Shown piece by piece: positions 1 to 64,000 of a stretch of DNA of 64,000 bases. Position 1 is the first letter of the stretch; each line of letters opens with the position of its first letter. The stretch is from Gammaproteobacteria bacterium (GTDB lineage: Bacteria; Pseudomonadota; Gammaproteobacteria; Eutrophobiales; Eutrophobiaceae), in contig WLWS01000003.1 in NCBI GenBank assembly GCA_012103475.1, forward strand, positions 525,565-589,564. Direction: 5' to 3'. Below the pieces are notes generated by a model. The model ran no database searches. It was not told the origin of the DNA and was given only the letters and a program-made list of their open reading frames with translations. Position numbers and translations under genes: made by a program.

Positions 1-156
1 GTTAAAGCCGCCCTCCTTACGGAACTGGCCTGGGATAAAGCGGTTTACGAAATCTCGGCGATTTCGGGCACTGGTTGCAAACAGTTAATGTGGGATATCT
101 TCGGGCTGTTGCACGCAGACGAGACTGACGAAGAGCTGAGTAGTAATGATGAGTGA
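1..156 (+). CDS. obgE: Obg family GTPase, C-terminal fragment (truncated by window edge)
   Basis: Frame 1 open from base 1 to TGA at 156: [37 protein letters not shown]...; immediately upstream of proB. Confidence 0.8.
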
Positions 157-1279
157 ATCAAGAGAGAAAGCGGCAAAGGCAAAATGCTGGGTAATAAAAA
201 TCGGCAGTGCCCTGCTGACTAATGACGGTTGCGGTTTGCGCGCGGATTCTCTGAACGTCTGGGTCAAACAAATCATGGCACTGAAAGCTCAGGGTGTGGA
301 TGTCGTGCTGGTGTCTTCGGGTTCGATTGCAGAAGGTGTGTCCCGACTCGGCTGGAAGCAAAGACCAAAATCATTACATGAATTGCAAGCTGCAGCAGCA
401 GTCGGTCAGATGGGATTGATTCAGGCTTATGAGCAGTGTTTTCAAAAACACAACACGCATACGGCGCAAGTACTGCTAACTCGTGATGATATCTCCGATC
501 GTAAACGTTATCTTAATGCGCGCTCAACGTTACGCACTCTGGTTGCTTTGGGCATTGTGCCGGTTGTTAATGAAAACGATACGGTCGCAACTGAAGAAAT
601 TCAGCTTGGTGATAATGACAGCCTCGCCGGTCTGGTAACAAACTTACTGGAAGCGGACTTGCTGGTCATACTCACCGATCAGAGTGGCCTTCATGATGCC
701 GATCCGCGAGTGGACAAGGATTCAAAATTAATTTCTGAAGCCAGAGCGGGCGATACCAGTTTATTGCAGTATGCGGGTAGTGGTGGAATGTTGGGCCGCG
801 GTGGTATGCGGACGAAGTTGCAGGCCGCAAGAACCGCCGCAAAATCAGGTGCGGATACCTTGATTGTTTCTGGTCTGGATGAAGACGTGTTGTTAAGAAT
901 AGCGGCCGGTGAAGAGATCGGCACTTTGCTCACTGCCGGTCAGGCGCCAATCGCTGCGCGCAAGCAATGGCTGGCCGGGCAAACTCAGACAAGAGGGAAG
1001 CTGGTACTAGATAGTGGTGCTGAAAAAGTGTTGCTTGAACAGGGAAAAAGTTTGCTTGCCGTTGGCGTAAGTCGTGTGGAAGGCAATTTTGCACGTGGTG
1101 AGATCGTCACCTGTGTTAATGAGACGGGCCTTGAAGTAGCACGTGGTCTGGTCAACTACAACAGTGATGAGACCGCAATCATAAAAGGTCAGTCTAGTGA
1201 GAGAATTGAATCCTTACTTGGTTATATTGATGAAGCGGAATTGATCCACAGGGACAACCTGATTCTCTTAGTAGATTAA
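146..1279 (+). CDS. proB: Glutamate 5-kinase with C-terminal PUA domain
   Basis: [37 protein letters not shown] motifs; obg-proB order. Confidence 0.95.
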
Positions 1280-1295
1280 ATCCAGTTTTTTTGCA

Positions 1296-2180
1296 TTACC
1301 CATTCTGCTGTAGCGCCTGAATTCTCACTTCAAGCGGCGGGTGACTCCTGAACAGATCTCCGAATTTCGATTTCATATTACCTTTGATTCCGAATGCGGC
1401 CATTGAATCCGGTAATTCACTTGGCATTTGCTGCTCGGCCTGTAAACGTTGCAAAGCGCCTATCATTCCCGGCCGGCTGGCCAGTGAGGCACCTGCTTCA
1501 TCGGCTCGAAACTCACGCCATCGTGAGAACCACATAACAATTATTGAGGCGAGAATGCCGAGAATAATCTCGGTTACGAAAGTCACGACATAAAAACCAA
1601 TGCCGTGGCCACGTTCGGTTTTGAAAACGACGCGATCGATGGTGTGGCCGATAATGCGGGCGAAGAACATCACGAAAGTATTCACCACGCCCTGTATCAG
1701 GGTCAGGGTAATCATATCGCCATTGGCGACGTGGCCAACTTCGTGCGCCATCACCGCTTCGATTTCATCCGCTTTAAAGCGCTCGAGCATGCCTGAACTG
1801 ACGGCCACCAGTGCCTTATTTTTATTCCAGCCGGTGGCGAAGGCATTGGATTGTTGTGAGAGAAATATACCAACTTCGAGCATGCCGATACCGGCATCCA
1901 TTGCGATTCGGCCAACCGTATCGTACAGCCATTGTTCCTGCTTGTTAGACGGCGTTTCAATAAGCTGCACACGCATGCTGCGTTTGGCCATCCATTTTGA
2001 TAGCAGCAGCGAGATTAATGAGCCGGCCATACCGAATACCGCGCAGAAAACCAGCAGGGCGCTCAGATTGAGATCGACCCCATTGGCGGCCATATAAGAG
2101 TTAAAGCCAAGCAGGCTCAGTGAAATACTGGCAACCACTAATACCGCGAGGTTAGTCGCCAGAAATAAGAGAATACGCAT
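1296..2180 (-). CDS. htpX: Membrane protease HtpX (M48)
   Basis: HEVGH zinc motif, N-terminal TM helices, [22 protein letters not shown]. Confidence 0.95.
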
Positions 2181-2250
2181 AGTCTTGCTGTCCTGATTCG
2201 AGTGTCCTGAGGTTTTATCTTGGGTCGCAAAGGCTGATTTTCAAGCAAAA

Positions 2251-2275
2251 AAAAGCCGGTCGAAGACCGGCTTTT
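2251..2275 (-). terminator. Intrinsic terminator downstream of rpsT
   Basis: AAAAGCCGGTC-GAA-GACCGGCTTTT perfect hairpin with T-tract. Confidence 0.75.
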
Positions 2276-2297
2276 CTTAAAATTCTTTGCTAGAAGC

Positions 2298-2558
2298 CTA
2301 CATTGCCCGAATTTGTGTATTCAGACGACTCTTATGACGAGCAGCTTTATTCTTATGAATCAAACCTTTACTGGCCAATTTGTCAATCACGGGGAGGGCG
2401 TCTTTGTAAGCGCTTGCAGCGGCTTCTTTATCACCCTTGTCGATTTCAGCGACAATTCTCTTCAGATAAGTTCTGAACATGGAACGGTATCCGGTGTTAT
2501 GCAGACGGTTTTTCTCCGACTGTCTTGCGCGCTTTTTCGCTGATGCTATGTTTGCCAA
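2298..2558 (-). CDS. rpsT: 30S ribosomal protein S20
   Basis: [21 protein letters not shown]... canonical S20; adjacent to murJ/ribF/ileS. Confidence 0.97.
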
Positions 2559-2729
2559 ACTTGTGCTCCTGAAGGTGGTCTCGTAAAGGCGCGTAACTAT
2601 GCTGATTTAAAAGCAATTTGTCAATCACTACCGGCAATATGCTATTCTCTGAAATTGTAATATAAAATTCCGTTTAAACAACAAGATATAGGCATCTGCT
2701 AGAGTGATTCTCGAGAAAGAGGGTAGCGC

Positions 2730-4268
2730 GTGAAAAAACGCCTGTTCAAATCCACGCTGATTGTCAGCGCCATGACCACATTGTCGCGAATCTTCGGTTT
2801 GCTGCGCGATGTTGTGATTGCGACGGTATTTGGTCCCGGCGCAGGTGTGGATGCCTTCATCGTGGCCTTTCGTATCCCCAATTTTCTTCGCCGGCTGTTT
2901 GCCGAGGGTGGCTTCTCGCAGGCTTTTGTGCCGGTTCTCTCGGAATACAAAGAACAACGGGGTGAGGGTGAGGTAAGGGCGCTGGTGGATCAGACCAGCG
3001 CTACGCTTAGTCTGGTTTTATTTGCGGTGACCATTATAGGTGTAGTGGCGGCACCGATACTTATCTATGTGTTCGCTCCGGGTTTCAGCAGTGAACCGGA
3101 AAAACAGTTACTCGCGGCGGACATGTTGAGAATCACTTTTCCTTATATTCTGTTCATCTCATTGACGGCCATGGCCGGTGGCGTGCTGAATACTTATGGG
3201 CAATTCGCCGTTCCGGCATTTACTCCGGTCCTGCTTAATTTGTTCCTCATCAGTTTCGCCATCTGGTTGGCACCAGAGCTTGAGGAACCGATTGTGGCGC
3301 TGGCCTGGGCTGTTCTGGCTGCCGGTCTCGCACAATTGCTATTCCAATTTCCTTTTCTTGCGCGCCTGAAATTACTTCCGCGACCCGGTTTGAATCGTGA
3401 TCGGGAAGGTGTCAGACGAATTCTGAATCTGATGTTACCGACATTGTTCGCGGTCTCTATCACTCAGATCAATCTTCTCATCGATACAATTATTGCTTCA
3501 TTTTTGGAAAGTGACAGCATTTCCTGGTTGTATTTTTCCGATCGTCTGATGGAGTTTCCACTCGGGGTGTTCGGTGTGGCTCTGGCAACGGTCATATTAC
3601 CCAGCTTGTCGCGACAACATAGCGGTGGCGAACGCGAGCAGTATTCAGCCACCATGGACTGGGCCTTGCGACTGGTTTTTCTGATTGCCATACCGGCCGC
3701 GCTGGGGCTGGCTGTGCTGGCCGGGCCTATGTTAACCACATTGTTTCAATACAAAGCCTTCACCGCGCTGGATGTGCATATGTCTTCACAAAGCCTGATG
3801 GCTTACGCGGTGGGACTACCGGCTTTTATTTTTATTAAGGTGCTGGCTTCGGGCTTTTTCTCTCGTCAGGATACGGTGACGCCGGTAAAGATTGGCGTCG
3901 TTGCCATGCTAAGTAATGTAATATTAAATCTCTTGCTGGTAGGTCCGCTGGCTCACGCTGGTCTGGCTCTGGCGACTTCACTCTCGGCTTTTATCAACGC
4001 CGGTTTGCTTTATTATTTTCTCCACAAAAGGCAACACTACACTCCTTCGTCCGGCTGGTTTTTTTATCTGACACGAATTGTTGTGGGCGTCCTGTTGATG
4101 GGTGTGTTAATTAATACTCTGGCTCCGAATATTGAGGTCTGGCTGAACTGGGATGTCTATAAGCGGGTGGCGAATCTTGGTTTCTGGATAATCGCTGGAA
4201 CACTGGTTTATTTTGTTAGTCTGATTATTCTCGGAATCAGACCAAAGCAGATGACAGCACCGCACTAA
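2730..4268 (+). CDS. murJ: Lipid II flippase MurJ
   Basis: TLIVSAMTTLSRIFGLLRDVVIATVFGPGAGVDAFIVAFRIPNFLRRLFAEGGFSQAFVPVL; many TM helices. Confidence 0.95.
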   Translation: MKKRLFKSTLIVSAMTTLSRIFGLLRDVVIATVFGPGAGVDAFIVAFRIPNFLRRLFAEGGFSQAFVPVLSEYKEQRGEGEVRALVDQTSATLSLVLFAVTIIGVVAAPILIYVFAPGFSSEPEKQLLAADMLRITFPYILFISLTAMAGGVLNTYGQFAVPAFTPVLLNLFLISFAIWLAPELEEPIVALAWAVLAAGLAQLLFQFPFLARLKLLPRPGLNRDREGVRRILNLMLPTLFAVSITQINLLIDTIIASFLESDSISWLYFSDRLMEFPLGVFGVALATVILPSLSRQHSGGEREQYSATMDWALRLVFLIAIPAALGLAVLAGPMLTTLFQYKAFTALDVHMSSQSLMAYAVGLPAFIFIKVLASGFFSRQDTVTPVKIGVVAMLSNVILNLLLVGPLAHAGLALATSLSAFINAGLLYYFLHKRQHYTPSSGWFFYLTRIVVGVLLMGVLINTLAPNIEVWLNWDVYKRVANLGFWIIAGTLVYFVSLIILGIRPKQMTAPH

Positions 4269-4290
4269 TGTTTATAATCCCTGCTCGCAG

Positions 4291-5220
4291 ATGACAATGG
4301 AATTAATACGCAGACTCAATAAACCAGCCCTGATTCCCGGCGGATGTGTGGCCACGGTTGGTAATTTTGATGGTGTTCATATGGGACATCAGGCGATATT
4401 GAGACAGCTCGGTGAGCATGCGAGTGAACTGGACGTTCCAGCTGTGGTCCTGACTTTTGAGCCTCAGCCCCGGGAGTATTTTCAGGCAGAAGCAGCGCCG
4501 GCACGTCTGACTCCCTTTCGCGAGAAATTTCGCCTGTTGGCAGAGCAGGGCGTCGACAAGCTGGTTTGTCTTCGCTTTAAGGAATCGCTGGCGGCAATGA
4601 CGGCCGAAGATTTTGTTCAGCAGCTGTTTATCGACTCGATGGGGATCAAACGAATTATCATTGGCGATGACTTTCGTTTCGGCCACAAGCGCGATGGTGA
4701 TATCCATACGCTGCGGACAATGGGTGCTGAGGCCGGTTTTGACGTGATTCCTATTGATTCGTTTTCGATTGATGGTGAACGTGTCAGCAGTAGCTCTGTT
4801 CGTCATGCATTGAAACGTTATGATTTTGACCTGGCGAAGACTTTACTGGGCAGAGCCTATAGCATCAGTGGTCACGTGCGTCATGGTGAGAAACGCGGCA
4901 GGCAACTGGGTTTTCCGACGGCGAATATAGAACTCAGACGTGTTACGACACCCTTGTTGGGAGTGTATGCGGCTTATGTGCACCGCTCTGGAATGCCATC
5001 CAGCGCTGGCGTTGTGAACATCGGCAACAGACCAGTATTCAATGGGTCGAAATTGCTGCTGGAAGTTCATCTGCTGGATTTTAGTGACGATCTCTACGGG
5101 CAGTATATCTCGGTAGAGTTTGTAGAACGTTTGCGTGGAGAGCAGAAGTTTGGCTCTATTGATGAGTTGACGAAGCAAATCAGTCAGGACATAACGAGCG
5201 CCAGAAAATTATTAAGATAA
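4291..5220 (+). CDS. ribF: Bifunctional riboflavin kinase/FAD synthetase
   Basis: ATVGNFDGVHMGHQAIL, GDDFRFGHKRDGD, GRQLGFPTANI. Confidence 0.95.
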   Translation: MTMELIRRLNKPALIPGGCVATVGNFDGVHMGHQAILRQLGEHASELDVPAVVLTFEPQPREYFQAEAAPARLTPFREKFRLLAEQGVDKLVCLRFKESLAAMTAEDFVQQLFIDSMGIKRIIIGDDFRFGHKRDGDIHTLRTMGAEAGFDVIPIDSFSIDGERVSSSSVRHALKRYDFDLAKTLLGRAYSISGHVRHGEKRGRQLGFPTANIELRRVTTPLLGVYAAYVHRSGMPSSAGVVNIGNRPVFNGSKLLLEVHLLDFSDDLYGQYISVEFVERLRGEQKFGSIDELTKQISQDITSARKLLR

Positions 5221-5250
5221 GACGAAAACATCAGGATTTAAATAAGACGG

Positions 5251-8043
5251 ATGAGTAATTACAAAGACACACTGAATTTGCCGAAAACCAGTTTTCCGAT
5301 GAAAGGGAATCTGTCTCAGCGCGAGCCTCAAATGTTGAAGCGCTGGCAGGAAATGAATCTTTACGGAAAGATTCGGGAGAAAAAATCAGGTAAGCCGACT
5401 TTTATTCTTCACGATGGCCCTCCTTACGCCAACGGTGATATTCACATAGGTCACGCTGTTAACAAAATACTCAAAGATTTTATTATTAAGTCACGCGGAT
5501 TGAGCGGTTACGATGCGCCTTATGTGCCGGGTTGGGATTGCCATGGTCTGCCGATTGAATTGATGGTAGAAAAAAAGGTAGGTAAGGCCGGCCACAAAAT
5601 TGAAGCGGACGCTTTCAGAGATGCATGCCGGGCCTATGCTGAAAAACAGGTCGATAAACAGCGTCAGGACTTTATTCGTCTGGGTATCTTTGGTGACTGG
5701 CATAAGCCTTATCTAACCATGGCTTTCGAAACGGAAGCGAATATTGTTCGCTCGCTGGGCAGGATAATTGAAAAAGGCCACCTGCAAAAAGGGGTGAAAC
5801 CTGTGCACTGGTGTACGGACTGTGGCTCGGCGCTGGCGGAAGCGGAAGTGGAATACGAGGATAAAAATTCACCTGCGATCGACGTACGTTTTAAAGTGGT
5901 CGATGAAAATGATGTGCTAAAACGTTTTGGCGTGAGTACGGTTAAGGGGTCTGTATCAGCAGTTATCTGGACCACCACACCGTGGACACTACCGGCAAAT
6001 CAGGCAGTGACCTTACACGCAGAATTGAGTTACTCACTGATCCAACTTGAGGACGAGGTCTTAATTCTGGCCGAAGGTCTGACGGATAGCGCACTTGCCA
6101 GATATGAGAGCGGTAAGCATGAAATTCTCGGACAGTGCTCCGGACAGTCACTGGAAGGGGTGCTTTTGCAACACCCGTTTTACGAACGCGAAGTACCCAT
6201 TATTCTCGGCGATCACGTTACTCTTGAAGCCGGTACCGGCGCTGTGCATACCGCGCCGGCTCATGGTCAGGATGATTTCGTGGTTTCACAGCGTTACGGT
6301 ATTGAAGTGCATAATCCGGTTGGCGATAACGGTTGCTTTTTGCCTGATACCGAAATCTTTGCCGGTCAGCATGTATTCAAAGCTAATGCCGCGGTCATTG
6401 AAGTACTTGAGGAGCATGGCACGCTCGTGCACAAGGAAGAACTACTGCACAGCTATCCGCATTGCTGGCGTCATAAAACACCGATTATTTTTCGTTCCAC
6501 GCCGCAATGGTTTATCAGCATGGACGGTAATGGATTGCGAGCCAGCGCGCTTAAGTCGATCAAGGACGTGGCCTTTGAACCTTCATGGGGTGAAGAGCGT
6601 ATTCAGGGAATGGTCAGCAACCGGCCGGACTGGTGTATTTCAAGACAACGCACCTGGGGTGTGCCAATAAGCGTATTTATCCATCGTGAAACACAGGAGC
6701 TGCATCCTGACACAAAAAATTTGCTGGAGCAGGTGGCTTTGCGTATCGAGGAGAAAGGTATTGATGCCTGGTTCGATCTGGATGCAAAGGAGTTACTCGG
6801 AGATGAAGCAGAACACTATGCGAAGGTGACCGATACGCTCGATGTATGGTTTGATTCAGGTGTCACTCATGCAGCAGTGCTTGAGCAGGATGAACGTTTA
6901 CGTTTTCCAGCTGATCTTTATCTTGAAGGCTCCGATCAGCATCGTGGCTGGTTTCAGTCCTCACTGCTTACTTCAATCGCCATGAATGATGTCGCGCCTT
7001 ATAAAGGTGTTCTGACTCATGGTTTCACTGTCGATGCAAAAGGCATGAAAATGTCAAAATCGAAAGGCAACGTGGTGGCACCGCAGAAGGTCATGCAAAC
7101 TCTTGGCGGCGATATTTTAAGATTGTGGGTTGCGGCGACCGATTACCGCACCGAGATGAGTGTGTCCGATGAAATTTTAAAGCGCATGGCGGATGCCTAT
7201 CGACGTATTCGAAATACAGCGCGTTATCTGCTCTCCAATCTGGATGGATTTGAAGCGCAGGACTGTCTCGAATTTGACGAACTCCTCGATCTGGATCGCT
7301 GGATTCTGGAGCAGACGGCCCGCTTGCAAAAAGAGATTGTTGAGGCCTACGAAACTTACCAGTTCCATCTTATCTATCAAAAATTGCATCATTACTGTGT
7401 TGTGACACTGGGAGGCTTTTATCTCGATATTATCAAGGATCGAATGTACACCTGCCAGACAGATAGTCGCGCCAGACGCTCAGCGCAGACGGCGATGTAT
7501 CACGTCGCGGAAGCCTTCGCACGCTGGTTATCACCGATTTTAAGCTTTACCGCTGAGGAAATCTGGCAGCACCTGCCGGGGCAGAGAAGCGCGACGGTAT
7601 TCACTGAAGAGTGGTACAGCGGCTTGCCTGAAGTGGTAGATGAGGATCAGGTCTGGTTGAAAATAATCAGTATGCGTGAGGAAGTCAGCAAAGCGCTGGA
7701 AGGTTTGCGAAGTAGCGGAGCCATCGGGTCGTCACTGAATGCGGAAGTTATCATTTACGCAGGTTCTGAGCTCAAGGCTGCTTTGGAAAAAACTGAAGAT
7801 GAATTGCGTTTTGTATTGATTACCTCAGCAGCCAGCGTGTATGAGTTAAATAAAAAACCAGAGGACGCACTGACAACTGAAATAGACGAATTATTTTTGC
7901 TGGTTAAACCCTCTGAGCATGCGAAATGCAGTCGATGCTGGCACCATCGTGAAGATGTTGGAGAGCATGCTGAACATCCGGAACTCTGCAAGCGCTGTGT
8001 TGAGAATATAGAAGGTGATGGCGAAGCAAGGAAATACGCTTGA
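5251..8043 (+). CDS. ileS: Isoleucyl-tRNA synthetase
   Basis: HIGH-type ([11 protein letters not shown]) and KMSKS motifs; C-terminal Zn motif CSRCW...CKRC. Confidence 0.97.
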
Positions 8044-8543
8044 TGGCTAAAGCCAATTCGCTTGTCTGGTCGTGGCTATCTCTGCTGGTTATTATCTGCG
8101 ATCAAATAACTAAAAATATTGCTACGGAAAAGTTGCTTTATTACCAATCGGTCGAGGTAGTACCGGGGCTGAACATGACGCTGGTGCACAACACTGGTGC
8201 GGCCTTCAGTTTTCTGAGTCAGGCCGGTGGCTGGCAGCGCTGGTTTTTTATTGTGCTTACGTCAACCATCAGTCTTGGTCTTGTGTACTGGTTATACACT
8301 TTGCCCCGTCAAAAAGTCTGGCTGGCGGCTGCCCTCTCTCTGGTCTTGGGTGGTGCGTTGGGCAATCTCTGGGACAGGGTGAAGCTCGGCTACGTTATCG
8401 ATTTCATTGATGTGTATTACCAGAGCTGGCACTGGCCGGCCTTTAATGTCGCTGATTCCTGTATTTGCATTGGCGCGGGCATGCTTATTGTTGACGCTAT
8501 CTGGTTTGATCGCGCAGAAGTGACAACTCACAACAAATCTTAG
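8040..8543 (+). CDS. lspA: Lipoprotein signal peptidase
   Basis: [28 protein letters not shown] motifs; overlaps ileS stop. Confidence 0.95.
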
Positions 8544-8638
8544 GCGGTTATTTTCATCTAATACGGGTAAAATAATGAACAAGCAGTGGCTTGATCACCT
8601 TATATCAGGCTGGAAACATTAAATCGGAAAGTAAAATA

Positions 8639-9583
8639 ATGACAATTCAAATAACCTTAGCCAACCCGCGCGGATTCTGTGCGGGTGTTGATCGTGCCAT
8701 TGAGATCGTTGAACGTGCTCTGGAAATATTCGGTGCCCCTGTCTATGTCCGACACGAAGTCGTGCATAACAAATACGTTGTGGATTCTCTGCGTGATAAA
8801 GGCGCCGTTTTTGTAGAAGAGCTGGACGAAGTGCCGGATGACTCAACGGTTATATTCAGTGCCCACGGTGTTGCAAAAATAGTCAGGGAAGAGGCGGCAA
8901 GACGCAGTCTTCGGGTTTTCGACGCGATTTGTCCTCTGGTGACCAAGTTGCACATGGAGGTCGGGCACTATCAGAACGAAGGCAGGGAATGTGTGCTTAT
9001 CGGACATGCCGGTCATCCGGAAGTTGAAGGCACGCTGGGGCAATACCGACCTCTTAACGGGGAAGGCGGAATGTACCTGGTTGAATCTGTAGAAGACGTA
9101 CTCAAGCTGGAAGTAAAACGGCCGGATTTTCTGGCCTTCGTTACACAGACAACCTTATCTATGGATGATACTGCAGAAGTTATCGACGCTTTGCGAGAGC
9201 GCTTTCCGCAAATCGACGGTCCGAAAAAAGAAGATATCTGTTACGCAACCCAGAACCGTCAGGATGCGGTAAAGAAATTAACAGCAGACTGCGAGGTAAT
9301 TCTTGTGGTTGGATCTCAAAACAGTTCGAACTCTACCCGTCTGATGGAAATATCGGAAAAGGTCGGTGTGCCATCTTATTTGATCGATAATGCCTCTGAA
9401 ATCAAGAAAGAGTGGATTGATGGCAAAGGGAAAATCGGCCTTACTGCCGGTGCATCTGCGCCTCAGGTACTGGTCGAAGAAGTGATTACCAAACTAAAAG
9501 ACTGGGGTGCAGACGTAGTAATTGAAGCCCCGGGAAAAAGAGAAAGAGTCGTATTCTCTTTACCAAGAGAGCTTGCTGTCTAA
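8639..9583 (+). CDS. ispH: 4-hydroxy-3-methylbut-2-enyl diphosphate reductase
   Basis: [28 protein letters not shown]; start chosen at 8639 rather than the ORF-track start at 8591. Confidence 0.95.
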
Positions 9584-9594
9584 TTCGCTTTTGT

Positions 9595-10062
9595 TTACTC
9601 AGCAGAGGCAGTATTGCTATCTTCTTTCAGATAACCTGCCTGTTGAAGTGCTACTTCGAGTTTAGCGGCATCGTAACCAGAGATTATTTTCTCACCGATT
9701 ATTAAAACGGGCACGCGTAAATCACCATCTGTCTTAATCTTTAACTCCTGCTGCAATTCACCATTATCCTTAATGTTCTTTTCGGTAATGTTAATATTCT
9801 TTGACGACAGATCTTTACGCATTTCATCACAAACTTCGCACTCTGGTATCATGTACATTGTTAATGAAGGTAGACTCGGGCCTTCCTTACTCTTTTTCAC
9901 CGTGTAGTTTTTGGTTGAAAGAGATTTTGTTCCGGGTGGACAGTGTTTTTCGAAAGTACGATTGCCGAGCTGATCTTCACACTCGTGTATCTGTGCTGAC
10001 CACGATGGGCTAATGCACAAAGCAAGAAGAGCAAGAATAGATAACTGTGTCGCTATTTTCAT
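9595..10062 (-). CDS. Secreted DUF4124-like protein with C-terminal glutaredoxin-like domain
   Basis: Signal peptide, 'IHECEDQLGNRTFEKHCPPGTKS', then MIPECEVCDEMRKDL...VPVLIIGEKIISGYD thioredoxin fold. Confidence 0.75.
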   Translation of the reverse strand: MKIATQLSILALLALCISPSWSAQIHECEDQLGNRTFEKHCPPGTKSLSTKNYTVKKSKEGPSLPSLTMYMIPECEVCDEMRKDLSSKNINITEKNIKDNGELQQELKIKTDGDLRVPVLIIGEKIISGYDAAKLEVALQQAGYLKEDSNTASAE

Positions 10063-10163
10063 AACACTTTCCCCGTTAACTGTTGAATCAGGTTAATTGT
10101 ATTTGGGAACCTTAATTTAATCATAGAATCATATATATAAGAGACAAATTTTAGGTTATATTT

Positions 10164-10652
10164 ATGTTAACTCTATCGCAAAAAACAGTCAGAACCATGC
10201 GTAAAACAACTATTTTTGGCCAATTACTTCTTTTAGCGGCATTAATGTCGAATACTTCAATATTGAACGCAGTGACATACAAGTGGGTCGACGAAGAAGG
10301 AAATACGCACTATACCCAGTCTCCGCCACCCGGAGACACCAAAGCACAAACAATTGCCCCGCCTCCGTCGGTCAATCCAGAACATGCGAAAAAGCAGGTG
10401 GAGAAGAGGAAAAAAATTCTTCAGGACGCCTCTGATGGTCGAACGAAATCATCCGAAGAAAAGAAAAAGGCCAGTGAGGAAAAAGCCAGAAATCAGGCAA
10501 AGTGCGAGCAAGCTAAAAAACGACTCGCAAGTTATCAACGACCCAGAGTTAATCTGGTTGATAAAGATGGTAATTACACTGTAGCTGGTGAAGACAAGAG
10601 GCAGGCGGAAATCAAAAAGTCACAGGATTTGATTAACGAACTCTGCAAGTAG
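10164..10652 (+). CDS. DUF4124 domain-containing secreted protein
   Basis: YKWVDEEGNTHYTQSPPP motif after a signal peptide; true start may be the Met at 10197. Confidence 0.75.
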   Translation: MLTLSQKTVRTMRKTTIFGQLLLLAALMSNTSILNAVTYKWVDEEGNTHYTQSPPPGDTKAQTIAPPPSVNPEHAKKQVEKRKKILQDASDGRTKSSEEKKKASEEKARNQAKCEQAKKRLASYQRPRVNLVDKDGNYTVAGEDKRQAEIKKSQDLINELCK

Positions 10653-10673
10653 GTTAAGATAATCTAGACTATC

Positions 10674-11006
10674 TCAGGTTTCGTCTTTTAAATACAGTTT
10701 GTAGCCATCGCGAAGCATACCATTGACGATGGCGCCGCGTTCAGTATCAAGATAGCGTGTCCCTAATTTGATCAGGGCTTCTTTCGCTTCGTTATTATTC
10801 ATCAGACCAAGGCCCGCAATAGCACTTTGTGCTACATAGTCATTATCGCCTTCGGCCATTTCGTTAAGATAGGTCACATCTTCAGGATCACCGTTAAATC
10901 CTAAAGCGACGACCACCTGAGCCCGAATAAATTCATGTTCGTGGTCCTTAAAAGAACGTATATAACTCTGAAACTCTTCGGTATTCGCAATCTGAATACG
11001 ATTCAT
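10674..11006 (-). CDS. Small HEAT-repeat-like protein
   Basis: Helical repeats 'VVALGFNGDPEDVTYLNEMAEGDNDYVAQSAIAGLGLMNNNEAKEALIKLG'. Confidence 0.6.
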   Translation of the reverse strand: MNRIQIANTEEFQSYIRSFKDHEHEFIRAQVVVALGFNGDPEDVTYLNEMAEGDNDYVAQSAIAGLGLMNNNEAKEALIKLGTRYLDTERGAIVNGMLRDGYKLYLKDET

Positions 11007-11065
11007 TATACTCGACTCCTTTATAGCTCAATAACAGTATAAACTGTCTACCTAAGTCGAGATTT

Positions 11066-11431
11066 TCATAGTTCCTTGCCGATTGCTTCCCAATTCAATT
11101 CGGGATAATCCCCGACACTCATCTCCCACATTTTATAGAGTAATTTGTACACGCCCCTATGCCATCGCATTGAGAAAAGAGCATGTATCGTGTTCGTGAG
11201 TTCGGCGGTATCTTTTTCTGTGAGGGCGAGTCTTACCTGAGCAATGGTTGCGTTACCATAAATGATGAGTTTTTTAGCGGCCTCAATTTCCACGTTCGGA
11301 GCGGGGCGCTGTTTAGCCGCATCGCTTTGTATATTGGATTGAGATTGCCCGGTGTTCGGGTTTTTGTCCTCAGAACACGAACATAGTGAAAGCACGAACA
11401 ATAAAGCAGAAATAAAGCGGAAAAAATTCAC
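11066..11431 (-). CDS. Putative lipoprotein of unknown function
   Basis: Lipobox-like LFVLSLCSC near N-terminus. Confidence 0.6.
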   Translation of the reverse strand: MNFFRFISALLFVLSLCSCSEDKNPNTGQSQSNIQSDAAKQRPAPNVEIEAAKKLIIYGNATIAQVRLALTEKDTAELTNTIHALFSMRWHRGVYKLLYKMWEMSVGDYPELNWEAIGKEL

Positions 11432-11504
11432 GGCAAATTCAACAGGTAGAAATTAGACAGGAACTACAGGGCAAAGAATATCAGCTTCCTTGCTGATGTC
11501 TCTA

Positions 11505-11957
11505 CTATTTACCCCAGCAGCTTGATATGTCTGTCGCCGTACCACCTTCTCCTTTCGTGCCGGCGTTGGTCAGCGTTAGCGCACCACATTCAGTGTCTAC
11601 AAAACCATTGGCGGGAGTTGCGGTCAGTGTGAAAGACTGAAAAGGAGTGGCAGTGACAATAGTGAGTGCATAGTAACCACTCTCGCTATTTGCCGATATA
11701 CCCGTATCGGAGTGAATTACATTTGCAGTATCGGCATAGGCATTATTATCTGAGTAGAAGCGTTCAAGGCGGGCTGCTCCGTCCATTAAAGCACCTCTGC
11801 CTTCCGTTCGTTTTCCGCGAATAACGTATTGACCATATTGAGGATAGGCAATACCGGCCAGCAAGCCGATGATTGCCACAACAATCATTAATTCCATCAA
11901 AGTGAAACCCAGATTTCGGGCTCTGTTAAAAGATGGTTTTTGATTTCTGTAGTTCAT
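11505..11957 (-). CDS. pilE: Type IV pilin (PilE-like)
   Basis: [25 protein letters not shown] prepilin motif. Confidence 0.9.
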
Positions 11958-12026
11958 TTCGGGTTCCCCTTCAAGCGAATGATAAGTCAGTGCGACCTGA
12001 AATTATCAGGTCGCACTAAAAATAAA

Positions 12027-15000
12027 TTAACCTTCTTCGTACCAGTAGGTGCGATAGCGTGGTAAGCCGGATACCTTACCAAGGTTCTCAGCACCACCGC
12101 CAGTACCTACAAGTACTGTAACACCTTCCTTGGTAAAAATCGGCACAGCCTCTGAAGGAATACCTGATCCTAATTCGTACTCTCGATCATCCAGGTCAAT
12201 ATCGCCGTCGCCATCCCAGTCAAGTGCTGCGTTACCACTGAGAATGTTAAAGTTAAATGCGTTCCCCGATCCTTCTGAGGCGCTACAGGTATCGGCAATG
12301 GCATTCGGATCGCTCGGTATAAAGCTGGTGAAGATAAGAGTGCCGGCAAATACTGCTGGTGCCGCCAGACCTTTTTCACCTGTTGCTACCAGAGGAGTAC
12401 CATCAGCAGTATTAAAATCGAAATACCAGCCGAGGGCGTTCTTGGTAGACACTGCCGTGGTTAGCGCGGTTGTGCTGATGTCGACTAGATTGGAATTAGT
12501 AATAGCCGTACCACCACCAGTCTGATTGATATTGGCCGGATAAACATCGGCAATATTATCATTGTTGGAATCAACCATTTTACCGATAGTCGTATCCCTG
12601 AAGGCATAAAAACGATCTTTGATATTACGGTCCAGAGGATGGGCCCGATAGCCAGTAGGAATCAAAACATAATCAAACTCTCCGCCAGTAGCGTTGGAAT
12701 AGGTTGTATCGACGACCTGAACCACCGCAGGTGCGTAGTAAAAGCGGCGTTCTTCCGCGAGTGTTCCTGCGGTAGAAATAGAGGCCAGCTTACCGGCAAC
12801 ACTGGAGCCTTCCGGATCTGATCCACCCGGATCAATATCTTTGGCAATGTCTAAACGCCAAACCTGGCCTGCGACGTCACCGACATAAACCCGATCAGTC
12901 AGGTTGTCACCATCAGTATCGAGCGCAGTCACGTTCGACGGAATGGAGAATTTCATGTCGGGAACGACAATGTCCGCGCCAGTTCGGCTGCCTGTGCTCA
13001 TAGTCAGAGTGGTATCGCTACTGACCCAGAATATTAGCTCTCCTGTTCCGGCATCAATGATATAAATACCGTTGCCCTCATTAGGGTCGCCGACTTCTGT
13101 ACCAAAATTGTAATTACCCGCGGTAGTGCCATCCACATCGATATCATAGCCACCACCGAAAATAAGAACATCCTTGAAAACAGGTACATCATTCGGCGGA
13201 GTTCCTGTGATACCAGCCTGAATACGGCCCAGACGAGGTTCAGACCAGCTCTGCCCCATACGGGAGAAATCGCCAGCACCGCCATCAACCCGCCATAGAA
13301 GTTTCGGTACGATTTGGGTTGAATTATTAGTCAGTACAGCAGCGGGAGTGACATCCAGAGCGTACATATTTCGTCCGCCACGGCGTTGCGTAACATAGAT
13401 GTAAACCTTGTCGCCTTCACCGGCTTCATTCGGAGTACCGTCGCCGTCATTATCATGAGCCGGATCAATCGTGCCGTCACCATTAACGTCAATTACCCTG
13501 ACAACAGGCGTGGAATCAATTCCGTAGGTATGATCGGTACCGGTATTGTCGTACAGAGCCTGCTGAATATTGAACAGGGCATTGGGAATAAAAGACCATT
13601 CTTCAACACCGGTCAAACCGTTAATCATTTTCAGGCCACCGTCGTTAGTAGCAACAAGAACTTTGTCGATAAAATTGCCATCATCCGCAGTGCCTACGAT
13701 ATTGTCTGCGCCTGGCTCAATGCCATAAGTCACGATTTCCGGGCTCGAGTGCAGTACGTCATGGAACCACCATCGGGTTAACGTGGTGGCATCACCGTCT
13801 TCGTTTTGCGTATCAGCACCAAGCATCCAGGCCATACGTAGATTACAGTCGGCATTACCGATGGTTGGATCAGGACAGACACCATCGCGTATGTGCTGTA
13901 CGGCAGTTGTATTGAGGTTAGTACTGGACAGCTGAAAACCCGAATCGCTTAAAGCCGTGGTATTGGTCGCAATCTCAATAGTCGGAGCCGTAACAATTCG
14001 TTCATCAGTGTAGATCACCCGGGTCGTGAAGTCGGTTATTTCACCGCCGGAACCACCTTGAGCAATGGTTCTGCCATCAGGAGAATCAGCACCGTTGGTC
14101 CAGTCACTGGTAGCCGTGGTTTTAAACAAGCCATCATCGCCCTGAGTCGGGTCATCAACAATGGCATTGAGGCCAGTGGCATCCAGAACATTACCAAGAG
14201 TACATTCGTCACCACTACTTGGTATGCCATCCGGATCACTGTTTTCACAAACAGCGTATTTTTTTACATTACCCTTCCAGCGCGTATTCGTATCGGGTTC
14301 GAACAATCCAAAGTACACCTCGTCTCGACTAAACAAGCGGTTGAAGGCGTTTGCCGCAATAGAGGGAGCGACAAATGAGGTACTACGTTGAACAATATTA
14401 CTGGTGATTGCCTGAAACGCGGCTAAGAGTTCATCCGCGGTGTTGGCGTTAAAATAATCACCGTCACCGACATCTGACATCGCCTTGAGCATAGTAATTG
14501 TGCCCGGATCTGATAGCGGACTACTGCAAACCCCGGTTGTTGTGTTGTGATTGGCTACAGTACAGCAGACCTGATCACCAGTTGCATTTTCGGAAGTGAC
14601 TTTGCCGCTGCCGCAAAGATTAAAACCAATATTATAGGTTCGTATATTCTGTAAACCATCAATAGGCGAAGAACCGGATTGCAGGTTTTGCCCGGCCGTG
14701 TATATCTGGTCATTTTCGTTTAGAAATTTAGCCAGTTTCACAGCACATTCATTGTGATCGCTCCCGCTATAACTGGTAACACCGTCAGTAAGCAGGGTAT
14801 TTGTATTACAGGTGCCGAGCGTGACCGGTGAACCAGAACTATTTTGTGCAGCAAATGCCTGAATATACGCTTTTTCATCGAGGCTTTGGCCAATCGAGTT
14901 AGTTTTACCTGAGCCGGTATAATAGCCGCCGCCGTCAGTCAGGTTGATAAGATAATTGGTCTGGCATTCTGCAATGATAGGGCTCTTATACTTAGGCGTG

Positions 15001-17543
15001 CCCGTAGCATCGATAACATGATTAACACATGAAGAACTATTGGTATCTTCGGCCGTACATCCTGATGGCAGAGTAGCCAGAGAACCATTGGCATCATAAG
15101 ACGCGAAATGACTTACCTGAGTTACTTTGTCACTACTTGCCTGTTCACCACGTTGTCGACCAAAAACAGGTTCTTCACCTCTGAAGTATTTAGCTGCTTC
15201 AACCATTGAGGCTGCAATCGGAGTACCACCACGCTGAACCAGACTATCGACGATATCTTTAAGGCGATCTCGCACCGTCTGTTTGGTGACAATCGCATCA
15301 CCCTGAAAAGTAATCTCAAGGACAGGTGCATTCGAGCCATTATTAATATCGAATGACTTGGCCACACGTTTAACGTTTCCAGTACCACTAATCAATATGG
15401 CTAAATCATTACCCGGGCTCCAGCCACCCTGACCAACGATTTCCTTTATGATGTCTTCCAGTCCGCTTACTGAATATTTGTTATCAACAGCATCAAAATC
15501 TGGCGGTGACCAGGTCACGGAGTTTGTTGTGCGTGGCCGGTTGGTGGTATCGCTTATGTCATTCGTACCGCTGCCACCACTGGCAAAGGTAGACGCATCA
15601 TCAGATTTCTGACCATGAATATCCAGAGTCATTGCACCGGTAGAGACTTCATCGACAGTGAATGTTAATTTTGCGCTGACAATGTTTGATCCTTGAGCAA
15701 TGGGAATGTCTGTGAAGCGAATTCCGATTTGCTGTTCGGTAGATTCCTTAATCATCTCGAGATCGGAACTGCCGAGATCCATGCCGCCACTGTCATTTTC
15801 TTCAGCATCGTCAGATGAAGCGGACACAGTACGGACGACGGTGGAGGTTGCACAATAGTCAGGAGAACCTGCCGCTGCTCCGGCATCGCGCGCACCTGCC
15901 TCGTAATCAACAACCAGTACTGGTGCTTTGGTGGCATCGTTCTCTCTTGAATAAGCACTACGTTTCTCATCATCACTAAAGCCCAGACGCTCAATCATAA
16001 AGACCATGTCATTGCCACCACACCAGTTGGCATCGTTAACGATGGTCTGCATCATGGTTTTTAAGTCCGGTGTCGGATAAACAGTATCAACTGTCCAGTC
16101 AACTCCGTTGGGAGAGCCTAAAGTAGGAGTAGAACCTGCATCCCAACCAACCGAAGTTCCCAGGTAGGTTCGGGAAGAAAGATCACCGCTAGTGGTGCTG
16201 AACGGAGCAGCATCGGTGCTATTTTCCATCTTAATGATAAAGTCCGGCCCATCCGCAGCGGCTGCGGTCCCGCTAGTAATATCGTCAGCTGCAGTCGCAG
16301 TAAAATCAATTCGTGCGCTGTTTATGGTGACACCCTGAGGGATTCTTACAGCTTGGAAGCGAACACCGGTACGGATATTAGCAGAAACCGATACGGCACA
16401 AGATTGATAGGTAATCGACAATTTAGGTGCTTGAGCTACGCCGGTTGAGCCTTCTTCAACTGTGCGTCGGCCATCCTGCGTAGAGTTAGAGTCATCATCT
16501 TCGATGAGGAACATCATGTTGTCGTTTGCCACCCAGTCTGGGTCGTTGACTGTTGCCTGAACAAGTGCAGCCATATTTGAAGTCGTGATGATTTCGCCAG
16601 CTGAAGGGTTGTCAGATTCGGTCCATTCTGCAGTCGCATTAATGAATGGATAAAAAACTGAAGGTCTGGTGACATCATCTCCGAAGTTATTGCTTCCTAC
16701 GATAGCTGCATTGACAGCAGTGGGGTCAATGGAAGAGATATCAACATCAAAAGACGCAGTTGACCCACCCTGTTGTTCGTCAATGACAAAAATTAAACGT
16801 GCGTCAGTGATAGTGGCGTCCTTTGGCACATTTACGTTTCGAAACCAAAGCCCGTCAAGTTGCTGATTACTTCCGTCTCTTGGAATTTCCATATCAGAGC
16901 TACCATTAATGGAACTATCACCTCCAGTATGAGTGGAAGGGTCCCAGCCGCGTTGCTCTGCTGCATCATTGTCGGCCGTCGTGCTCACGACAACAGTGGT
17001 ATCAGTGCAAGAAGTGCCGGCCGCCCGCTGACCAATATCAAGAGCCGCACCACCAAGATTCATCGTTGTTGTATTTTCTTCAGTTACATCATCGCTATCC
17101 GATGCGAGCAGGCTGGTGACAATTTGAGAGCCGGTAACGCCGGCAGGGCTCGACGGACAGTTGCCTTCGACATCACAGGCGAACAGATTCAGGTTAGCAA
17201 CAGGAAAGAGTATCGGGCCACCATGATAATGGTAACGCATGATGCCGACGTTCAGAGCAGGCATAGAATCCAGTAGTGAATTCATGGCGTCTTTCAACAC
17301 GGCGATTCTCGAACGTTCACCGGAATCAATGACACCATTGTTATTTTCGTCCACCTTTGAGCCCATACTACCGGAGGTATCAAGGTTGAATAGAATATTC
17401 GCAATACCGGTGGAGGACGGAGAATCAGTATAAATTTCGGTGTCATCGGCCAGAGACGAACTCGGCAGCCCCATCATCAATGTATATAGAAAAGCGGCGA
17501 AAAAACTAGATAATTTCTTTGATTGCATCATGACTGTCTCCAA
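12027..17543 (-). CDS. pilY1: Type IV pilus assembly/adhesin PilY1 with vWA domain and inserted beta-sandwich-like repeats
   Basis: N-terminal MIDAS DTSGSM; C-terminal PilY1 beta-propeller; Ca-binding-type DVNGDGTIDPAHDNDGDG and DGDGDIDLDDRE; located in a minor pilin operon. Confidence 0.9.
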   Translation of the reverse strand: METVMMQSKKLSSFFAAFLYTLMMGLPSSSLADDTEIYTDSPSSTGIANILFNLDTSGSMGSKVDENNNGVIDSGERSRIAVLKDAMNSLLDSMPALNVGIMRYHYHGGPILFPVANLNLFACDVEGNCPSSPAGVTGSQIVTSLLASDSDDVTEENTTTMNLGGAALDIGQRAAGTSCTDTTVVVSTTADNDAAEQRGWDPSTHTGGDSSINGSSDMEIPRDGSNQQLDGLWFRNVNVPKDATITDARLIFVIDEQQGGSTASFDVDISSIDPTAVNAAIVGSNNFGDDVTRPSVFYPFINATAEWTESDNPSAGEIITTSNMAALVQATVNDPDWVANDNMMFLIEDDDSNSTQDGRRTVEEGSTGVAQAPKLSITYQSCAVSVSANIRTGVRFQAVRIPQGVTINSARIDFTATAADDITSGTAAAADGPDFIIKMENSTDAAPFSTTSGDLSSRTYLGTSVGWDAGSTPTLGSPNGVDWTVDTVYPTPDLKTMMQTIVNDANWCGGNDMVFMIERLGFSDDEKRSAYSRENDATKAPVLVVDYEAGARDAGAAAGSPDYCATSTVVRTVSASSDDAEENDSGGMDLGSSDLEMIKESTEQQIGIRFTDIPIAQGSNIVSAKLTFTVDEVSTGAMTLDIHGQKSDDASTFASGGSGTNDISDTTNRPRTTNSVTWSPPDFDAVDNKYSVSGLEDIIKEIVGQGGWSPGNDLAILISGTGNVKRVAKSFDINNGSNAPVLEITFQGDAIVTKQTVRDRLKDIVDSLVQRGGTPIAASMVEAAKYFRGEEPVFGRQRGEQASSDKVTQVSHFASYDANGSLATLPSGCTAEDTNSSSCVNHVIDATGTPKYKSPIIAECQTNYLINLTDGGGYYTGSGKTNSIGQSLDEKAYIQAFAAQNSSGSPVTLGTCNTNTLLTDGVTSYSGSDHNECAVKLAKFLNENDQIYTAGQNLQSGSSPIDGLQNIRTYNIGFNLCGSGKVTSENATGDQVCCTVANHNTTTGVCSSPLSDPGTITMLKAMSDVGDGDYFNANTADELLAAFQAITSNIVQRSTSFVAPSIAANAFNRLFSRDEVYFGLFEPDTNTRWKGNVKKYAVCENSDPDGIPSSGDECTLGNVLDATGLNAIVDDPTQGDDGLFKTTATSDWTNGADSPDGRTIAQGGSGGEITDFTTRVIYTDERIVTAPTIEIATNTTALSDSGFQLSSTNLNTTAVQHIRDGVCPDPTIGNADCNLRMAWMLGADTQNEDGDATTLTRWWFHDVLHSSPEIVTYGIEPGADNIVGTADDGNFIDKVLVATNDGGLKMINGLTGVEEWSFIPNALFNIQQALYDNTGTDHTYGIDSTPVVRVIDVNGDGTIDPAHDNDGDGTPNEAGEGDKVYIYVTQRRGGRNMYALDVTPAAVLTNNSTQIVPKLLWRVDGGAGDFSRMGQSWSEPRLGRIQAGITGTPPNDVPVFKDVLIFGGGYDIDVDGTTAGNYNFGTEVGDPNEGNGIYIIDAGTGELIFWVSSDTTLTMSTGSRTGADIVVPDMKFSIPSNVTALDTDGDNLTDRVYVGDVAGQVWRLDIAKDIDPGGSDPEGSSVAGKLASISTAGTLAEERRFYYAPAVVQVVDTTYSNATGGEFDYVLIPTGYRAHPLDRNIKDRFYAFRDTTIGKMVDSNNDNIADVYPANINQTGGGTAITNSNLVDISTTALTTAVSTKNALGWYFDFNTADGTPLVATGEKGLAAPAVFAGTLIFTSFIPSDPNAIADTCSASEGSGNAFNFNILSGNAALDWDGDGDIDLDDREYELGSGIPSEAVPIFTKEGVTVLVGTGGGAENLGKVSGLPRYRTYWYEEG

Positions 17544-17564
17544 TAGATCAGTGTTACTGTCTGG

Positions 17565-18017
17565 CTATTTATATCCGACCTGATAGGCACCGGCATTAAT
17601 TACTGTTGCGGCACCACTTCCTGTTACTGCACTGCTTTGCATGCCAAAGTGATAGTAAACATAATTGCTGTCCCAACCGGATCCACGCTTGGCTGTAGTG
17701 CTTTGTCGATAGGCTACGCTGTAGTTTGTATCTGCATCGGATGTGCCGAAGTTAGTCACTATGGCGGCATAGGGATTTGTCTGCGTATTAGTCAGGCTGA
17801 AAGAGTTAGGGTCGTTAAACGCAACTTCAATACCACCTTCTGCAGTTTGGAATGCGCGGTTTATTTCCTGGGAATTGGCCGCCATTTTTTCTTCCAGAGT
17901 GCTTGTGCTCATGGAACCGAGTGCGAGCATGGTTAGAATGACCAGAAAAACCAGTGCAGTTATCAGGGCTGCACCTTTCTGATTTTGTCTTAAAGCGATT
18001 GAATTCATCTCATACAT
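17565..18017 (-). CDS. pilX: Type IV pilus assembly protein PilX
   Basis: QKGAALITALVFLVILTMLALGSMSTSTLEEKMAANSQE; start chosen at the MYEMNS methionine, reducing overlap with pilW. Confidence 0.85.
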   Translation of the reverse strand: MYEMNSIALRQNQKGAALITALVFLVILTMLALGSMSTSTLEEKMAANSQEINRAFQTAEGGIEVAFNDPNSFSLTNTQTNPYAAIVTNFGTSDADTNYSVAYRQSTTAKRGSGWDSNYVYYHFGMQSSAVTGSGAATVINAGAYQVGYK

Positions 18018-18030
18018 TAACAATGCTTCC

Positions 18031-19104
18031 TTATAGCTGATTCGATCGATTTCGAATTTGAATGGTATTGGTAACAACACGACGACGAGCACGATCACTC
18101 GGAGCGGTATACGTAACGCCGACCAGGTCATAGTCTCTGTCATTAATCGGGTTGCTGACATTAGTCGTCGTCGTCATGAAGAGCAGGGCAATACGGAGGC
18201 TGACAACATTATCCCAGTTCGCTACTGTATCGGCATCGCGATAGACATCGGCAATGGTGTCATCGTTGGTCGTATCTTCACCGTAGAGAACCTGCATATT
18301 TTCAACGCCTTCAATCAGTTCGACAGCGGCGTCGTTATTTTCAATTCTGAAAAGGGAAGGAAAACCGGCAGCCCCCGTAGAAATGTAATAACGTCTGGCG
18401 ACGAAACGGGCTACTTCGGCCTCATCGGTGTAAGCTTTTGACAGACTGGTACTCATGTTTCCCGGCGCGCCGGTCACCGTATGACTGATAGCGGGGGTGC
18501 CACTTAAAGCAGAAATCTGGATTATATCTGTACTGTCGCAATCGGTGACACCAACCAGATCGCCAACAGCCAGGCCCACGGTATTATTGTCCAGCACAAT
18601 ATTCGAAGTTGGGCTACCCATCGCTGAAGCTAGTGATACTCCTACTGGGCGAAGGTAACGTACGGTAATCGCATCCGTATCCGTTACCATAGTAGACACC
18701 TGTTCATCACCATTGCTTGGTTCCCAGGGGGAATTCGCAACGTTACTCGGGTCGGCATCGTTTAGTCCTTCTATACCATTCGTAAAACTCAATAGTTTAG
18801 CGTCAGTAATGGTGACGATAGGAGATGCAGATATATCTTCAGCCAATCCGTTAGTCACCTCATCAATGTCATCCATACAACCTGTATAAGAAGCCATGCG
18901 TATGTCTTCAATCAGCATTTGCATAGCAAATCGCGCATTTTCCTGTAAACGACCCATTTCATCCTGTTCCTTATAGATACGCTTGTTACTGATAAACATA
19001 CTAGCGGTGCCGGTCAGGAGCAGTAGACCGATAACCATAGCTACCATTAACTCGATGAGTGACAGGCCCTTACAAAGCGAATATTGACGTATTGAAGCAA
19101 TCAT
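18031..19104 (-). CDS. pilW: Type IV pilus assembly protein PilW
   Basis: GLSLIELMVAMVIGLLLLTGTASMFISNKRIYKEQDEMGRLQENARFAM. Confidence 0.9.
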   Translation of the reverse strand: MIASIRQYSLCKGLSLIELMVAMVIGLLLLTGTASMFISNKRIYKEQDEMGRLQENARFAMQMLIEDIRMASYTGCMDDIDEVTNGLAEDISASPIVTITDAKLLSFTNGIEGLNDADPSNVANSPWEPSNGDEQVSTMVTDTDAITVRYLRPVGVSLASAMGSPTSNIVLDNNTVGLAVGDLVGVTDCDSTDIIQISALSGTPAISHTVTGAPGNMSTSLSKAYTDEAEVARFVARRYYISTGAAGFPSLFRIENNDAAVELIEGVENMQVLYGEDTTNDDTIADVYRDADTVANWDNVVSLRIALLFMTTTTNVSNPINDRDYDLVGVTYTAPSDRARRRVVTNTIQIRNRSNQL

Positions 19105-19562
19105 GGCTGAAAAGAATAGTTAATAGTGTGTGTGGAATTTCCGCGGTCGGTCCATTGAATCGACACCTGATAAATACCTGAACTGGCGACCGGCTCTGTG
19201 ATGTCCGCTATTGCACCCGGGGGTAGCGCGTCATCGATTAAGTCATACCAGCAATTCATGTCATTGTCCTTACCTGCACCTAAGGTATTATCACAAGCGG
19301 TGTGTGCGGTACCGGCGGTGTAGGCTGCTTCTGCGACGTAAGTAGAGGCAGCGGCTCGATTCAGACGAATTCGATCAGTAATGTCATAGGCCAGAAAATT
19401 AATCTGACTCCTTGAGTAGGCATCATGATTGTATTGCAGACCTTTAAATTGCAAAGCCGCAATACCCATTAAACCCACCGCCATGATGAGCATGGTGACG
19501 AGTATTTCGATTAAGTTAAAGCCCCGGTTAACGGAGATTTTGATAGCTCTTTGCTTTCTCAT
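19101..19562 (-). CDS. pilV: Type IV pilus modification protein PilV
   Basis: GFNLIEILVTMLIMAVGLMGIAALQFKGL. Confidence 0.88.
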   Translation of the reverse strand: MRKQRAIKISVNRGFNLIEILVTMLIMAVGLMGIAALQFKGLQYNHDAYSRSQINFLAYDITDRIRLNRAAASTYVAEAAYTAGTAHTACDNTLGAGKDNDMNCWYDLIDDALPPGAIADITEPVASSGIYQVSIQWTDRGNSTHTINYSFQP

Positions 19563-20152
19563 GTGCAGGTGTACTCCGAATTAGTGGTGGGTCTGCCTGT
19601 AATAGAGATAGTAATCATACGTCCGGTTTCGGCGGTACGATCGTCACAGAACTCAAAAGTACCTGCTGAGTCGATAAAACCAGTGGATTCATAATAAAAG
19701 GATGTATCACTTGCTGTAACGTCATTTGGGTTAGGTGCTGCACCTGTGCTGCCATTGATCTCGGTTATTGTCATAGTACCGACGCCACAGGTCGGGGCAA
19801 TATCACGAAGAATATCATCTGTACCAGCGTCATAATCGTAACCGTTGTCTTCATCGTCAAAAACTATCCAGCCGCTTGCCCAGCCGGAAATAGTGTGCAC
19901 GCCGACATTTCGGCCCCGTTTAATCGACTCACTTCGTGCCAGTTGTAAGCTGGTGACGAGGTTGTTCGTAGTTGTAGTGAGGCAATTATTTTTAACGAAT
20001 ATGTTGTAATTGGGCAGAGCAATGGCAATCAGTGTGCCGACTACAGCCACAGTCACTAAAAGTTCGATAATGGTAAATCCGCTTTGGTTTCTCATGATGT
20101 ATTTATAGCAGTTGGAATTTGAATTATCTGTCGCACAAAGACGAACGGTCAC
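19559..20152 (-). CDS. fimT: GspH/FimT family pseudopilin
   Basis: GFTIIELLVTVAVVGTLIAIALPNYNIF; true start probably MRNQSGFTIIE. Confidence 0.85.
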   Translation of the reverse strand: MTVRLCATDNSNSNCYKYIMRNQSGFTIIELLVTVAVVGTLIAIALPNYNIFVKNNCLTTTTNNLVTSLQLARSESIKRGRNVGVHTISGWASGWIVFDDEDNGYDYDAGTDDILRDIAPTCGVGTMTITEINGSTGAAPNPNDVTASDTSFYYESTGFIDSAGTFEFCDDRTAETGRMITISITGRPTTNSEYTCT

Positions 20153-20377
20153 AGCATTCCGATAAACGGTATCTGTTTGATTTGCCGGTCCCGATTATTG
20201 TGACGTAGTTAACATTGGTTTAGACTCGCGCCCCTCTGTGCTGACAAGCCAGCAGTCAGAGTTTTACGTCTATGGGTCGCTTGGTCAACAGCATATTAGC
20301 TTGTCATACAGTTATTTACCTGCAGTATGAACGTTGAGTGTCAGGACCAGCTCTTTTATACTGCGATGCCACAAAAT

Positions 20378-20453
<76 letters not shown>

Positions 20454-20472
20454 TATAAATCAATAACTTAAC

Positions 20473-22831
20473 TCATTCCGATAAGGTCAAAGCAATCAAC
20501 TCCGCCGGATGATCTGGTGCGCCAATAGCAAGGACGATGTATTGCCTGTCGTCAATCGCATAACTCATCGGTAAGCCGGTCTGGTTTGCGGGTAATTCAT
20601 ACTCGAAAATAATCTCACCTGTGGCTTTGTCATGAGCGCGAAACATCGGGCCGCCACCGTTAATCGTCGCATATTGACCACCGCCTTCACCGGCAAATAA
20701 CAAGGTTTTGGTAACCAGCAAACCGGCTCGATCGGGGCGACCTGTACGGCCTAATTTAACGCCTTTCAGTGCGGGATGATTTCGTATGTATTCGTGGGGT
20801 TCACCATTTGCCATTCTCCACAGATGATCACCACTGTTCAGGTCAATGGCGGTGATGCTCCCCCATGGTGGCTTGATCATCGGTAGTTTTTGCGGGCCGT
20901 TAGAAAACATGGGATCACCAACGGCGATGTATTTCATACTTGAAATAGAGGGATCCGATGACATTCGCATCGCACCCACTATGCTGGATGATCCGACATA
21001 AAGTACACCGGTTTCCGGATCGGCAGCACCGCCCGACCAGTTAGCACCACCACCCTGAAAAGGTAAGAGTAAGGTGCCTTTATTAGTTTCCGTCACAAGC
21101 GAAGGTGGTGTATACAGCGGGCCAATTGTGTAATCGGCCATGATTTTTATCGCCTCTGCGCGCAGCTCCGGCGTGAAATCGATCAGATCGTCTTCTGAGA
21201 CGCCCTGCCGGCTAAATGGGGCAGGCTTACTGGGAAAGGGCTGAGTCGCTGAGGTTTTCTCTCCTGGCACAGTAGATTGAGGAACGGGCTTTTCCTCGAT
21301 GGGCCAGACCGGCTCGCCATTACGTCTGTCGAAGACAAAGGTAAAGGCCTGCTTGGTAAGTTGGGCGACAGCCGGGATTTTTTTCCCCTCAACATTTATA
21401 TCCAGCAAGATTGGCGCCGCTGGTAAATCGTAATCCCATATACCGTGATGAACCGTCTGGTAATGCCAGACGTATTTTCCTGTTTTGGCATCCAGACAAA
21501 CCAGACTTTGTGAGAACAGGTTGTCTCCATGACGGTGACCGCCATAGTGATCGCCTGTCGCTGCTTCCAGAGGTAAATAAACATAGCCGAGTTCCGGGTC
21601 GGCAGACATGCTTGTCCAGGTGGCAACATTGCCGGCAGTGCGCCAGGCATCCTTGTCCTCCCAGCTCTCGTAACCTGTTTCACCGGGATGTGGAATGGTA
21701 TGGAATATCCATTTTTGCTCGCCACTACGGACATCGAATCCACGCACATGCCCCGGCGGACCGGCCGCTGACGGCGGAGCAAATCCGGACGGTAGAGCCG
21801 TTCCCACAACAGCGATATCACCGACTATCATTGGTGGTGAAGATGAACCCAGCGGGGCAGTAACAGGGTCAAGTTCGCGTCCTAATCCTTGCTTCAGCTC
21901 CACTTTGCCCTTATTACCAAAGGTCTTGATAGGAAGCCCGGTATCTGCGTTCAGGGCAATTAATTGATAGCCGGGCGTAACGAAAAGAATACGTCGTTCA
22001 TCATCGTCGGCCCAGTAGGCGACACCCCGGCCGGAGTTCACCCGTGGCGCATTCTTAACCCTTTCGCCTTCATCAATTCGATAGGTCCATAAAGTTTCGC
22101 CACTCACCGCGTCAATAGCTGCTACTACGCGACGTATACCGGCGCTGACATAGAGCACACCGTTCATCATTAAAGGAGTCGCGCGAAAATTAAACTCCGG
22201 GCGCGGCCCGAAATTGTCAGCCTTCCAGCGCCAGGCAACGCTCAGATTTTTAACATTATCGCGATTAATTATATCAAGCGGTGAATAACGCTGGCTCGCC
22301 GCATTCCCGCCATAATAAGGCCATTCGGCCTGAACATTCAGAGTAGTATCAGCAGCCTTTGTGGACGCGTTCAGCTTAGTTGTCGGTTTGACGAAATCTA
22401 TTTTCGCCAGTTTTGCAGTTGATACAGGTAATGCTTTCGATCCGGATGGAAAGCCGTTTTCCTGCAGTAAATAGGCAAGCACTCGTGCGTAATTTTTCGT
22501 GGAGAGTTTGCCGGCTTTGGTGGGCGGCATTGTTGTACGAATATAGTCAAACAATTCAAGCAGGGGGCGTTGATTCCATTTGCTCAGGAAGGCCGCACCA
22601 ATCAGGGAAGTTCCACCTTTCGCTGCCGCGCAGGCTATTAGCATGACAGGATGTACACTCGCGCTGGTAAACCTGTTCGCCGCGGCGAGCCTGAGAACTT
22701 GAATAAACGCCATCGGCGGTACTCGCCTGTACCGCTGGGATATGGCCGGCAAACGCTACGCTCATAAATAAGACCGACAAGGAAATTACACTTTGAAAAC
22801 GAACATCTTTTTTAGCGTCGCGGAATATCAT
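20473..22831 (-). pseudogene. PQQ-dependent dehydrogenase with N-terminal cytochrome c domain, split by an apparent frameshift near 22620
   Basis: ORF 22556..22831 has signal peptide and CTSCH heme motif; ORF 20473..22752 continues the cytochrome domain (GGTSLIGAAFLSKW...MPPTKAGKLSTKNYARVLAYLLQENGFPSG) in another frame, then the quinoprotein propeller. Confidence 0.8.
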
Positions 22832-22861
22832 AAATTACCTTATATTTTATCTAGTTGTATT

Positions 22862-23878
22862 TTAAAGCAGAGTAAAACTCGTTATTGATTCATCTTCCTT
22901 AATTGGTTTCATTATCGGTTGATAACTAAATTCCAGCAAACTGGCCATCCCGCCAGCACCCTCGTTGACAATAAACAGATTGCCGCGCGGATCAAAACAG
23001 ATTCCTTCCGGCTGGGTAAAGAGTGATTTCGGCAATTCCCTGACAAAGTAAATCTGACCGTTGCGGTCACTTACCACCAGCAGTTGCCCCCTTGCGGCAA
23101 TATGATAGATATGACCGGTAATCGGGTGCACAGCCAGATCGGAAGGCTGAAACGATTTCTTTTTTTCAGGATCAAAATGGGATGCATTTTTACTTTGCAC
23201 CTGAGATGAGTAAACACGTTGTACTTCACCCATGTCCAGCAGTAGAAAAGGACTTTCACTGGCGTACTCAGCGTCCATTTTAAAAGAGTAGACTGCTCGT
23301 TTGTTTTTGACTCGACCATCAATGAGTTTCGGAGGTTCTTTCAGACCGACTAACAGTTGTCTGCTGAGTGGATCGTAGGCGAGACCCTCCGTATCATCTT
23401 TACTTTTCAGACGTGTTTCGATCTTGACGCTCTGCGGTTGCTGACTATTCAACTGGTCAACCCGATAAAGATCACCGTCACTGCGTAGTGCCCAGGCCTG
23501 ATTATCCCTGACAACAAGACCTTCGAAATCGCCGGATTTCGCGAAGGGGATTTCTCTGATTATTTTGCCTTCGTAAAGAGAGAAAATAAAAATACTGCCA
23601 AGTTCGTCCTGTAGTATTGCGACGTTTCTGCCATCGACGTAGCTGACAGCCGAGGCTTCGGAAAGTACTGTGGGTAAGGCAAGTTTGCGCATTGCCTGAT
23701 CCAGTTCGTAGGGGAAGTGTGGGCCGGATATCTGGCTGGCCTTACTGTCTTCACTCGATTTGTAATCATCAGCCAAATGGTTGCCAACCTTCAGGCCAGT
23801 GGAAAAAGCGAGCAATAGCATTAGAGTCAGCGCCATTTGAGCGCTGCTTATATTAGTAAAAAATGATTTTTTCCCCAT
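22862..23878 (-). CDS. SdiA-regulated/NHL-type beta-propeller protein, membrane anchored
   Basis: N-terminal TM; LSEASAVSYVDGRNVAILQDELGSIF, FEGLVVRDNQAWALRSDGDLYRV, EGLAYDPLSRQLLVGLKEPP, PEGICFDPRGNLFIVNEGA. Confidence 0.7.
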   Translation of the reverse strand: MGKKSFFTNISSAQMALTLMLLLAFSTGLKVGNHLADDYKSSEDSKASQISGPHFPYELDQAMRKLALPTVLSEASAVSYVDGRNVAILQDELGSIFIFSLYEGKIIREIPFAKSGDFEGLVVRDNQAWALRSDGDLYRVDQLNSQQPQSVKIETRLKSKDDTEGLAYDPLSRQLLVGLKEPPKLIDGRVKNKRAVYSFKMDAEYASESPFLLLDMGEVQRVYSSQVQSKNASHFDPEKKKSFQPSDLAVHPITGHIYHIAARGQLLVVSDRNGQIYFVRELPKSLFTQPEGICFDPRGNLFIVNEGAGGMASLLEFSYQPIMKPIKEDESITSFTLL

Positions 23879-24057
23879 GAGGTCTCATTATAACCATGTG
23901 CTATGGGTCTGAGCTAAACCTAATTTTCGCCTGCAATTACGGAACTACATCACGTAAATCGTTATCCAAAGAACTGAGGACACTTAAGCACTTGCCGCCG
24001 CAGTTGTGCCTGCGCTAACCTGAGAACGAGGGCTAAACCAAACCGTAATAAAAGACT

Positions 24058-25899
24058 ATGCCGCAAAACAAACGACCTGTTTTAAAAATCATTATCACAT
24101 TCTGCCTTGTGACCTGTCTGAGCACACCACTGGCTGCAAATGACTGGAATTGGGAAACCGACGCCCGCGTAATTGCGTTATCGGATATTCACGGCGCTCA
24201 TGAGGATTATGTCGGACTGTTGAAGGGACTCAAATTAATAAATGATGACGGCAGCTGGACCGGTGGAAAAGATCATCTGGTGATTGTTGGAGACATACTG
24301 GATCGGGGTGCGGGTTCAAGAGCGGCGCTGGAACTGACTATGCGTCTTGAATCCGAAGCGGAGCAGGTCGGTGGCAAAGTGCATATGCTCCTGGGTAATC
24401 ACGAAATCATGAATCTGGTAGGCGATCTACGCTACGTGGACGTGGCCGAATATGCGGCTTATGTTGATGTAGAAGAGCCGCAGGATCGCAAAGCCGCACT
24501 GAACAGGTTCATGAGAATAAGACAGGGCGGTGAAGTGAATGAGTCCGACCTTGAAATGCAATTCGCAAAGCAACATCCTCCCGGTTTTTTTGGACATCAG
24601 AAATTATTTTCAGAAAAAGGTGTGTTTGGAAGCTGGCTGCTCAAGCGCCCGGTCAGCGTTAAGGTTAATGACAGCGTATTCGTTCACGGCGGACTGTCGC
24701 CAGCGGTCGGGGGACAGAGTCTGGAAAAAATCAACCGTACACATCAACAGATTATTGGCGAGTACATGTCAAGTCGTGAGTACTTTATCGACAAAGGTTT
24801 TCTTGAACAGGGAACCAATTTTTACGATCAACCTTCAACACTTAATCAGGTGATGAGTGAAGAGAAGAATCGTTCAATGGCAAATAAGAAGAAAGCTAAA
24901 ATGCTTATTGACGCCTACAATTCGTCGATATTCGCAGACAGCGCACCGACATGGTACAGAGGTAATGTTGGTTGCAGTGAGGCCATTGAAAAAATGCGCC
25001 TGCGCAAACTCCTTTCATCCTTCGGCGCCAATCGTCTGGTTGTTGGTCACACACCCACTGCCACACGTACCATTGAGAATCGCTTCGATGAACTGCTTAT
25101 CCGTGTAGATACCGGCATGCTGAAGTCGCGTTATCGCGGTCAGGCCTCTGCTGTCATAATCGAATCTGACAAGATTAGTACCTACTATCTCGACAGTGAT
25201 ACGACCATAGCGAGCACGCTTCAACCCCGCCGGGTTGGTCCGGGACCCGCTGGATTATCTGATGACATGCTTGAAGAGGTTTTTGCGAATGCCGCTTTAA
25301 CATCAACAGAGATCCTGAAGGATGGCCGCAATCGCATGACTCTGAATTATCAGGATACGTCGCTGGAGGCTATTTTCAGAGAATCGAAATCAAGAAAAAA
25401 GAAGGCCGTGAATATTCCGGCAGTCGCCAGTTATCGTCTGGATAAATTGCTCGGTTTGGAAATGGTGCCGGTTACAGTGAGTCGTGAATTTGAAGGCAAT
25501 GCGGGTCGTCTTAGCGTTAATCTGGAGCGTCTCATGGATGAAGAGCAGAGAACGGCACGACAAATCGGCTCCGCCTGGTGCCCGCTTAAAGATCAGTTCA
25601 ATATGATGTATGTCTTCGATTTGCTATTGCATAACAAAGGCAGGCAACAGACGGCGATGCGTTACAGCGCTGGTGAGATGCGGCTTGTGCTGGTGGATAA
25701 TGACGGTGTGCTTGGTACGCAAAGTGGCGCACCGCGTTATTTGAAATCCGTACCAATGACCTTGAATGAAGATTTGCGCAGCCGTCTGCAGGTAATGGAT
25801 GAGGAACAGTTAGAAAATCTGCTTGGTGATGTTCTGGACGAAAAACGCCGAAAGGCGATTTTGAAGCGACGCGATCTGCTTATCAAAAAGGCAGAGTAA
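24058..25899 (+). CDS. Secreted metallophosphoesterase (PPP type) with C-terminal kinase-like region
   Basis: Signal peptide; DIHGAHEDY, GDILDRGAGS, LLGNHEIMN, VVGHTPT phosphatase motifs; C-terminus VFDLLLHNKGRQQTAMRY..GEMRLVLVDNDGV. Confidence 0.8.
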   Translation: MPQNKRPVLKIIITFCLVTCLSTPLAANDWNWETDARVIALSDIHGAHEDYVGLLKGLKLINDDGSWTGGKDHLVIVGDILDRGAGSRAALELTMRLESEAEQVGGKVHMLLGNHEIMNLVGDLRYVDVAEYAAYVDVEEPQDRKAALNRFMRIRQGGEVNESDLEMQFAKQHPPGFFGHQKLFSEKGVFGSWLLKRPVSVKVNDSVFVHGGLSPAVGGQSLEKINRTHQQIIGEYMSSREYFIDKGFLEQGTNFYDQPSTLNQVMSEEKNRSMANKKKAKMLIDAYNSSIFADSAPTWYRGNVGCSEAIEKMRLRKLLSSFGANRLVVGHTPTATRTIENRFDELLIRVDTGMLKSRYRGQASAVIIESDKISTYYLDSDTTIASTLQPRRVGPGPAGLSDDMLEEVFANAALTSTEILKDGRNRMTLNYQDTSLEAIFRESKSRKKKAVNIPAVASYRLDKLLGLEMVPVTVSREFEGNAGRLSVNLERLMDEEQRTARQIGSAWCPLKDQFNMMYVFDLLLHNKGRQQTAMRYSAGEMRLVLVDNDGVLGTQSGAPRYLKSVPMTLNEDLRSRLQVMDEEQLENLLGDVLDEKRRKAILKRRDLLIKKAE

Positions 25900-25910
25900 A
25901 GGCTACTCGC

Positions 25911-26681
25911 TCAGGGCAGCGGGTTATATCCCGCCATACCGATAAACATGCCAATAAAAAAGACAACGGCTATCGCAAGGGTCATAAAAAAAACCGTATA
26001 AGAATATTTTAATAAGCGGTATTTGCGTTCAAGTACTTTACCCATGAAATACAGATTACGGGTCATGTTGTCGTAGAGCAGGTTCCGATTACCAAGTAAC
26101 TCATTCATCGTTTCCTGAAATTCTTCTGAACTCATGTTGACGAAATTTCCAAAAAAGAGAATTTCAGCGTCATTTCGAATCACCATTTCCTTATTGATCA
26201 CCGTCGTGATCAGACGCGGTCTCGAAGCGAAAATCGCGTAACCCAGTGACACCATGCAACCGATGCTGAGAATGAGTGCCGGAATCATCATCCAGGCGTT
26301 GGCGGCAATGCGGGGTGAGACCAGAGCAATTACCAAAGAAATAATGATGCCATTGATGTTAATTAGTGTATTGGCCTTGTTATCGGCCAGACCGGTGAGT
26401 TCAATGTGATTTTGAAAGGTAACGCGGAACATGGTTCCGATGCCGCGATTGGTGCCGCGATGCAAATCTGTCGCACGGCGCTTTTTATTCTCACTTTTAG
26501 CTTTCTTCTTTTTCGGTTTTTTCTCTTTCTTTGTGTCTGCTTGCGAATCTTCAGTCAGTGCGGGAACTATGGTTGGCGCTTCGCTATCGAGCGTGTCGAT
26601 GCTATCAGCACTAACAGAAGTAGCGATGCTGGCATCGCTTTTCGGTTGGATTTCTTTGGTGTTGGGGCTATCCTCGGTCAT
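25911..26681 (-). CDS. DUF5706/PycTM-like membrane protein
   Basis: NHIELTGLADNKANTLININGIIISLVIALVSP plus 3-4 TM helices; Lys-rich N-terminal tail. Confidence 0.65.
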   Translation of the reverse strand: MTEDSPNTKEIQPKSDASIATSVSADSIDTLDSEAPTIVPALTEDSQADTKKEKKPKKKKAKSENKKRRATDLHRGTNRGIGTMFRVTFQNHIELTGLADNKANTLININGIIISLVIALVSPRIAANAWMMIPALILSIGCMVSLGYAIFASRPRLITTVINKEMVIRNDAEILFFGNFVNMSSEEFQETMNELLGNRNLLYDNMTRNLYFMGKVLERKYRLLKYSYTVFFMTLAIAVVFFIGMFIGMAGYNPLP

Positions 26682-26725
26682 AACGCCGAAGTCTACACCA
26701 TTGCGCCCCTGAGGAATAAGCAGTT

Positions 26726-27799
26726 ATGAGAAGAATATTATTGATGGGCCTCGCCCTTTACATGTTGCCCTGCAGCCTTATAGCAAAGGAAAGTGGAGAA
26801 GATACGAGAGCCGTTTCAACGGGTCTGTCTCAATTATTTCAAGAGGATCAGCCCCTGATGATGAGGCTGGAAGCACCGTTTAAGAAGGTATTTAAAAAAC
26901 GGGACAAAGATCGGCCCTATTTTCCAGCTAGCCTGACTTACAAAGACAGTGGGGGAAATGATGTGCGCGTCGAGTTCGAACTACGCGTAAGAGGAAATTT
27001 TCGAGCCAAAAAAGAGAATTGCCGATTCCCACCATTGAAATTGAACTTCAAGAAGAAATCTCTGAAAGGCACAATCTTTGACGGCGAAAATGAACTGAAG
27101 CTGGTTACCCATTGTAAATCGGCATCTAAATACGAGCAGTATGTGCTACTGGAGAACATGGCCTATCAACTACACAACCAGTATACAGATTTTAGTCTGA
27201 GACAAAGGTTGGCGACTGTTGAATATGTAGAGAGCGGCAAAGAAAAACCCATCGCGACTAAAGTCGGGTTTTTCATAGAAGATAAAAAACGTATGGCAGC
27301 TCGTAATGGAGCAAAACTGCTTAAGAAAAAACGAATTGAAAAAACCGAATACAAACAAGAGCATCTTCATCTTGCTACAGTGTTTGAATATCTACTGGGA
27401 AACACTGACTACTCTGTCATCCTGGGACCCAAAGGTGAGAATTGCTGCCATAATATAATTCCTTTACAGGCAAGTGATGGCATGCTGGTACCGGTACCCT
27501 ACGATTTTGATGTAAGCGGGTTTGTCAATCCTCCTTATACCAGTCCACCAGAGCATCTGGGTCTGCGTTCCTTAAGACAAAGACTTTATAGGGGTTATTG
27601 TCAGAACACGGAGGGATTCAAAAACAGTTTCGCTGTGTTCCTGGAGCAGAAAGACGCGGTTTACGCTTTATTAAATGCTTCAGGCGCGATGAAGGATAAG
27701 ACCCGTCAAAGCGCAAGCCGTTATCTGGACCAGTTCTATGAAGCTATCACAGAAGACAAGAAAATAAACTCGGAGTTTATTGAGAAGTGCCGCTCCTGA
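26726..27799 (+). CDS. Secreted CotH-like protein of unknown function
   Basis: Signal peptide; ELRVRGNFRAKKENCRFPPLKLNF...VFEYLLGNTDYSV...NIIPL...VPVPYDFDVSGFV. Confidence 0.6.
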   Translation: MRRILLMGLALYMLPCSLIAKESGEDTRAVSTGLSQLFQEDQPLMMRLEAPFKKVFKKRDKDRPYFPASLTYKDSGGNDVRVEFELRVRGNFRAKKENCRFPPLKLNFKKKSLKGTIFDGENELKLVTHCKSASKYEQYVLLENMAYQLHNQYTDFSLRQRLATVEYVESGKEKPIATKVGFFIEDKKRMAARNGAKLLKKKRIEKTEYKQEHLHLATVFEYLLGNTDYSVILGPKGENCCHNIIPLQASDGMLVPVPYDFDVSGFVNPPYTSPPEHLGLRSLRQRLYRGYCQNTEGFKNSFAVFLEQKDAVYALLNASGAMKDKTRQSASRYLDQFYEAITEDKKINSEFIEKCRS

Positions 27800-27807
27800 T
27801 TGTAGCC

Positions 27808-30285
27808 TTATAAACTGAGTTTTACCCCGACGAAGCCCGCCAGAGGTGCGCCCGGTCCAAGGAAACGAGGGTTGCTAAAGTTCTCAAACAAGGGCACATC
27901 AACTTCAGAAGGCTCTTCTCCGAGCAGACCGAAATTTTCGTAATCAGTATCAAACAGATTATCTACACGGGCGAAAAACTCAATCATCTCGTTCATGCGA
28001 TAACGACCACGTATATTAACAATGGCATAGCCATCCAGACTTTCTAACTGGTTGGATTCATCACCGCGTAAGACCTGATCGGAATTATAACGGACATCAA
28101 AGCCAAGGCTGAATTTATCATTGAAATAATAATCCGCACCCAGTTTTAAATTGTGCTCCGGTAAACCGGGAATTCGATCACCGGCTGTGACATTCAATTC
28201 ACCTTCATCGTCCGCGAAAGGATGATTAGGACTTAAGACTGCAAAATTGTCTTCGAAAGTAGCTTCGAGATAACTGTAGGTCAAAAACCATTCAGCTTTG
28301 CCTAGAGAACCATTGAATGATGACTCCAATCCAAGTCGCTTGGTTTCGTCAACATTCGCAAACAGACCTGTAGAGCGCCCTGTGGTTTGAAATAATATGT
28401 CATCTTCATTAACTGAATGGAAAAAACCAAGATGATATTCAACCTCGTTGAATTTACCTCTGGTGCCTAACTCGAAACTTCTGGTGACCACCTGCTCCAG
28501 TGGTGGATCGGCAAGAAAAGCATTGGGTAAGCGGCATTCGAATTCGACATCGTCCGGGTCTTCGCCGTCAGCAATGGCCGCAGCTACAGCCAGATTAAAA
28601 ACGCTATCGTTACAGGCGAGTTCTATCGGTGTTGGAGCACGTGAAGATTCGTTGTAACCAGCGTAAAAACTACTGTTCTGGTTTCGTTTATAGGTCAACC
28701 CAACTGCCGGATTAAAGCGAAAAAAATCATGTTCACCATTTAACTCAGGACGTTCGCCTGACTGGTCTGCAAGTTCAATTTGAGTGTTATTGATTCGACC
28801 TGAAAAACTAAAGCTAAGTTGCTCATTAAGATCATAGGTATTGCTGAAATAAAAACTTAAGGTTTCATTACTGGTGTTGATATCGGTTTCACCCTCTTCG
28901 ACAAATGTTCCCGTGCCGAGTCCCTGTGTACTTCTTGTAATTGGATCGAGATTAGCCAATTCCAAAACAGAGTTAAAAGACGATTTACCTTTGAACCAGG
29001 CGAAGCCGACAATCAGTTGGTTGTTATGTCCGAACAGATCGTTAAGAAACGTCATCTGTAAATCACTACCATAACTTTTCTGAGTTCTGTCACTGATATT
29101 ATTGATCGCTTGATCAGATAACACACCGGTCCCTTCCAGTTCACCACTCAAATCTTCAAGATTAAACTCTTCATCCTCACCCGCGGCCAAGGCTGTTGCA
29201 TTCAGGAATGTTTCAAGCGCATCGGCGTTGGCAAACTGGTTGTCGCAAACATCGTCATCGTCCAGGCCGATATCCTCCAAATCATCCTCTTCAAGACCTT
29301 CCAAGAGGATGTCAGTACCACCAAGATTACAAATGGCAAATTCCGTACCGTCACCATTGAAGGAGTCGGTTTTGTTACGACGATAGAATGCATTGGCGCC
29401 AAATTGCAGGGTTTCACTAAATTCATGACTAATGTCGGCACTGATCATATGCATGTTGTTTTCAGTTCGATCCGGTGCGGTAAAGATTGCATCTCGATCT
29501 ACGTCAAGCAGCTCAATCGGTATCGCGCCATTGCCAATGAGCTCACTGTCACCGTGTTGATAATTGAGATTGAGGCTGGTTAATTCGCTACGCCAGCCAA
29601 CACTGCCATAAAAATTAATAGCGTCTGACGGAGATTCATCGCGCCAGCCATCTTCTTCGAAGTAACTGACATTGCCGTAATAGCGCCAGCTTCCATTGTT
29701 ACCGCCACTTTCTGCAGAAACCCTGATTCTTTCAAATGAACCACCGCTCAAGCGCAAATTATGACCTTCGCTATTAAAGCCATCTTTCATAGATACAGAG
29801 AGGGCGCCACCGAGTGTATTGAGTCCGAACAGAGGATTCGCTCCCCCGATAAGACCAATTGAGTGAATGGCTGACTCCGGCAGTAGATCCCAATTCACCG
29901 AGTCGCCAAGTGGTTCATTAATACGGATACCATTCTGGTAAACCGCAATACCCTGGGCCAGACCAAGCAGGGGGGAGGCCGAATAACCACGAAACTGAAC
30001 GTCCTGTTGCAATGGATTGTTGGCAGCGCTGTTTATAGTGATACCAGCCATATTGCGATTCAGATAGTCACTGATATCGAGGCTTTGCGCACGTTCCAGA
30101 TCTTCGGCGCCAGCTGACTGGATGTTGTAGGGGATTTTATCCCGTTCCAATCCTACACCTTGATTTGGTGTGGTGGCGATGACTTTCACTTCTTCAATTT
30201 CGGCATTTGCATTGATACTGCAAAGGAAAATAAGAGCAAGTGTCAGCTTTGCTCTTCGAATGGGGCTGGCTTGGCGGTACGACAT
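27808..30285 (-). CDS. TonB-dependent outer membrane receptor
   Basis: Plug domain (DISDYLNRNMAGITINSAANNPLQQDVQFRGYSASPLLG), beta-barrel, C-terminal aromatic/Leu strand. Confidence 0.9.
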   Translation of the reverse strand: MSYRQASPIRRAKLTLALIFLCSINANAEIEEVKVIATTPNQGVGLERDKIPYNIQSAGAEDLERAQSLDISDYLNRNMAGITINSAANNPLQQDVQFRGYSASPLLGLAQGIAVYQNGIRINEPLGDSVNWDLLPESAIHSIGLIGGANPLFGLNTLGGALSVSMKDGFNSEGHNLRLSGGSFERIRVSAESGGNNGSWRYYGNVSYFEEDGWRDESPSDAINFYGSVGWRSELTSLNLNYQHGDSELIGNGAIPIELLDVDRDAIFTAPDRTENNMHMISADISHEFSETLQFGANAFYRRNKTDSFNGDGTEFAICNLGGTDILLEGLEEDDLEDIGLDDDDVCDNQFANADALETFLNATALAAGEDEEFNLEDLSGELEGTGVLSDQAINNISDRTQKSYGSDLQMTFLNDLFGHNNQLIVGFAWFKGKSSFNSVLELANLDPITRSTQGLGTGTFVEEGETDINTSNETLSFYFSNTYDLNEQLSFSFSGRINNTQIELADQSGERPELNGEHDFFRFNPAVGLTYKRNQNSSFYAGYNESSRAPTPIELACNDSVFNLAVAAAIADGEDPDDVEFECRLPNAFLADPPLEQVVTRSFELGTRGKFNEVEYHLGFFHSVNEDDILFQTTGRSTGLFANVDETKRLGLESSFNGSLGKAEWFLTYSYLEATFEDNFAVLSPNHPFADDEGELNVTAGDRIPGLPEHNLKLGADYYFNDKFSLGFDVRYNSDQVLRGDESNQLESLDGYAIVNIRGRYRMNEMIEFFARVDNLFDTDYENFGLLGEEPSEVDVPLFENFSNPRFLGPGAPLAGFVGVKLSL

Positions 30286-30397
30286 AAAAATTTCTCAAAC
30301 AGGGGGTTTATGAATGCGGCGAGACTGTAACTTATTAGTGAGCCTGAGAAAATGGATATACGGAAATAATCGTCGGGAATTTTTCCCGAAATGAAAT

Positions 30398-31117
30398 TCA
30401 GATGTAGGCTTCCAGTAAATCCCTTTCTTCGGCGCTGATATCCCGGTTTTGCAGACGGTTTTTCACCATATCAGGGGTAATATGTTTGGCTTCGATTAAG
30501 CTGACTTTCTCTTCCGGACTGAGGAAGTCCTGGAAAAAAAGGTTGCTCGGTGGTTCATAACCGAGTTCAACGATGACGTCAATTTCACCCGACATCATTC
30601 GATACTTACTAATGTCTTTCTCGATACGCATTTTCGCGAAATCAGCGCCAACGATACCTGCGGTGTAAACCGAATGCACTTCCATACGATAACTGAAAAT
30701 ATGAGCGGCATCTTCGTGCTTATCGAGGTCTTTCTCAACATTTTCCAGACGGGTGACCAGAATTTCTCGAAGTGACTCAAGAATTTCCTCGTCTTCAAGA
30801 CGTTCTGAATAAATATCGATGACGTTATCTATGGGCAGCTGGTTGTAAGTATCGGTGCTGAAAAGCTCATTACAACGATAAGACAGAAGTTTGTAATTTC
30901 TAAAGCCGAGTGTGGAATAAATATCCGAGAGGTCACGAATATAGCGATTGAACCCAAGTGCACAAACGAGCTGAGTATGATTAAGATCTAATATGTCGGC
31001 GACTTTATTAATTCGCAAAATAAAATCTTCATCCGGATCCGGTTCAATTTTATAAAAGAACTTTACCAGTTCGGCATCGGATGCGGTCAGGATTTCGGTA
31101 AAACTAGGCATGGTCAA
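30398..31117 (-). CDS. Uncharacterised helical protein, paralog A of tandem pair
   Basis: Colinear similarity to 31125..31853 (QLVCALGFN, ID(N)VIDIYS, SPEEKVSLIEAK, VKNRLQNRDISAEERDLLEAYI). Confidence 0.75.
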   Translation of the reverse strand: MTMPSFTEILTASDAELVKFFYKIEPDPDEDFILRINKVADILDLNHTQLVCALGFNRYIRDLSDIYSTLGFRNYKLLSYRCNELFSTDTYNQLPIDNVIDIYSERLEDEEILESLREILVTRLENVEKDLDKHEDAAHIFSYRMEVHSVYTAGIVGADFAKMRIEKDISKYRMMSGEIDVIVELGYEPPSNLFFQDFLSPEEKVSLIEAKHITPDMVKNRLQNRDISAEERDLLEAYI

Positions 31118-31124
31118 TCGTTTG

Positions 31125-31853
31125 TCATTGTCTATTGTTTTTTATGTGTTCCTGCAATATCCGTCTTTCATCTGCAGAAATACTTTCATTGGCCAGTCTC
31201 GATTCAACCAGATCCATCGGAATCAGAGCCTTTGCCAGCAGTTTTCGTTTCTCTTCTGGCAGAATACTGTCACGAAAGAATATATCACCAGTAGGAATAA
31301 TTTTCGCTTCCGTAATAATAGCGACTTCATTTAGCAATGCGCGAAAACCGCTATCTGTGTTGTCTAGTCGCTCCTCCACAAAATCAATCGTGGCAATGCG
31401 GTCGAAATAGATAGCGCGCATCTCAGCTTTGTATTTTTCGATAATGATCGAATTGACGGTTTCTTCAATCCGGTGTTCGATGTTGTGCAGACGCGATTTG
31501 AGCAGATATTGCATGATTTGCAATAACTCGGAGTTGTCCTTTATTGAAGTATATATTTCGATAATGTTATCGAAGGGTATGCGCTTGTATATGTCAGTGG
31601 TAAAGGCATCATTTCGCGAACGTGCGAGTTCATCGAAAGAATCGAAGCCCATCGGCGGCAGTATTTCAGGAAGATGCTGAGCGTTAGGGTTAAAGCCAAC
31701 AGCACAAACGAGTTGCGCACCACGAAGTAAGAACTTTTTACCAACGGCATTTAATTTGTCTTCTTTCGACAGCGAGGTATCGTCACGAATTTTGTAAAAA
31801 TTCTGCAGTAACTCCTCTTCGCTGGAAGATAATATATCGTTAAAATCTGGCAT
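31125..31853 (-). CDS. Uncharacterised helical protein, paralog B of tandem pair
   Basis: QLVCAVGFN, FDNIIEIYTS, LPEEKRKLLAKAL, VESRLANESISADERRILQEHI aligned to paralog A. Confidence 0.75.
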   Translation of the reverse strand: MPDFNDILSSSEEELLQNFYKIRDDTSLSKEDKLNAVGKKFLLRGAQLVCAVGFNPNAQHLPEILPPMGFDSFDELARSRNDAFTTDIYKRIPFDNIIEIYTSIKDNSELLQIMQYLLKSRLHNIEHRIEETVNSIIIEKYKAEMRAIYFDRIATIDFVEERLDNTDSGFRALLNEVAIITEAKIIPTGDIFFRDSILPEEKRKLLAKALIPMDLVESRLANESISADERRILQEHIKNNRQ

Positions 31854-31872
31854 GAATTACAGTGCGTGAGAT

Positions 31873-33126
31873 TTAATTATTTGTGTTAAGGAGTTTCTGA
31901 ATCATTTTAAAACTTCTCACCCATGGCTTTACTTTTCTCAGTCCTTTCGGCAATGATTCGACGGCAGCCGTTGCATCAGAATAGTTATCGTAAACTCCAT
32001 AAAGTGCGTTGTATCGGGTGACTTCCTTAATCACCACCTCTACATAGGCAGCTTCATTGGTGATTTTGTTTTCTTTTAGAAAATTGACGATGTCTTCTTC
32101 ACGAGTCACGCTGCCGATTTGCAGCGTATAATGATCTGGAGCCTGTGACAGTACCCATTCTGCCCGGCGAATACCATCGACGGCAAGACTTTCCAGATCA
32201 TATTCATCAGCAACATTGGTGATTGAGGCAGGCCCGGTCTCAATGTTGTTTTGTCCATCATCAATACTGTCTGTGGATACATCATCAATAACGGGAGTAG
32301 TTTCGGCTACTACGACTTCGATCGTTTCATCTTGCGCCTCATCATCTGTAGGCAAGGCATCAAGCTCAGAGAGTTTAGTGCCTGCTTGTTTGACGCCCTG
32401 GGCGGCTGCCTTGCGGTACCAGTCGCGGGCGATCTCCTTATCACGATCAACCCCGTAGCCATTCTCATAGAACACACCCAGATTAAATTGCGCCTGACCG
32501 ATTCCCTGCTCAGCGGATTTTTCAAACCAGCTCAGCGCGGTTTCATAATCTTTACTGACACCCCGACCGAAGGCATACATGACGGCCAGAGAATACTGGG
32601 CATGACCGTGACCCTGCTCGGCGGCGCGTGAAAACAAATCGACTGCCTTTTCATCGTCTGAAGCAATTGAGAGGCCGCGAAAATACATCAGGCCGAGATT
32701 GAACTGGGCATCCACCTGACCACCATTTGCGGCCATTTCCCACCATCTGGCTGCTTCAGTGTAGTTCTGTTTTACACCATCGCCACGAAAGTACTTGGCC
32801 CCAACCTGATATTGCACAGCCGGATGACCCTGCTCTGCCGAGAGCAGATACCAATGTAAGGCTTTTTCAGAATCGGCCTTAACGCCGTGACCATAATCGT
32901 AAATGATGCCAAGCATTTTCTGCGCTTCTGAATCACCGTCTTCCGCAAGCGGCTTGAGGATTTTAAAGGCTTTGCGGTACTCACCTGAGATGTAGGCCGC
33001 ACGTCCTTCTTCATAAGACTCAGCAAATACCCATTGTGCCGAGCCGGCCCATAGCATTGTCAGTATGATGGGAAGCAGACGAGAGCTGCCAGACTGGCGA
33101 ATTGCTTGTAAGTATTTAGTGGTCAT
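31873..33126 (-). CDS. Sel1-like repeat protein with C-terminal SPOR-like domain
   Basis: Repeated AEQGHxxAQYxLGxxYxxGxGVxxDxxxAxxWYxxAA; C-term YTLQIGSVTREEDIVNFLKENK. Confidence 0.85.
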   Translation of the reverse strand: MTTKYLQAIRQSGSSRLLPIILTMLWAGSAQWVFAESYEEGRAAYISGEYRKAFKILKPLAEDGDSEAQKMLGIIYDYGHGVKADSEKALHWYLLSAEQGHPAVQYQVGAKYFRGDGVKQNYTEAARWWEMAANGGQVDAQFNLGLMYFRGLSIASDDEKAVDLFSRAAEQGHGHAQYSLAVMYAFGRGVSKDYETALSWFEKSAEQGIGQAQFNLGVFYENGYGVDRDKEIARDWYRKAAAQGVKQAGTKLSELDALPTDDEAQDETIEVVVAETTPVIDDVSTDSIDDGQNNIETGPASITNVADEYDLESLAVDGIRRAEWVLSQAPDHYTLQIGSVTREEDIVNFLKENKITNEAAYVEVVIKEVTRYNALYGVYDNYSDATAAVESLPKGLRKVKPWVRSFKMIQKLLNTNN

Positions 33127-33146
33127 TTTTATTAACCTTGTCTTAT

Positions 33147-34004
33147 TCAGGCCATTTCTTTTGCCAACGCAAAAATCTCATCAGCATCCAGCACCAGATC
33201 ATTCGATTCAAATAAGCGCGCAATACAAGCCCGATGCAGGGCCAGTTTAAATTTACCAAAACCAATGGCACCCCATATTATCTTGCCATCGCGTTCCTGT
33301 CCTTCGTCCATCATATCGGAACCGCCTATTCCCAGCGGGGGTGTAGCATTTGCATCAGCAAGCACTTCTATATTCTTGTTAGCTTTCCAGTCAGCTTCCG
33401 CCAGTAATTGGATGCCGGCAGCGCCGGTCGCAAATATAATCTGCGCATCTGCACATAAATCCGCTCTTTCTTCATCCGTTGCACCACCGGCTGATTCGAC
33501 ATCCACCGCAAAGTGATTCTTGATATGTGCACAGGCTTCTGCCGCTCGTTCTTCCTTGCGAGAGGAAATACAAACACTGGCGCCTTCTTTCGCCATCATC
33601 ACAGCCGCCCTTTGTCCGACAGGTCCGGTGCCGCCAAGTATAACCGCCTTTTTACCTTTTAAACTGGTACTTAACATCATTTTAGCGACGGCGGCCGCTG
33701 CCGTTGTGTTACTGCCATTGCTGTCCAGCATCATAGATACGCGAAAATTGGAAAAGCAGTGTTGTTGCACTGCCTCCAGCAACTTTTCACCGGCAATCAT
33801 GTCACTGCCACCAAGGAACAAGGCCGTATTCTTCTTATCTTTCGGTGAACGGGTGAAAATTGCGCCTTCCACCAGCGGGCCGATGTTATCGGGCGTACAA
33901 GCGGCGTGGCCGATAACGTGGTCGGCACCGCCGTCGTAGGCGACGACACTGTCGAACACAGAGGCGTGGGCGTCGGTATCCAGTTGAAATAAGAGTTTTT
34001 TCAT
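33147..34004 (-). CDS. mtdA: NAD(P)-dependent methylene-tetrahydrofolate/methanopterin dehydrogenase (MtdA-like)
   Basis: KLLFQLDTDAHASVFDSVVAYDGGADHV, MLDSNGSNTTAAAAVAKM, GTGPVGQRAAVMMAKEGA, GFGKFKLALHRACIARLFESN. Confidence 0.85.
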   Translation of the reverse strand: MKKLLFQLDTDAHASVFDSVVAYDGGADHVIGHAACTPDNIGPLVEGAIFTRSPKDKKNTALFLGGSDMIAGEKLLEAVQQHCFSNFRVSMMLDSNGSNTTAAAAVAKMMLSTSLKGKKAVILGGTGPVGQRAAVMMAKEGASVCISSRKEERAAEACAHIKNHFAVDVESAGGATDEERADLCADAQIIFATGAAGIQLLAEADWKANKNIEVLADANATPPLGIGGSDMMDEGQERDGKIIWGAIGFGKFKLALHRACIARLFESNDLVLDADEIFALAKEMA

Positions 34005-34277
34005 TAAATTATCCCCAGGTCATTGTATTTTAAGTATTTTCCATAATTTATCTATTCCCTTCTGCTGCCACATGACCCACACCATCTTCGCTGATGCCCC
34101 TGTGAAAGCTAAAGGTAACCGATGCGCAAGCCAGCGACAACAAGTCATGGCATTACACATTGTTATGCAGGTATGATTTGGCCTCTTTTCTATCGCATCG
34201 GATAACCGGCTTCAGCTGTCGCGAGAGGTGAATCGGTCTCATCCAGCAATCCATTTTATTAATTCCGGAGCATTCTT

Positions 34278-34901
34278 ATGATCAAAAATAAACCCGTTCA
34301 ATCATTTCTCGACGAATTGGCCAGTAAGGCCTCAACTCCCGGCGGCGGTAGCGCCGCTGCCATTATGGGAGCGATGGGCGCAGCCCTGGTCAGTATGGTT
34401 GCCAATCTCACCGTCGGAAAGAAGAACTACGAAGAAGTCGATGCAGAAATGCAGAGCTTACTTGTCAGTTCAGAAAAACTACGTGAGGAATTGACCGGCA
34501 TGATCAAGGCCGATGTTGATGTCTTTGATCAGGTGATGGCGGCTTATGGCATGGCCAAGGACAATGACGAAGACAAGGCCGCTCGTTCAAAAGCGATTCA
34601 ATCCGCCTTAAAGGCCGCTACTGATGTCCCGCTTGACTGTGCCCGACTTTGTGCCGAGGTGATTCACTTATGTCGGCCGATGGCAGAGAAAGGCAATACC
34701 AATGTCATCAGTGATGCTGGCGTAGCGGTGCTTGCCGCCAATGCGGCACTGCGCAGTGCCGCCTTAAACGTGTATATCAATATCGGTGGGATAAAAGACG
34801 AAGAGTTTGCCAATGACCGTCGCCAACAACTGGAAACCCTGCTCGATGGTACGACGGAATTAACAGAATCGGTCTACGAACTGGTAAAAAGCAAGTTGTA
34901 A
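34278..34901 (+). CDS. fchA: Methenyltetrahydrofolate cyclohydrolase/FTCD-type cyclodeaminase
   Basis: FLDELASKASTPGGGSAAAIMGAMGAALVSMVANLTVGKKNY. Confidence 0.85.
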   Translation: MIKNKPVQSFLDELASKASTPGGGSAAAIMGAMGAALVSMVANLTVGKKNYEEVDAEMQSLLVSSEKLREELTGMIKADVDVFDQVMAAYGMAKDNDEDKAARSKAIQSALKAATDVPLDCARLCAEVIHLCRPMAEKGNTNVISDAGVAVLAANAALRSAALNVYINIGGIKDEEFANDRRQQLETLLDGTTELTESVYELVKSKL

Positions 34902-34916
34902 GCGGCAGGCGGCGTC

Positions 34917-35747
34917 TTAACTAATACGCATGGAAAAATCCACCGCCCTGACGTGTTTCGTCAGGGCGCCTATGGAAATGTAATCGACGCCGGTCGCGGC
35001 AATTTCTTTTAGTCTGTCAATCTCAATACCGCCGGAAACTTCGAGTTTCACTTTGCCGGCATTAAGCGCCACCGCCTCAAGCAGTTTTTCCGGACTAAAA
35101 TTATCCAGTAGCACGCTATCGGCGCCGGCATTGATGGCCTCTTGCAGTTCGTCAATGCTCTCCACTTCAACTTCGGTCGGATGGCCTGATGTTTTTGCCT
35201 GCTGCACGGCCAGCGTGATACTGCCGGCGGCGAGGATATGATTCTCCTTAATCAAAATGGCGTCATACAAACCCATGCGGTGATTGTATCCACCCGCGCA
35301 GGCTACGGCGTACTTTTGCGCGGTGCGCAAGCCGGGTACGGTTTTACGTGTGTCCAGCAAGCGGGTCTTACTTTTACCCATGTGCCCGACATACTGACGG
35401 GTGATACTGGCTGTCCCTGAGAGCAGTTGCAGAAAATTCAAAGCTGAGCGTTCGCCGCTCAATAGTGAGCGCGCCGGACCAAGCAATTTACAAATCACTT
35501 GCTCAGGATGTATCTGATCACCATCAGCGGCGAGCCAGTCGATTCTTACTTCCTCATCCAGTTGTCTGAAAACTTCATCGAACCAGGCGGTGCCACACAA
35601 TACCGCTTCTTCTCGGCAGATGACCTCGGCTCTGGCTTGAGTAGCGGTCGGGATAAGTGCCGCTGTTAAATCGCCCTTGCCAATATCTTCGCTCAAAGCG
35701 CGGCGGACACAAGAGGCAAGATCGGCAGGAAGTTCGTGTGTAGACAT
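34917..35747 (-). CDS. nadC: Nicotinate-nucleotide pyrophosphorylase (carboxylating)
   Basis: ALSEDIGKGDLTAALIP, LLDTRKTVPGLRTAQKYAVACAGGYNHRMGLYDAILIKENH. Confidence 0.97.
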   Translation of the reverse strand: MSTHELPADLASCVRRALSEDIGKGDLTAALIPTATQARAEVICREEAVLCGTAWFDEVFRQLDEEVRIDWLAADGDQIHPEQVICKLLGPARSLLSGERSALNFLQLLSGTASITRQYVGHMGKSKTRLLDTRKTVPGLRTAQKYAVACAGGYNHRMGLYDAILIKENHILAAGSITLAVQQAKTSGHPTEVEVESIDELQEAINAGADSVLLDNFSPEKLLEAVALNAGKVKLEVSGGIEIDRLKEIAATGVDYISIGALTKHVRAVDFSMRIS

Positions 35748-35767
35748 GTTGTTTTATAATCTTGGCT

Positions 35768-36319
35768 TCAATCGTATTGACGCAGGATCAACTGATCGCC
35801 TCTCTGGGTAAATTCAAGATGCTTGAGAAAGCTCATGCCAAGCAGAATTTCTTCACCATCCATATAAGGGTTGATACTGGCTCGTACGTTTCGTAACTCG
35901 ATATCGTCAATCTGAATCCGATCCAGCATCGTCATATAAACGCTGATGGTACCGTTGGCTGTAATCACGTCAAGTTCAGGTCCGCGATGCAACCAGAGGC
36001 GACTGGCAACGGTTTCAGGAATACTGACATCGGTCGCGCCGGTGTCCAGAAAAAAACGTACCTTCTCGCCGTTGATCCTGCCGTTACTGACATAGTGACC
36101 CTGTCTGTTTCGTTGCAGTGTCAATTCACGCAAACCTTCTTTGGAAACTGCTTGCGGGTCTTGATTCGGATTATGTTGCTGATCCAGAAAGCGGTCGAAA
36201 TAGAGGGTGGCGATAATTAGTACCAGAATCCAGGCGGCAAAAGTCATAAATTTGCCGATTTTACCCGTATTGTTTCCTTCTTCGCCTGATTCCTGTTGCA
36301 TATTTCGATGATGCCACAA
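35768..36319 (-). CDS. TIGR02281-type retropepsin-like aspartic protease
   Basis: VRFFLDTGATDVSIPE active-site motif after a TM segment. Confidence 0.85.
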   Translation of the reverse strand: MWHHRNMQQESGEEGNNTGKIGKFMTFAAWILVLIIATLYFDRFLDQQHNPNQDPQAVSKEGLRELTLQRNRQGHYVSNGRINGEKVRFFLDTGATDVSIPETVASRLWLHRGPELDVITANGTISVYMTMLDRIQIDDIELRNVRASINPYMDGEEILLGMSFLKHLEFTQRGDQLILRQYD

Positions 36320-36385
36320 GAATTCCTTCAGTCCTATTTACGCCAAATCCCTTTAGTTTTCAAAAGCAAAGCCGCTATCCATGTT

Positions 36386-36877
36386 ATGAACACATACAAA
36401 TATTTACGACGCCATTGCGTCCTCGTCGCTGGCATCTTGTTATTGGCGTATTTTCCAGCGCTGTCCGGGCAGGAAAGCACTGAAAACAAGGCTGCAGAAA
36501 AGACAGTTCCGGCCATCTATCTGGCCGCTAAACAGGGTAATCTACAGAGAGTCAGGGAATTGATTGCCGCTGGGAATGACGTGAATGCGGTGAACGCAAG
36601 CGGTCGTTCTGCACTCATGAGTGCTGTTCAATACCGGAATCGGGGCATCGTTCGCGAACTTCTGATCGAAGGTGCTGATGTAAACAAAGTGGATACGCAG
36701 GGACGCAGCGCACTGATGCTGGCCGTGATGTTAAAAGACATGGAAATGATTGATACATTGCTGGCGGCAGGTGCCGATGCGAATCTGGCAGACAAGGCGA
36801 AAAGTACGGCTATCAGTATTGCTGAACGTACTAAAAACAAAAAACTGATTAAAAAATTACAAGACAGCGCTGGCTAA
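36386..36877 (+). CDS. Ankyrin repeat protein, exported
   Basis: Signal peptide from the MNTYKYLRR start; ankyrin repeats 'GRSALMSAVQYRNRGIVRELLIEGADVNKVDTQGRSALMLAV'. Confidence 0.85.
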   Translation: MNTYKYLRRHCVLVAGILLLAYFPALSGQESTENKAAEKTVPAIYLAAKQGNLQRVRELIAAGNDVNAVNASGRSALMSAVQYRNRGIVRELLIEGADVNKVDTQGRSALMLAVMLKDMEMIDTLLAAGADANLADKAKSTAISIAERTKNKKLIKKLQDSAG

Positions 36878-38031
36878 ATAAGCGTGAGCCTGAGGCCAGC
36901 TGGAAAATGTCGCTTGTCGGGCTGATAAAAATTTCGAAAACTGTCGCGACGGATATTAGGCAGGCTGTGCACACTGTGACCGCGCAGAACATAATGCGAA
37001 TCGTCAAACCAGGGTAGAGAATAGCCATCGTAAGGGAAAGCCCTGAAACCGGTGTAAGGGTGAAAGCTATTCGAACACCATTCCCATACTTCTCCACTGG
37101 ATTTCAACCCCCCGGTTCGTTTCGCCGCTTCCCACTGGTACTCGTGCGGCAGGCTGGCCCCGGCCCATCTGGCAACTGCCTCTGCTTCAAAATAACTGAT
37201 GCCACTGACCGCAGCATTCGCTTCTAAAGCGCAGGCGCTGCTGCTTCCATTGCCATACCAGTTGCCTTCCTTATCCAGGCGCCAGTGTTGAGGATGATTA
37301 ATCTGATGCCGCTCACGCCAGGCCCAGGCCTCCTTACTCCAGTAGTTCCTGTTGTCATAACCTCCATCTTCCATGAAGCCCAGGAATTCGGCATTGCTCA
37401 GAGGTCGTTGGGCAATGGCAAAGGCATCCAGCTCGACAAGAAAATCTCCGCACTCATTATCGTAATGACGCAGTGGATTGGCTTCACCAAGACGGTGTTC
37501 GGCTGCAGCGATGTCGACATACTTATCTTCGGCAGGGACTGGCTTGAGTGCGGAAAAAACACCCGTTGAGGATGCTGTCTGTAACTGACGCTGAGCAAGC
37601 ACATAGTGTGCGGTTTCAATATGCTGGGCGTAATGCTGGCCAAGAAAGAACAAAAGATAATTATCCTTCATTAAGATTGAATCATTGGTTTCAGACAAGG
37701 CGTTATTTAGTGAGTCCAGATTTTTACTTTGTGTATCCAGCGCCCACTCACACAGTTCCTGATGTCCGGGCAGAGCCGCGCTGCGATCCGCTTTGACGGA
37801 CAGTTCAGGTATATACAGCGCTTTTTCGTTATCCGGGATAATTGTTTTGCCGAGCAGGGCTTCCTGTATCCAGTAGGTTTCAGTGTAAACGTAATGACCC
37901 AGATGCCAGCCAAGTGGACTCAATTCAGAATGATACTGTCGATCGTAATCCTCAGCAGCGTGGTTTCGAACAATATCCAGCAGTAGAGCCTGAACCTGTC
38001 GTAATTCTAAAAAGGGATCTTCGGCAGTCAC
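36874..38031 (-). CDS. egtB: EgtB-type sulfoxide synthase (DinB_2 + FGE-sulfatase)
   Basis: HxxxHxE motif (QHYAQHIE), C-terminal FGE-like domain (GEVWEWCSNSFHPYTGFRAFPYDGYS); operon with egtC-like gene. Confidence 0.8.
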   Translation of the reverse strand: MTAEDPFLELRQVQALLLDIVRNHAAEDYDRQYHSELSPLGWHLGHYVYTETYWIQEALLGKTIIPDNEKALYIPELSVKADRSAALPGHQELCEWALDTQSKNLDSLNNALSETNDSILMKDNYLLFFLGQHYAQHIETAHYVLAQRQLQTASSTGVFSALKPVPAEDKYVDIAAAEHRLGEANPLRHYDNECGDFLVELDAFAIAQRPLSNAEFLGFMEDGGYDNRNYWSKEAWAWRERHQINHPQHWRLDKEGNWYGNGSSSACALEANAAVSGISYFEAEAVARWAGASLPHEYQWEAAKRTGGLKSSGEVWEWCSNSFHPYTGFRAFPYDGYSLPWFDDSHYVLRGHSVHSLPNIRRDSFRNFYQPDKRHFPAGLRLTLI

Positions 38032-38801
38032 AATCGAATACTTTCAGGTGCTGCTGCTCGATTTATGATCAAAACCGTGTTTTCTTCAACAGCTTGCCAG
38101 TATTCCGGCAGCGAAAAAATTTCCGAGGCAATAACGCTCGCCTTTGGAAAATGCGGATGATTGTCGGTGAAATACAGGGTCGGGCATGCAGCACCATTAA
38201 TCGCGTGTCGACAGGCAAACAAGCTCTCGCCATCCGACAAGATAATGTTCAACAAGGCAGGCTCTTTAATTTCGAGGACCTCCAGTTCCTGACAGGCCGC
38301 TATTATCGTCTGTGCCGGAGACATACCAGAGGCGAGATGATGACGACACATGGCGAACAGATATTCCGAGTCGGTATTTCCCTCAATGCCGCTGGCAATC
38401 TCAGCTGGTAGATAGGCATGCAGTGTACTGCGCGGGCCATCGTTAAAATTATCTATACGTCCATTATGTAAAAATAAATAGCGCTCGTGCCTGAAGGGCT
38501 GAGTATTGGCCTGATTCGTTGCCTGACCAGCGGTGGCACTGCGCACATAGGCCAGCCATAAGTCAGAGCTTAAGCTTCGTTGCAGATCAGGCAAGTTTGC
38601 ATCAGACCAGATTGGCATAGTGCTGGTATAGCTAGCCGCGCTGTCGTCCTGATACCAGCCGAAACCAAAGCCGTCGGCGTTCAGGCTCGTACCCTGTAAT
38701 TCATTACAGGCCCACGATTGCTTGAGCAGACTATGTGGATCTTCCTCGAGCAGATTCTTTAGAATCAGTTCGGGACCGAGATAGGCAGCGAGACGGCACA
38801 T
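38028..38801 (-). CDS. egtC: Class II glutamine amidotransferase, EgtC-like
   Basis: MCRLAAYLGPELILKNLL, LNADGFGFGWY, YVRSATAGQATNQANTQPF, FLHNGRIDNF. Confidence 0.8.
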   Translation of the reverse strand: MCRLAAYLGPELILKNLLEEDPHSLLKQSWACNELQGTSLNADGFGFGWYQDDSAASYTSTMPIWSDANLPDLQRSLSSDLWLAYVRSATAGQATNQANTQPFRHERYLFLHNGRIDNFNDGPRSTLHAYLPAEIASGIEGNTDSEYLFAMCRHHLASGMSPAQTIIAACQELEVLEIKEPALLNIILSDGESLFACRHAINGAACPTLYFTDNHPHFPKASVIASEIFSLPEYWQAVEENTVLIINRAAAPESIRL

Positions 38802-38892
38802 GATTAGATGAGAACGTTGACCTTGACAGACATGGGGTAGATCCTAGATAAAACTGTATGTTTATCAACTTAATTCATAAACAGGTTATATA

Positions 38893-39447
38893 ATGTTGCT
38901 AACCCTGGATGCAAACAGGCAATGGCTGAGCCCGGCTCGTCACTTGCTCTCGCCAAATTGTGATGAACGCCCTGATGTGAATGATATCAGTCTGATTATT
39001 ATCCACGGTATCAGTCTGCCACCGAATCAATACGGCGGCCCGCATATTGATCAGCTTTTCACAAATAGCCTGAATCCGGATGAACATACTTATTTTGCTG
39101 AAATTCAGGCGCTAAGAGTCTCTTCACACTTATTAATAGATAGAAAAGGGCTACTCACCCAGTATGTGCCTTTTGATAAGCGTGCCTGGCATGCCGGCAA
39201 ATCAATTTACGAAGGACGCGAGAATTGTAACGATTTTGCTATCGGTATCGAATTTGAAGGCTGTGACGATGAAAAATATGAGTCCTGCCAGTATGAGATC
39301 GGCGCAACAGTGGTTAAACTGTTGTTGCAGAGTTTTCCGGATTTGAGCAGGGAAAGCATAGTGGGTCATTGTGATGTCGCACCGGGACGCAAAACGGATC
39401 CGGGCGAGGCTTTTGACTGGGATTATTTCCGCAAGCTAATAGTATGA
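38893..39447 (+). CDS. ampD: 1,6-anhydro-N-acetylmuramyl-L-alanine amidase AmpD
   Basis: IIIHGISLPPNQYGG, AWHAGKSIYEGRENCNDFAIGIEFEG, GHCDVAPGRKTDPGEAFDW. Confidence 0.95.
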   Translation: MLLTLDANRQWLSPARHLLSPNCDERPDVNDISLIIIHGISLPPNQYGGPHIDQLFTNSLNPDEHTYFAEIQALRVSSHLLIDRKGLLTQYVPFDKRAWHAGKSIYEGRENCNDFAIGIEFEGCDDEKYESCQYEIGATVVKLLLQSFPDLSRESIVGHCDVAPGRKTDPGEAFDWDYFRKLIV

Positions 39448-39478
39448 AACTATAAGACAACAACAGAGCACTACCTAA

Positions 39479-40351
39479 ATGACACTTATCAGTATATTGG
39501 CAGGACTCGCGCTTGAATATTTTCTGGGAGCGCTCGATCACATCCGTAATCGCGACTGGTTTGATCAATATCGACGCTGGCTTGAAACACGTTGTAGCGA
39601 TCGATCATTCTGGGATGGCCCGGCAGGTTTGTTACTGACTCTGGCCCTGCCTTTGTCGGCATTGCTGCTTATCTCTCATCTTTTTTCAAACGTCTCAGGA
39701 CTACTGGTTTTTTTCCTGTCGATTGTGATTTTTGTTTATAGCCTTGGCCCGGATTTCAACACACTTTTTAACGGTTACGTGGAAGCCCTTGAAAAGGGTG
39801 ATCAGGTACTGGTACAGCGTATTGAGGAAGAGCTGTTTTTTGAGGAGCTGTCAGAGGACAAAGAGCAGCGCGAGAAAAGTGCCATTGAAACCGTCCTGCT
39901 TTGTGCCCATGAACATATTTTCGGCGTGATTTTCTGGTTTATCATTCTGGGTATGTTCGGTGCGCTTCTGTATTGTCTTATCGTTCGTCTTAGCGACGAT
40001 TATTCCGAGATTCGAGGCGGTTATGCGGATGCTATTCGCAATCTGCACAATTTACTTATGTGGCCTTCATCCAGATTGCAGGCACTCGGATTTGCCCTTG
40101 GTGGTTCTCTAGTGGATGCCATTGAAGGCTGGCGTAGTGTTGAAGGCGAAAGTCTTGATGTCAGTAAAGAAATAGTCAAAACCGCCGGTCTGTGGGCTCT
40201 GCAATATCAGCCTGAACTCGGTGTGGAGTACAGCGATGAGTTGGAGTCTTACGTCAACTGGGTCAAAGAAGCGCAGGCACTGGCTAATCGCACCTTAATT
40301 GTCTGGCTGACCATACTCGGCGTTATGACACTGGGTGGCTGGCTGATCTGA
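39479..40351 (+). CDS. ampE: AmpE-like regulatory membrane protein
   Basis: Downstream of ampD; four-TM architecture, NRDWFDQYRRWLE. Confidence 0.8.
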   Translation: MTLISILAGLALEYFLGALDHIRNRDWFDQYRRWLETRCSDRSFWDGPAGLLLTLALPLSALLLISHLFSNVSGLLVFFLSIVIFVYSLGPDFNTLFNGYVEALEKGDQVLVQRIEEELFFEELSEDKEQREKSAIETVLLCAHEHIFGVIFWFIILGMFGALLYCLIVRLSDDYSEIRGGYADAIRNLHNLLMWPSSRLQALGFALGGSLVDAIEGWRSVEGESLDVSKEIVKTAGLWALQYQPELGVEYSDELESYVNWVKEAQALANRTLIVWLTILGVMTLGGWLI

Positions 40352-40366
40352 GTCAAGCAGCTGGTC

Positions 40367-41104
40367 TCAGAGGCTTAAATACTCTGCGACCCGCATCATC
40401 TTTTTTTCACCCCGCTCTATAACAAGAATACTGTCAGTCTCATACCAGTCACTCAGCACTGTGCGAGTTGCGGGTTTACCTTCAAGCTCAAACTCATGTG
40501 TACCGGGCCGGTGCGTATGGCCGTGAATCACTTCCTGTACATCCTGCTTGCGCATGGCCGTCTCAACTGTGCTTTGTTCTACATCGATAATCGTTGCCGA
40601 TTTTTTGTTACTCGACTTTTTAATTAGCGGTCGCAGTCCATGAGAGAGTTTTATTCTCAGTGCATAGGGTAGGCGCGGAAACACATAGCGAGTAAAAGCG
40701 GATTCCATAAAAGCGCGGTAGCGCTGATAGCCGACATCAAGTGTGCAAAACACATCCCCATGAGCGAGCAAAATTCTTTGTCCCTGTAATTCAATGACAT
40801 GCTGATCGGGCAGGACGGTGCAGCCGCTGTATTCTTTGAAAGAGGGATTGAGCATCAGATCACGATTGCCGCGAATAATAAACAGATTGTCGTTGGCGGA
40901 TGCGTAAGCGGCAAGCTCAGCAATAATTTCCGGGTTAGGTGGGGTGTTGTCGTCGTTACCAACCCAGAAATGATCAAAGAGATCACCGAGAATATACAGT
41001 GCAGAGGCCAGACGTGCGCGACCCTGCAACAACTCTTTAAAGAGCTGGATTTTCTCAGGCCGATCAGGGCTGAGATGCAAATCAGAAATAAACAGAGTTT
41101 CCAT
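40367..41104 (-). CDS. lpxH: UDP-2,3-diacylglucosamine diphosphatase
   Basis: FISDLHLSPDRPE, LGDLFDHFWVGND, RGNRDLML, LAHGDVFCTLD, VIHGHTHRP. Confidence 0.95.
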   Translation of the reverse strand: METLFISDLHLSPDRPEKIQLFKELLQGRARLASALYILGDLFDHFWVGNDDNTPPNPEIIAELAAYASANDNLFIIRGNRDLMLNPSFKEYSGCTVLPDQHVIELQGQRILLAHGDVFCTLDVGYQRYRAFMESAFTRYVFPRLPYALRIKLSHGLRPLIKKSSNKKSATIIDVEQSTVETAMRKQDVQEVIHGHTHRPGTHEFELEGKPATRTVLSDWYETDSILVIERGEKKMMRVAEYLSL

Positions 41105-41147
41105 GGGCGGCCAGCTCAGTTGTCTGGAGCTGGCTGGAGTGTTTCAA

Positions 41148-41648
41148 TCAAGTCTCAATGACTTCCATTTTCTGAATCACTACCGGTTCCTCAGGCACAT
41201 CCTGATAACCCTTGCGGGAAGTGGTATCCACTTCTTCGATTTTCTCAACCACATCGCTGCCTTCGATCACTTTACCAAACACACAATAGCCCCAGCCATC
41301 TTCTGAGGCAGAGCGAAAATCAAGAAAGGCATTTTCGGTGGTATTGATAAAGAATTGTGCCGAAGCGGAGTGCGGGTCCGCAGTGCGGGCCATGGCAATG
41401 GTTCTATCAACATTACTCAGACCATTGTCGGCTTCGTTCTTAATTGACTCTCTGGTCGGCTGCTCGTTCATGTCCTGATCCATACCGCCGCCCTGGATCA
41501 TGAAATCTTCAATAACCCGATGAAAAATCGTGCCGTCATAATGGCCATCACGCACATAAGTGAGGAAATTCTCAACGGTTACAGGGGCTTTTTCCGCATT
41601 AAGCTCAAGTACTATCTCGCCGTGGCTGGTTGTTATACGTACGTTCAT
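41148..41648 (-). CDS. ppiB: Peptidyl-prolyl cis-trans isomerase B
   Basis: TSHGEIVLELNAEKAPVTVENFLTYV...FHRVIEDFMIQGGG; adjacent to cysS. Confidence 0.95.
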   Translation of the reverse strand: MNVRITTSHGEIVLELNAEKAPVTVENFLTYVRDGHYDGTIFHRVIEDFMIQGGGMDQDMNEQPTRESIKNEADNGLSNVDRTIAMARTADPHSASAQFFINTTENAFLDFRSASEDGWGYCVFGKVIEGSDVVEKIEEVDTTSRKGYQDVPEEPVVIQKMEVIET

Positions 41649-41795
41649 TCAAATCTCCGGACTGGGTAAATGTAAACGGGAAGCGACTATGATAGTTACT
41701 CACTATGGAATAGCAACAGCAGACAAAAAATCCCCGCGTCTGGCCCTCATTATTTGATAATATGCGCGCCACAAGTAACGCCAGATACCACAAAC

Positions 41796-43178
41796 ATGCT
41801 AAAAATCTACAATACACTGAGCAGGCAGAAAGAAGAATTCACTCCCATGGTCGCGGGCAAGGTGAGCATGTATGTCTGTGGCATCACAGTTTATGACCTC
41901 TGTCATATCGGCCATGCACGTTTCATGCTGGTGTTCGACACGACCGTTCGTTATCTGCGACACCGCGGATACGAGGTGAACTACATTCGCAATATTACGG
42001 ATATAGACGACAAGATCATTAATCGTGCGAATGAAAACGGTGAAGACATCGATACCCTGACGGCACGTTATATTGAAGCCATGAATGAGGACACTGATGC
42101 CCTCAATATGCTCAGGCCCGATCATGAGCCCCGCGCAACAGAACATATTAAAGAAATCATCGATATTACCAGCCAGCTCATTGAGAAAGACTATGCTTAC
42201 GCCGCCGACAATGGCGACGTCTATTTTGCCGTGAGCAAATACAAAGACTACGGTCAGCTGTCTGGCAAAAAGATTGATGAATTACGTGCCGGTGAGCGTG
42301 TCGCGGTCGACGAGGGTAAAAAAGACCCACTCGACTTCGTCCTGTGGAAATCATCCAAACCCAATGAACCCAGCTGGGATTCTCCCTGGGGAGCCGGTCG
42401 ACCGGGCTGGCATATCGAATGCTCGGCCATGTCGATCAAAACTCTGGGTGAAGAATTCGACATCCATGGTGGTGGTCAGGATCTGCAATTCCCTCATCAT
42501 GAAAATGAGATCGCCCAATCCTGCTGTGCTACGGGCAAAGGCTTCGCCCGCCTGTGGATGCACAATGGTTTTGTCCGTGTAGATGATGAGAAAATGTCCA
42601 AGTCACTGGGTAATTTTTTCACCATCCGTGAGGTCATGGAAAAATACAGCCCGGAAGTGATCCGTTTTTTTATTCTGTCCAGCCACTACCGCAGCCAGCT
42701 CAATTATTCTGATAGTCACCTGGATGAAGCCAGAGCCTCGCTCGAAGGGCTTTATATCGCATTGCGCGATACCGAAGCGGGCGAAGGGGATATTGATGAG
42801 AGTTACCTCGAACAATTCAACAATGTCATGGATGATGATTTCAATACCGCCAAAGCCATCGCCATATTTCACGAGCTGGCACGCGAGATAAATCGCATCA
42901 GCGATAAACCCAGCTCCGAGGCCGCCAGACTGGCCCGCACTCTGAAGCAGCTCGCAGCCATCCTCGGCATGCTGCAATCCGATCCCACGACCTATCTACA
43001 GGGAGGCAGCAATGGTGATGGCTTGTCCAACGATGATATTGAAAATCTCATTAATGACCGCACAGAAGCCAGAAAAAACAAGGACTTCGCCGAATCCGAC
43101 CGCATCAGAGATTTGTTATTGGAACAAGGCATAGCCCTGGAAGACGGCCCGGTAGGTACCATTTGGCGCAGAAACTAA
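41796..43178 (+). CDS. cysS: Cysteinyl-tRNA synthetase
   Basis: [27 protein letters not shown]; start chosen at MLKIYNTL. Confidence 0.97.
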
Positions 43179-43325
43179 CCATCAGACCACTGCCATTACC
43201 TCAAAAGCGGGAATCGCTTAAATAATCGGCAGAAAGACGTATATAAGCTGAGTAATTGACGCCCCATAAGGCGACGCGTATCATCCCTCCTCCTTGCAGG
43301 AAGGTGGTGTTTTTTAAGGAAATGT

Positions 43326-43402
43326 CGGGGCATAGCGCAGCCTGGTAGCGCATCTGCTTTGGGAGCAGAGGGTCGGGAGTTCGAATCTCTCTGCCCCGAC
43401 CA
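43326..43402 (+). tRNA. tRNA-Pro(TGG)
   Basis: CGGGGCA...TGCCCCG acceptor, TCTGCTT-TGG-GAGCAGA anticodon arm, CCA encoded. Confidence 0.95.
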
Positions 43403-43427
43403 ATTTCTTAACTTTAAACACCATGCC

Positions 43428-43454
43428 GTCATTCCCGCGAAAGCAGGAATCCAG
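43428..43454. repeat. Short imperfect palindrome of the dispersed 'GTCATTCCCGCGAAAGCxGGAATCCA' type
   Basis: gtcATTCCCGCgaaaGCaGGAATccag; similar short palindromes are known in many proteobacteria. Confidence 0.45.
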
Positions 43455-43511
43455 TAAAATTACTACCGAGAGAGCCGATGTTGGTTTTCGTGCAAGGTGA
43501 CAGGTAAGTAT

Positions 43512-43816
43512 GCGCCTGTAGCTCAACAGGATAGAGCACCGGCCTTTAGGCGCGAACAGTATTGTTCGCTTTAGGAGCCTTTATGGGGAACTGAACCCAT
43601 AAAGTGGATCGCACTGTATCGGGGAAACCTTAACAGCCAGGCTGATGGCAATCCCGAGGAAACCTGAAGGTTGGGGATCCGTAGAGACTATACGTGTGAC
43701 ACCTGAGATGGTGAAGAGATAGTCCAGACCACAAACCTGATTTAAATGGGGCGTCGAAAGGCGTAGTTGGTAAGCTAAGCCGGGGGTTAGGGGTTCAAGT
43801 CCTCTCAGGCGCGCCA
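43512..43816 (+). tRNA. tRNA-Arg(TCT), interrupted; exons 43512..43546 and 43775..43816
   Basis: Exons join to GCGCCTGTAGCTCAACAGGATAGAGCACCGGCCT-TCT-AAGCCGGGGGTTAGGGGTTCAAGTCCTCTCAGGCGCGCCA (77 nt, full cloverleaf, encoded CCA). Confidence 0.93.
43547..43774 (+). ncRNA. Group I self-splicing intron (IC3/Azoarcus-like), 228 nt, no ORF
   Basis: GGGGAAACCTTAACAGCC...GGCTGATGGCAATCCCGAG core, P7 GTAGAGACTATACG, P7' GTGAAGAGATAGTCCAG, ends in omegaG; P2 TTTATGGG/CCCATAAA; U.G at 5' splice site. Confidence 0.93.
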
Positions 43817-43853
43817 TTTACAAAGAATGGCCTAAGCAGTAAACGATTCTATG

Positions 43854-43929
43854 GTGGGCGTAGCTCAGTTGGTAGAGCCCCGGATTGTGATTCCGGTGGT
43901 CGCGGGTTCGAACCCCGTCGCTCACCCCA
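43854..43929 (+). tRNA. tRNA-His(GTG)
   Basis: GTGGGCG...CGCTCAC acceptor, discriminator C with CCA, CCGGATT-GTG-ATTCCGG; 5' G(-1) at 43853. Confidence 0.95.
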
Positions 43930-43960
43930 TTTACACCAGTAATGCAGTACCCACCTATGC

Positions 43961-44036
43961 GGGCCGTTAGCTCAGTTGGTAGAGCAGGGGACTCTTAATC
44001 CCAAGGTCGTAGGTTCGACCCCTACACGGCCCACCA
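43961..44036 (+). tRNA. tRNA-Lys(CTT)
   Basis: GGGCCGT...ACGGCCC acceptor, GGGACT-CTT-AATCCC, CCA encoded. Confidence 0.95.
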
Positions 44037-44049
44037 ATTAAATCAGGTA

Positions 44050-44162
44050 TGTACCGAGCACATGGTTGACGCTTTATAGCGGAGACATGGTTTACACTTT
44101 TAGTAAAAAAGGATGTAACGCCGCACTTGGTTTGCGATCTCGCCGCACTTGAATTGCGATCT
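44050..44162. repeat. Paired direct repeats at the host/prophage boundary (candidate mobile-element terminus)
   Basis: ACATGGTTGACGCTTTA / ACATGGTTTACACTTTTA (44060, 44085) and two abutting 22-mers CGCCGCACTTGGTTTGCGATCT (44119..44140) / CGCCGCACTTGAATTGCGATCT (44141..44162). Confidence 0.6.
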
Positions 44163-44205
44163 GTTTATTGACCGTAAAAACGGGAAAATATGCCTATCTG
44201 GAGAG

Positions 44206-44709
44206 CTAAGGGCTTCTGTCTGAGCTTAACTGGCTCTCTTTGACGAGGTCACGCACAGGCACCTTAATGAAACCCCAGTGCTCTGAAACCCATACTAGCG
44301 AAGAATACATAACAATGGCTGCAAGTATGCCTAGCATCCATCTGACAATCTTTTGAGTCCAGAGTATCCATATGTCCCGGCGTTCTTCCTTTCTTATATA
44401 TCGTTGCCGCTGAGCTTCTAGATAGTTCTGGCTTTCCATCTTCATGATAAACACATCAAATTCGGCTAAAAATACTTGCATAGTTTCTGCGAAGGACGTG
44501 AGTCTCTTTATCGGAAATGATGAGGCTCCTTTCTCAGCTATTCCTGATGTCAACGATGTCACCACTTGAACCAGATTGTCGCTGTTAACGTGGTAACCTT
44601 TTTCGTTGCAGCTATCCTTCAAATTGCTGAGTTCGCTATTAAGATTAGACCTGGCTTGATCCACGTTTCGAAATTGACGCTCGATTGGCAGTTCTTCCAT
44701 AACAGTCAC
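44206..44709 (-). CDS. Phage-borne membrane protein of unknown function
   Basis: One C-terminal TM helix (IVRWMLGILAAIVMYSSLVWV); distal end of prophage. Confidence 0.55.
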   Translation of the reverse strand: MTVMEELPIERQFRNVDQARSNLNSELSNLKDSCNEKGYHVNSDNLVQVVTSLTSGIAEKGASSFPIKRLTSFAETMQVFLAEFDVFIMKMESQNYLEAQRQRYIRKEERRDIWILWTQKIVRWMLGILAAIVMYSSLVWVSEHWGFIKVPVRDLVKESQLSSDRSP

Positions 44710-45524
44710 CTTTTATCACGTAATTGTCGCGTGATTATAACCTCTCCAAACATTCGCTGCTTCTGATTTCCCCCACCGACTGAATAGTTAGTTCTGACCT
44801 TTTGAAGCTTGAACCCTTTGTAGATTTTACGCACCTCCGGCACGTCATTTAATGACACTATAAACTGGCCTTTTATACCCATTAAAATGTCCCTCAAACG
44901 CTCGTGATCATCCTTACTATACATGCCCTTGCCATAGTAATCTTCGCTGTTGTAATACGGTGAATCGACATAGAAAAGTGTTGTGGCTTTGTCATACCGG
45001 GCAATGAAATCCTGATAAGGCAAGCACTCGATGACCACCCTCGATAGCCTGGTATGCAAATCCTCAAGCATGGGCGCAAGCTTAGTAATGTCAAACCTGG
45101 CCGGGCCTGACTTATCTACCCCAAAAGCACGGCTGGTGGCCTTCCCACCAAAGCATGTTTTCTGTAAATAAATAAACCTTGCGGCACGCTCCAAATCGGT
45201 GAGTGTGGCCGGGTCTGTATTAGCCAGTCGACTGAACTCCGTGCGAGTCGTAATCTGGAACCGCATCATCTCCATGAACGGCACATAATGGCGCTGCAGT
45301 ATTCGGAAAAAGTTCGCCACGTCCTGGCTATAATCATTGATTACTTCTGACTTCGCCACGAATGGCCGACGCAAAAATACACCTCCCATGCCGACAAAAG
45401 GCTCTGCATAGCAGGTATGTTTAATCTTCTCTATCTTGTTAATGATCGTATCAGCCAAAAGGCTTTTGCCGCCCACCCAGGGGGCGACTGGTTTCACTGG
45501 TGTTGTCGTCTTCATTTGAGCCAT
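44706..45524 (-). CDS. D12-class DNA adenine methyltransferase (Dam-like)
   Basis: PWVGGKSLLADTI, AEPFVGMGGVFL, LFYVDSPYYNSEDYYG (DPPY variant DSPY). Confidence 0.88.
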   Translation of the reverse strand: MAQMKTTTPVKPVAPWVGGKSLLADTIINKIEKIKHTCYAEPFVGMGGVFLRRPFVAKSEVINDYSQDVANFFRILQRHYVPFMEMMRFQITTRTEFSRLANTDPATLTDLERAARFIYLQKTCFGGKATSRAFGVDKSGPARFDITKLAPMLEDLHTRLSRVVIECLPYQDFIARYDKATTLFYVDSPYYNSEDYYGKGMYSKDDHERLRDILMGIKGQFIVSLNDVPEVRKIYKGFKLQKVRTNYSVGGGNQKQRMFGEVIITRQLRDKR

Positions 45525-45660
45525 ATTTCCATTATTATTTTTCTGTTAAGCTCACCTCGCCGCGTACGTGGCAGGGGAGCCTTGGGTGGCTCACTGCTAG
45601 TTCAGTGATTCGCTGGCCAGGTGTGTGTTACCGCACACGCCTGGTCGCTCCTCTTATCTT

Positions 45661-46206
45661 TTACCAAACGATTGCTTCGACCTCCGCTTTTGTTGTTGCT
45701 GCGTTCACCGAATCTCTTAGCGTTCTGAATTTTGTCTTATGGGCAAGCAGCGCGGTCATGCCGTCTTTCATTGCCTGCTGGCTTTGTGAAACGGTGTGAA
45801 CACGCGGATGTTTGCTGTCTGCGTTTGCGAGTTTGTCATCGCAGGTAATTAGTTCGTCTATATTGCCGCTGACCACACTCGCCTGGATCCAGTCTCGGTT
45901 GTGTTGCTCGCTATCGTATTTGTGCGTGGTGCCGAGCGCATCCGAATCAAAACCGCCATTTAGTGCAGTGACAAAACTTTCGTTTAATGCGGAGATACGA
46001 TCTGCTTTTATGTTTTCTAAAGGATGGTCGATGACAACAACGGCATCATTCTCGATGCGCCTTAAACCGTTGTTGTCGATCAGGTCTTGCCACTGGTCAT
46101 CAGTAATCTGAAGACAGCCAGCAGGAATGCTGTCATGGACGTCGTCTGAAAAAATGCCAAGGATGTTATTGCCTACTTTTTCAGAATCGTATTGAACGTG
46201 GTACAT
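45661..46206 (-). CDS. Phage tail fibre assembly/DUF4376-like protein
   Basis: Position after tail fibre gene; DWIQASVVSGNIDELITCDDKLANADSKHPRVHTVSQSQQAMKDGMTALLAHK. Confidence 0.6.
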   Translation of the reverse strand: MYHVQYDSEKVGNNILGIFSDDVHDSIPAGCLQITDDQWQDLIDNNGLRRIENDAVVVIDHPLENIKADRISALNESFVTALNGGFDSDALGTTHKYDSEQHNRDWIQASVVSGNIDELITCDDKLANADSKHPRVHTVSQSQQAMKDGMTALLAHKTKFRTLRDSVNAATTKAEVEAIVW

Positions 46207-46218
46207 AGCAATCTCCTG

Positions 46219-46935
46219 TTATTTTCCGACAGCGAACCAGCGCACGGTTTCACCTTCTGAAATGTTTCCGTAAATGGTAATTTGTGTGGTTGAAGCGGTG
46301 CCAAAATTGAAACCGTGATAGCGAGTGCCTGCAATGGATGTTGCATAGTCACCAGTGACCGCTGAATACACGGCTGAAGCAAAGGCAATCGGAAAAGTAA
46401 TGGTGGCCACGCCTGATGACAGACTCGTTTGTCCCCACTGAAGAATCAGACCGCCTGGCAGTTTTTGATAGCCGCTGGTCGCGTGCGATTTTGCGAAGGA
46501 TGCTAGGCTAGCTGGCGTGACCGATCGAACCGTATCGGTGCCCGCTTGCGTTTCAGCATTCGTGGCCAGCTCCGCCAATCCCTTGACCGATGTCGTGGCG
46601 TTGCTGTGGGTATGAGCCAGTACTGAATACAGTGCGTTGGCTTCTGCAGCCGTTAGATACTGCGAATGCGGGTCGCCCAGAGCTTCGTGTGCAGAAACCG
46701 CACCGAGCGCTTCATACACAATTTGTGCGTCGGCGATTATCTGTAAAATAGCATTATATAAATCAGTGCCTTCTCCCTTAGTAAGTCCGGTGCCAGCCTC
46801 CTCGATGACTTCGATAATGTTTTCTTGAACATCATTCAGCCAAGCAGCGCCGACAATAGTTGCCAGTCTCGGTACACCGGGGTCGCCATCATCAAACTTA
46901 TTGGAGACGTGATTTGCAGCATCTGTTCTATGCAT
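46219..46935 (-). CDS. Phage tail fibre protein
   Basis: HTHSNATTSVKGLAELATNAETQAGTDTVRSVTPASLASFAKSHATSGYQKLPGGLILQWGQTSL. Confidence 0.85.
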   Translation of the reverse strand: MHRTDAANHVSNKFDDGDPGVPRLATIVGAAWLNDVQENIIEVIEEAGTGLTKGEGTDLYNAILQIIADAQIVYEALGAVSAHEALGDPHSQYLTAAEANALYSVLAHTHSNATTSVKGLAELATNAETQAGTDTVRSVTPASLASFAKSHATSGYQKLPGGLILQWGQTSLSSGVATITFPIAFASAVYSAVTGDYATSIAGTRYHGFNFGTASTTQITIYGNISEGETVRWFAVGK

Positions 46936-46946
46936 GATTTATTTCC

Positions 46947-47492
46947 TCAAGTGTATGCGAAGTGCACGATGGTGTGAGCGGGCTTAATTCTAGATATCAC
47001 GCATTCAATGACATCGTTTCCCCAGGAGCGAAGCGGGTCACCTGCAGTTGAGCCACCGGATTCAAAACTTTTAATCGTGTCTAAGGGGCCATTTACTTGC
47101 CAGTGATGAGCGCTTGGCACATTCTCTGTGATGGTCACTACATGGCCAAGCCTGGCGGCGACGTCAATGAAGTACTGCGGACTGGCGCCACCCACTCTGG
47201 CCACCTTTTCATGTAATGCCAGGCGTCGCTCGACGGTAGTGACAGCGGCGTCGGTGCATTTATCTGGCAGGCCGAATGCGGTTTCCCAATCCGGCAATAA
47301 TTCTGATGCGGTGCGTGGGTCGATTTCTTCCAGCAGGTTGTCGACTCTGAAATCAACGCGTGCAAATTCTTCGGCAATGGCAAACAACAAGTTTGATAAA
47401 ACCGTATTCATCTCACGTGGCCAGGCTGGGCCCACTGGCAGCAGCGCCTGTAGTTGCTCGTGATAGTGGTCGACGGAATTAGTCATTTTCAA
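46947..47492 (-). CDS. Phage tail protein, Mu gp48/YmfQ-like
   Basis: YHEQLQALLPVGPAWPRE...DPRTASELLPDWETAFGLPD. Confidence 0.85.
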   Translation of the reverse strand: MKMTNSVDHYHEQLQALLPVGPAWPREMNTVLSNLLFAIAEEFARVDFRVDNLLEEIDPRTASELLPDWETAFGLPDKCTDAAVTTVERRLALHEKVARVGGASPQYFIDVAARLGHVVTITENVPSAHHWQVNGPLDTIKSFESGGSTAGDPLRSWGNDVIECVISRIKPAHTIVHFAYT

Positions 47493-47610
47493 TTCGAGAA
47501 TTAAATTCTTTCTTACAGCTCTCTATATAAGAAAACACAGAAAATCGAATAACCAAATCAATCAAGATAGCGCAAATGATGAGAACGACAGTGGCAATCG
47601 CTACGCCCAC
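47479..47610 (-). CDS. Small hydrophobic protein (about 43 aa, GTG start), below ORF-track cutoff
   Basis: VGVAIATVVLIICAILIDLVIRFSVFSYIESCKKEFNSRIEND; overlaps stop of upstream and start of downstream gene. Confidence 0.4.
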   Translation of the reverse strand: MGVAIATVVLIICAILIDLVIRFSVFSYIESCKKEFNSRIEND

Positions 47611-48656
47611 GTAATTACTCCCATCGTCGCCATATCGCCGGTGGCGTGAGCTACGTCAGCTGCTGGCACAGTAACGTCGTTGTCAGTCTCACCGGCTGCC
47701 AGGCTGACCGCTTCACGAATACGCGACAGTAGAATCGCTCCCCCTGGTTCTGCATCACGCAGCAACATGTCCTCGAGCTCTGCTTGAACGGCATCTTTTA
47801 TTGTCTGGTCGGATGGCGTGATATCTATCGAAAAGTTTAGTGGCACTGCGACAGGTGCGGCAACAGTTACCACAGCGGTGACCGGGCGCTGGAGCTGAAT
47901 ATGATCGTTTACCTCCGTCACCTTTGCGGCATCAGGGATGAGCGATGTTTCATGGTCATCAACAACAAAGCGAACTGCTACAGTGCCGTCACCGCCTTCC
48001 AATGGGTACACCCATGCTCGAGTGACGCCACTTATCTCTTTGGCCCAGGCAATGTAATCGAAGCTTGCGCCACCGTGTGGTGGCTCCTGGATCCGTTCCA
48101 GTAAGCGAGCTCGCAGCGCATCGTCCGTTTCCGTATCGATGCCGTTCGCAATACCACCGGCATCGACGGTCGCTTGGCTATTCACTCCGGAGATCGGACT
48201 GCTGAGTGACACGGAGCTGGCCGCCGCCGTGTTTGAATTTGTGCCGCCTTCGACAGCGGTAATTGCGACCGATGCCGTACCACTGGCGATGGTGCCTTCA
48301 GCATCGGTAGTGAACTCGACGCCATCACTGCGCTGCACTGTTGTGCTGATCGGTATCACTGATGCATCCGTTCCGGTAAACGTGATGCTGCCGGTTGCCT
48401 GGCCAGCGACCTTTCGAGACAGGCCCCAAATACTTGCTATGCGTTCAAGTGTTTCAGCTTCTGCGGTGTCAGGTAATATCTGCTTGGCTATCCAGTCCAG
48501 GTATCCATACAGAGAATGTGCGGCACCTGAATGTACTCGAGCTAATACATTTAGATTCGAGCGTAACAAACGTGCGTCGGTGCCAGGTAGGCGTGATTCA
48601 ATATCAGCGATGGCCCGGTCAATTAAATCTTGTAATGCTGGTCTAATGAATGGCAT
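47601..48656 (-). CDS. Phage baseplate J-like protein (Mu gp47)
   Basis: SRKVAGQATGSITFTG, ETDDALRARLLERIQEPPHGGASFDYIAWAKEISGVTRAWVYP. Confidence 0.9.
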   Translation of the reverse strand: MPFIRPALQDLIDRAIADIESRLPGTDARLLRSNLNVLARVHSGAAHSLYGYLDWIAKQILPDTAEAETLERIASIWGLSRKVAGQATGSITFTGTDASVIPISTTVQRSDGVEFTTDAEGTIASGTASVAITAVEGGTNSNTAAASSVSLSSPISGVNSQATVDAGGIANGIDTETDDALRARLLERIQEPPHGGASFDYIAWAKEISGVTRAWVYPLEGGDGTVAVRFVVDDHETSLIPDAAKVTEVNDHIQLQRPVTAVVTVAAPVAVPLNFSIDITPSDQTIKDAVQAELEDMLLRDAEPGGAILLSRIREAVSLAAGETDNDVTVPAADVAHATGDMATMGVITWA

Positions 48657-48660
48657 GTTT

Positions 48661-48879
48661 TTACCTTGCTAAAAGTTGGAGTTCTTTTTCTTCGACTGCT
48701 TGCACGGCATCCGCTGCAGCCTGGTAATAGGCTGCCCGGTCTCCGCCTCGGTTCATCTTTTTGCAGGCATCTCTCACGCGACGACGAATGGCAACCGGCA
48801 CCTTGTACCAGTGCGGTCTGCACATAAGAACATTGTCAGGATGCTTTGTTTTGCATTTGCTTATCCGACACGTTTTCAT
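48661..48879 (-). CDS. Small phage protein of unknown function
   Basis: CKTKHPDNVLMCRPHWYKVPVAIRRRVRDACKK; between baseplate genes, overlapping upstream stop. Confidence 0.6.
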   Translation of the reverse strand: MKTCRISKCKTKHPDNVLMCRPHWYKVPVAIRRRVRDACKKMNRGGDRAAYYQAAADAVQAVEEKELQLLAR

Positions 48880-49382
48880 AATTGATTCCAGAAATTGTCG
48901 AAACGAAACTGTGCAGTACTGCCATCCGGTCGGTGTATGTCCACACCGATGGCCAGCATTCCCTTGAATACCGTTGCTGTCTTGACCTCGACAATAACGC
49001 CGCTCGATTCAACCCAACCCGCAACCACGTCCACTCTCGATGCCACACCATCATCGAGCATCCACTGCAGCGCTTCCTCAGCGTACTCTCTGGCCAGATT
49101 CACCACGCTCTGCTCGTCTTTTTCCCTTTCAAGTAACCAAAGGCGCGAACCAATATTGTCACCGGCAATATCAGGATAGGCGTCGGCCCACCAACCGCGC
49201 TTGTCATCACTGCCGTTCGGCAGCACATCGTCATCGTTGGCGAGTCGGTTCGTGAATAAGGATAAAATCACCGCTGTGGCCAAGCCGTCATCTGCCTCCA
49301 GCTGGCTAGTCTTGAGCTGATAGTCGAAGTACGGTGGCGAAAGCGATTCACCGTCAAATATTAGTGTGCGGATATCGGTCAT
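48876..49382 (-). CDS. Phage GP46-like baseplate protein
   Basis: LATAVILSLFTNRLANDDDVLPNGSDDKRGWWADAYPDIAGDNIGSRLWLL. Confidence 0.88.
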   Translation of the reverse strand: MTDIRTLIFDGESLSPPYFDYQLKTSQLEADDGLATAVILSLFTNRLANDDDVLPNGSDDKRGWWADAYPDIAGDNIGSRLWLLEREKDEQSVVNLAREYAEEALQWMLDDGVASRVDVVAGWVESSGVIVEVKTATVFKGMLAIGVDIHRPDGSTAQFRFDNFWNQL

Positions 49383-49903
49383 GGATGCGAGTGATTGTTG
49401 GTATTGCCAGCACCATCGATAATGGTGCCATCGGCGTTGATGTTTGTGTCGACCTGCACGCTGCCGGTGATATCGACATCCCCCGTAAACTCGACAAGCG
49501 GAGAATCAATTCTCAATTTGGTCGAGGCACCAATGTGAATTTCATTGTTCCGTTTGAAGTGAATGTAATCACCTTCATCGCTGTACAGCGCCACCTCACC
49601 TTTTTCCATACCCTGCAAACGATAGCGTTTGTCTTCCGTGGCAATGATTAAACCGTGATGCCGGTTGCCGCCAACAAACACACCCGCCATTTCAGCACCG
49701 TCTAATGGCATTGAAGCGAATCCATAGTGTTGAAACAGTTCGAGCGAGTCTCTCACTTCACCTTTCATCAGTGAGGCTTGCACCAGAATCTTGCCATTTT
49801 CTTCAGCCAACAACTTAATCACTCCGCGCGAGACGGTGAGGAGTGCTCGGCGCCAGATTGGCGCCATTAGTTTCTTAATCTGTCGGTTAAACTCAAGATT
49901 CAT
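49379..49903 (-). CDS. Phage baseplate assembly protein V (Mu gp45-like)
   Basis: HYGFASMPLDGAEMAGVFVGGNRHHGLIIATEDKRYRLQGMEKGEVALYSDEGDYIHF. Confidence 0.88.
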   Translation of the reverse strand: MNLEFNRQIKKLMAPIWRRALLTVSRGVIKLLAEENGKILVQASLMKGEVRDSLELFQHYGFASMPLDGAEMAGVFVGGNRHHGLIIATEDKRYRLQGMEKGEVALYSDEGDYIHFKRNNEIHIGASTKLRIDSPLVEFTGDVDITGSVQVDTNINADGTIIDGAGNTNNHSHP

Positions 49904-50934
49904 AATATAAAACTGTCGTCGGCAGGCGGTAATTCCAGAACGTCAAACGCTCCGGCGCCGGTCAGCACCATTTGAGTTCGCTCGCCTTCAGAATCGAGAA
50001 TGTAATTGACGCCGACAATTAGCAGTTCAGTGTCAACGCCTATCGAAGGACTTTTCGTTTTCACTAGAGAATTCGGCTGCCAGATAACGCCATCAGCTTT
50101 CCATCCCTGAACGGTTAACGTAACACGAGTACTCCTGCCGTAGCGGACGTTGCGCTCCCAGGTTACGCGCTTCTTCATCGTCTCTGGTGTCGCATTGTCC
50201 TCTGCTAATAACACCAGCGGTCTGTACCGAATATCTGAGTCGGACACCTCAGCGCTTGGCTCCGCTGCATCAACCGGGTCAATAAAACCAGTGTCTGGTT
50301 GTTCACCTTTACCGATGTATATTGAATGTCGGTCTCGATGACTAAACTTACCGGCGGCGCCGAGCATGTTTTCGCCTTCGACGATGGCGGTGGCCATGCG
50401 CTTTTTGCCAGCGCGGGTGATGACTAAATCGCTAGCAGCATTTGAGGTCAGCATCACTCCTCGCTGCCTGGCAACCCGCTCTAGTAGCTCCATGACAGAT
50501 TCGCCATTACTGATGCTTTCGCTCTCAATCGGGCCACCGATATTGGTCTCGACTACAACATTAATCCCGAATGGCCTGCAGACATCTTGTGCAATCGTTT
50601 TAAGTGACTTCTTTTTCCACTGACCAGTTTTATGTATGGCGCTGCAATCAACTAAATCCGCGGTGCGACTGCGCCCGGTGAACTTCACTTGATGCTCGTT
50701 TCCATTGAGCGACGGCAGCACATCGTCAATGAAACCTGTGATGACGGTCTGGCCATCAATCGATACTGTTGCGGTTTGGCCTGGTCGTATTGGTCTAATC
50801 GTAGGTTGCTCAGACCATCGTTCTGTCACAATCAAATCGAAAGTGCCAGCGACCGATTCAATACTGCGATTCACGCTAATGGAGGTCCAGCCACCATAGT
50901 TCTGGCCATTGACTGTTAGGATTAGTTCGCTCAA
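49900..50934 (-). CDS. Phage baseplate hub protein (Mu gpP/gp44-like)
   Basis: SISVNRSIESVAGTFDLIVTERW, DVCRPFGINV, RVARQRGVMLTSNAASDLVITRAG. Confidence 0.85.
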   Translation of the reverse strand: MSELILTVNGQNYGGWTSISVNRSIESVAGTFDLIVTERWSEQPTIRPIRPGQTATVSIDGQTVITGFIDDVLPSLNGNEHQVKFTGRSRTADLVDCSAIHKTGQWKKKSLKTIAQDVCRPFGINVVVETNIGGPIESESISNGESVMELLERVARQRGVMLTSNAASDLVITRAGKKRMATAIVEGENMLGAAGKFSHRDRHSIYIGKGEQPDTGFIDPVDAAEPSAEVSDSDIRYRPLVLLAEDNATPETMKKRVTWERNVRYGRSTRVTLTVQGWKADGVIWQPNSLVKTKSPSIGVDTELLIVGVNYILDSEGERTQMVLTGAGAFDVLELPPADDSFIL

Positions 50935-51119
50935 TGCATCACCACGTAGTCGTTTGGATTAAAATCACCCGGGTGAATGATGTCGTCGTGGATGAATACA
51001 TAACCAGAATGTTTTCCTGTCTCAACTTCTTTGGCGTTGTTCGCGACAATCGTTCTCTGGCAATAAGGACAATAATGCGAACTCGTAGTCTCCGGTACCG
51101 TTATAGTTTTAGTCAGCAC
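50931..51119 (-). CDS. Small zinc-ribbon-like phage protein
   Basis: GTG start proposed: VLTKTITVPETTSSHYCPYCQRTIVANN...; CPYC plus His; abuts gpN stop and gpP start. Confidence 0.55.
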   Translation of the reverse strand: MLTKTITVPETTSSHYCPYCQRTIVANNAKEVETGKHSGYVFIHDDIIHPGDFNPNDYVVMH

Positions 51120-52305
51120 TGTTGAGCACCTCGAGTTCCGTTCCTCCCACCACAAAGCCGGGATGTCGTAAACTGTTTCTATCAACAATTGCTGCGTCTT
51201 GCGAAGCATCGTTGTAAAGCTTATGCGCTATCACCAATGCTGGTAGCGTGGCAGCCGGTTCATAACCGACAATACGAGCCAAGTCCGCGCCGCGCACTTT
51301 GATGTCGTCAATCATGGCAACTCTGACTGTCTGTAATGCGGAATACGAATTGTCGTCCGTAGTCAGCATTTGTCGCTCAAACTCTACGTCCAATTCGTCG
51401 CGCAACGTGCGTGCATCTCTAAATGAGTCGAATTCAATATCACTGGTCACTCGCGCTGCCTCTATCAGACCGGCTTGCTGAGTGATGTTGATAATTGCTG
51501 TTTGGTTCGCTGCTTGCTGTACACGTGTCGGCGTGCTTGATGGCACGGACGCGAAAGTGTTACCGAAAGTGAATAGTCCTCGATACACGTTCAATGCATC
51601 CAGCGGATCGTCAAACACGCCAGTCACACCTCGCAGCAGCTGAGTGATGTCGTTCGCTAGTGTTGCGGGCGCACGAATCAAGGAAGCTGAATTACTCGAT
51701 AGGGAGTTTGCTTGGCTGAGATATGAGGTGATGTTTGATGGTACCGACGGCGCATCGTTGATCAAGGACACGACTTTGGTTGATAAGTCAGAAAGTAAGC
51801 TATTCGCCGCAGTGCTAATAAACTCCGGTCTTTTTTCGACTGTAAAATTGCTAGTAAATACGCTTTCAATAGTCGTTAAACCACCATCCGCTGAACTCTT
51901 TACAATGGACGGTGTACTGGTTGAGGATGCTGGGGAACTATTCTGGCCAGACTCGACAAAGGTGACACTGAATGTCGCCATGCCGCCTTCACTGGTTGAC
52001 TCTGACACGCGATAGTCTTCGACCGACACTCGGATGCCACCATAGTATGGGTGCTGTAATGTGCCAGGGCCTTTGCCGTCCAGCGCTGATATCAGCGCAT
52101 CGCGAACCACCATGTAGTCCTTACCAATGACCAACAAATCCAGCGTAAAGCGCTTGGCTCGGCGACCGAGATCTTCGACGTATGGTTTGTCTCGCAGCGG
52201 GTACTCGTGCACAGCCAGTCGGCGTCCACCACCAAAGTCTGATCTGCGCGTCACAAACGAGGCATTTCGGAACTTTCCGGCTTGATATTTATCCTTCCAG
52301 GACAT
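51109..52305 (-). CDS. Phage DNA circularisation/tail protein (Mu gpN/gp43-like)
   Basis: MSWKDKYQAGKFRNASFVTRRSDFGGGRRLAVHEYPLRDKPYVEDLGRRAKRFTLDLLVIG. Confidence 0.88.
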   Translation of the reverse strand: MSWKDKYQAGKFRNASFVTRRSDFGGGRRLAVHEYPLRDKPYVEDLGRRAKRFTLDLLVIGKDYMVVRDALISALDGKGPGTLQHPYYGGIRVSVEDYRVSESTSEGGMATFSVTFVESGQNSSPASSTSTPSIVKSSADGGLTTIESVFTSNFTVEKRPEFISTAANSLLSDLSTKVVSLINDAPSVPSNITSYLSQANSLSSNSASLIRAPATLANDITQLLRGVTGVFDDPLDALNVYRGLFTFGNTFASVPSSTPTRVQQAANQTAIINITQQAGLIEAARVTSDIEFDSFRDARTLRDELDVEFERQMLTTDDNSYSALQTVRVAMIDDIKVRGADLARIVGYEPAATLPALVIAHKLYNDASQDAAIVDRNSLRHPGFVVGGTELEVLNSAD

Positions 52306-52342
52306 AGGCTTTTACATCTCACCAACGACAGGAGTCGACTTC

Positions 52343-52540
52343 ATGAAAAGAACTGATACCCTCAGAAAATATGCATTTATTGAAGGTGCAGTTGTTGCGG
52401 CACTAATTGGATATTTCATCATGCCAAATGCTGTTTGGTGGGTTCATATAATTGTGTGGCTATTTTTCTCAAGTGCGTTTTATCATGCATCTATTGAGCA
52501 TGAAGCGAAGGAAAAAATCGTAAATAGTAAAGACCATTAA
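52343..52540 (+). CDS. Small two-TM membrane protein, opposite strand to prophage late genes (moron candidate)
   Basis: MKRTDTLRKYAFIEGAVVAALIGYFIMPNAVWWVHIIVWLFFSSAFYHASIEHEAKEKIV. Confidence 0.6.
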   Translation: MKRTDTLRKYAFIEGAVVAALIGYFIMPNAVWWVHIIVWLFFSSAFYHASIEHEAKEKIVNSKDH

Positions 52541-54147
52541 AAGGCTGCCATCATTGGGCCAGAGTCGATATCTATGTCGACGTCCGGATTCACGGTAGAG
52601 ACACCAACCACCCTCGCTTTACCGTTATCGATTTCAAGTTTAATCGTTCCGCCCACCTCAGTTTGATTTGCACCGGCACCTTGTAACGTTGTCGCTCTGT
52701 TTGTCTGGTCACCGCTTCCAGTTTGATTTTGTGACAACGGAAGTGCTTCACGTATCTTTTTCAAGTTGGGTACCAAATTGACGGCCATGTCTTTGACGCC
52801 GTCCGGTATTAGGTCAATGACTTTGTCGAACAACTTCCCTGGCAAATCAAAGAGCAACTTCAAGGTGTTCATGAACCCTTCGATTAAATCCGTCATATGC
52901 CCAACCATGTCCTCCCAAAACTGCCTGACGGTGGACCAGTTTTTAATAATCAAAATTGCAGCAGCAGCTACTGCCATTGCGACAAAAATAATTGGGTTCG
53001 CCAACATTACGGCCCACATCAGTTTTAGCCCTGCGATTATTGCAGGCAGGGCAATCGTCGCCATGCTTTTCAACGCCATTGCTGTGCCCCAAAGTGACAC
53101 AATCAATTTGGCGCTCAGTATAAAAGCAACAGCAGCCACAATTGATCCATAACCTCCCGTTAAATCAGCGACAAACTTTATGGCCTTTGCAATTCCACTT
53201 AGCATTGAGAAAAGTACTTTCCCAATTTCCCAACTTGCCATGAATGCATCCTGCAAATTGCGGCCAAACTTCTCAGCGATGACATCCAGCTGACCGTTCT
53301 TGGTAAGCACGTCGACCTGCTGAAGCAGGTTTCGAAGCTTTCCTTTCATCCAGTCAAACAAACCAGATCCCATTACTTTCTGTGCGAACTGCGTCCACTG
53401 ATCGGACGCGTTACTAGTCATGCCATCCCAGGTGCTCGACATCTTGTCCATATTGCCCGCGTACTTTTCATTCCAGATAGCCAGAAGCGTTGATTCAATC
53501 ATCTTGCGGCTATTCTTATCAGCAACCTTCACTCGCTCCTCGCCATCTTTACCAGTGAAAACGAAGGCGACGCGATTGCCTTGCACACGCGCTTTAATGC
53601 CCAACTCTTTCAGACGTTCAAACTCGCCGGTACCAGCATCGGCGATGGCTTCAACTGCTTGAATGATTGGTACGTTCATTGCTGCAGCCGTGTCGCCCAG
53701 AGTCCGTAGCATTCCGTTTGTTGGATCAAGTCCAAATGCACGTAACCGAACAAATGCATTAGTAACGGTTTCCAACTCAAATGGCGTGGTCGCCGCAAAA
53801 TCCTCAATCCAGCTCATCGACGCCTGCGCTTTCTCGGATGAACCTTCCGTTGTCTCCAGTATTGTTTGAAAACGTTCAAACATTGCGGCTGTATCAAGGA
53901 ACTGCCGCTTAAAGCCAAAGCCGAGAATGCCGCCCCCTACTAAAGTCAAGCCGGTGAGCTTTTTTAGTTCCTTCGATGTCCCGGACAAATTCTTTGTCAA
54001 CCTGGATGTCGCTGCATTCAAACCGCGAACACGGTTTAATCGACGAATAGTTTTACTCACACGATTGATATCGTTCGTGACTTTACGCAGTGGCGCAGTC
54101 GAACGATTCACAACATCAAATATAAGACTAAGATTCAGATTACTCAT
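52537..54147 (-). CDS. Phage tail tape measure protein
   Basis: FDVVNRSTAPLRKVTNDINRVSKTIRRLN; FQTILETTEGSSEKAQASMSWIEDFAATTPFELETVTNAFVRL; hydrophobic centre. Confidence 0.88.
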   Translation of the reverse strand: MSNLNLSLIFDVVNRSTAPLRKVTNDINRVSKTIRRLNRVRGLNAATSRLTKNLSGTSKELKKLTGLTLVGGGILGFGFKRQFLDTAAMFERFQTILETTEGSSEKAQASMSWIEDFAATTPFELETVTNAFVRLRAFGLDPTNGMLRTLGDTAAAMNVPIIQAVEAIADAGTGEFERLKELGIKARVQGNRVAFVFTGKDGEERVKVADKNSRKMIESTLLAIWNEKYAGNMDKMSSTWDGMTSNASDQWTQFAQKVMGSGLFDWMKGKLRNLLQQVDVLTKNGQLDVIAEKFGRNLQDAFMASWEIGKVLFSMLSGIAKAIKFVADLTGGYGSIVAAVAFILSAKLIVSLWGTAMALKSMATIALPAIIAGLKLMWAVMLANPIIFVAMAVAAAAILIIKNWSTVRQFWEDMVGHMTDLIEGFMNTLKLLFDLPGKLFDKVIDLIPDGVKDMAVNLVPNLKKIREALPLSQNQTGSGDQTNRATTLQGAGANQTEVGGTIKLEIDNGKARVVGVSTVNPDVDIDIDSGPMMAAF

Positions 54148-54540
54148 TAAACCGTTTCACCTGTTCGTGCCAGAAATACAATTCATCAATACCCATTTCC
54201 CACAGCTCGGATGGTGGAAAATGAAAGGTCGCTGCGATATCGCCTAAGAGGTCACTCCAGTTGTTCGGAAAAGCTCTTGTGCGAGAGGTAACTTTCCCAT
54301 GACGCCTATCACATCCTCCATATCCATTTTGTCCATTTGTGCTGGAGTCAGCTCTGAGAAAGCGCCAATCAAATCAATCATGGCGCTCATTTCACCTTCA
54401 CTGATACGCATGGCCCGCATGTGGCGGGCCGTTATCTTCTCCGGGATCTCAACCTCCGATATTTTCTTAGTCGTCGGTTCATCACCTTCACTTGGGATGG
54501 TGATATCGAATGGGTGCTTGAGTGGGTATTTTTCCATCAA
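54140..54540 (-). CDS. Tail assembly chaperone E+E' fusion product made by predicted -1 frameshift at GGGAAAG
   Basis: E frame ...MGKLPLAQELFRTTGVTS*; -1 frame continues VTSRTRAFPNNWSDLLGDIAATFHFPPSELWEMGIDELYFWHEQVKRFNE* (P2 GpE-like), no stop from slip site to 54140. Confidence 0.8.
54244..54540 (-). CDS. Tail assembly chaperone E (Mu gp41-like), zero-frame product
   Basis: HPFDITIPSEGDEPTTKKISEVEIPEKITARHMRAM...FSELTPAQMDKMDMEDVIGVMGKL. Confidence 0.85.
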   Translation of the reverse strand: MMEKYPLKHPFDITIPSEGDEPTTKKISEVEIPEKITARHMRAMRISEGEMSAMIDLIGAFSELTPAQMDKMDMEDVIGVMGKLPLAQELFRTTGVTS

Positions 54541-54896
54541 GCTTCCTCACAGCTCAGACCATGAAAGGTCACCGGCAAATCACCATTTTCATTGGCGGTC
54601 AATTCCAGCGCATTCGACAACCAGGCATTCGACAAGATAAACGTCGCGCCACTATCAGCCTCGAAAGTGATGTTGGTGTCAGTGACTTTACTCAAGGCAT
54701 CCAGACTCACGTCCTTTGCATGTTGAATGGTGGCTTCAATCATAGGAGCGGTCGGCTTTTCCGAAAAACCTCTCACGCCCTGATCCCCCACAACGGGGGC
54801 GCGCTCATTGTTGCCATAATTCAGCTTGGCACCATTGGCGGTGGGAAGGATTTTACCTTCCAGTTTGATGAAGGCTCTGCCGGTTATAGCGCCCAT
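54537..54896 (-). CDS. Phage tail tube protein (Mu gpM-like)
   Basis: GAITGRAFIKLEGKILPTANGAKLNYG...ADSGATFILSNAWLSNALELTANENGDLPVTFHG. Confidence 0.85.
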   Translation of the reverse strand: MGAITGRAFIKLEGKILPTANGAKLNYGNNERAPVVGDQGVRGFSEKPTAPMIEATIQHAKDVSLDALSKVTDTNITFEADSGATFILSNAWLSNALELTANENGDLPVTFHGLSCEEA

Positions 54897-54936
54897 AATG
54901 TCTCTCCTATTTAAACGATTTTTAAGTAGTCTTTAT

Positions 54937-56415
54937 TCAGACAATAAATTGGTTTTTGTTGGCCAGTATGCGGAACTGATTCACCAGATTCGGCTGGTCA
55001 GCGACATTAACGCGGTTGCGATCATCCGAATCAATTTGAACCACTAGCGTGGTCTTGTAATGCTCAATGTCTTCCACCCAGCCGAGGTTCATTTGAGATC
55101 GATATATGCTCAGCAGCTCAGCACGTATTATCGAAGGCGTGGCAATGGCGGCACCGACAGGAATGTTGGCAAACTCACCGTCCTCTCGTAACTTGTGGCG
55201 TGGATACTTGGTGCTAATCAGCGCGATTTTCGCAAAACGAATTCGCTCAAGCGTCTCCGGTGTATTGATGTCCAGATAAGAGGCATCAGGAACAGATGAA
55301 TCGTTCTCCTGGTACATAGTGATCTGTCTTTCAATTAGCACCCGGTTGTCACTGGTCACTGTAAACGTCGCAATGCCGTCATAGAGCAATTGATTGCGTT
55401 CGTTAATATCATTCCGATCAGCAATCGCCGGTGGCAGGATGCTAGGCAGCTGCAGACGCTGCAGTGGTCTTGCCGGATCAGTAATCAGATTGAATGAACC
55501 AATCGCGGCATTCGCTGCCGCCCAGATGTAAGGCAGCTGAGGAGCGATGCCGGTACCAATACAGGTCACGTGTGGACTGTTCCGCGTTTCACCAAAGGTG
55601 CCGGTGGCAGAGTGAGTGCCTCGATAGGCGCAGAAAGCACGGCTGCCTTTTTGCACTGGTGGCTGGAATCGCGTGCCCAGGTCGGTTTCCAATGCCGTCA
55701 AATTCGCCGCATCTGTGTAGGGCATCACGATCTAGTTGTACCACTCATCACCAATTGCTGCGATGGCGGTAGCAACGTCAGGATTCGTGGCACCGTTGGA
55801 CATGGCCACGAAGGTGACCGTCAATCCGGCAGGCAGTACTTCGCCGGTGTAGTAGTTCACTCGGAGGTCGATATCGTTGCCGTGCGTGCCATCGTTTCTC
55901 GCGGTCAAATCGACTTGCGTGTCGTCCACACCATTTACCGCGGCTGTCACTGGTAAATCCGTCGCCGCGGTAATCGCCGCGGCGACGTTGGTTGCTGTGA
56001 CACTGTTAGCTTCACCACTGGCCACGGCCACCTGTACACGCTGTCCGCCGATATACAGATTCAGTGTGCCGGTAGCCGTCACGGCGCCGCCGAAAGTAAT
56101 ATCACCCGTAGCCGCCACACCGGCACCGGCATCGTCCAAGGAAATAAGCCAGGTCTCGGTAAAAGGATTCGCCGCTTTGAATGCCTTTATCATTTCAGCC
56201 AGCATCGAACCACGTCCGCACATGGCTTCGCCTTCTTCGCTACTGGTGACTCTGGTTGGCACCGCTTCTGCAACACTGCCGGTTGCCAGGCGCTGGCCTA
56301 TCAGTAAGACTTTGGATTCAAAGGCACTGGCGTTGGCCAGTTCATTATTTATCTCAACGTAGACGCCAGGGACGCGCAGCGTGGATGGGATGTGGTCAAA
56401 AGCAATCGCGTTCAT
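54937..56415 (-). pseudogene. Phage tail sheath protein (Mu gpL-like) interrupted by in-frame TAG at 55732..55734
   Basis: Both halves are the same frame: ...AIAAIGDEWYN-TAG-IVMPYTDAANLTALETDLGTRF...; 493 codons including stop. Confidence 0.85.
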
Positions 56416-56603
56416 GATTTATTACCCTCTTTCTTGGCTTTCTTTGGTGGCTTGGCAATCTCAACGTCGCCGTCTTTCAAACGTCGCCGCCAGAATGTGT
56501 TTAAAATTTTCTCTTCGCCTTCCGGCGCCAGACGCCGTAGCGTTTGTGGATCACGTGGACAAACAGTGTCGTTCGTCGGTTTTAAAAAGGTGGTTTTATC
56601 CAT
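56412..56603 (-). CDS. DUF2635-like phage protein (Mu gp38)
   Basis: FLKPTNDTVCPRDPQTLRRLAPEGEE...TFWRRRLKDGDVEI. Confidence 0.85.
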   Translation of the reverse strand: MDKTTFLKPTNDTVCPRDPQTLRRLAPEGEEKILNTFWRRRLKDGDVEIAKPPKKAKKEGNKS

Positions 56604-56615
56604 GTTTACTCTCTC

Positions 56616-57194
56616 TTAAAAGTGAAGGTCTTCGATGTCAGTTTCGATATCAATCTGACCATCAGCCGTGGTCATGTCGGTCTCGGCGTTGAACTGCTTA
56701 AAGTCTTTCAAGGTATCCGGATCGATGGTGGACACCAGCTGCATGTTCGGCATAAAGAACGTGGCCGCATAAATCGTGGCATTCAAATCGAAAGTGAGTT
56801 CGTTGAATAGATTTCCTATCCTGTCGAATTTCAATGTGCCGATATCGTCAACTGTAAAAGCGTCAAGCACGCTCACGGCATTCTCTAATAACTCATAGGC
56901 GCCGATTTGTGATTCGTTGCCGTGACGCCTGTCCATTTCTTTTGCATGGTCGGTGACCGTGAAGAGATCAAAACGACCTTTCATTCGGGTCTGATCAGTA
57001 TTGCCTTTATCAGCACTGATGAAGGCGAGGTACAAGCCAGGGGCGCGCTGCAAAAGTCGCTCAAGGATCTGTCTGGAGAAAGTGCCCGGTATCGACAGAC
57101 ACTCTCTGATAACCAGCTGGCCGTCTTTGGACATGAAGTTATCCTTCAGCTTTTCGATACAGGCGTCTTCAACTTTTAGAATCACTGACATCAA
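56616..57194 (-). CDS. Mu gp37-like phage protein
   Basis: RAPGLYLAFISADKG...RFDLFTVTDHAKEMDRRHGNESQIGAYELLENAVSVL; position between gp36 and gp38. Confidence 0.8.
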   Translation of the reverse strand: MMSVILKVEDACIEKLKDNFMSKDGQLVIRECLSIPGTFSRQILERLLQRAPGLYLAFISADKGNTDQTRMKGRFDLFTVTDHAKEMDRRHGNESQIGAYELLENAVSVLDAFTVDDIGTLKFDRIGNLFNELTFDLNATIYAATFFMPNMQLVSTIDPDTLKDFKQFNAETDMTTADGQIDIETDIEDLHF

Positions 57195-57610
57195 ATGAAC
57201 CCTGTGTCCTTTCGGTCGAAGACATTGCTGCCACCTTCAAACTCGACAGTATCTTTCGATGCGGCCTTATCACCGCTCGTGTCAATGCCTATGTCAATTT
57301 TGCCTTGTGCAATCAGTTTTAAATCTCTGATGGCATCGTCATACTCCTGACGAATATTCTCAGGTCGATGCTTGTCGTAGAGCGAGTACCGTGCCAGCTG
57401 ACAAGCGATACGTACCAGGTTCTTCGACACTGGCGATATCGGCAGGCTATAACGCGCACCAACATGACCGTCAATGATGCCTTCGGCATCTTGTATGGCA
57501 CGGTTCAGCGTCGTCGTGACTATTTCGCCGATATTCTCTTTGTCGGTGAGCGTAATGATTTCGTCTTCACCGAATCGGTCAATTAAATCTTGTTCAATGC
57601 AGTAAGGCAT
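57191..57610 (-). CDS. DUF1320/Mu gp36-like phage protein
   Basis: YCIEQDLIDRFGEDEIITLTD...AEGIIDGHVGARYSLPISPVSKNLVRIACQLARYSLYD. Confidence 0.88.
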   Translation of the reverse strand: MPYCIEQDLIDRFGEDEIITLTDKENIGEIVTTTLNRAIQDAEGIIDGHVGARYSLPISPVSKNLVRIACQLARYSLYDKHRPENIRQEYDDAIRDLKLIAQGKIDIGIDTSGDKAASKDTVEFEGGSNVFDRKDTGFI

Positions 57611-57895
57611 TAATGTCCGCCGTCTGATGAAATGTATATGCGAATTTGCTCGTGCAGTGTTTCTGGCATTGACGTCACGATCTCGACCTCCGGTTCGTAC
57701 TTCTCGCCCTCTGTGCCACCAGACACCTTGATGCCTGTAACAAGTCCACTGACCGACTCATCATCTTTGGTGATGCCAGCAGGCACAGTCCATGTCGCCG
57801 TTGTAATGTCAGCACACTGCAGCTCTTTAGCGCTCCATTTGACGTAGTACCACTTAGCACTGCCTGGATGTTTTGCTGGTGCATTTCGAATCACG
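57610..57895 (-). CDS. Small phage structural protein (start approximate)
   Basis: ...WYYVKWSAKELQCADITTATWTVPAGITKDDESVSGLVTGIKVSGGTEGEKYEPEVEIVTS; ORF-track start overlaps upstream gene. Confidence 0.6.
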
Positions 57896-58400
57896 CTGCC
57901 GTTGCACCCTTCACACGAATTAAGCTCGCATCGGCATTGACTGCTGAGGCCGCTGCGCTGATAACGCGCTTCACCCATATAGCCTTATGTTCACCGGCAG
58001 GAATGTCGCCGATGGCCAGCGAACTGCCTTCGCCGTTTGCCTGGCTAAAGACGACACCAGCCGGGGCAGTCGATTCATCGGCTATCGTTTGCTCGATGCC
58101 GTTCACCGCGCTGGTACCAAGTCCAATTTCTTCATCGGTATCAACGCTCGGCGTTTCGGTTTGAACCCATACTTCTGCCCCTTGAAGAGTCAGCGAGCCA
58201 TGATTGTTCTTGACATAAAAACAGCGATACTCGGTGTCACCGGCATCGGCTTCATCGCCATCGACTACATCGAAAAGATTGCTGACCGTGGCGGCGACAA
58301 TTTCAACCGAACTTATCGCGCCACCGAGAGCAGCATCTGGAACGGCGTTCGCGGCACCACCTGATAAATGAAAGTCAATGTCTCCAGCTACTATTGGCAT
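57891..58400 (-). CDS. Phage virion-associated protein of unknown function
   Basis: DIDFHLSGGAANAVPDAALGGAISSVEI; position between capsid and tail genes. Confidence 0.65.
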   Translation of the reverse strand: MPIVAGDIDFHLSGGAANAVPDAALGGAISSVEIVAATVSNLFDVVDGDEADAGDTEYRCFYVKNNHGSLTLQGAEVWVQTETPSVDTDEEIGLGTSAVNGIEQTIADESTAPAGVVFSQANGEGSSLAIGDIPAGEHKAIWVKRVISAAASAVNADASLIRVKGATAA

Positions 58401-58408
58401 ACTTGCTC

Positions 58409-59992
58409 CTAGTGTGTGTTATGCACGCGTTGTTCAACCGGCGCATTCATGCGTCGGTTTTCAGGGTTTGAGAAAGTGCGGACCTCTGCAGGCACGATCA
58501 GAATAGTTATCGGTGCCAACTGTTGGCCATCGACTGACCACTGAAGCGTTAAGCTATTCTCAGTCATGCTGAGAGTGTCCCAACGTAAATCCGCATCGGC
58601 ACTAACATTGGTCAGCACATCCCATTGTGTATTGAGTTCACCGAGCACGGCGTTGGCTATGTCGTTGCGTATATCCAGATCGGAAGTGATGTGCTGCAGA
58701 ATGTTCCATCGCATGTCGAGACTCGAGACGATTGCCTGATGAATATCCCAACGAAGGTCTAAGTCAGCTTGCGCATTATTTAAGACATTCCAACCAAGCT
58801 GCATGTCCTGGCTAACGGTCAGGCCGATGTTCCACTGCGCTTCCAAATCAGCGGTGACCGCATTAAAGACGTCCCAGGACAGCGTCGTGTCCTGCACAGC
58901 GTGCATAATCAAGTCCCAGGCTATTTGCACATCCTGCTCAACCGCATTAAGAATGTCATGCCGCAAATCCACGTCACTGATGGCGTTATTTAGAATCGCG
59001 TGTCGTATATCTAAATCACTGATGACATCGGTCAAGCCAACCGAGACGTATTCATCAGAACCAATGTCCCAACTGCTTCGAGTCTCACCATCAAAGTCGA
59101 CGGAGAAGGGAAAATCGGAAACAGCACTTAAGTCGGTGCCGTTGCCTTTCCATAAAGTGTCACTCGCATCCAAGTGAAAGTCATCACTTGCTTCATCTAC
59201 GAATGTGGGGTTACCGGTCTGCGCGTTGCTACCAGGAGCATCGCTTGATATGTCCGAAGCGTTATAATCGGACGCGGAATTGAATGTGCCACTGAAACCG
59301 TTTGCACTGGCGAGGCCCTGTGATTCATAGCCATTATTGACTACGTGAATATTTGAGCTATTCGTATAAAACCCGGTTAAACAATTAATAGCAGTATTGT
59401 TATACCAATACATCACCGCACTACTGCCTGTATTTCGGTATCCAACCATCCCTGTGTAAATGAAGTCATAAACAAAACAATTCCGAATTGTCCCTCTGGT
59501 ATCAGAATCGACGTTTTCTATACCCATCGACCCGTTACCGTTGCCGGAATTAATACCAGATTTTATAACTAAGCCATCTAGAACAATGTTTGAGCCTGAT
59601 GATTGTGACGCTATTTGAACGCCGTCTCTGGGGCTTGTCCCCGAAGTCTTAATTGGCTGTACTTGTATTTTCTCAACAGTGACATTCTGATCTTGTATTC
59701 TCAAGCACCTATCACCAGAACTGCACTCTAGACGATAAGTCGATGACGAATACGGTATCTGCGCTTCGGCTCCTGCTGCTGGCCGAATTACCAGGTTCCG
59801 AATTGCGTCAGTTACCATCCCATTAATAGCGACGGCTGAGGTATCGGAAAATGCTTCGCAGGTGCAAATAACATTCTCATCGTTGGAGACAAGATCGGCA
59901 CCAGCCGCACCAAAGTTATCCGCCTCGGCGGCACTAAGACTGGCATAGTCCCCGCCTGATGACGCAACGATTATGTTGACCGCTGTAGGCAT
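58409..59992 (-). CDS. Phage protein: right-handed beta-helix-like domain plus C-terminal 14-residue tandem repeats
   Basis: N-term NIIVASSGGDYASLSAAEAD...NIVLDGLVIKSG...GTIRNCFVYDF; C-term repeats xxDLDLRWDILNxx. Confidence 0.75.
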   Translation of the reverse strand: MPTAVNIIVASSGGDYASLSAAEADNFGAAGADLVSNDENVICTCEAFSDTSAVAINGMVTDAIRNLVIRPAAGAEAQIPYSSSTYRLECSSGDRCLRIQDQNVTVEKIQVQPIKTSGTSPRDGVQIASQSSGSNIVLDGLVIKSGINSGNGNGSMGIENVDSDTRGTIRNCFVYDFIYTGMVGYRNTGSSAVMYWYNNTAINCLTGFYTNSSNIHVVNNGYESQGLASANGFSGTFNSASDYNASDISSDAPGSNAQTGNPTFVDEASDDFHLDASDTLWKGNGTDLSAVSDFPFSVDFDGETRSSWDIGSDEYVSVGLTDVISDLDIRHAILNNAISDVDLRHDILNAVEQDVQIAWDLIMHAVQDTTLSWDVFNAVTADLEAQWNIGLTVSQDMQLGWNVLNNAQADLDLRWDIHQAIVSSLDMRWNILQHITSDLDIRNDIANAVLGELNTQWDVLTNVSADADLRWDTLSMTENSLTLQWSVDGQQLAPITILIVPAEVRTFSNPENRRMNAPVEQRVHNTH

Positions 59993-60300
59993 TAAACAAC
60001 CGCTCCAGTAATACCGGTCTTCGCCTTGATGGCGTCATAAAGAGCAAGCTTAATGCTTTGATAAACTGAGTTCCCTTGTGCGGCATAACTCTCAGCCGCA
60101 GTGATAGCATCGATGGTTTCTTGCCCCGCTAATCTGATCATGTTATTCGGGTTGACAGGAACAAATACTCCAGCGTCCATATACCCCTCATCGTAGGAGA
60201 TATGTATCTCGTTTAATTCATGATCAATAGCGTGAGAATTAATCTCAAGCGTGTTTACCGTGATGGTTTTTTCAAGTGAGGCATCAAGTGTTAATGGCAT
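59992..60300 (-). CDS. Phage protein of unknown function
   Basis: 102-aa ORF in co-directional, overlapping prophage operon. Confidence 0.6.
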   Translation of the reverse strand: MPLTLDASLEKTITVNTLEINSHAIDHELNEIHISYDEGYMDAGVFVPVNPNNMIRLAGQETIDAITAAESYAAQGNSVYQSIKLALYDAIKAKTGITGAVV

Positions 60301-60670
60301 GCCTTGCTCCGTGTGGTTTGCGGATTACATTGTCAAAATCATCCAGATAATAGGAGCGCCTTGAATATATTTCTCTGTTATGCCGGGACATGGTGCTCGC
60401 TAATCGCCTGATGCCAATCAAGGCCAATGGGAATACCTCGCTATTTGATTTCATCTCCATCTGAGTAAGGTGCTGCATATCCTCAACAGGTACGCCAGGG
60501 TATTTAACAATTCGAAATCGGTCGCTGAGTTCGTTCTTTCCATACTCACAGCCGTCCGGCCTAACTTCAACAACATCGCCTTTCTTGTAACTTCCAGACA
60601 AATCCTTGTCTGGATCGGGATTGACGTTGTCAACGTTTCTGATTAGTAATTCACACATGTTTGATGTCAT
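60284..60670 (-). CDS. Phage protein of unknown function
   Basis: CELLIRNVDNVNPDPDKDLSGSYKKGDVVEVRPDGCEYG; operon context. Confidence 0.6.
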   Translation of the reverse strand: MTSNMCELLIRNVDNVNPDPDKDLSGSYKKGDVVEVRPDGCEYGKNELSDRFRIVKYPGVPVEDMQHLTQMEMKSNSEVFPLALIGIRRLASTMSRHNREIYSRRSYYLDDFDNVIRKPHGARHAINT

Positions 60671-60685
60671 TCTGCCACGCTGAGA

Positions 60686-60943
60686 TCAGTCCTTTTTCGT
60701 GGCAGCCTTCTTCGATGCTTTTTTCTTTGCTGTCTTTTTCGCTGGCGCTTCAGGGTTCAAGCCTTTTTCATACTGCTCGCGCTCTTCCTCGCTCGGCGAG
60801 GTAAAATGAAGCTTGGTCTCCTGACTGAGGCGTTCGAGTTGCTCTTTATCAAACTGATCCATATCGACGACTTCCGACTCCGACCAGGCATGACCGCACC
60901 GACGATACCCGGGCTGACTGCAGGTGACTTTTGCAAGATTCAT
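60686..60943 (-). CDS. Phage protein with Lys/Ala-rich C-terminal tail (FluMu-type)
   Basis: VTCSQPGYRRCGHAWSESEVVDMDQFDKEQLERLSQE...PAKKTAKKKASKKAATKKD. Confidence 0.6.
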   Translation of the reverse strand: MNLAKVTCSQPGYRRCGHAWSESEVVDMDQFDKEQLERLSQETKLHFTSPSEEEREQYEKGLNPEAPAKKTAKKKASKKAATKKD

Positions 60944-60965
60944 AATTCACTCCTTCTGTTGTGAT

Positions 60966-61042
60966 TGGTAGCCGTGGCTAGATTTGAACTAGCGACCTCC
61001 GGGTTATGAGCCCGGCGAGCTGCCAGACTGCTCCACACGGCG
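60966..61042 (-). tRNA. Initiator-type tRNA-fMet(CAT) encoded inside prophage
   Basis: CGCCGTGTGGAGCAGTCTGGCAGCTCGCCGGGCTCATAACCCGGAGGTCGCTAGTTCAAATCTAGCCACGGCTACCA; C1xU72 mismatch, A11:U24, GGG/CCC anticodon stem. Confidence 0.92.
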
Positions 61043-61064
61043 ATAAATTGTTTCTCAATGCAAA

Positions 61065-61088
61065 GGGCGGGACAAAAATGCCCCGCCC
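61065..61088 (-). terminator. Strong hairpin between capsid gene and prophage tRNA (terminator or processing element)
   Basis: GGGCGGG-loop-CCCGCCC; weak T-tract (TTTGCATT) on minus strand. Confidence 0.45.
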
Positions 61089-61123
61089 TCGCAGGGCCTA
61101 CACGCTACGGGTAATATTCGTTA

Positions 61124-62167
61124 CTAGCTGAGCCACTCCGTGACTAACAAGTCGACCGCATCACGGTTGACGTTGGTCGCGCCGTCTGCCTTACGCTCGG
61201 CCTTGATGACCTCCAGCGCTTCAGCACGATTGCTCGGCCCACACACCATAAGGTTCGGCTTAATGCCCAGGGGTTTGCCCGAACGCTTCTTCTGTCCCAT
61301 CATGGCCGCCAGAGCTGCTTCAAAGTTCGCCGCATCGAGCGTGTCTTTGCTGCCATAAGCCATCTGATGAAAACCGAAGCCCACGTTCATTCGACCGTCG
61401 ACGCCGTAGCGCAATTCTTTTTTGTCGAATACGTTGTCGTCATCAACACGGTCTTTGGCGACAAAATCAAACATGCGTCGCTGCTGGTAGATGAGCGGCT
61501 TCAGCGGTCGGCGAGTGTCCATGAGAAACCAGGGTGCACCTGCACCGGCGCCGTCATTGGAGTAACTGATTTCCGCACCGTTTTCATCGTAGCCAAGATG
61601 ATCGGTGTCGAAAAAGAATTGACCGTCATAGCCCGCTAATGCAAAGCCAGCAACCAGCTGCTCAAACACTAGCTGATCAGGAAAGCGAGCGGTCTCAAAT
61701 CCCATGTTGGAAAACAGCGGAGAGTAGACACCATACTGATCGTCCTCAACCGCATCGCGGTCGACGCCGATGGTTACCCACACGCCGTCAGAGTCGACCT
61801 GTTTAATCACACCCGCTACAGAGCGGGTGGCGCTGCCATCGGTGGCGGCCACCGTTTCGTCATCGACGATAAACGCGTTGTTTCCAACGTCGGCTTTATC
61901 TATCGCGTCCGCACCATGATTTTTGAATTTGAAAGTGCCTTTCAACACATTCACGCTGATATCAGCGGCAGAGCCTGCTGAATTGTCCGCCTGTGTCTCA
62001 CAGCGGCCAGCGGCCTTTAATGTGGTGGCTACCGAACCGGGTACCGCATCACCTGCGGCATTCAAGGCAACCAGCGCACCGGCATAGATAATGCTGGCAG
62101 CGGCGACGGGATAGCTGAAAAGATTGCCCTGACGTTCAGGAGTGTCTTTGTCTTTTGAGAGTGCCAT
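61124..62167 (-). CDS. Chimeric phage head protein: decoration (DUF2190-like) N-terminus fused to major capsid (Mu gpT-like) C-terminus
   Basis: NLFSYPVAAASIIYAGALVALNAAGDAVPGS...VDSDGVWVTI | GVDRDAVEDDQYGVYSPLFSNMGFE...FFFDTDHLGYD...YGVDGRMNVGFG...KAERKADGATNVNRDAVDLLVTEWLS. Confidence 0.8.
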   Translation of the reverse strand: MALSKDKDTPERQGNLFSYPVAAASIIYAGALVALNAAGDAVPGSVATTLKAAGRCETQADNSAGSAADISVNVLKGTFKFKNHGADAIDKADVGNNAFIVDDETVAATDGSATRSVAGVIKQVDSDGVWVTIGVDRDAVEDDQYGVYSPLFSNMGFETARFPDQLVFEQLVAGFALAGYDGQFFFDTDHLGYDENGAEISYSNDGAGAGAPWFLMDTRRPLKPLIYQQRRMFDFVAKDRVDDDNVFDKKELRYGVDGRMNVGFGFHQMAYGSKDTLDAANFEAALAAMMGQKKRSGKPLGIKPNLMVCGPSNRAEALEVIKAERKADGATNVNRDAVDLLVTEWLS

Positions 62168-62214
62168 AATCGAATTCCTGTGTTATGAGTTTTATATAAA
62201 TCGTTGCTACGCGA

Positions 62215-63300
62215 TTAAGACGACTCGGCTTCGGCCTGCCGGGTCTTTTTAAAGTCTTCCTGGCTGATGCCGAGATTCTTGCAGATAGCAATATCGGATT
62301 CCGATAAGGCCGCTTCCGGATCGAACTTGGCATTGCTGAGTGAAGTTTGCTTCTGCAACAAGGCCGGAATTGGTGTCGCGGAACCCACGTATTTTTTCAG
62401 GGCAGCGATATCACTCTTCGCTAAATCCTCCGCCCAGCCTTTCTGCGCAGCAGTCAAGCGACCATCGGCGAGCGCTGAATCGATGAGCACGGTTGCTTCG
62501 TTGTTGTTCATGATGCTTTTCAACGTAGCCAGCTCAGTCTTCATTTCTTCAACCACTGAAACAGAAACGAACTTGGCTGGATCAGGTATCTCTGCGGTAT
62601 CAATAGATGCCTTCAATGCTGCGATAGCGGTTTGCGCTTCTTCTTCAGTCGCTTCGACTTTCAGGCCAACGCCTTCCAGGAGGACGACATTCAATCCAGT
62701 GATGGCTTTCAATGCCGCAATGGCATCGTCAGCAGTAGCGTCTTCGTTCAGTCCAAGCAGCTTTAAAAGTTCTTTGTTCATGGAGTCATCCTCTGTTGAG
62801 TCGTCATGTTGAAATCGTTTTGCGGCCATCAAAGTCACTTCTTCCATCCCATCGATAGCGGGGAAGTTAGTTAGTCCAGCGTGATAGATATCGGTTGGTC
62901 GGCCTTCCTCGTCATAAGGAAATACCAGTGATATGTATTTGTACTGCTTTTTTGCAATCATGGTGCTCGCGTCTTCCGTCCAGTCGACAGTAGTTGCGAA
63001 CAGCCCTTCGCCATCAATGTACTCCATGTCATGCCACCAGCCAGCAGCAGGTGCCGGTTTGCCATTTTCAGCCGACAATAATGTCTGATGCTCGTAATCA
63101 ATCACCAGGTCATTATCTCGAGCGCTCACCTTGTCGATGACACGCTTGGCGATGGCTGCATTCATTTGGAAGTGCGGGGCATTTTTGGGCTGACCGTCCG
63201 TGCCACGAAACTCACCATGCGGCAAAAGCTGGGTAGGTTCGCCCTGGTTGACGTTGAGCTCGAAGGAGCAGACTGCAAGATTTGAACTTTGGCCTTTCAT
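62215..63300 (-). CDS. Phage I-like protease/scaffold (Mu gpI-like)
   Basis: QLLPHGEFRGTDGQPKNAPHFQMN, DLVIDYEHQTLLSAENGKPAPAAGWW, YKYISLVFPYDEEGRPTDIYHAGLTNFPAIDGM; start chosen at MKGQSS. Confidence 0.85.
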   Translation of the reverse strand: MKGQSSNLAVCSFELNVNQGEPTQLLPHGEFRGTDGQPKNAPHFQMNAAIAKRVIDKVSARDNDLVIDYEHQTLLSAENGKPAPAAGWWHDMEYIDGEGLFATTVDWTEDASTMIAKKQYKYISLVFPYDEEGRPTDIYHAGLTNFPAIDGMEEVTLMAAKRFQHDDSTEDDSMNKELLKLLGLNEDATADDAIAALKAITGLNVVLLEGVGLKVEATEEEAQTAIAALKASIDTAEIPDPAKFVSVSVVEEMKTELATLKSIMNNNEATVLIDSALADGRLTAAQKGWAEDLAKSDIAALKKYVGSATPIPALLQKQTSLSNAKFDPEAALSESDIAICKNLGISQEDFKKTRQAEAESS

Positions 63301-63582
63301 CGAGGCGCATTGTCGGAGAGGTGGCAGCTGGTACGGAACCTGAAATATTTCAGGGTGGGAATATCTGCAGTGGGTTTTACACCATAGCAGACGGATCAGC
63401 GGGCCGACAATAGGGCTTTTTGGCAGAATCGCGAATTCTGGCCTGATCACAAGGCGGTATGGGGCCAGATTGCCGTTTAAATTCGCCAGAAATCGTTTAA
63501 ATTTTTTTCAGCGGTACGGTAGGGGCTTGGATCGGACACAGGGCAACTGGTGCCCGAATTGGGGTAGATCGATATTTGGGGC

Positions 63583-63968
63583 TTATGGCGCGATATTCAG
63601 GTGATCGCCGAGGATGGCCAGAATTTCCAATTCGTCGGCTTTTGAGATCCCCAGGAAGGGTCGCTCGGGTATGTTTCGGTCATCATCACCAAACTGATGC
63701 GTGGCAGCCTTGATGTCGTCAGTGCCAAATTCCAGAGATTGATTGCCTGCCTGATAGCGCAGGCCGCCTCGGAGAAATCCGTCCAGTACCAGGACAAGAT
63801 CGGCGTTCCGTTTTTTCCGCTTCTGATAACCTGGGAGAGTGGGGCCCACGCGTTACCTTCTGGATCCACTTGATCGCTGAAGCGCTGATCATGTGACTCC
63901 AACAAGTACTCGCCGATCTCCTTCATGGCCGGTGACATGTCTCGGCCCAGGCGCTCGAGCTTCTCCAT
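63583..63968 (-). pseudogene. Phage virion morphogenesis protein (Mu gpG-like), frameshifted
   Basis: MEKLERLGRDMSPAMKEIGEYLLESHDQRFSDQVDPEGNAWAPLS in one frame, PGYQKRKKRNADLVLVLDGFLRGGLRYQAG...HQFGDDDRNIPERPFLGIS...ILAILGDHL in another. Confidence 0.8.
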
Positions 63969-64000
63969 TGCAGCGACAATTTCTCTGTCCTGGAATTTTA

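Follow-up and report, generated by a model that had tools for sequence, protein, structure and literature searches.

An initiator-type tRNA gene in the late operon of a Mu-like prophage and recurrent Met(CAU) tRNA or tRNA-like elements between the capsid and gp36 genes of related loci

Described phage tRNAs and the Mu-like late operon

Phage-borne tRNAs are common and their roles are disputed; initiator tRNAs are seldom discussed among them. The family of Mu-like phages integrates by transposition. Met(CAU) tRNAs, some of the initiator type, are also carried by phage D3, the cluster C mycobacteriophages, the Caulobacter giant phages, and the Sinorhizobium phiLM21-like prophages. Unlike the tRNA described here, the non-Mu phage tRNAs that we examined lie outside the interval between the capsid and gp36 genes (that of phiLM21 adjoins an HNH gene), and no link of these Met tRNAs to the late operons of transposable phages was found. 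An unannotated Met(CAU) tRNA was also seen between terminase and portal-labelled genes at L402:4001-4077 (Erythrobacter phage vB_EliS_R6L) and at PV416405.1:8406-8482, and is another late-gene-boundary tRNA, in an unrelated phage. A further point of comparison is RNase P, which cuts polycistronic mRNAs (PMC4919922) and for which an acceptor plus T stem-loop is a sufficient substrate, with RCCA pairing to the RNase P RNA (PMC11143913).

Mu-like late operons of the gpI/gpT/gp36 type have the same gene order and Pfam families as the prophage studied here. However, the isolated Mu-like relatives examined (RC1, vB_ThpS-P1, and B23) have no tRNA at this place, and the open-access literature yielded no isolated phage and no published report with a tRNA in a Mu-like late operon. 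The prophage is transposable, has a contractile tail, and is about 39 kb long, reaching from about 44.1 kb of the window (the whole stretch of 64,000 nucleotides analyzed) to about 19 kb past the window end, with both ends approximate. Its genes in the window are those for the I protease, gpT, gp36, gp37, tail sheath, tube, tape measure, and baseplate. The next 20 kb hold portal, terminase, MuB-like, and MuA-like genes plus a repressor-like gene, named by reading translations and not by profile search. The features are listed below in window coordinates.

44206-64000, minus strand: window part of the Mu-like prophage (tail, baseplate, and head genes), which continues about 19 kb through the MuB-/MuA-like genes to the repressor-like gene
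57191-57610, minus strand: Mu gp36-like gene, downstream edge of the conserved slot (PF07030, E 1.7e-38)
60686-60943, minus strand: FluMu_N-like small late gene, downstream of the tRNA (PF17891, E 2.7e-5, 24.2 bits, just below the 25.8 cut-off)
60966-61042, minus strand: initiator-type tRNA-Met(CAU), 77 nt, CCA encoded, C1xU72 (ARAGORN, Rfam RF00005, feature read-out, covariance model)
61064-61089, minus strand: 11-bp G+C-rich hairpin with UUUU loop, between the capsid stop and the tRNA (MFE fold)
61124-62167, minus strand: major head subunit gpT (capsid), immediately upstream of the tRNA (PF10124, E 8.6e-82)
62215-63450, minus strand: Mu-like I protein, head protease/scaffold (PF10123, E 1.2e-104)

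A preliminary description, made from the sequence alone, had placed a 77-nt minus-strand tRNA between the capsid gene and the next late gene, co-directional with the late operon. ARAGORN, Rfam, and the flanking Pfam matches agree with this placement, and gpT, the tRNA, and the FluMu_N-like ORF are all on the minus strand. The gpT stop is followed by 81 nt and then the tRNA; the CCA of the tRNA is followed by 22 nt and then the ATG of the FluMu_N-like gene, whose Shine-Dalgarno-like AGAAGGAG (60950-60957) starts 8 nt past the CCA. The stretch from the tRNA to gp36 holds four ORFs with no Mu core-gene match. The 50 nt just before the tRNA folded at -26.8 kcal/mol (z = -6.0 compared to mononucleotide shuffles), and a terminator-like match (61097-61080) overlaps the 11-bp hairpin, which could possibly act as a 3'-end block or a weak terminator. 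A search confined to sigma-70-like promoters found none in 60400-61600.

Two other observations were made in the window. The tail sheath gene (phrog_165, 54937-56415, minus strand) is split by one in-frame TAG into an N-terminal half (55735-56415) and a C-terminal half (54940-55728); this could mean a defective prophage copy, a sequencing error, or a stop that is read through. The right end of the prophage (43326-44206) adjoins a host tRNA-Pro/His/Lys cluster, and no more than about 170 bases separate the tRNA-Lys from the first prophage genes.

Initiator features and comparison with the host gene

ARAGORN called tRNA-Met(cat) exactly at 60966-61042 on the minus strand, and the Rfam tRNA model matched the same interval at 60.5 bits (E 1.3e-10). 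Failure to score as a tRNA, which had been named beforehand as grounds for rejection, was thus not observed. Our own covariance model gave 90.3 bits, with the window sequence being part of its training set. Direct read-out showed a canonical cloverleaf with a CAU anticodon in the loop CUCAUAA and an encoded ACCA. The three initiator hallmarks claimed in the preliminary description were all read directly: position 1:72 is unpaired (C1xU72), the D stem has A11:U24, and the anticodon stem has GGG(29-31)/CCC(39-41). In published counts, 626 of the 4438 initiators have C-U at 1:72 and 4430 have A:U at 11:24, two states that no elongator Met tRNA shows; GGG,CCC is found in 3849 initiators versus 2 elongator Met (PMC5143459). 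The window tRNA has the initiator-type state at every position in those tables that discriminates initiators from elongators. The preliminary description had also presented C1xU72 as a departure from the usual C1xA72. The mismatch is real, but it is not unusual; C1xU72 is the second commonest initiator class in the same statistics, and the host initiator tRNA itself has U1xU72. A close resemblance to E. coli tRNA-fMet had been noted as well, and amounts to 63 of 77 identical positions.

The window tRNA shares CAU, an unpaired 1:72, A11:U24, GGG/CCC, A73, and encoded CCA with bacterial initiator tRNAs of the metY/metZ type. In contrast to these, it is phage-borne in a late operon, has C4:G69 and not G4:C69, and departs from the host gene by 5 pair swaps. 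Three of the four minor formylation determinants (A73, G2:C71, C3:G70, and G4:C69; PMC9976931) are present, the exception being 4:69.

The host has one other fMet-like gene, which is intact and on another contig (the assembly is 87% complete), and its U1xU72 tRNA is conserved exactly in most family members examined. The phage and host genes are identical at 66 of 77 positions. Ten of the 11 differences are five helical pairs swapped on both sides (4:69, 6:67, 27:43, 51:63, and 52:62); the eleventh is the unpaired position 1. When 11 random substitutions were simulated, all stems were kept in 324 of 200,000 trials (0.16%), a comparison that assumes direct descent from the fMet gene of this host; the source may have been another bacterium with U72. 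On the evidence of sequence, the compensatory swaps and intact folds indicate selection on the fold.

Two candidate explanations for the gene itself were rejected. A pseudogene or chance fold was ruled out by the Rfam score together with the compensatory swaps and intact stems. Identity to a host tRNA-fMet at a phage/host recombination junction, named in advance as the finding that would speak against a phage gene, was likewise ruled out by the 66/77 identity to the single host gene and by the position of the tRNA well inside the prophage. In relatives from the host family, near-copies were seen adjoining the genuine initiator tRNA gene (L163, L170, and L171); their 5' half is that of fMet, and other sequence takes the place of the anticodon and 3' parts, e.g. 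...GGGCTCCCCGGCATCGATAAGGTCCGAAGG....

Recurrence in related Mu-like loci

Capsid relatives from bacterial genomes and viral contigs gave 266 distinct Mu-like loci, which were scanned with ARAGORN, the covariance model, and a pattern for T arm, acceptor, and CCA. In 22 of the 266 loci, the pattern was found in the sense orientation within the capsid-to-gp36 slot, and in 2 on the antisense strand of the slot, compared to 1, 0, and 0 for three control regions. Adding L300 and L479, which were seen only by the covariance model or ARAGORN, brings the slot elements to about 24 loci. A search for the same tRNA in related Mu-like phages, as the preliminary description had proposed, thus returned a Met(CAU) tRNA or tRNA-like element in about 24 of 266 loci; the carriage of about 9% is rough and probably inflated, the sample having been drawn partly by queries from tRNA-carrying phages. 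ARAGORN reported 17 cloverleaf tRNAs in the sense slot (16 distinct), all CAU, and no other CAU tRNA in 2.69 Mb.

Most slot tRNAs have an initiator-typical 1:72 (CxA, GxA, AxA, CxU, or U:A) and an acceptor of NGCGGGG/CCCCGCAACCA or near to it. Most of those in relatives have C11:G24 and often a UGG/CCA coding stem, and so do not have the full initiator features; their function may be different from that of the window tRNA. A11:U24 was found only in the window and, less cleanly, in L485. Seven sense-slot elements (L020, L154, L224, L230, L294, L298, and L300) are tRNA-like, keeping the acceptor, T arm, and CCA with an anticodon region that is enlarged, rebuilt, or missing; L300 was seen by the covariance model only, and its T arm is non-canonical. 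These forms can be read either as decay from a tRNA or as conversion into a processing signal. Among cultured strains, the tRNA form is represented by L033 (Pseudotabrizicola algicola ETT8) and the tRNA-like form by L020 (Bradyrhizobium sp. BR 10289). When 21 slot elements were aligned, both partners varied in 16 of the 20 pairs; the covariation score was 0.528 versus 0.141 for shuffled and at most 0.112 for slid alignments, with the alignment fitted to the cloverleaf model and therefore leaning towards structure. This recurrence of both position and fold in relatives favors function over accident.

On a capsid tree of 266 rows, the 23 positives need at least 19 changes, 13 of them forced by supported branches, so gain or loss is frequent. 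No clean excision scar that would separate gain from loss was found in sister phages lacking the element. In the class of the host, capsid relatives were found in 11 of 369 genomes, and their short loci had no tRNA. A canonical initiator pattern was found in 63 of 2.9 million viral contigs, but in none of these did the tRNA lie at a convincing match to capsid or gp36, and so the window is to date the only place where this slot holds the fully canonical form. An upstream hairpin as a general feature of the slot was not found beyond the window, L156/L190, and L242.

Other tRNAs and folds were encountered during these scans. The best phage-database match, 'Pseudomonas phage Y6' (85.7%), was rejected because the match adjoins secG-like, tRNA-Leu, and rimP/nusA/infB-like genes and looks like bacterial chromosome. 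That record (OQ572408.1, L157) also holds an fMet tRNA in a chromosome-like stretch and is a probable contamination or misassembly. Apart from Met tRNAs, the one intact tRNA seen in the interval downstream of the capsid gene was a tRNA-Lys(CTT), antisense in L029 (1581-1656, minus strand), a Mu-like contig. Some alphaproteobacterial Mu-like loci have another recurrent tRNA-like fold, with no clear anticodon, which lies antisense and on the upstream side of the capsid gene (L015:6289-6365, L052:7466-7542, and L145:1574-1652, minus strand).

Possible roles of the late-operon tRNA

No promoter-like site was found nearby, so the late mRNA would be the sole source of the tRNA; together with the sense-strand position, this makes co-transcription and excision the natural reading. 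Host RNase P would cut the 5' end, and host 3' nucleases would cut after or near the CCA. The released tRNA would be charged with methionine, probably formylated, and added to a host initiator pool fed by a single gene; since the host has one other fMet-like gene, dosage could matter. Excision would also cut the late message between the capsid and the downstream genes, such that the capsid mRNA would end in the 11-bp hairpin and the next mRNA would start just before the Shine-Dalgarno site. The window element has the acceptor/T-arm/CCA fold, the sense strand, and the location between coding regions in common with RNase P-punctuated polycistrons and RNase P-cut tRNA-like structures; it differs from the latter in being a full tRNA, and cutting is predicted here. 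We hold, with about even confidence, that this is a functional, selectively maintained initiator-type tRNA that is excised from the late mRNA, both adding initiator tRNA and splitting the transcript. Several observations count against this reading: the G4:C69 formylation determinant is flipped to C4:G69, the in-frame TAG in the tail sheath gene means that the prophage copy may be defective, the element is dispensable given that only about 9% of related loci carry it, and the C11:G24 and UGG/CCA stem of most relatives' tRNAs may mean a different function.

A rival reading is a purely cis-acting role, in which decoding is irrelevant and the only use of the fold is to be an RNase P substrate that separates the capsid from the downstream mRNA and sets their relative stability. 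The 7 elements that retain the T arm and CCA in the same slot and strand with the anticodon domain lost or rebuilt fit such a role, as do the sufficiency of an acceptor plus T stem-loop with RCCA pairing, the known cutting of polycistronic mRNAs by RNase P, and the strong hairpin preceding the tRNA in the window. However, cutting alone does not account for the CAU anticodon of all 16 intact slot tRNAs, nor for the initiator-type 1:72 ends that most of them have; a directly preceding hairpin is not a general feature of the loci, and the tRNA-like forms might be tRNAs in decay. The retained CAU identity speaks for initiator supply and the stripped forms for cutting, and we favor the two together, at the even level given above, over cutting alone, which we consider somewhat unlikely. 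A host tRNA captured as passive cargo in a tolerant, variable late-operon interval, with little or no function, would fit the patchy carriage (23 positives and at least 19 changes on the tree) and a slot that also takes extra genes, such as the four ORFs in the window. Compensatory swaps and intact folds indicate selection, however, and restriction to CAU, one position, and one strand is unexpected under random capture; passive carriage is therefore quite unlikely.

Two further explanations are counter-defense and a link to integration or lysogeny. Enteric VapC cleaves initiator tRNA, and phage tRNAs have been proposed to be resistant through anticodon-loop mutations (PMC10264068), such that the phage tRNA could replace host initiator tRNA destroyed by VapC-type anticodon nucleases. 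Evasion by such mutations was unsupported; the anticodon loop is the same as that of the host, CUCAUAA, and the host assembly (87% complete) has no PIN-domain protein (PF01850). A counter-defense role is thus very improbable, with replenishment in the absence of nuclease resistance being a possible form of it. The preliminary description had correctly read an initiator-type tRNA co-directional with a Mu-like late operon. Of the three roles that it suggested, initiator supply and RNA punctuation are both kept as candidates, but a past integration target was not supported. Integration into tRNA genes is widespread among temperate phages, and tRNA-dependent lysogeny has been described (PMC10865867), so the gene could in principle be a remnant of an integration site or be needed for lysogeny. 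This phage, however, has MuA- and MuB-like genes and belongs to a transposing family, the tRNA is enclosed by head and tail genes, and an intact host initiator gene lies on another contig. Tyrosine-integrase lysogeny with attB over a host tRNA of the same isotype was rejected on the same grounds, and either version is barely credible.

We propose only tentatively, with rather less than even confidence, that these phages form a recurrent Mu-like class whose capsid-to-gp36 boundary holds an initiator-type tRNA, or a stripped tRNA-like structure derived from it, serving as an RNase P cut site and setting head-to-tail expression, some members having turned the tRNA into a processing signal that no longer decodes. 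A recurrent Met tRNA or tRNA-shaped remnant at one spot suggests that the element helps to make or cut late viral messages. The recurrence of Met(CAU) tRNAs at one position and strand, alongside non-decoding look-alikes, provides a natural series for separating decoding from RNA processing.
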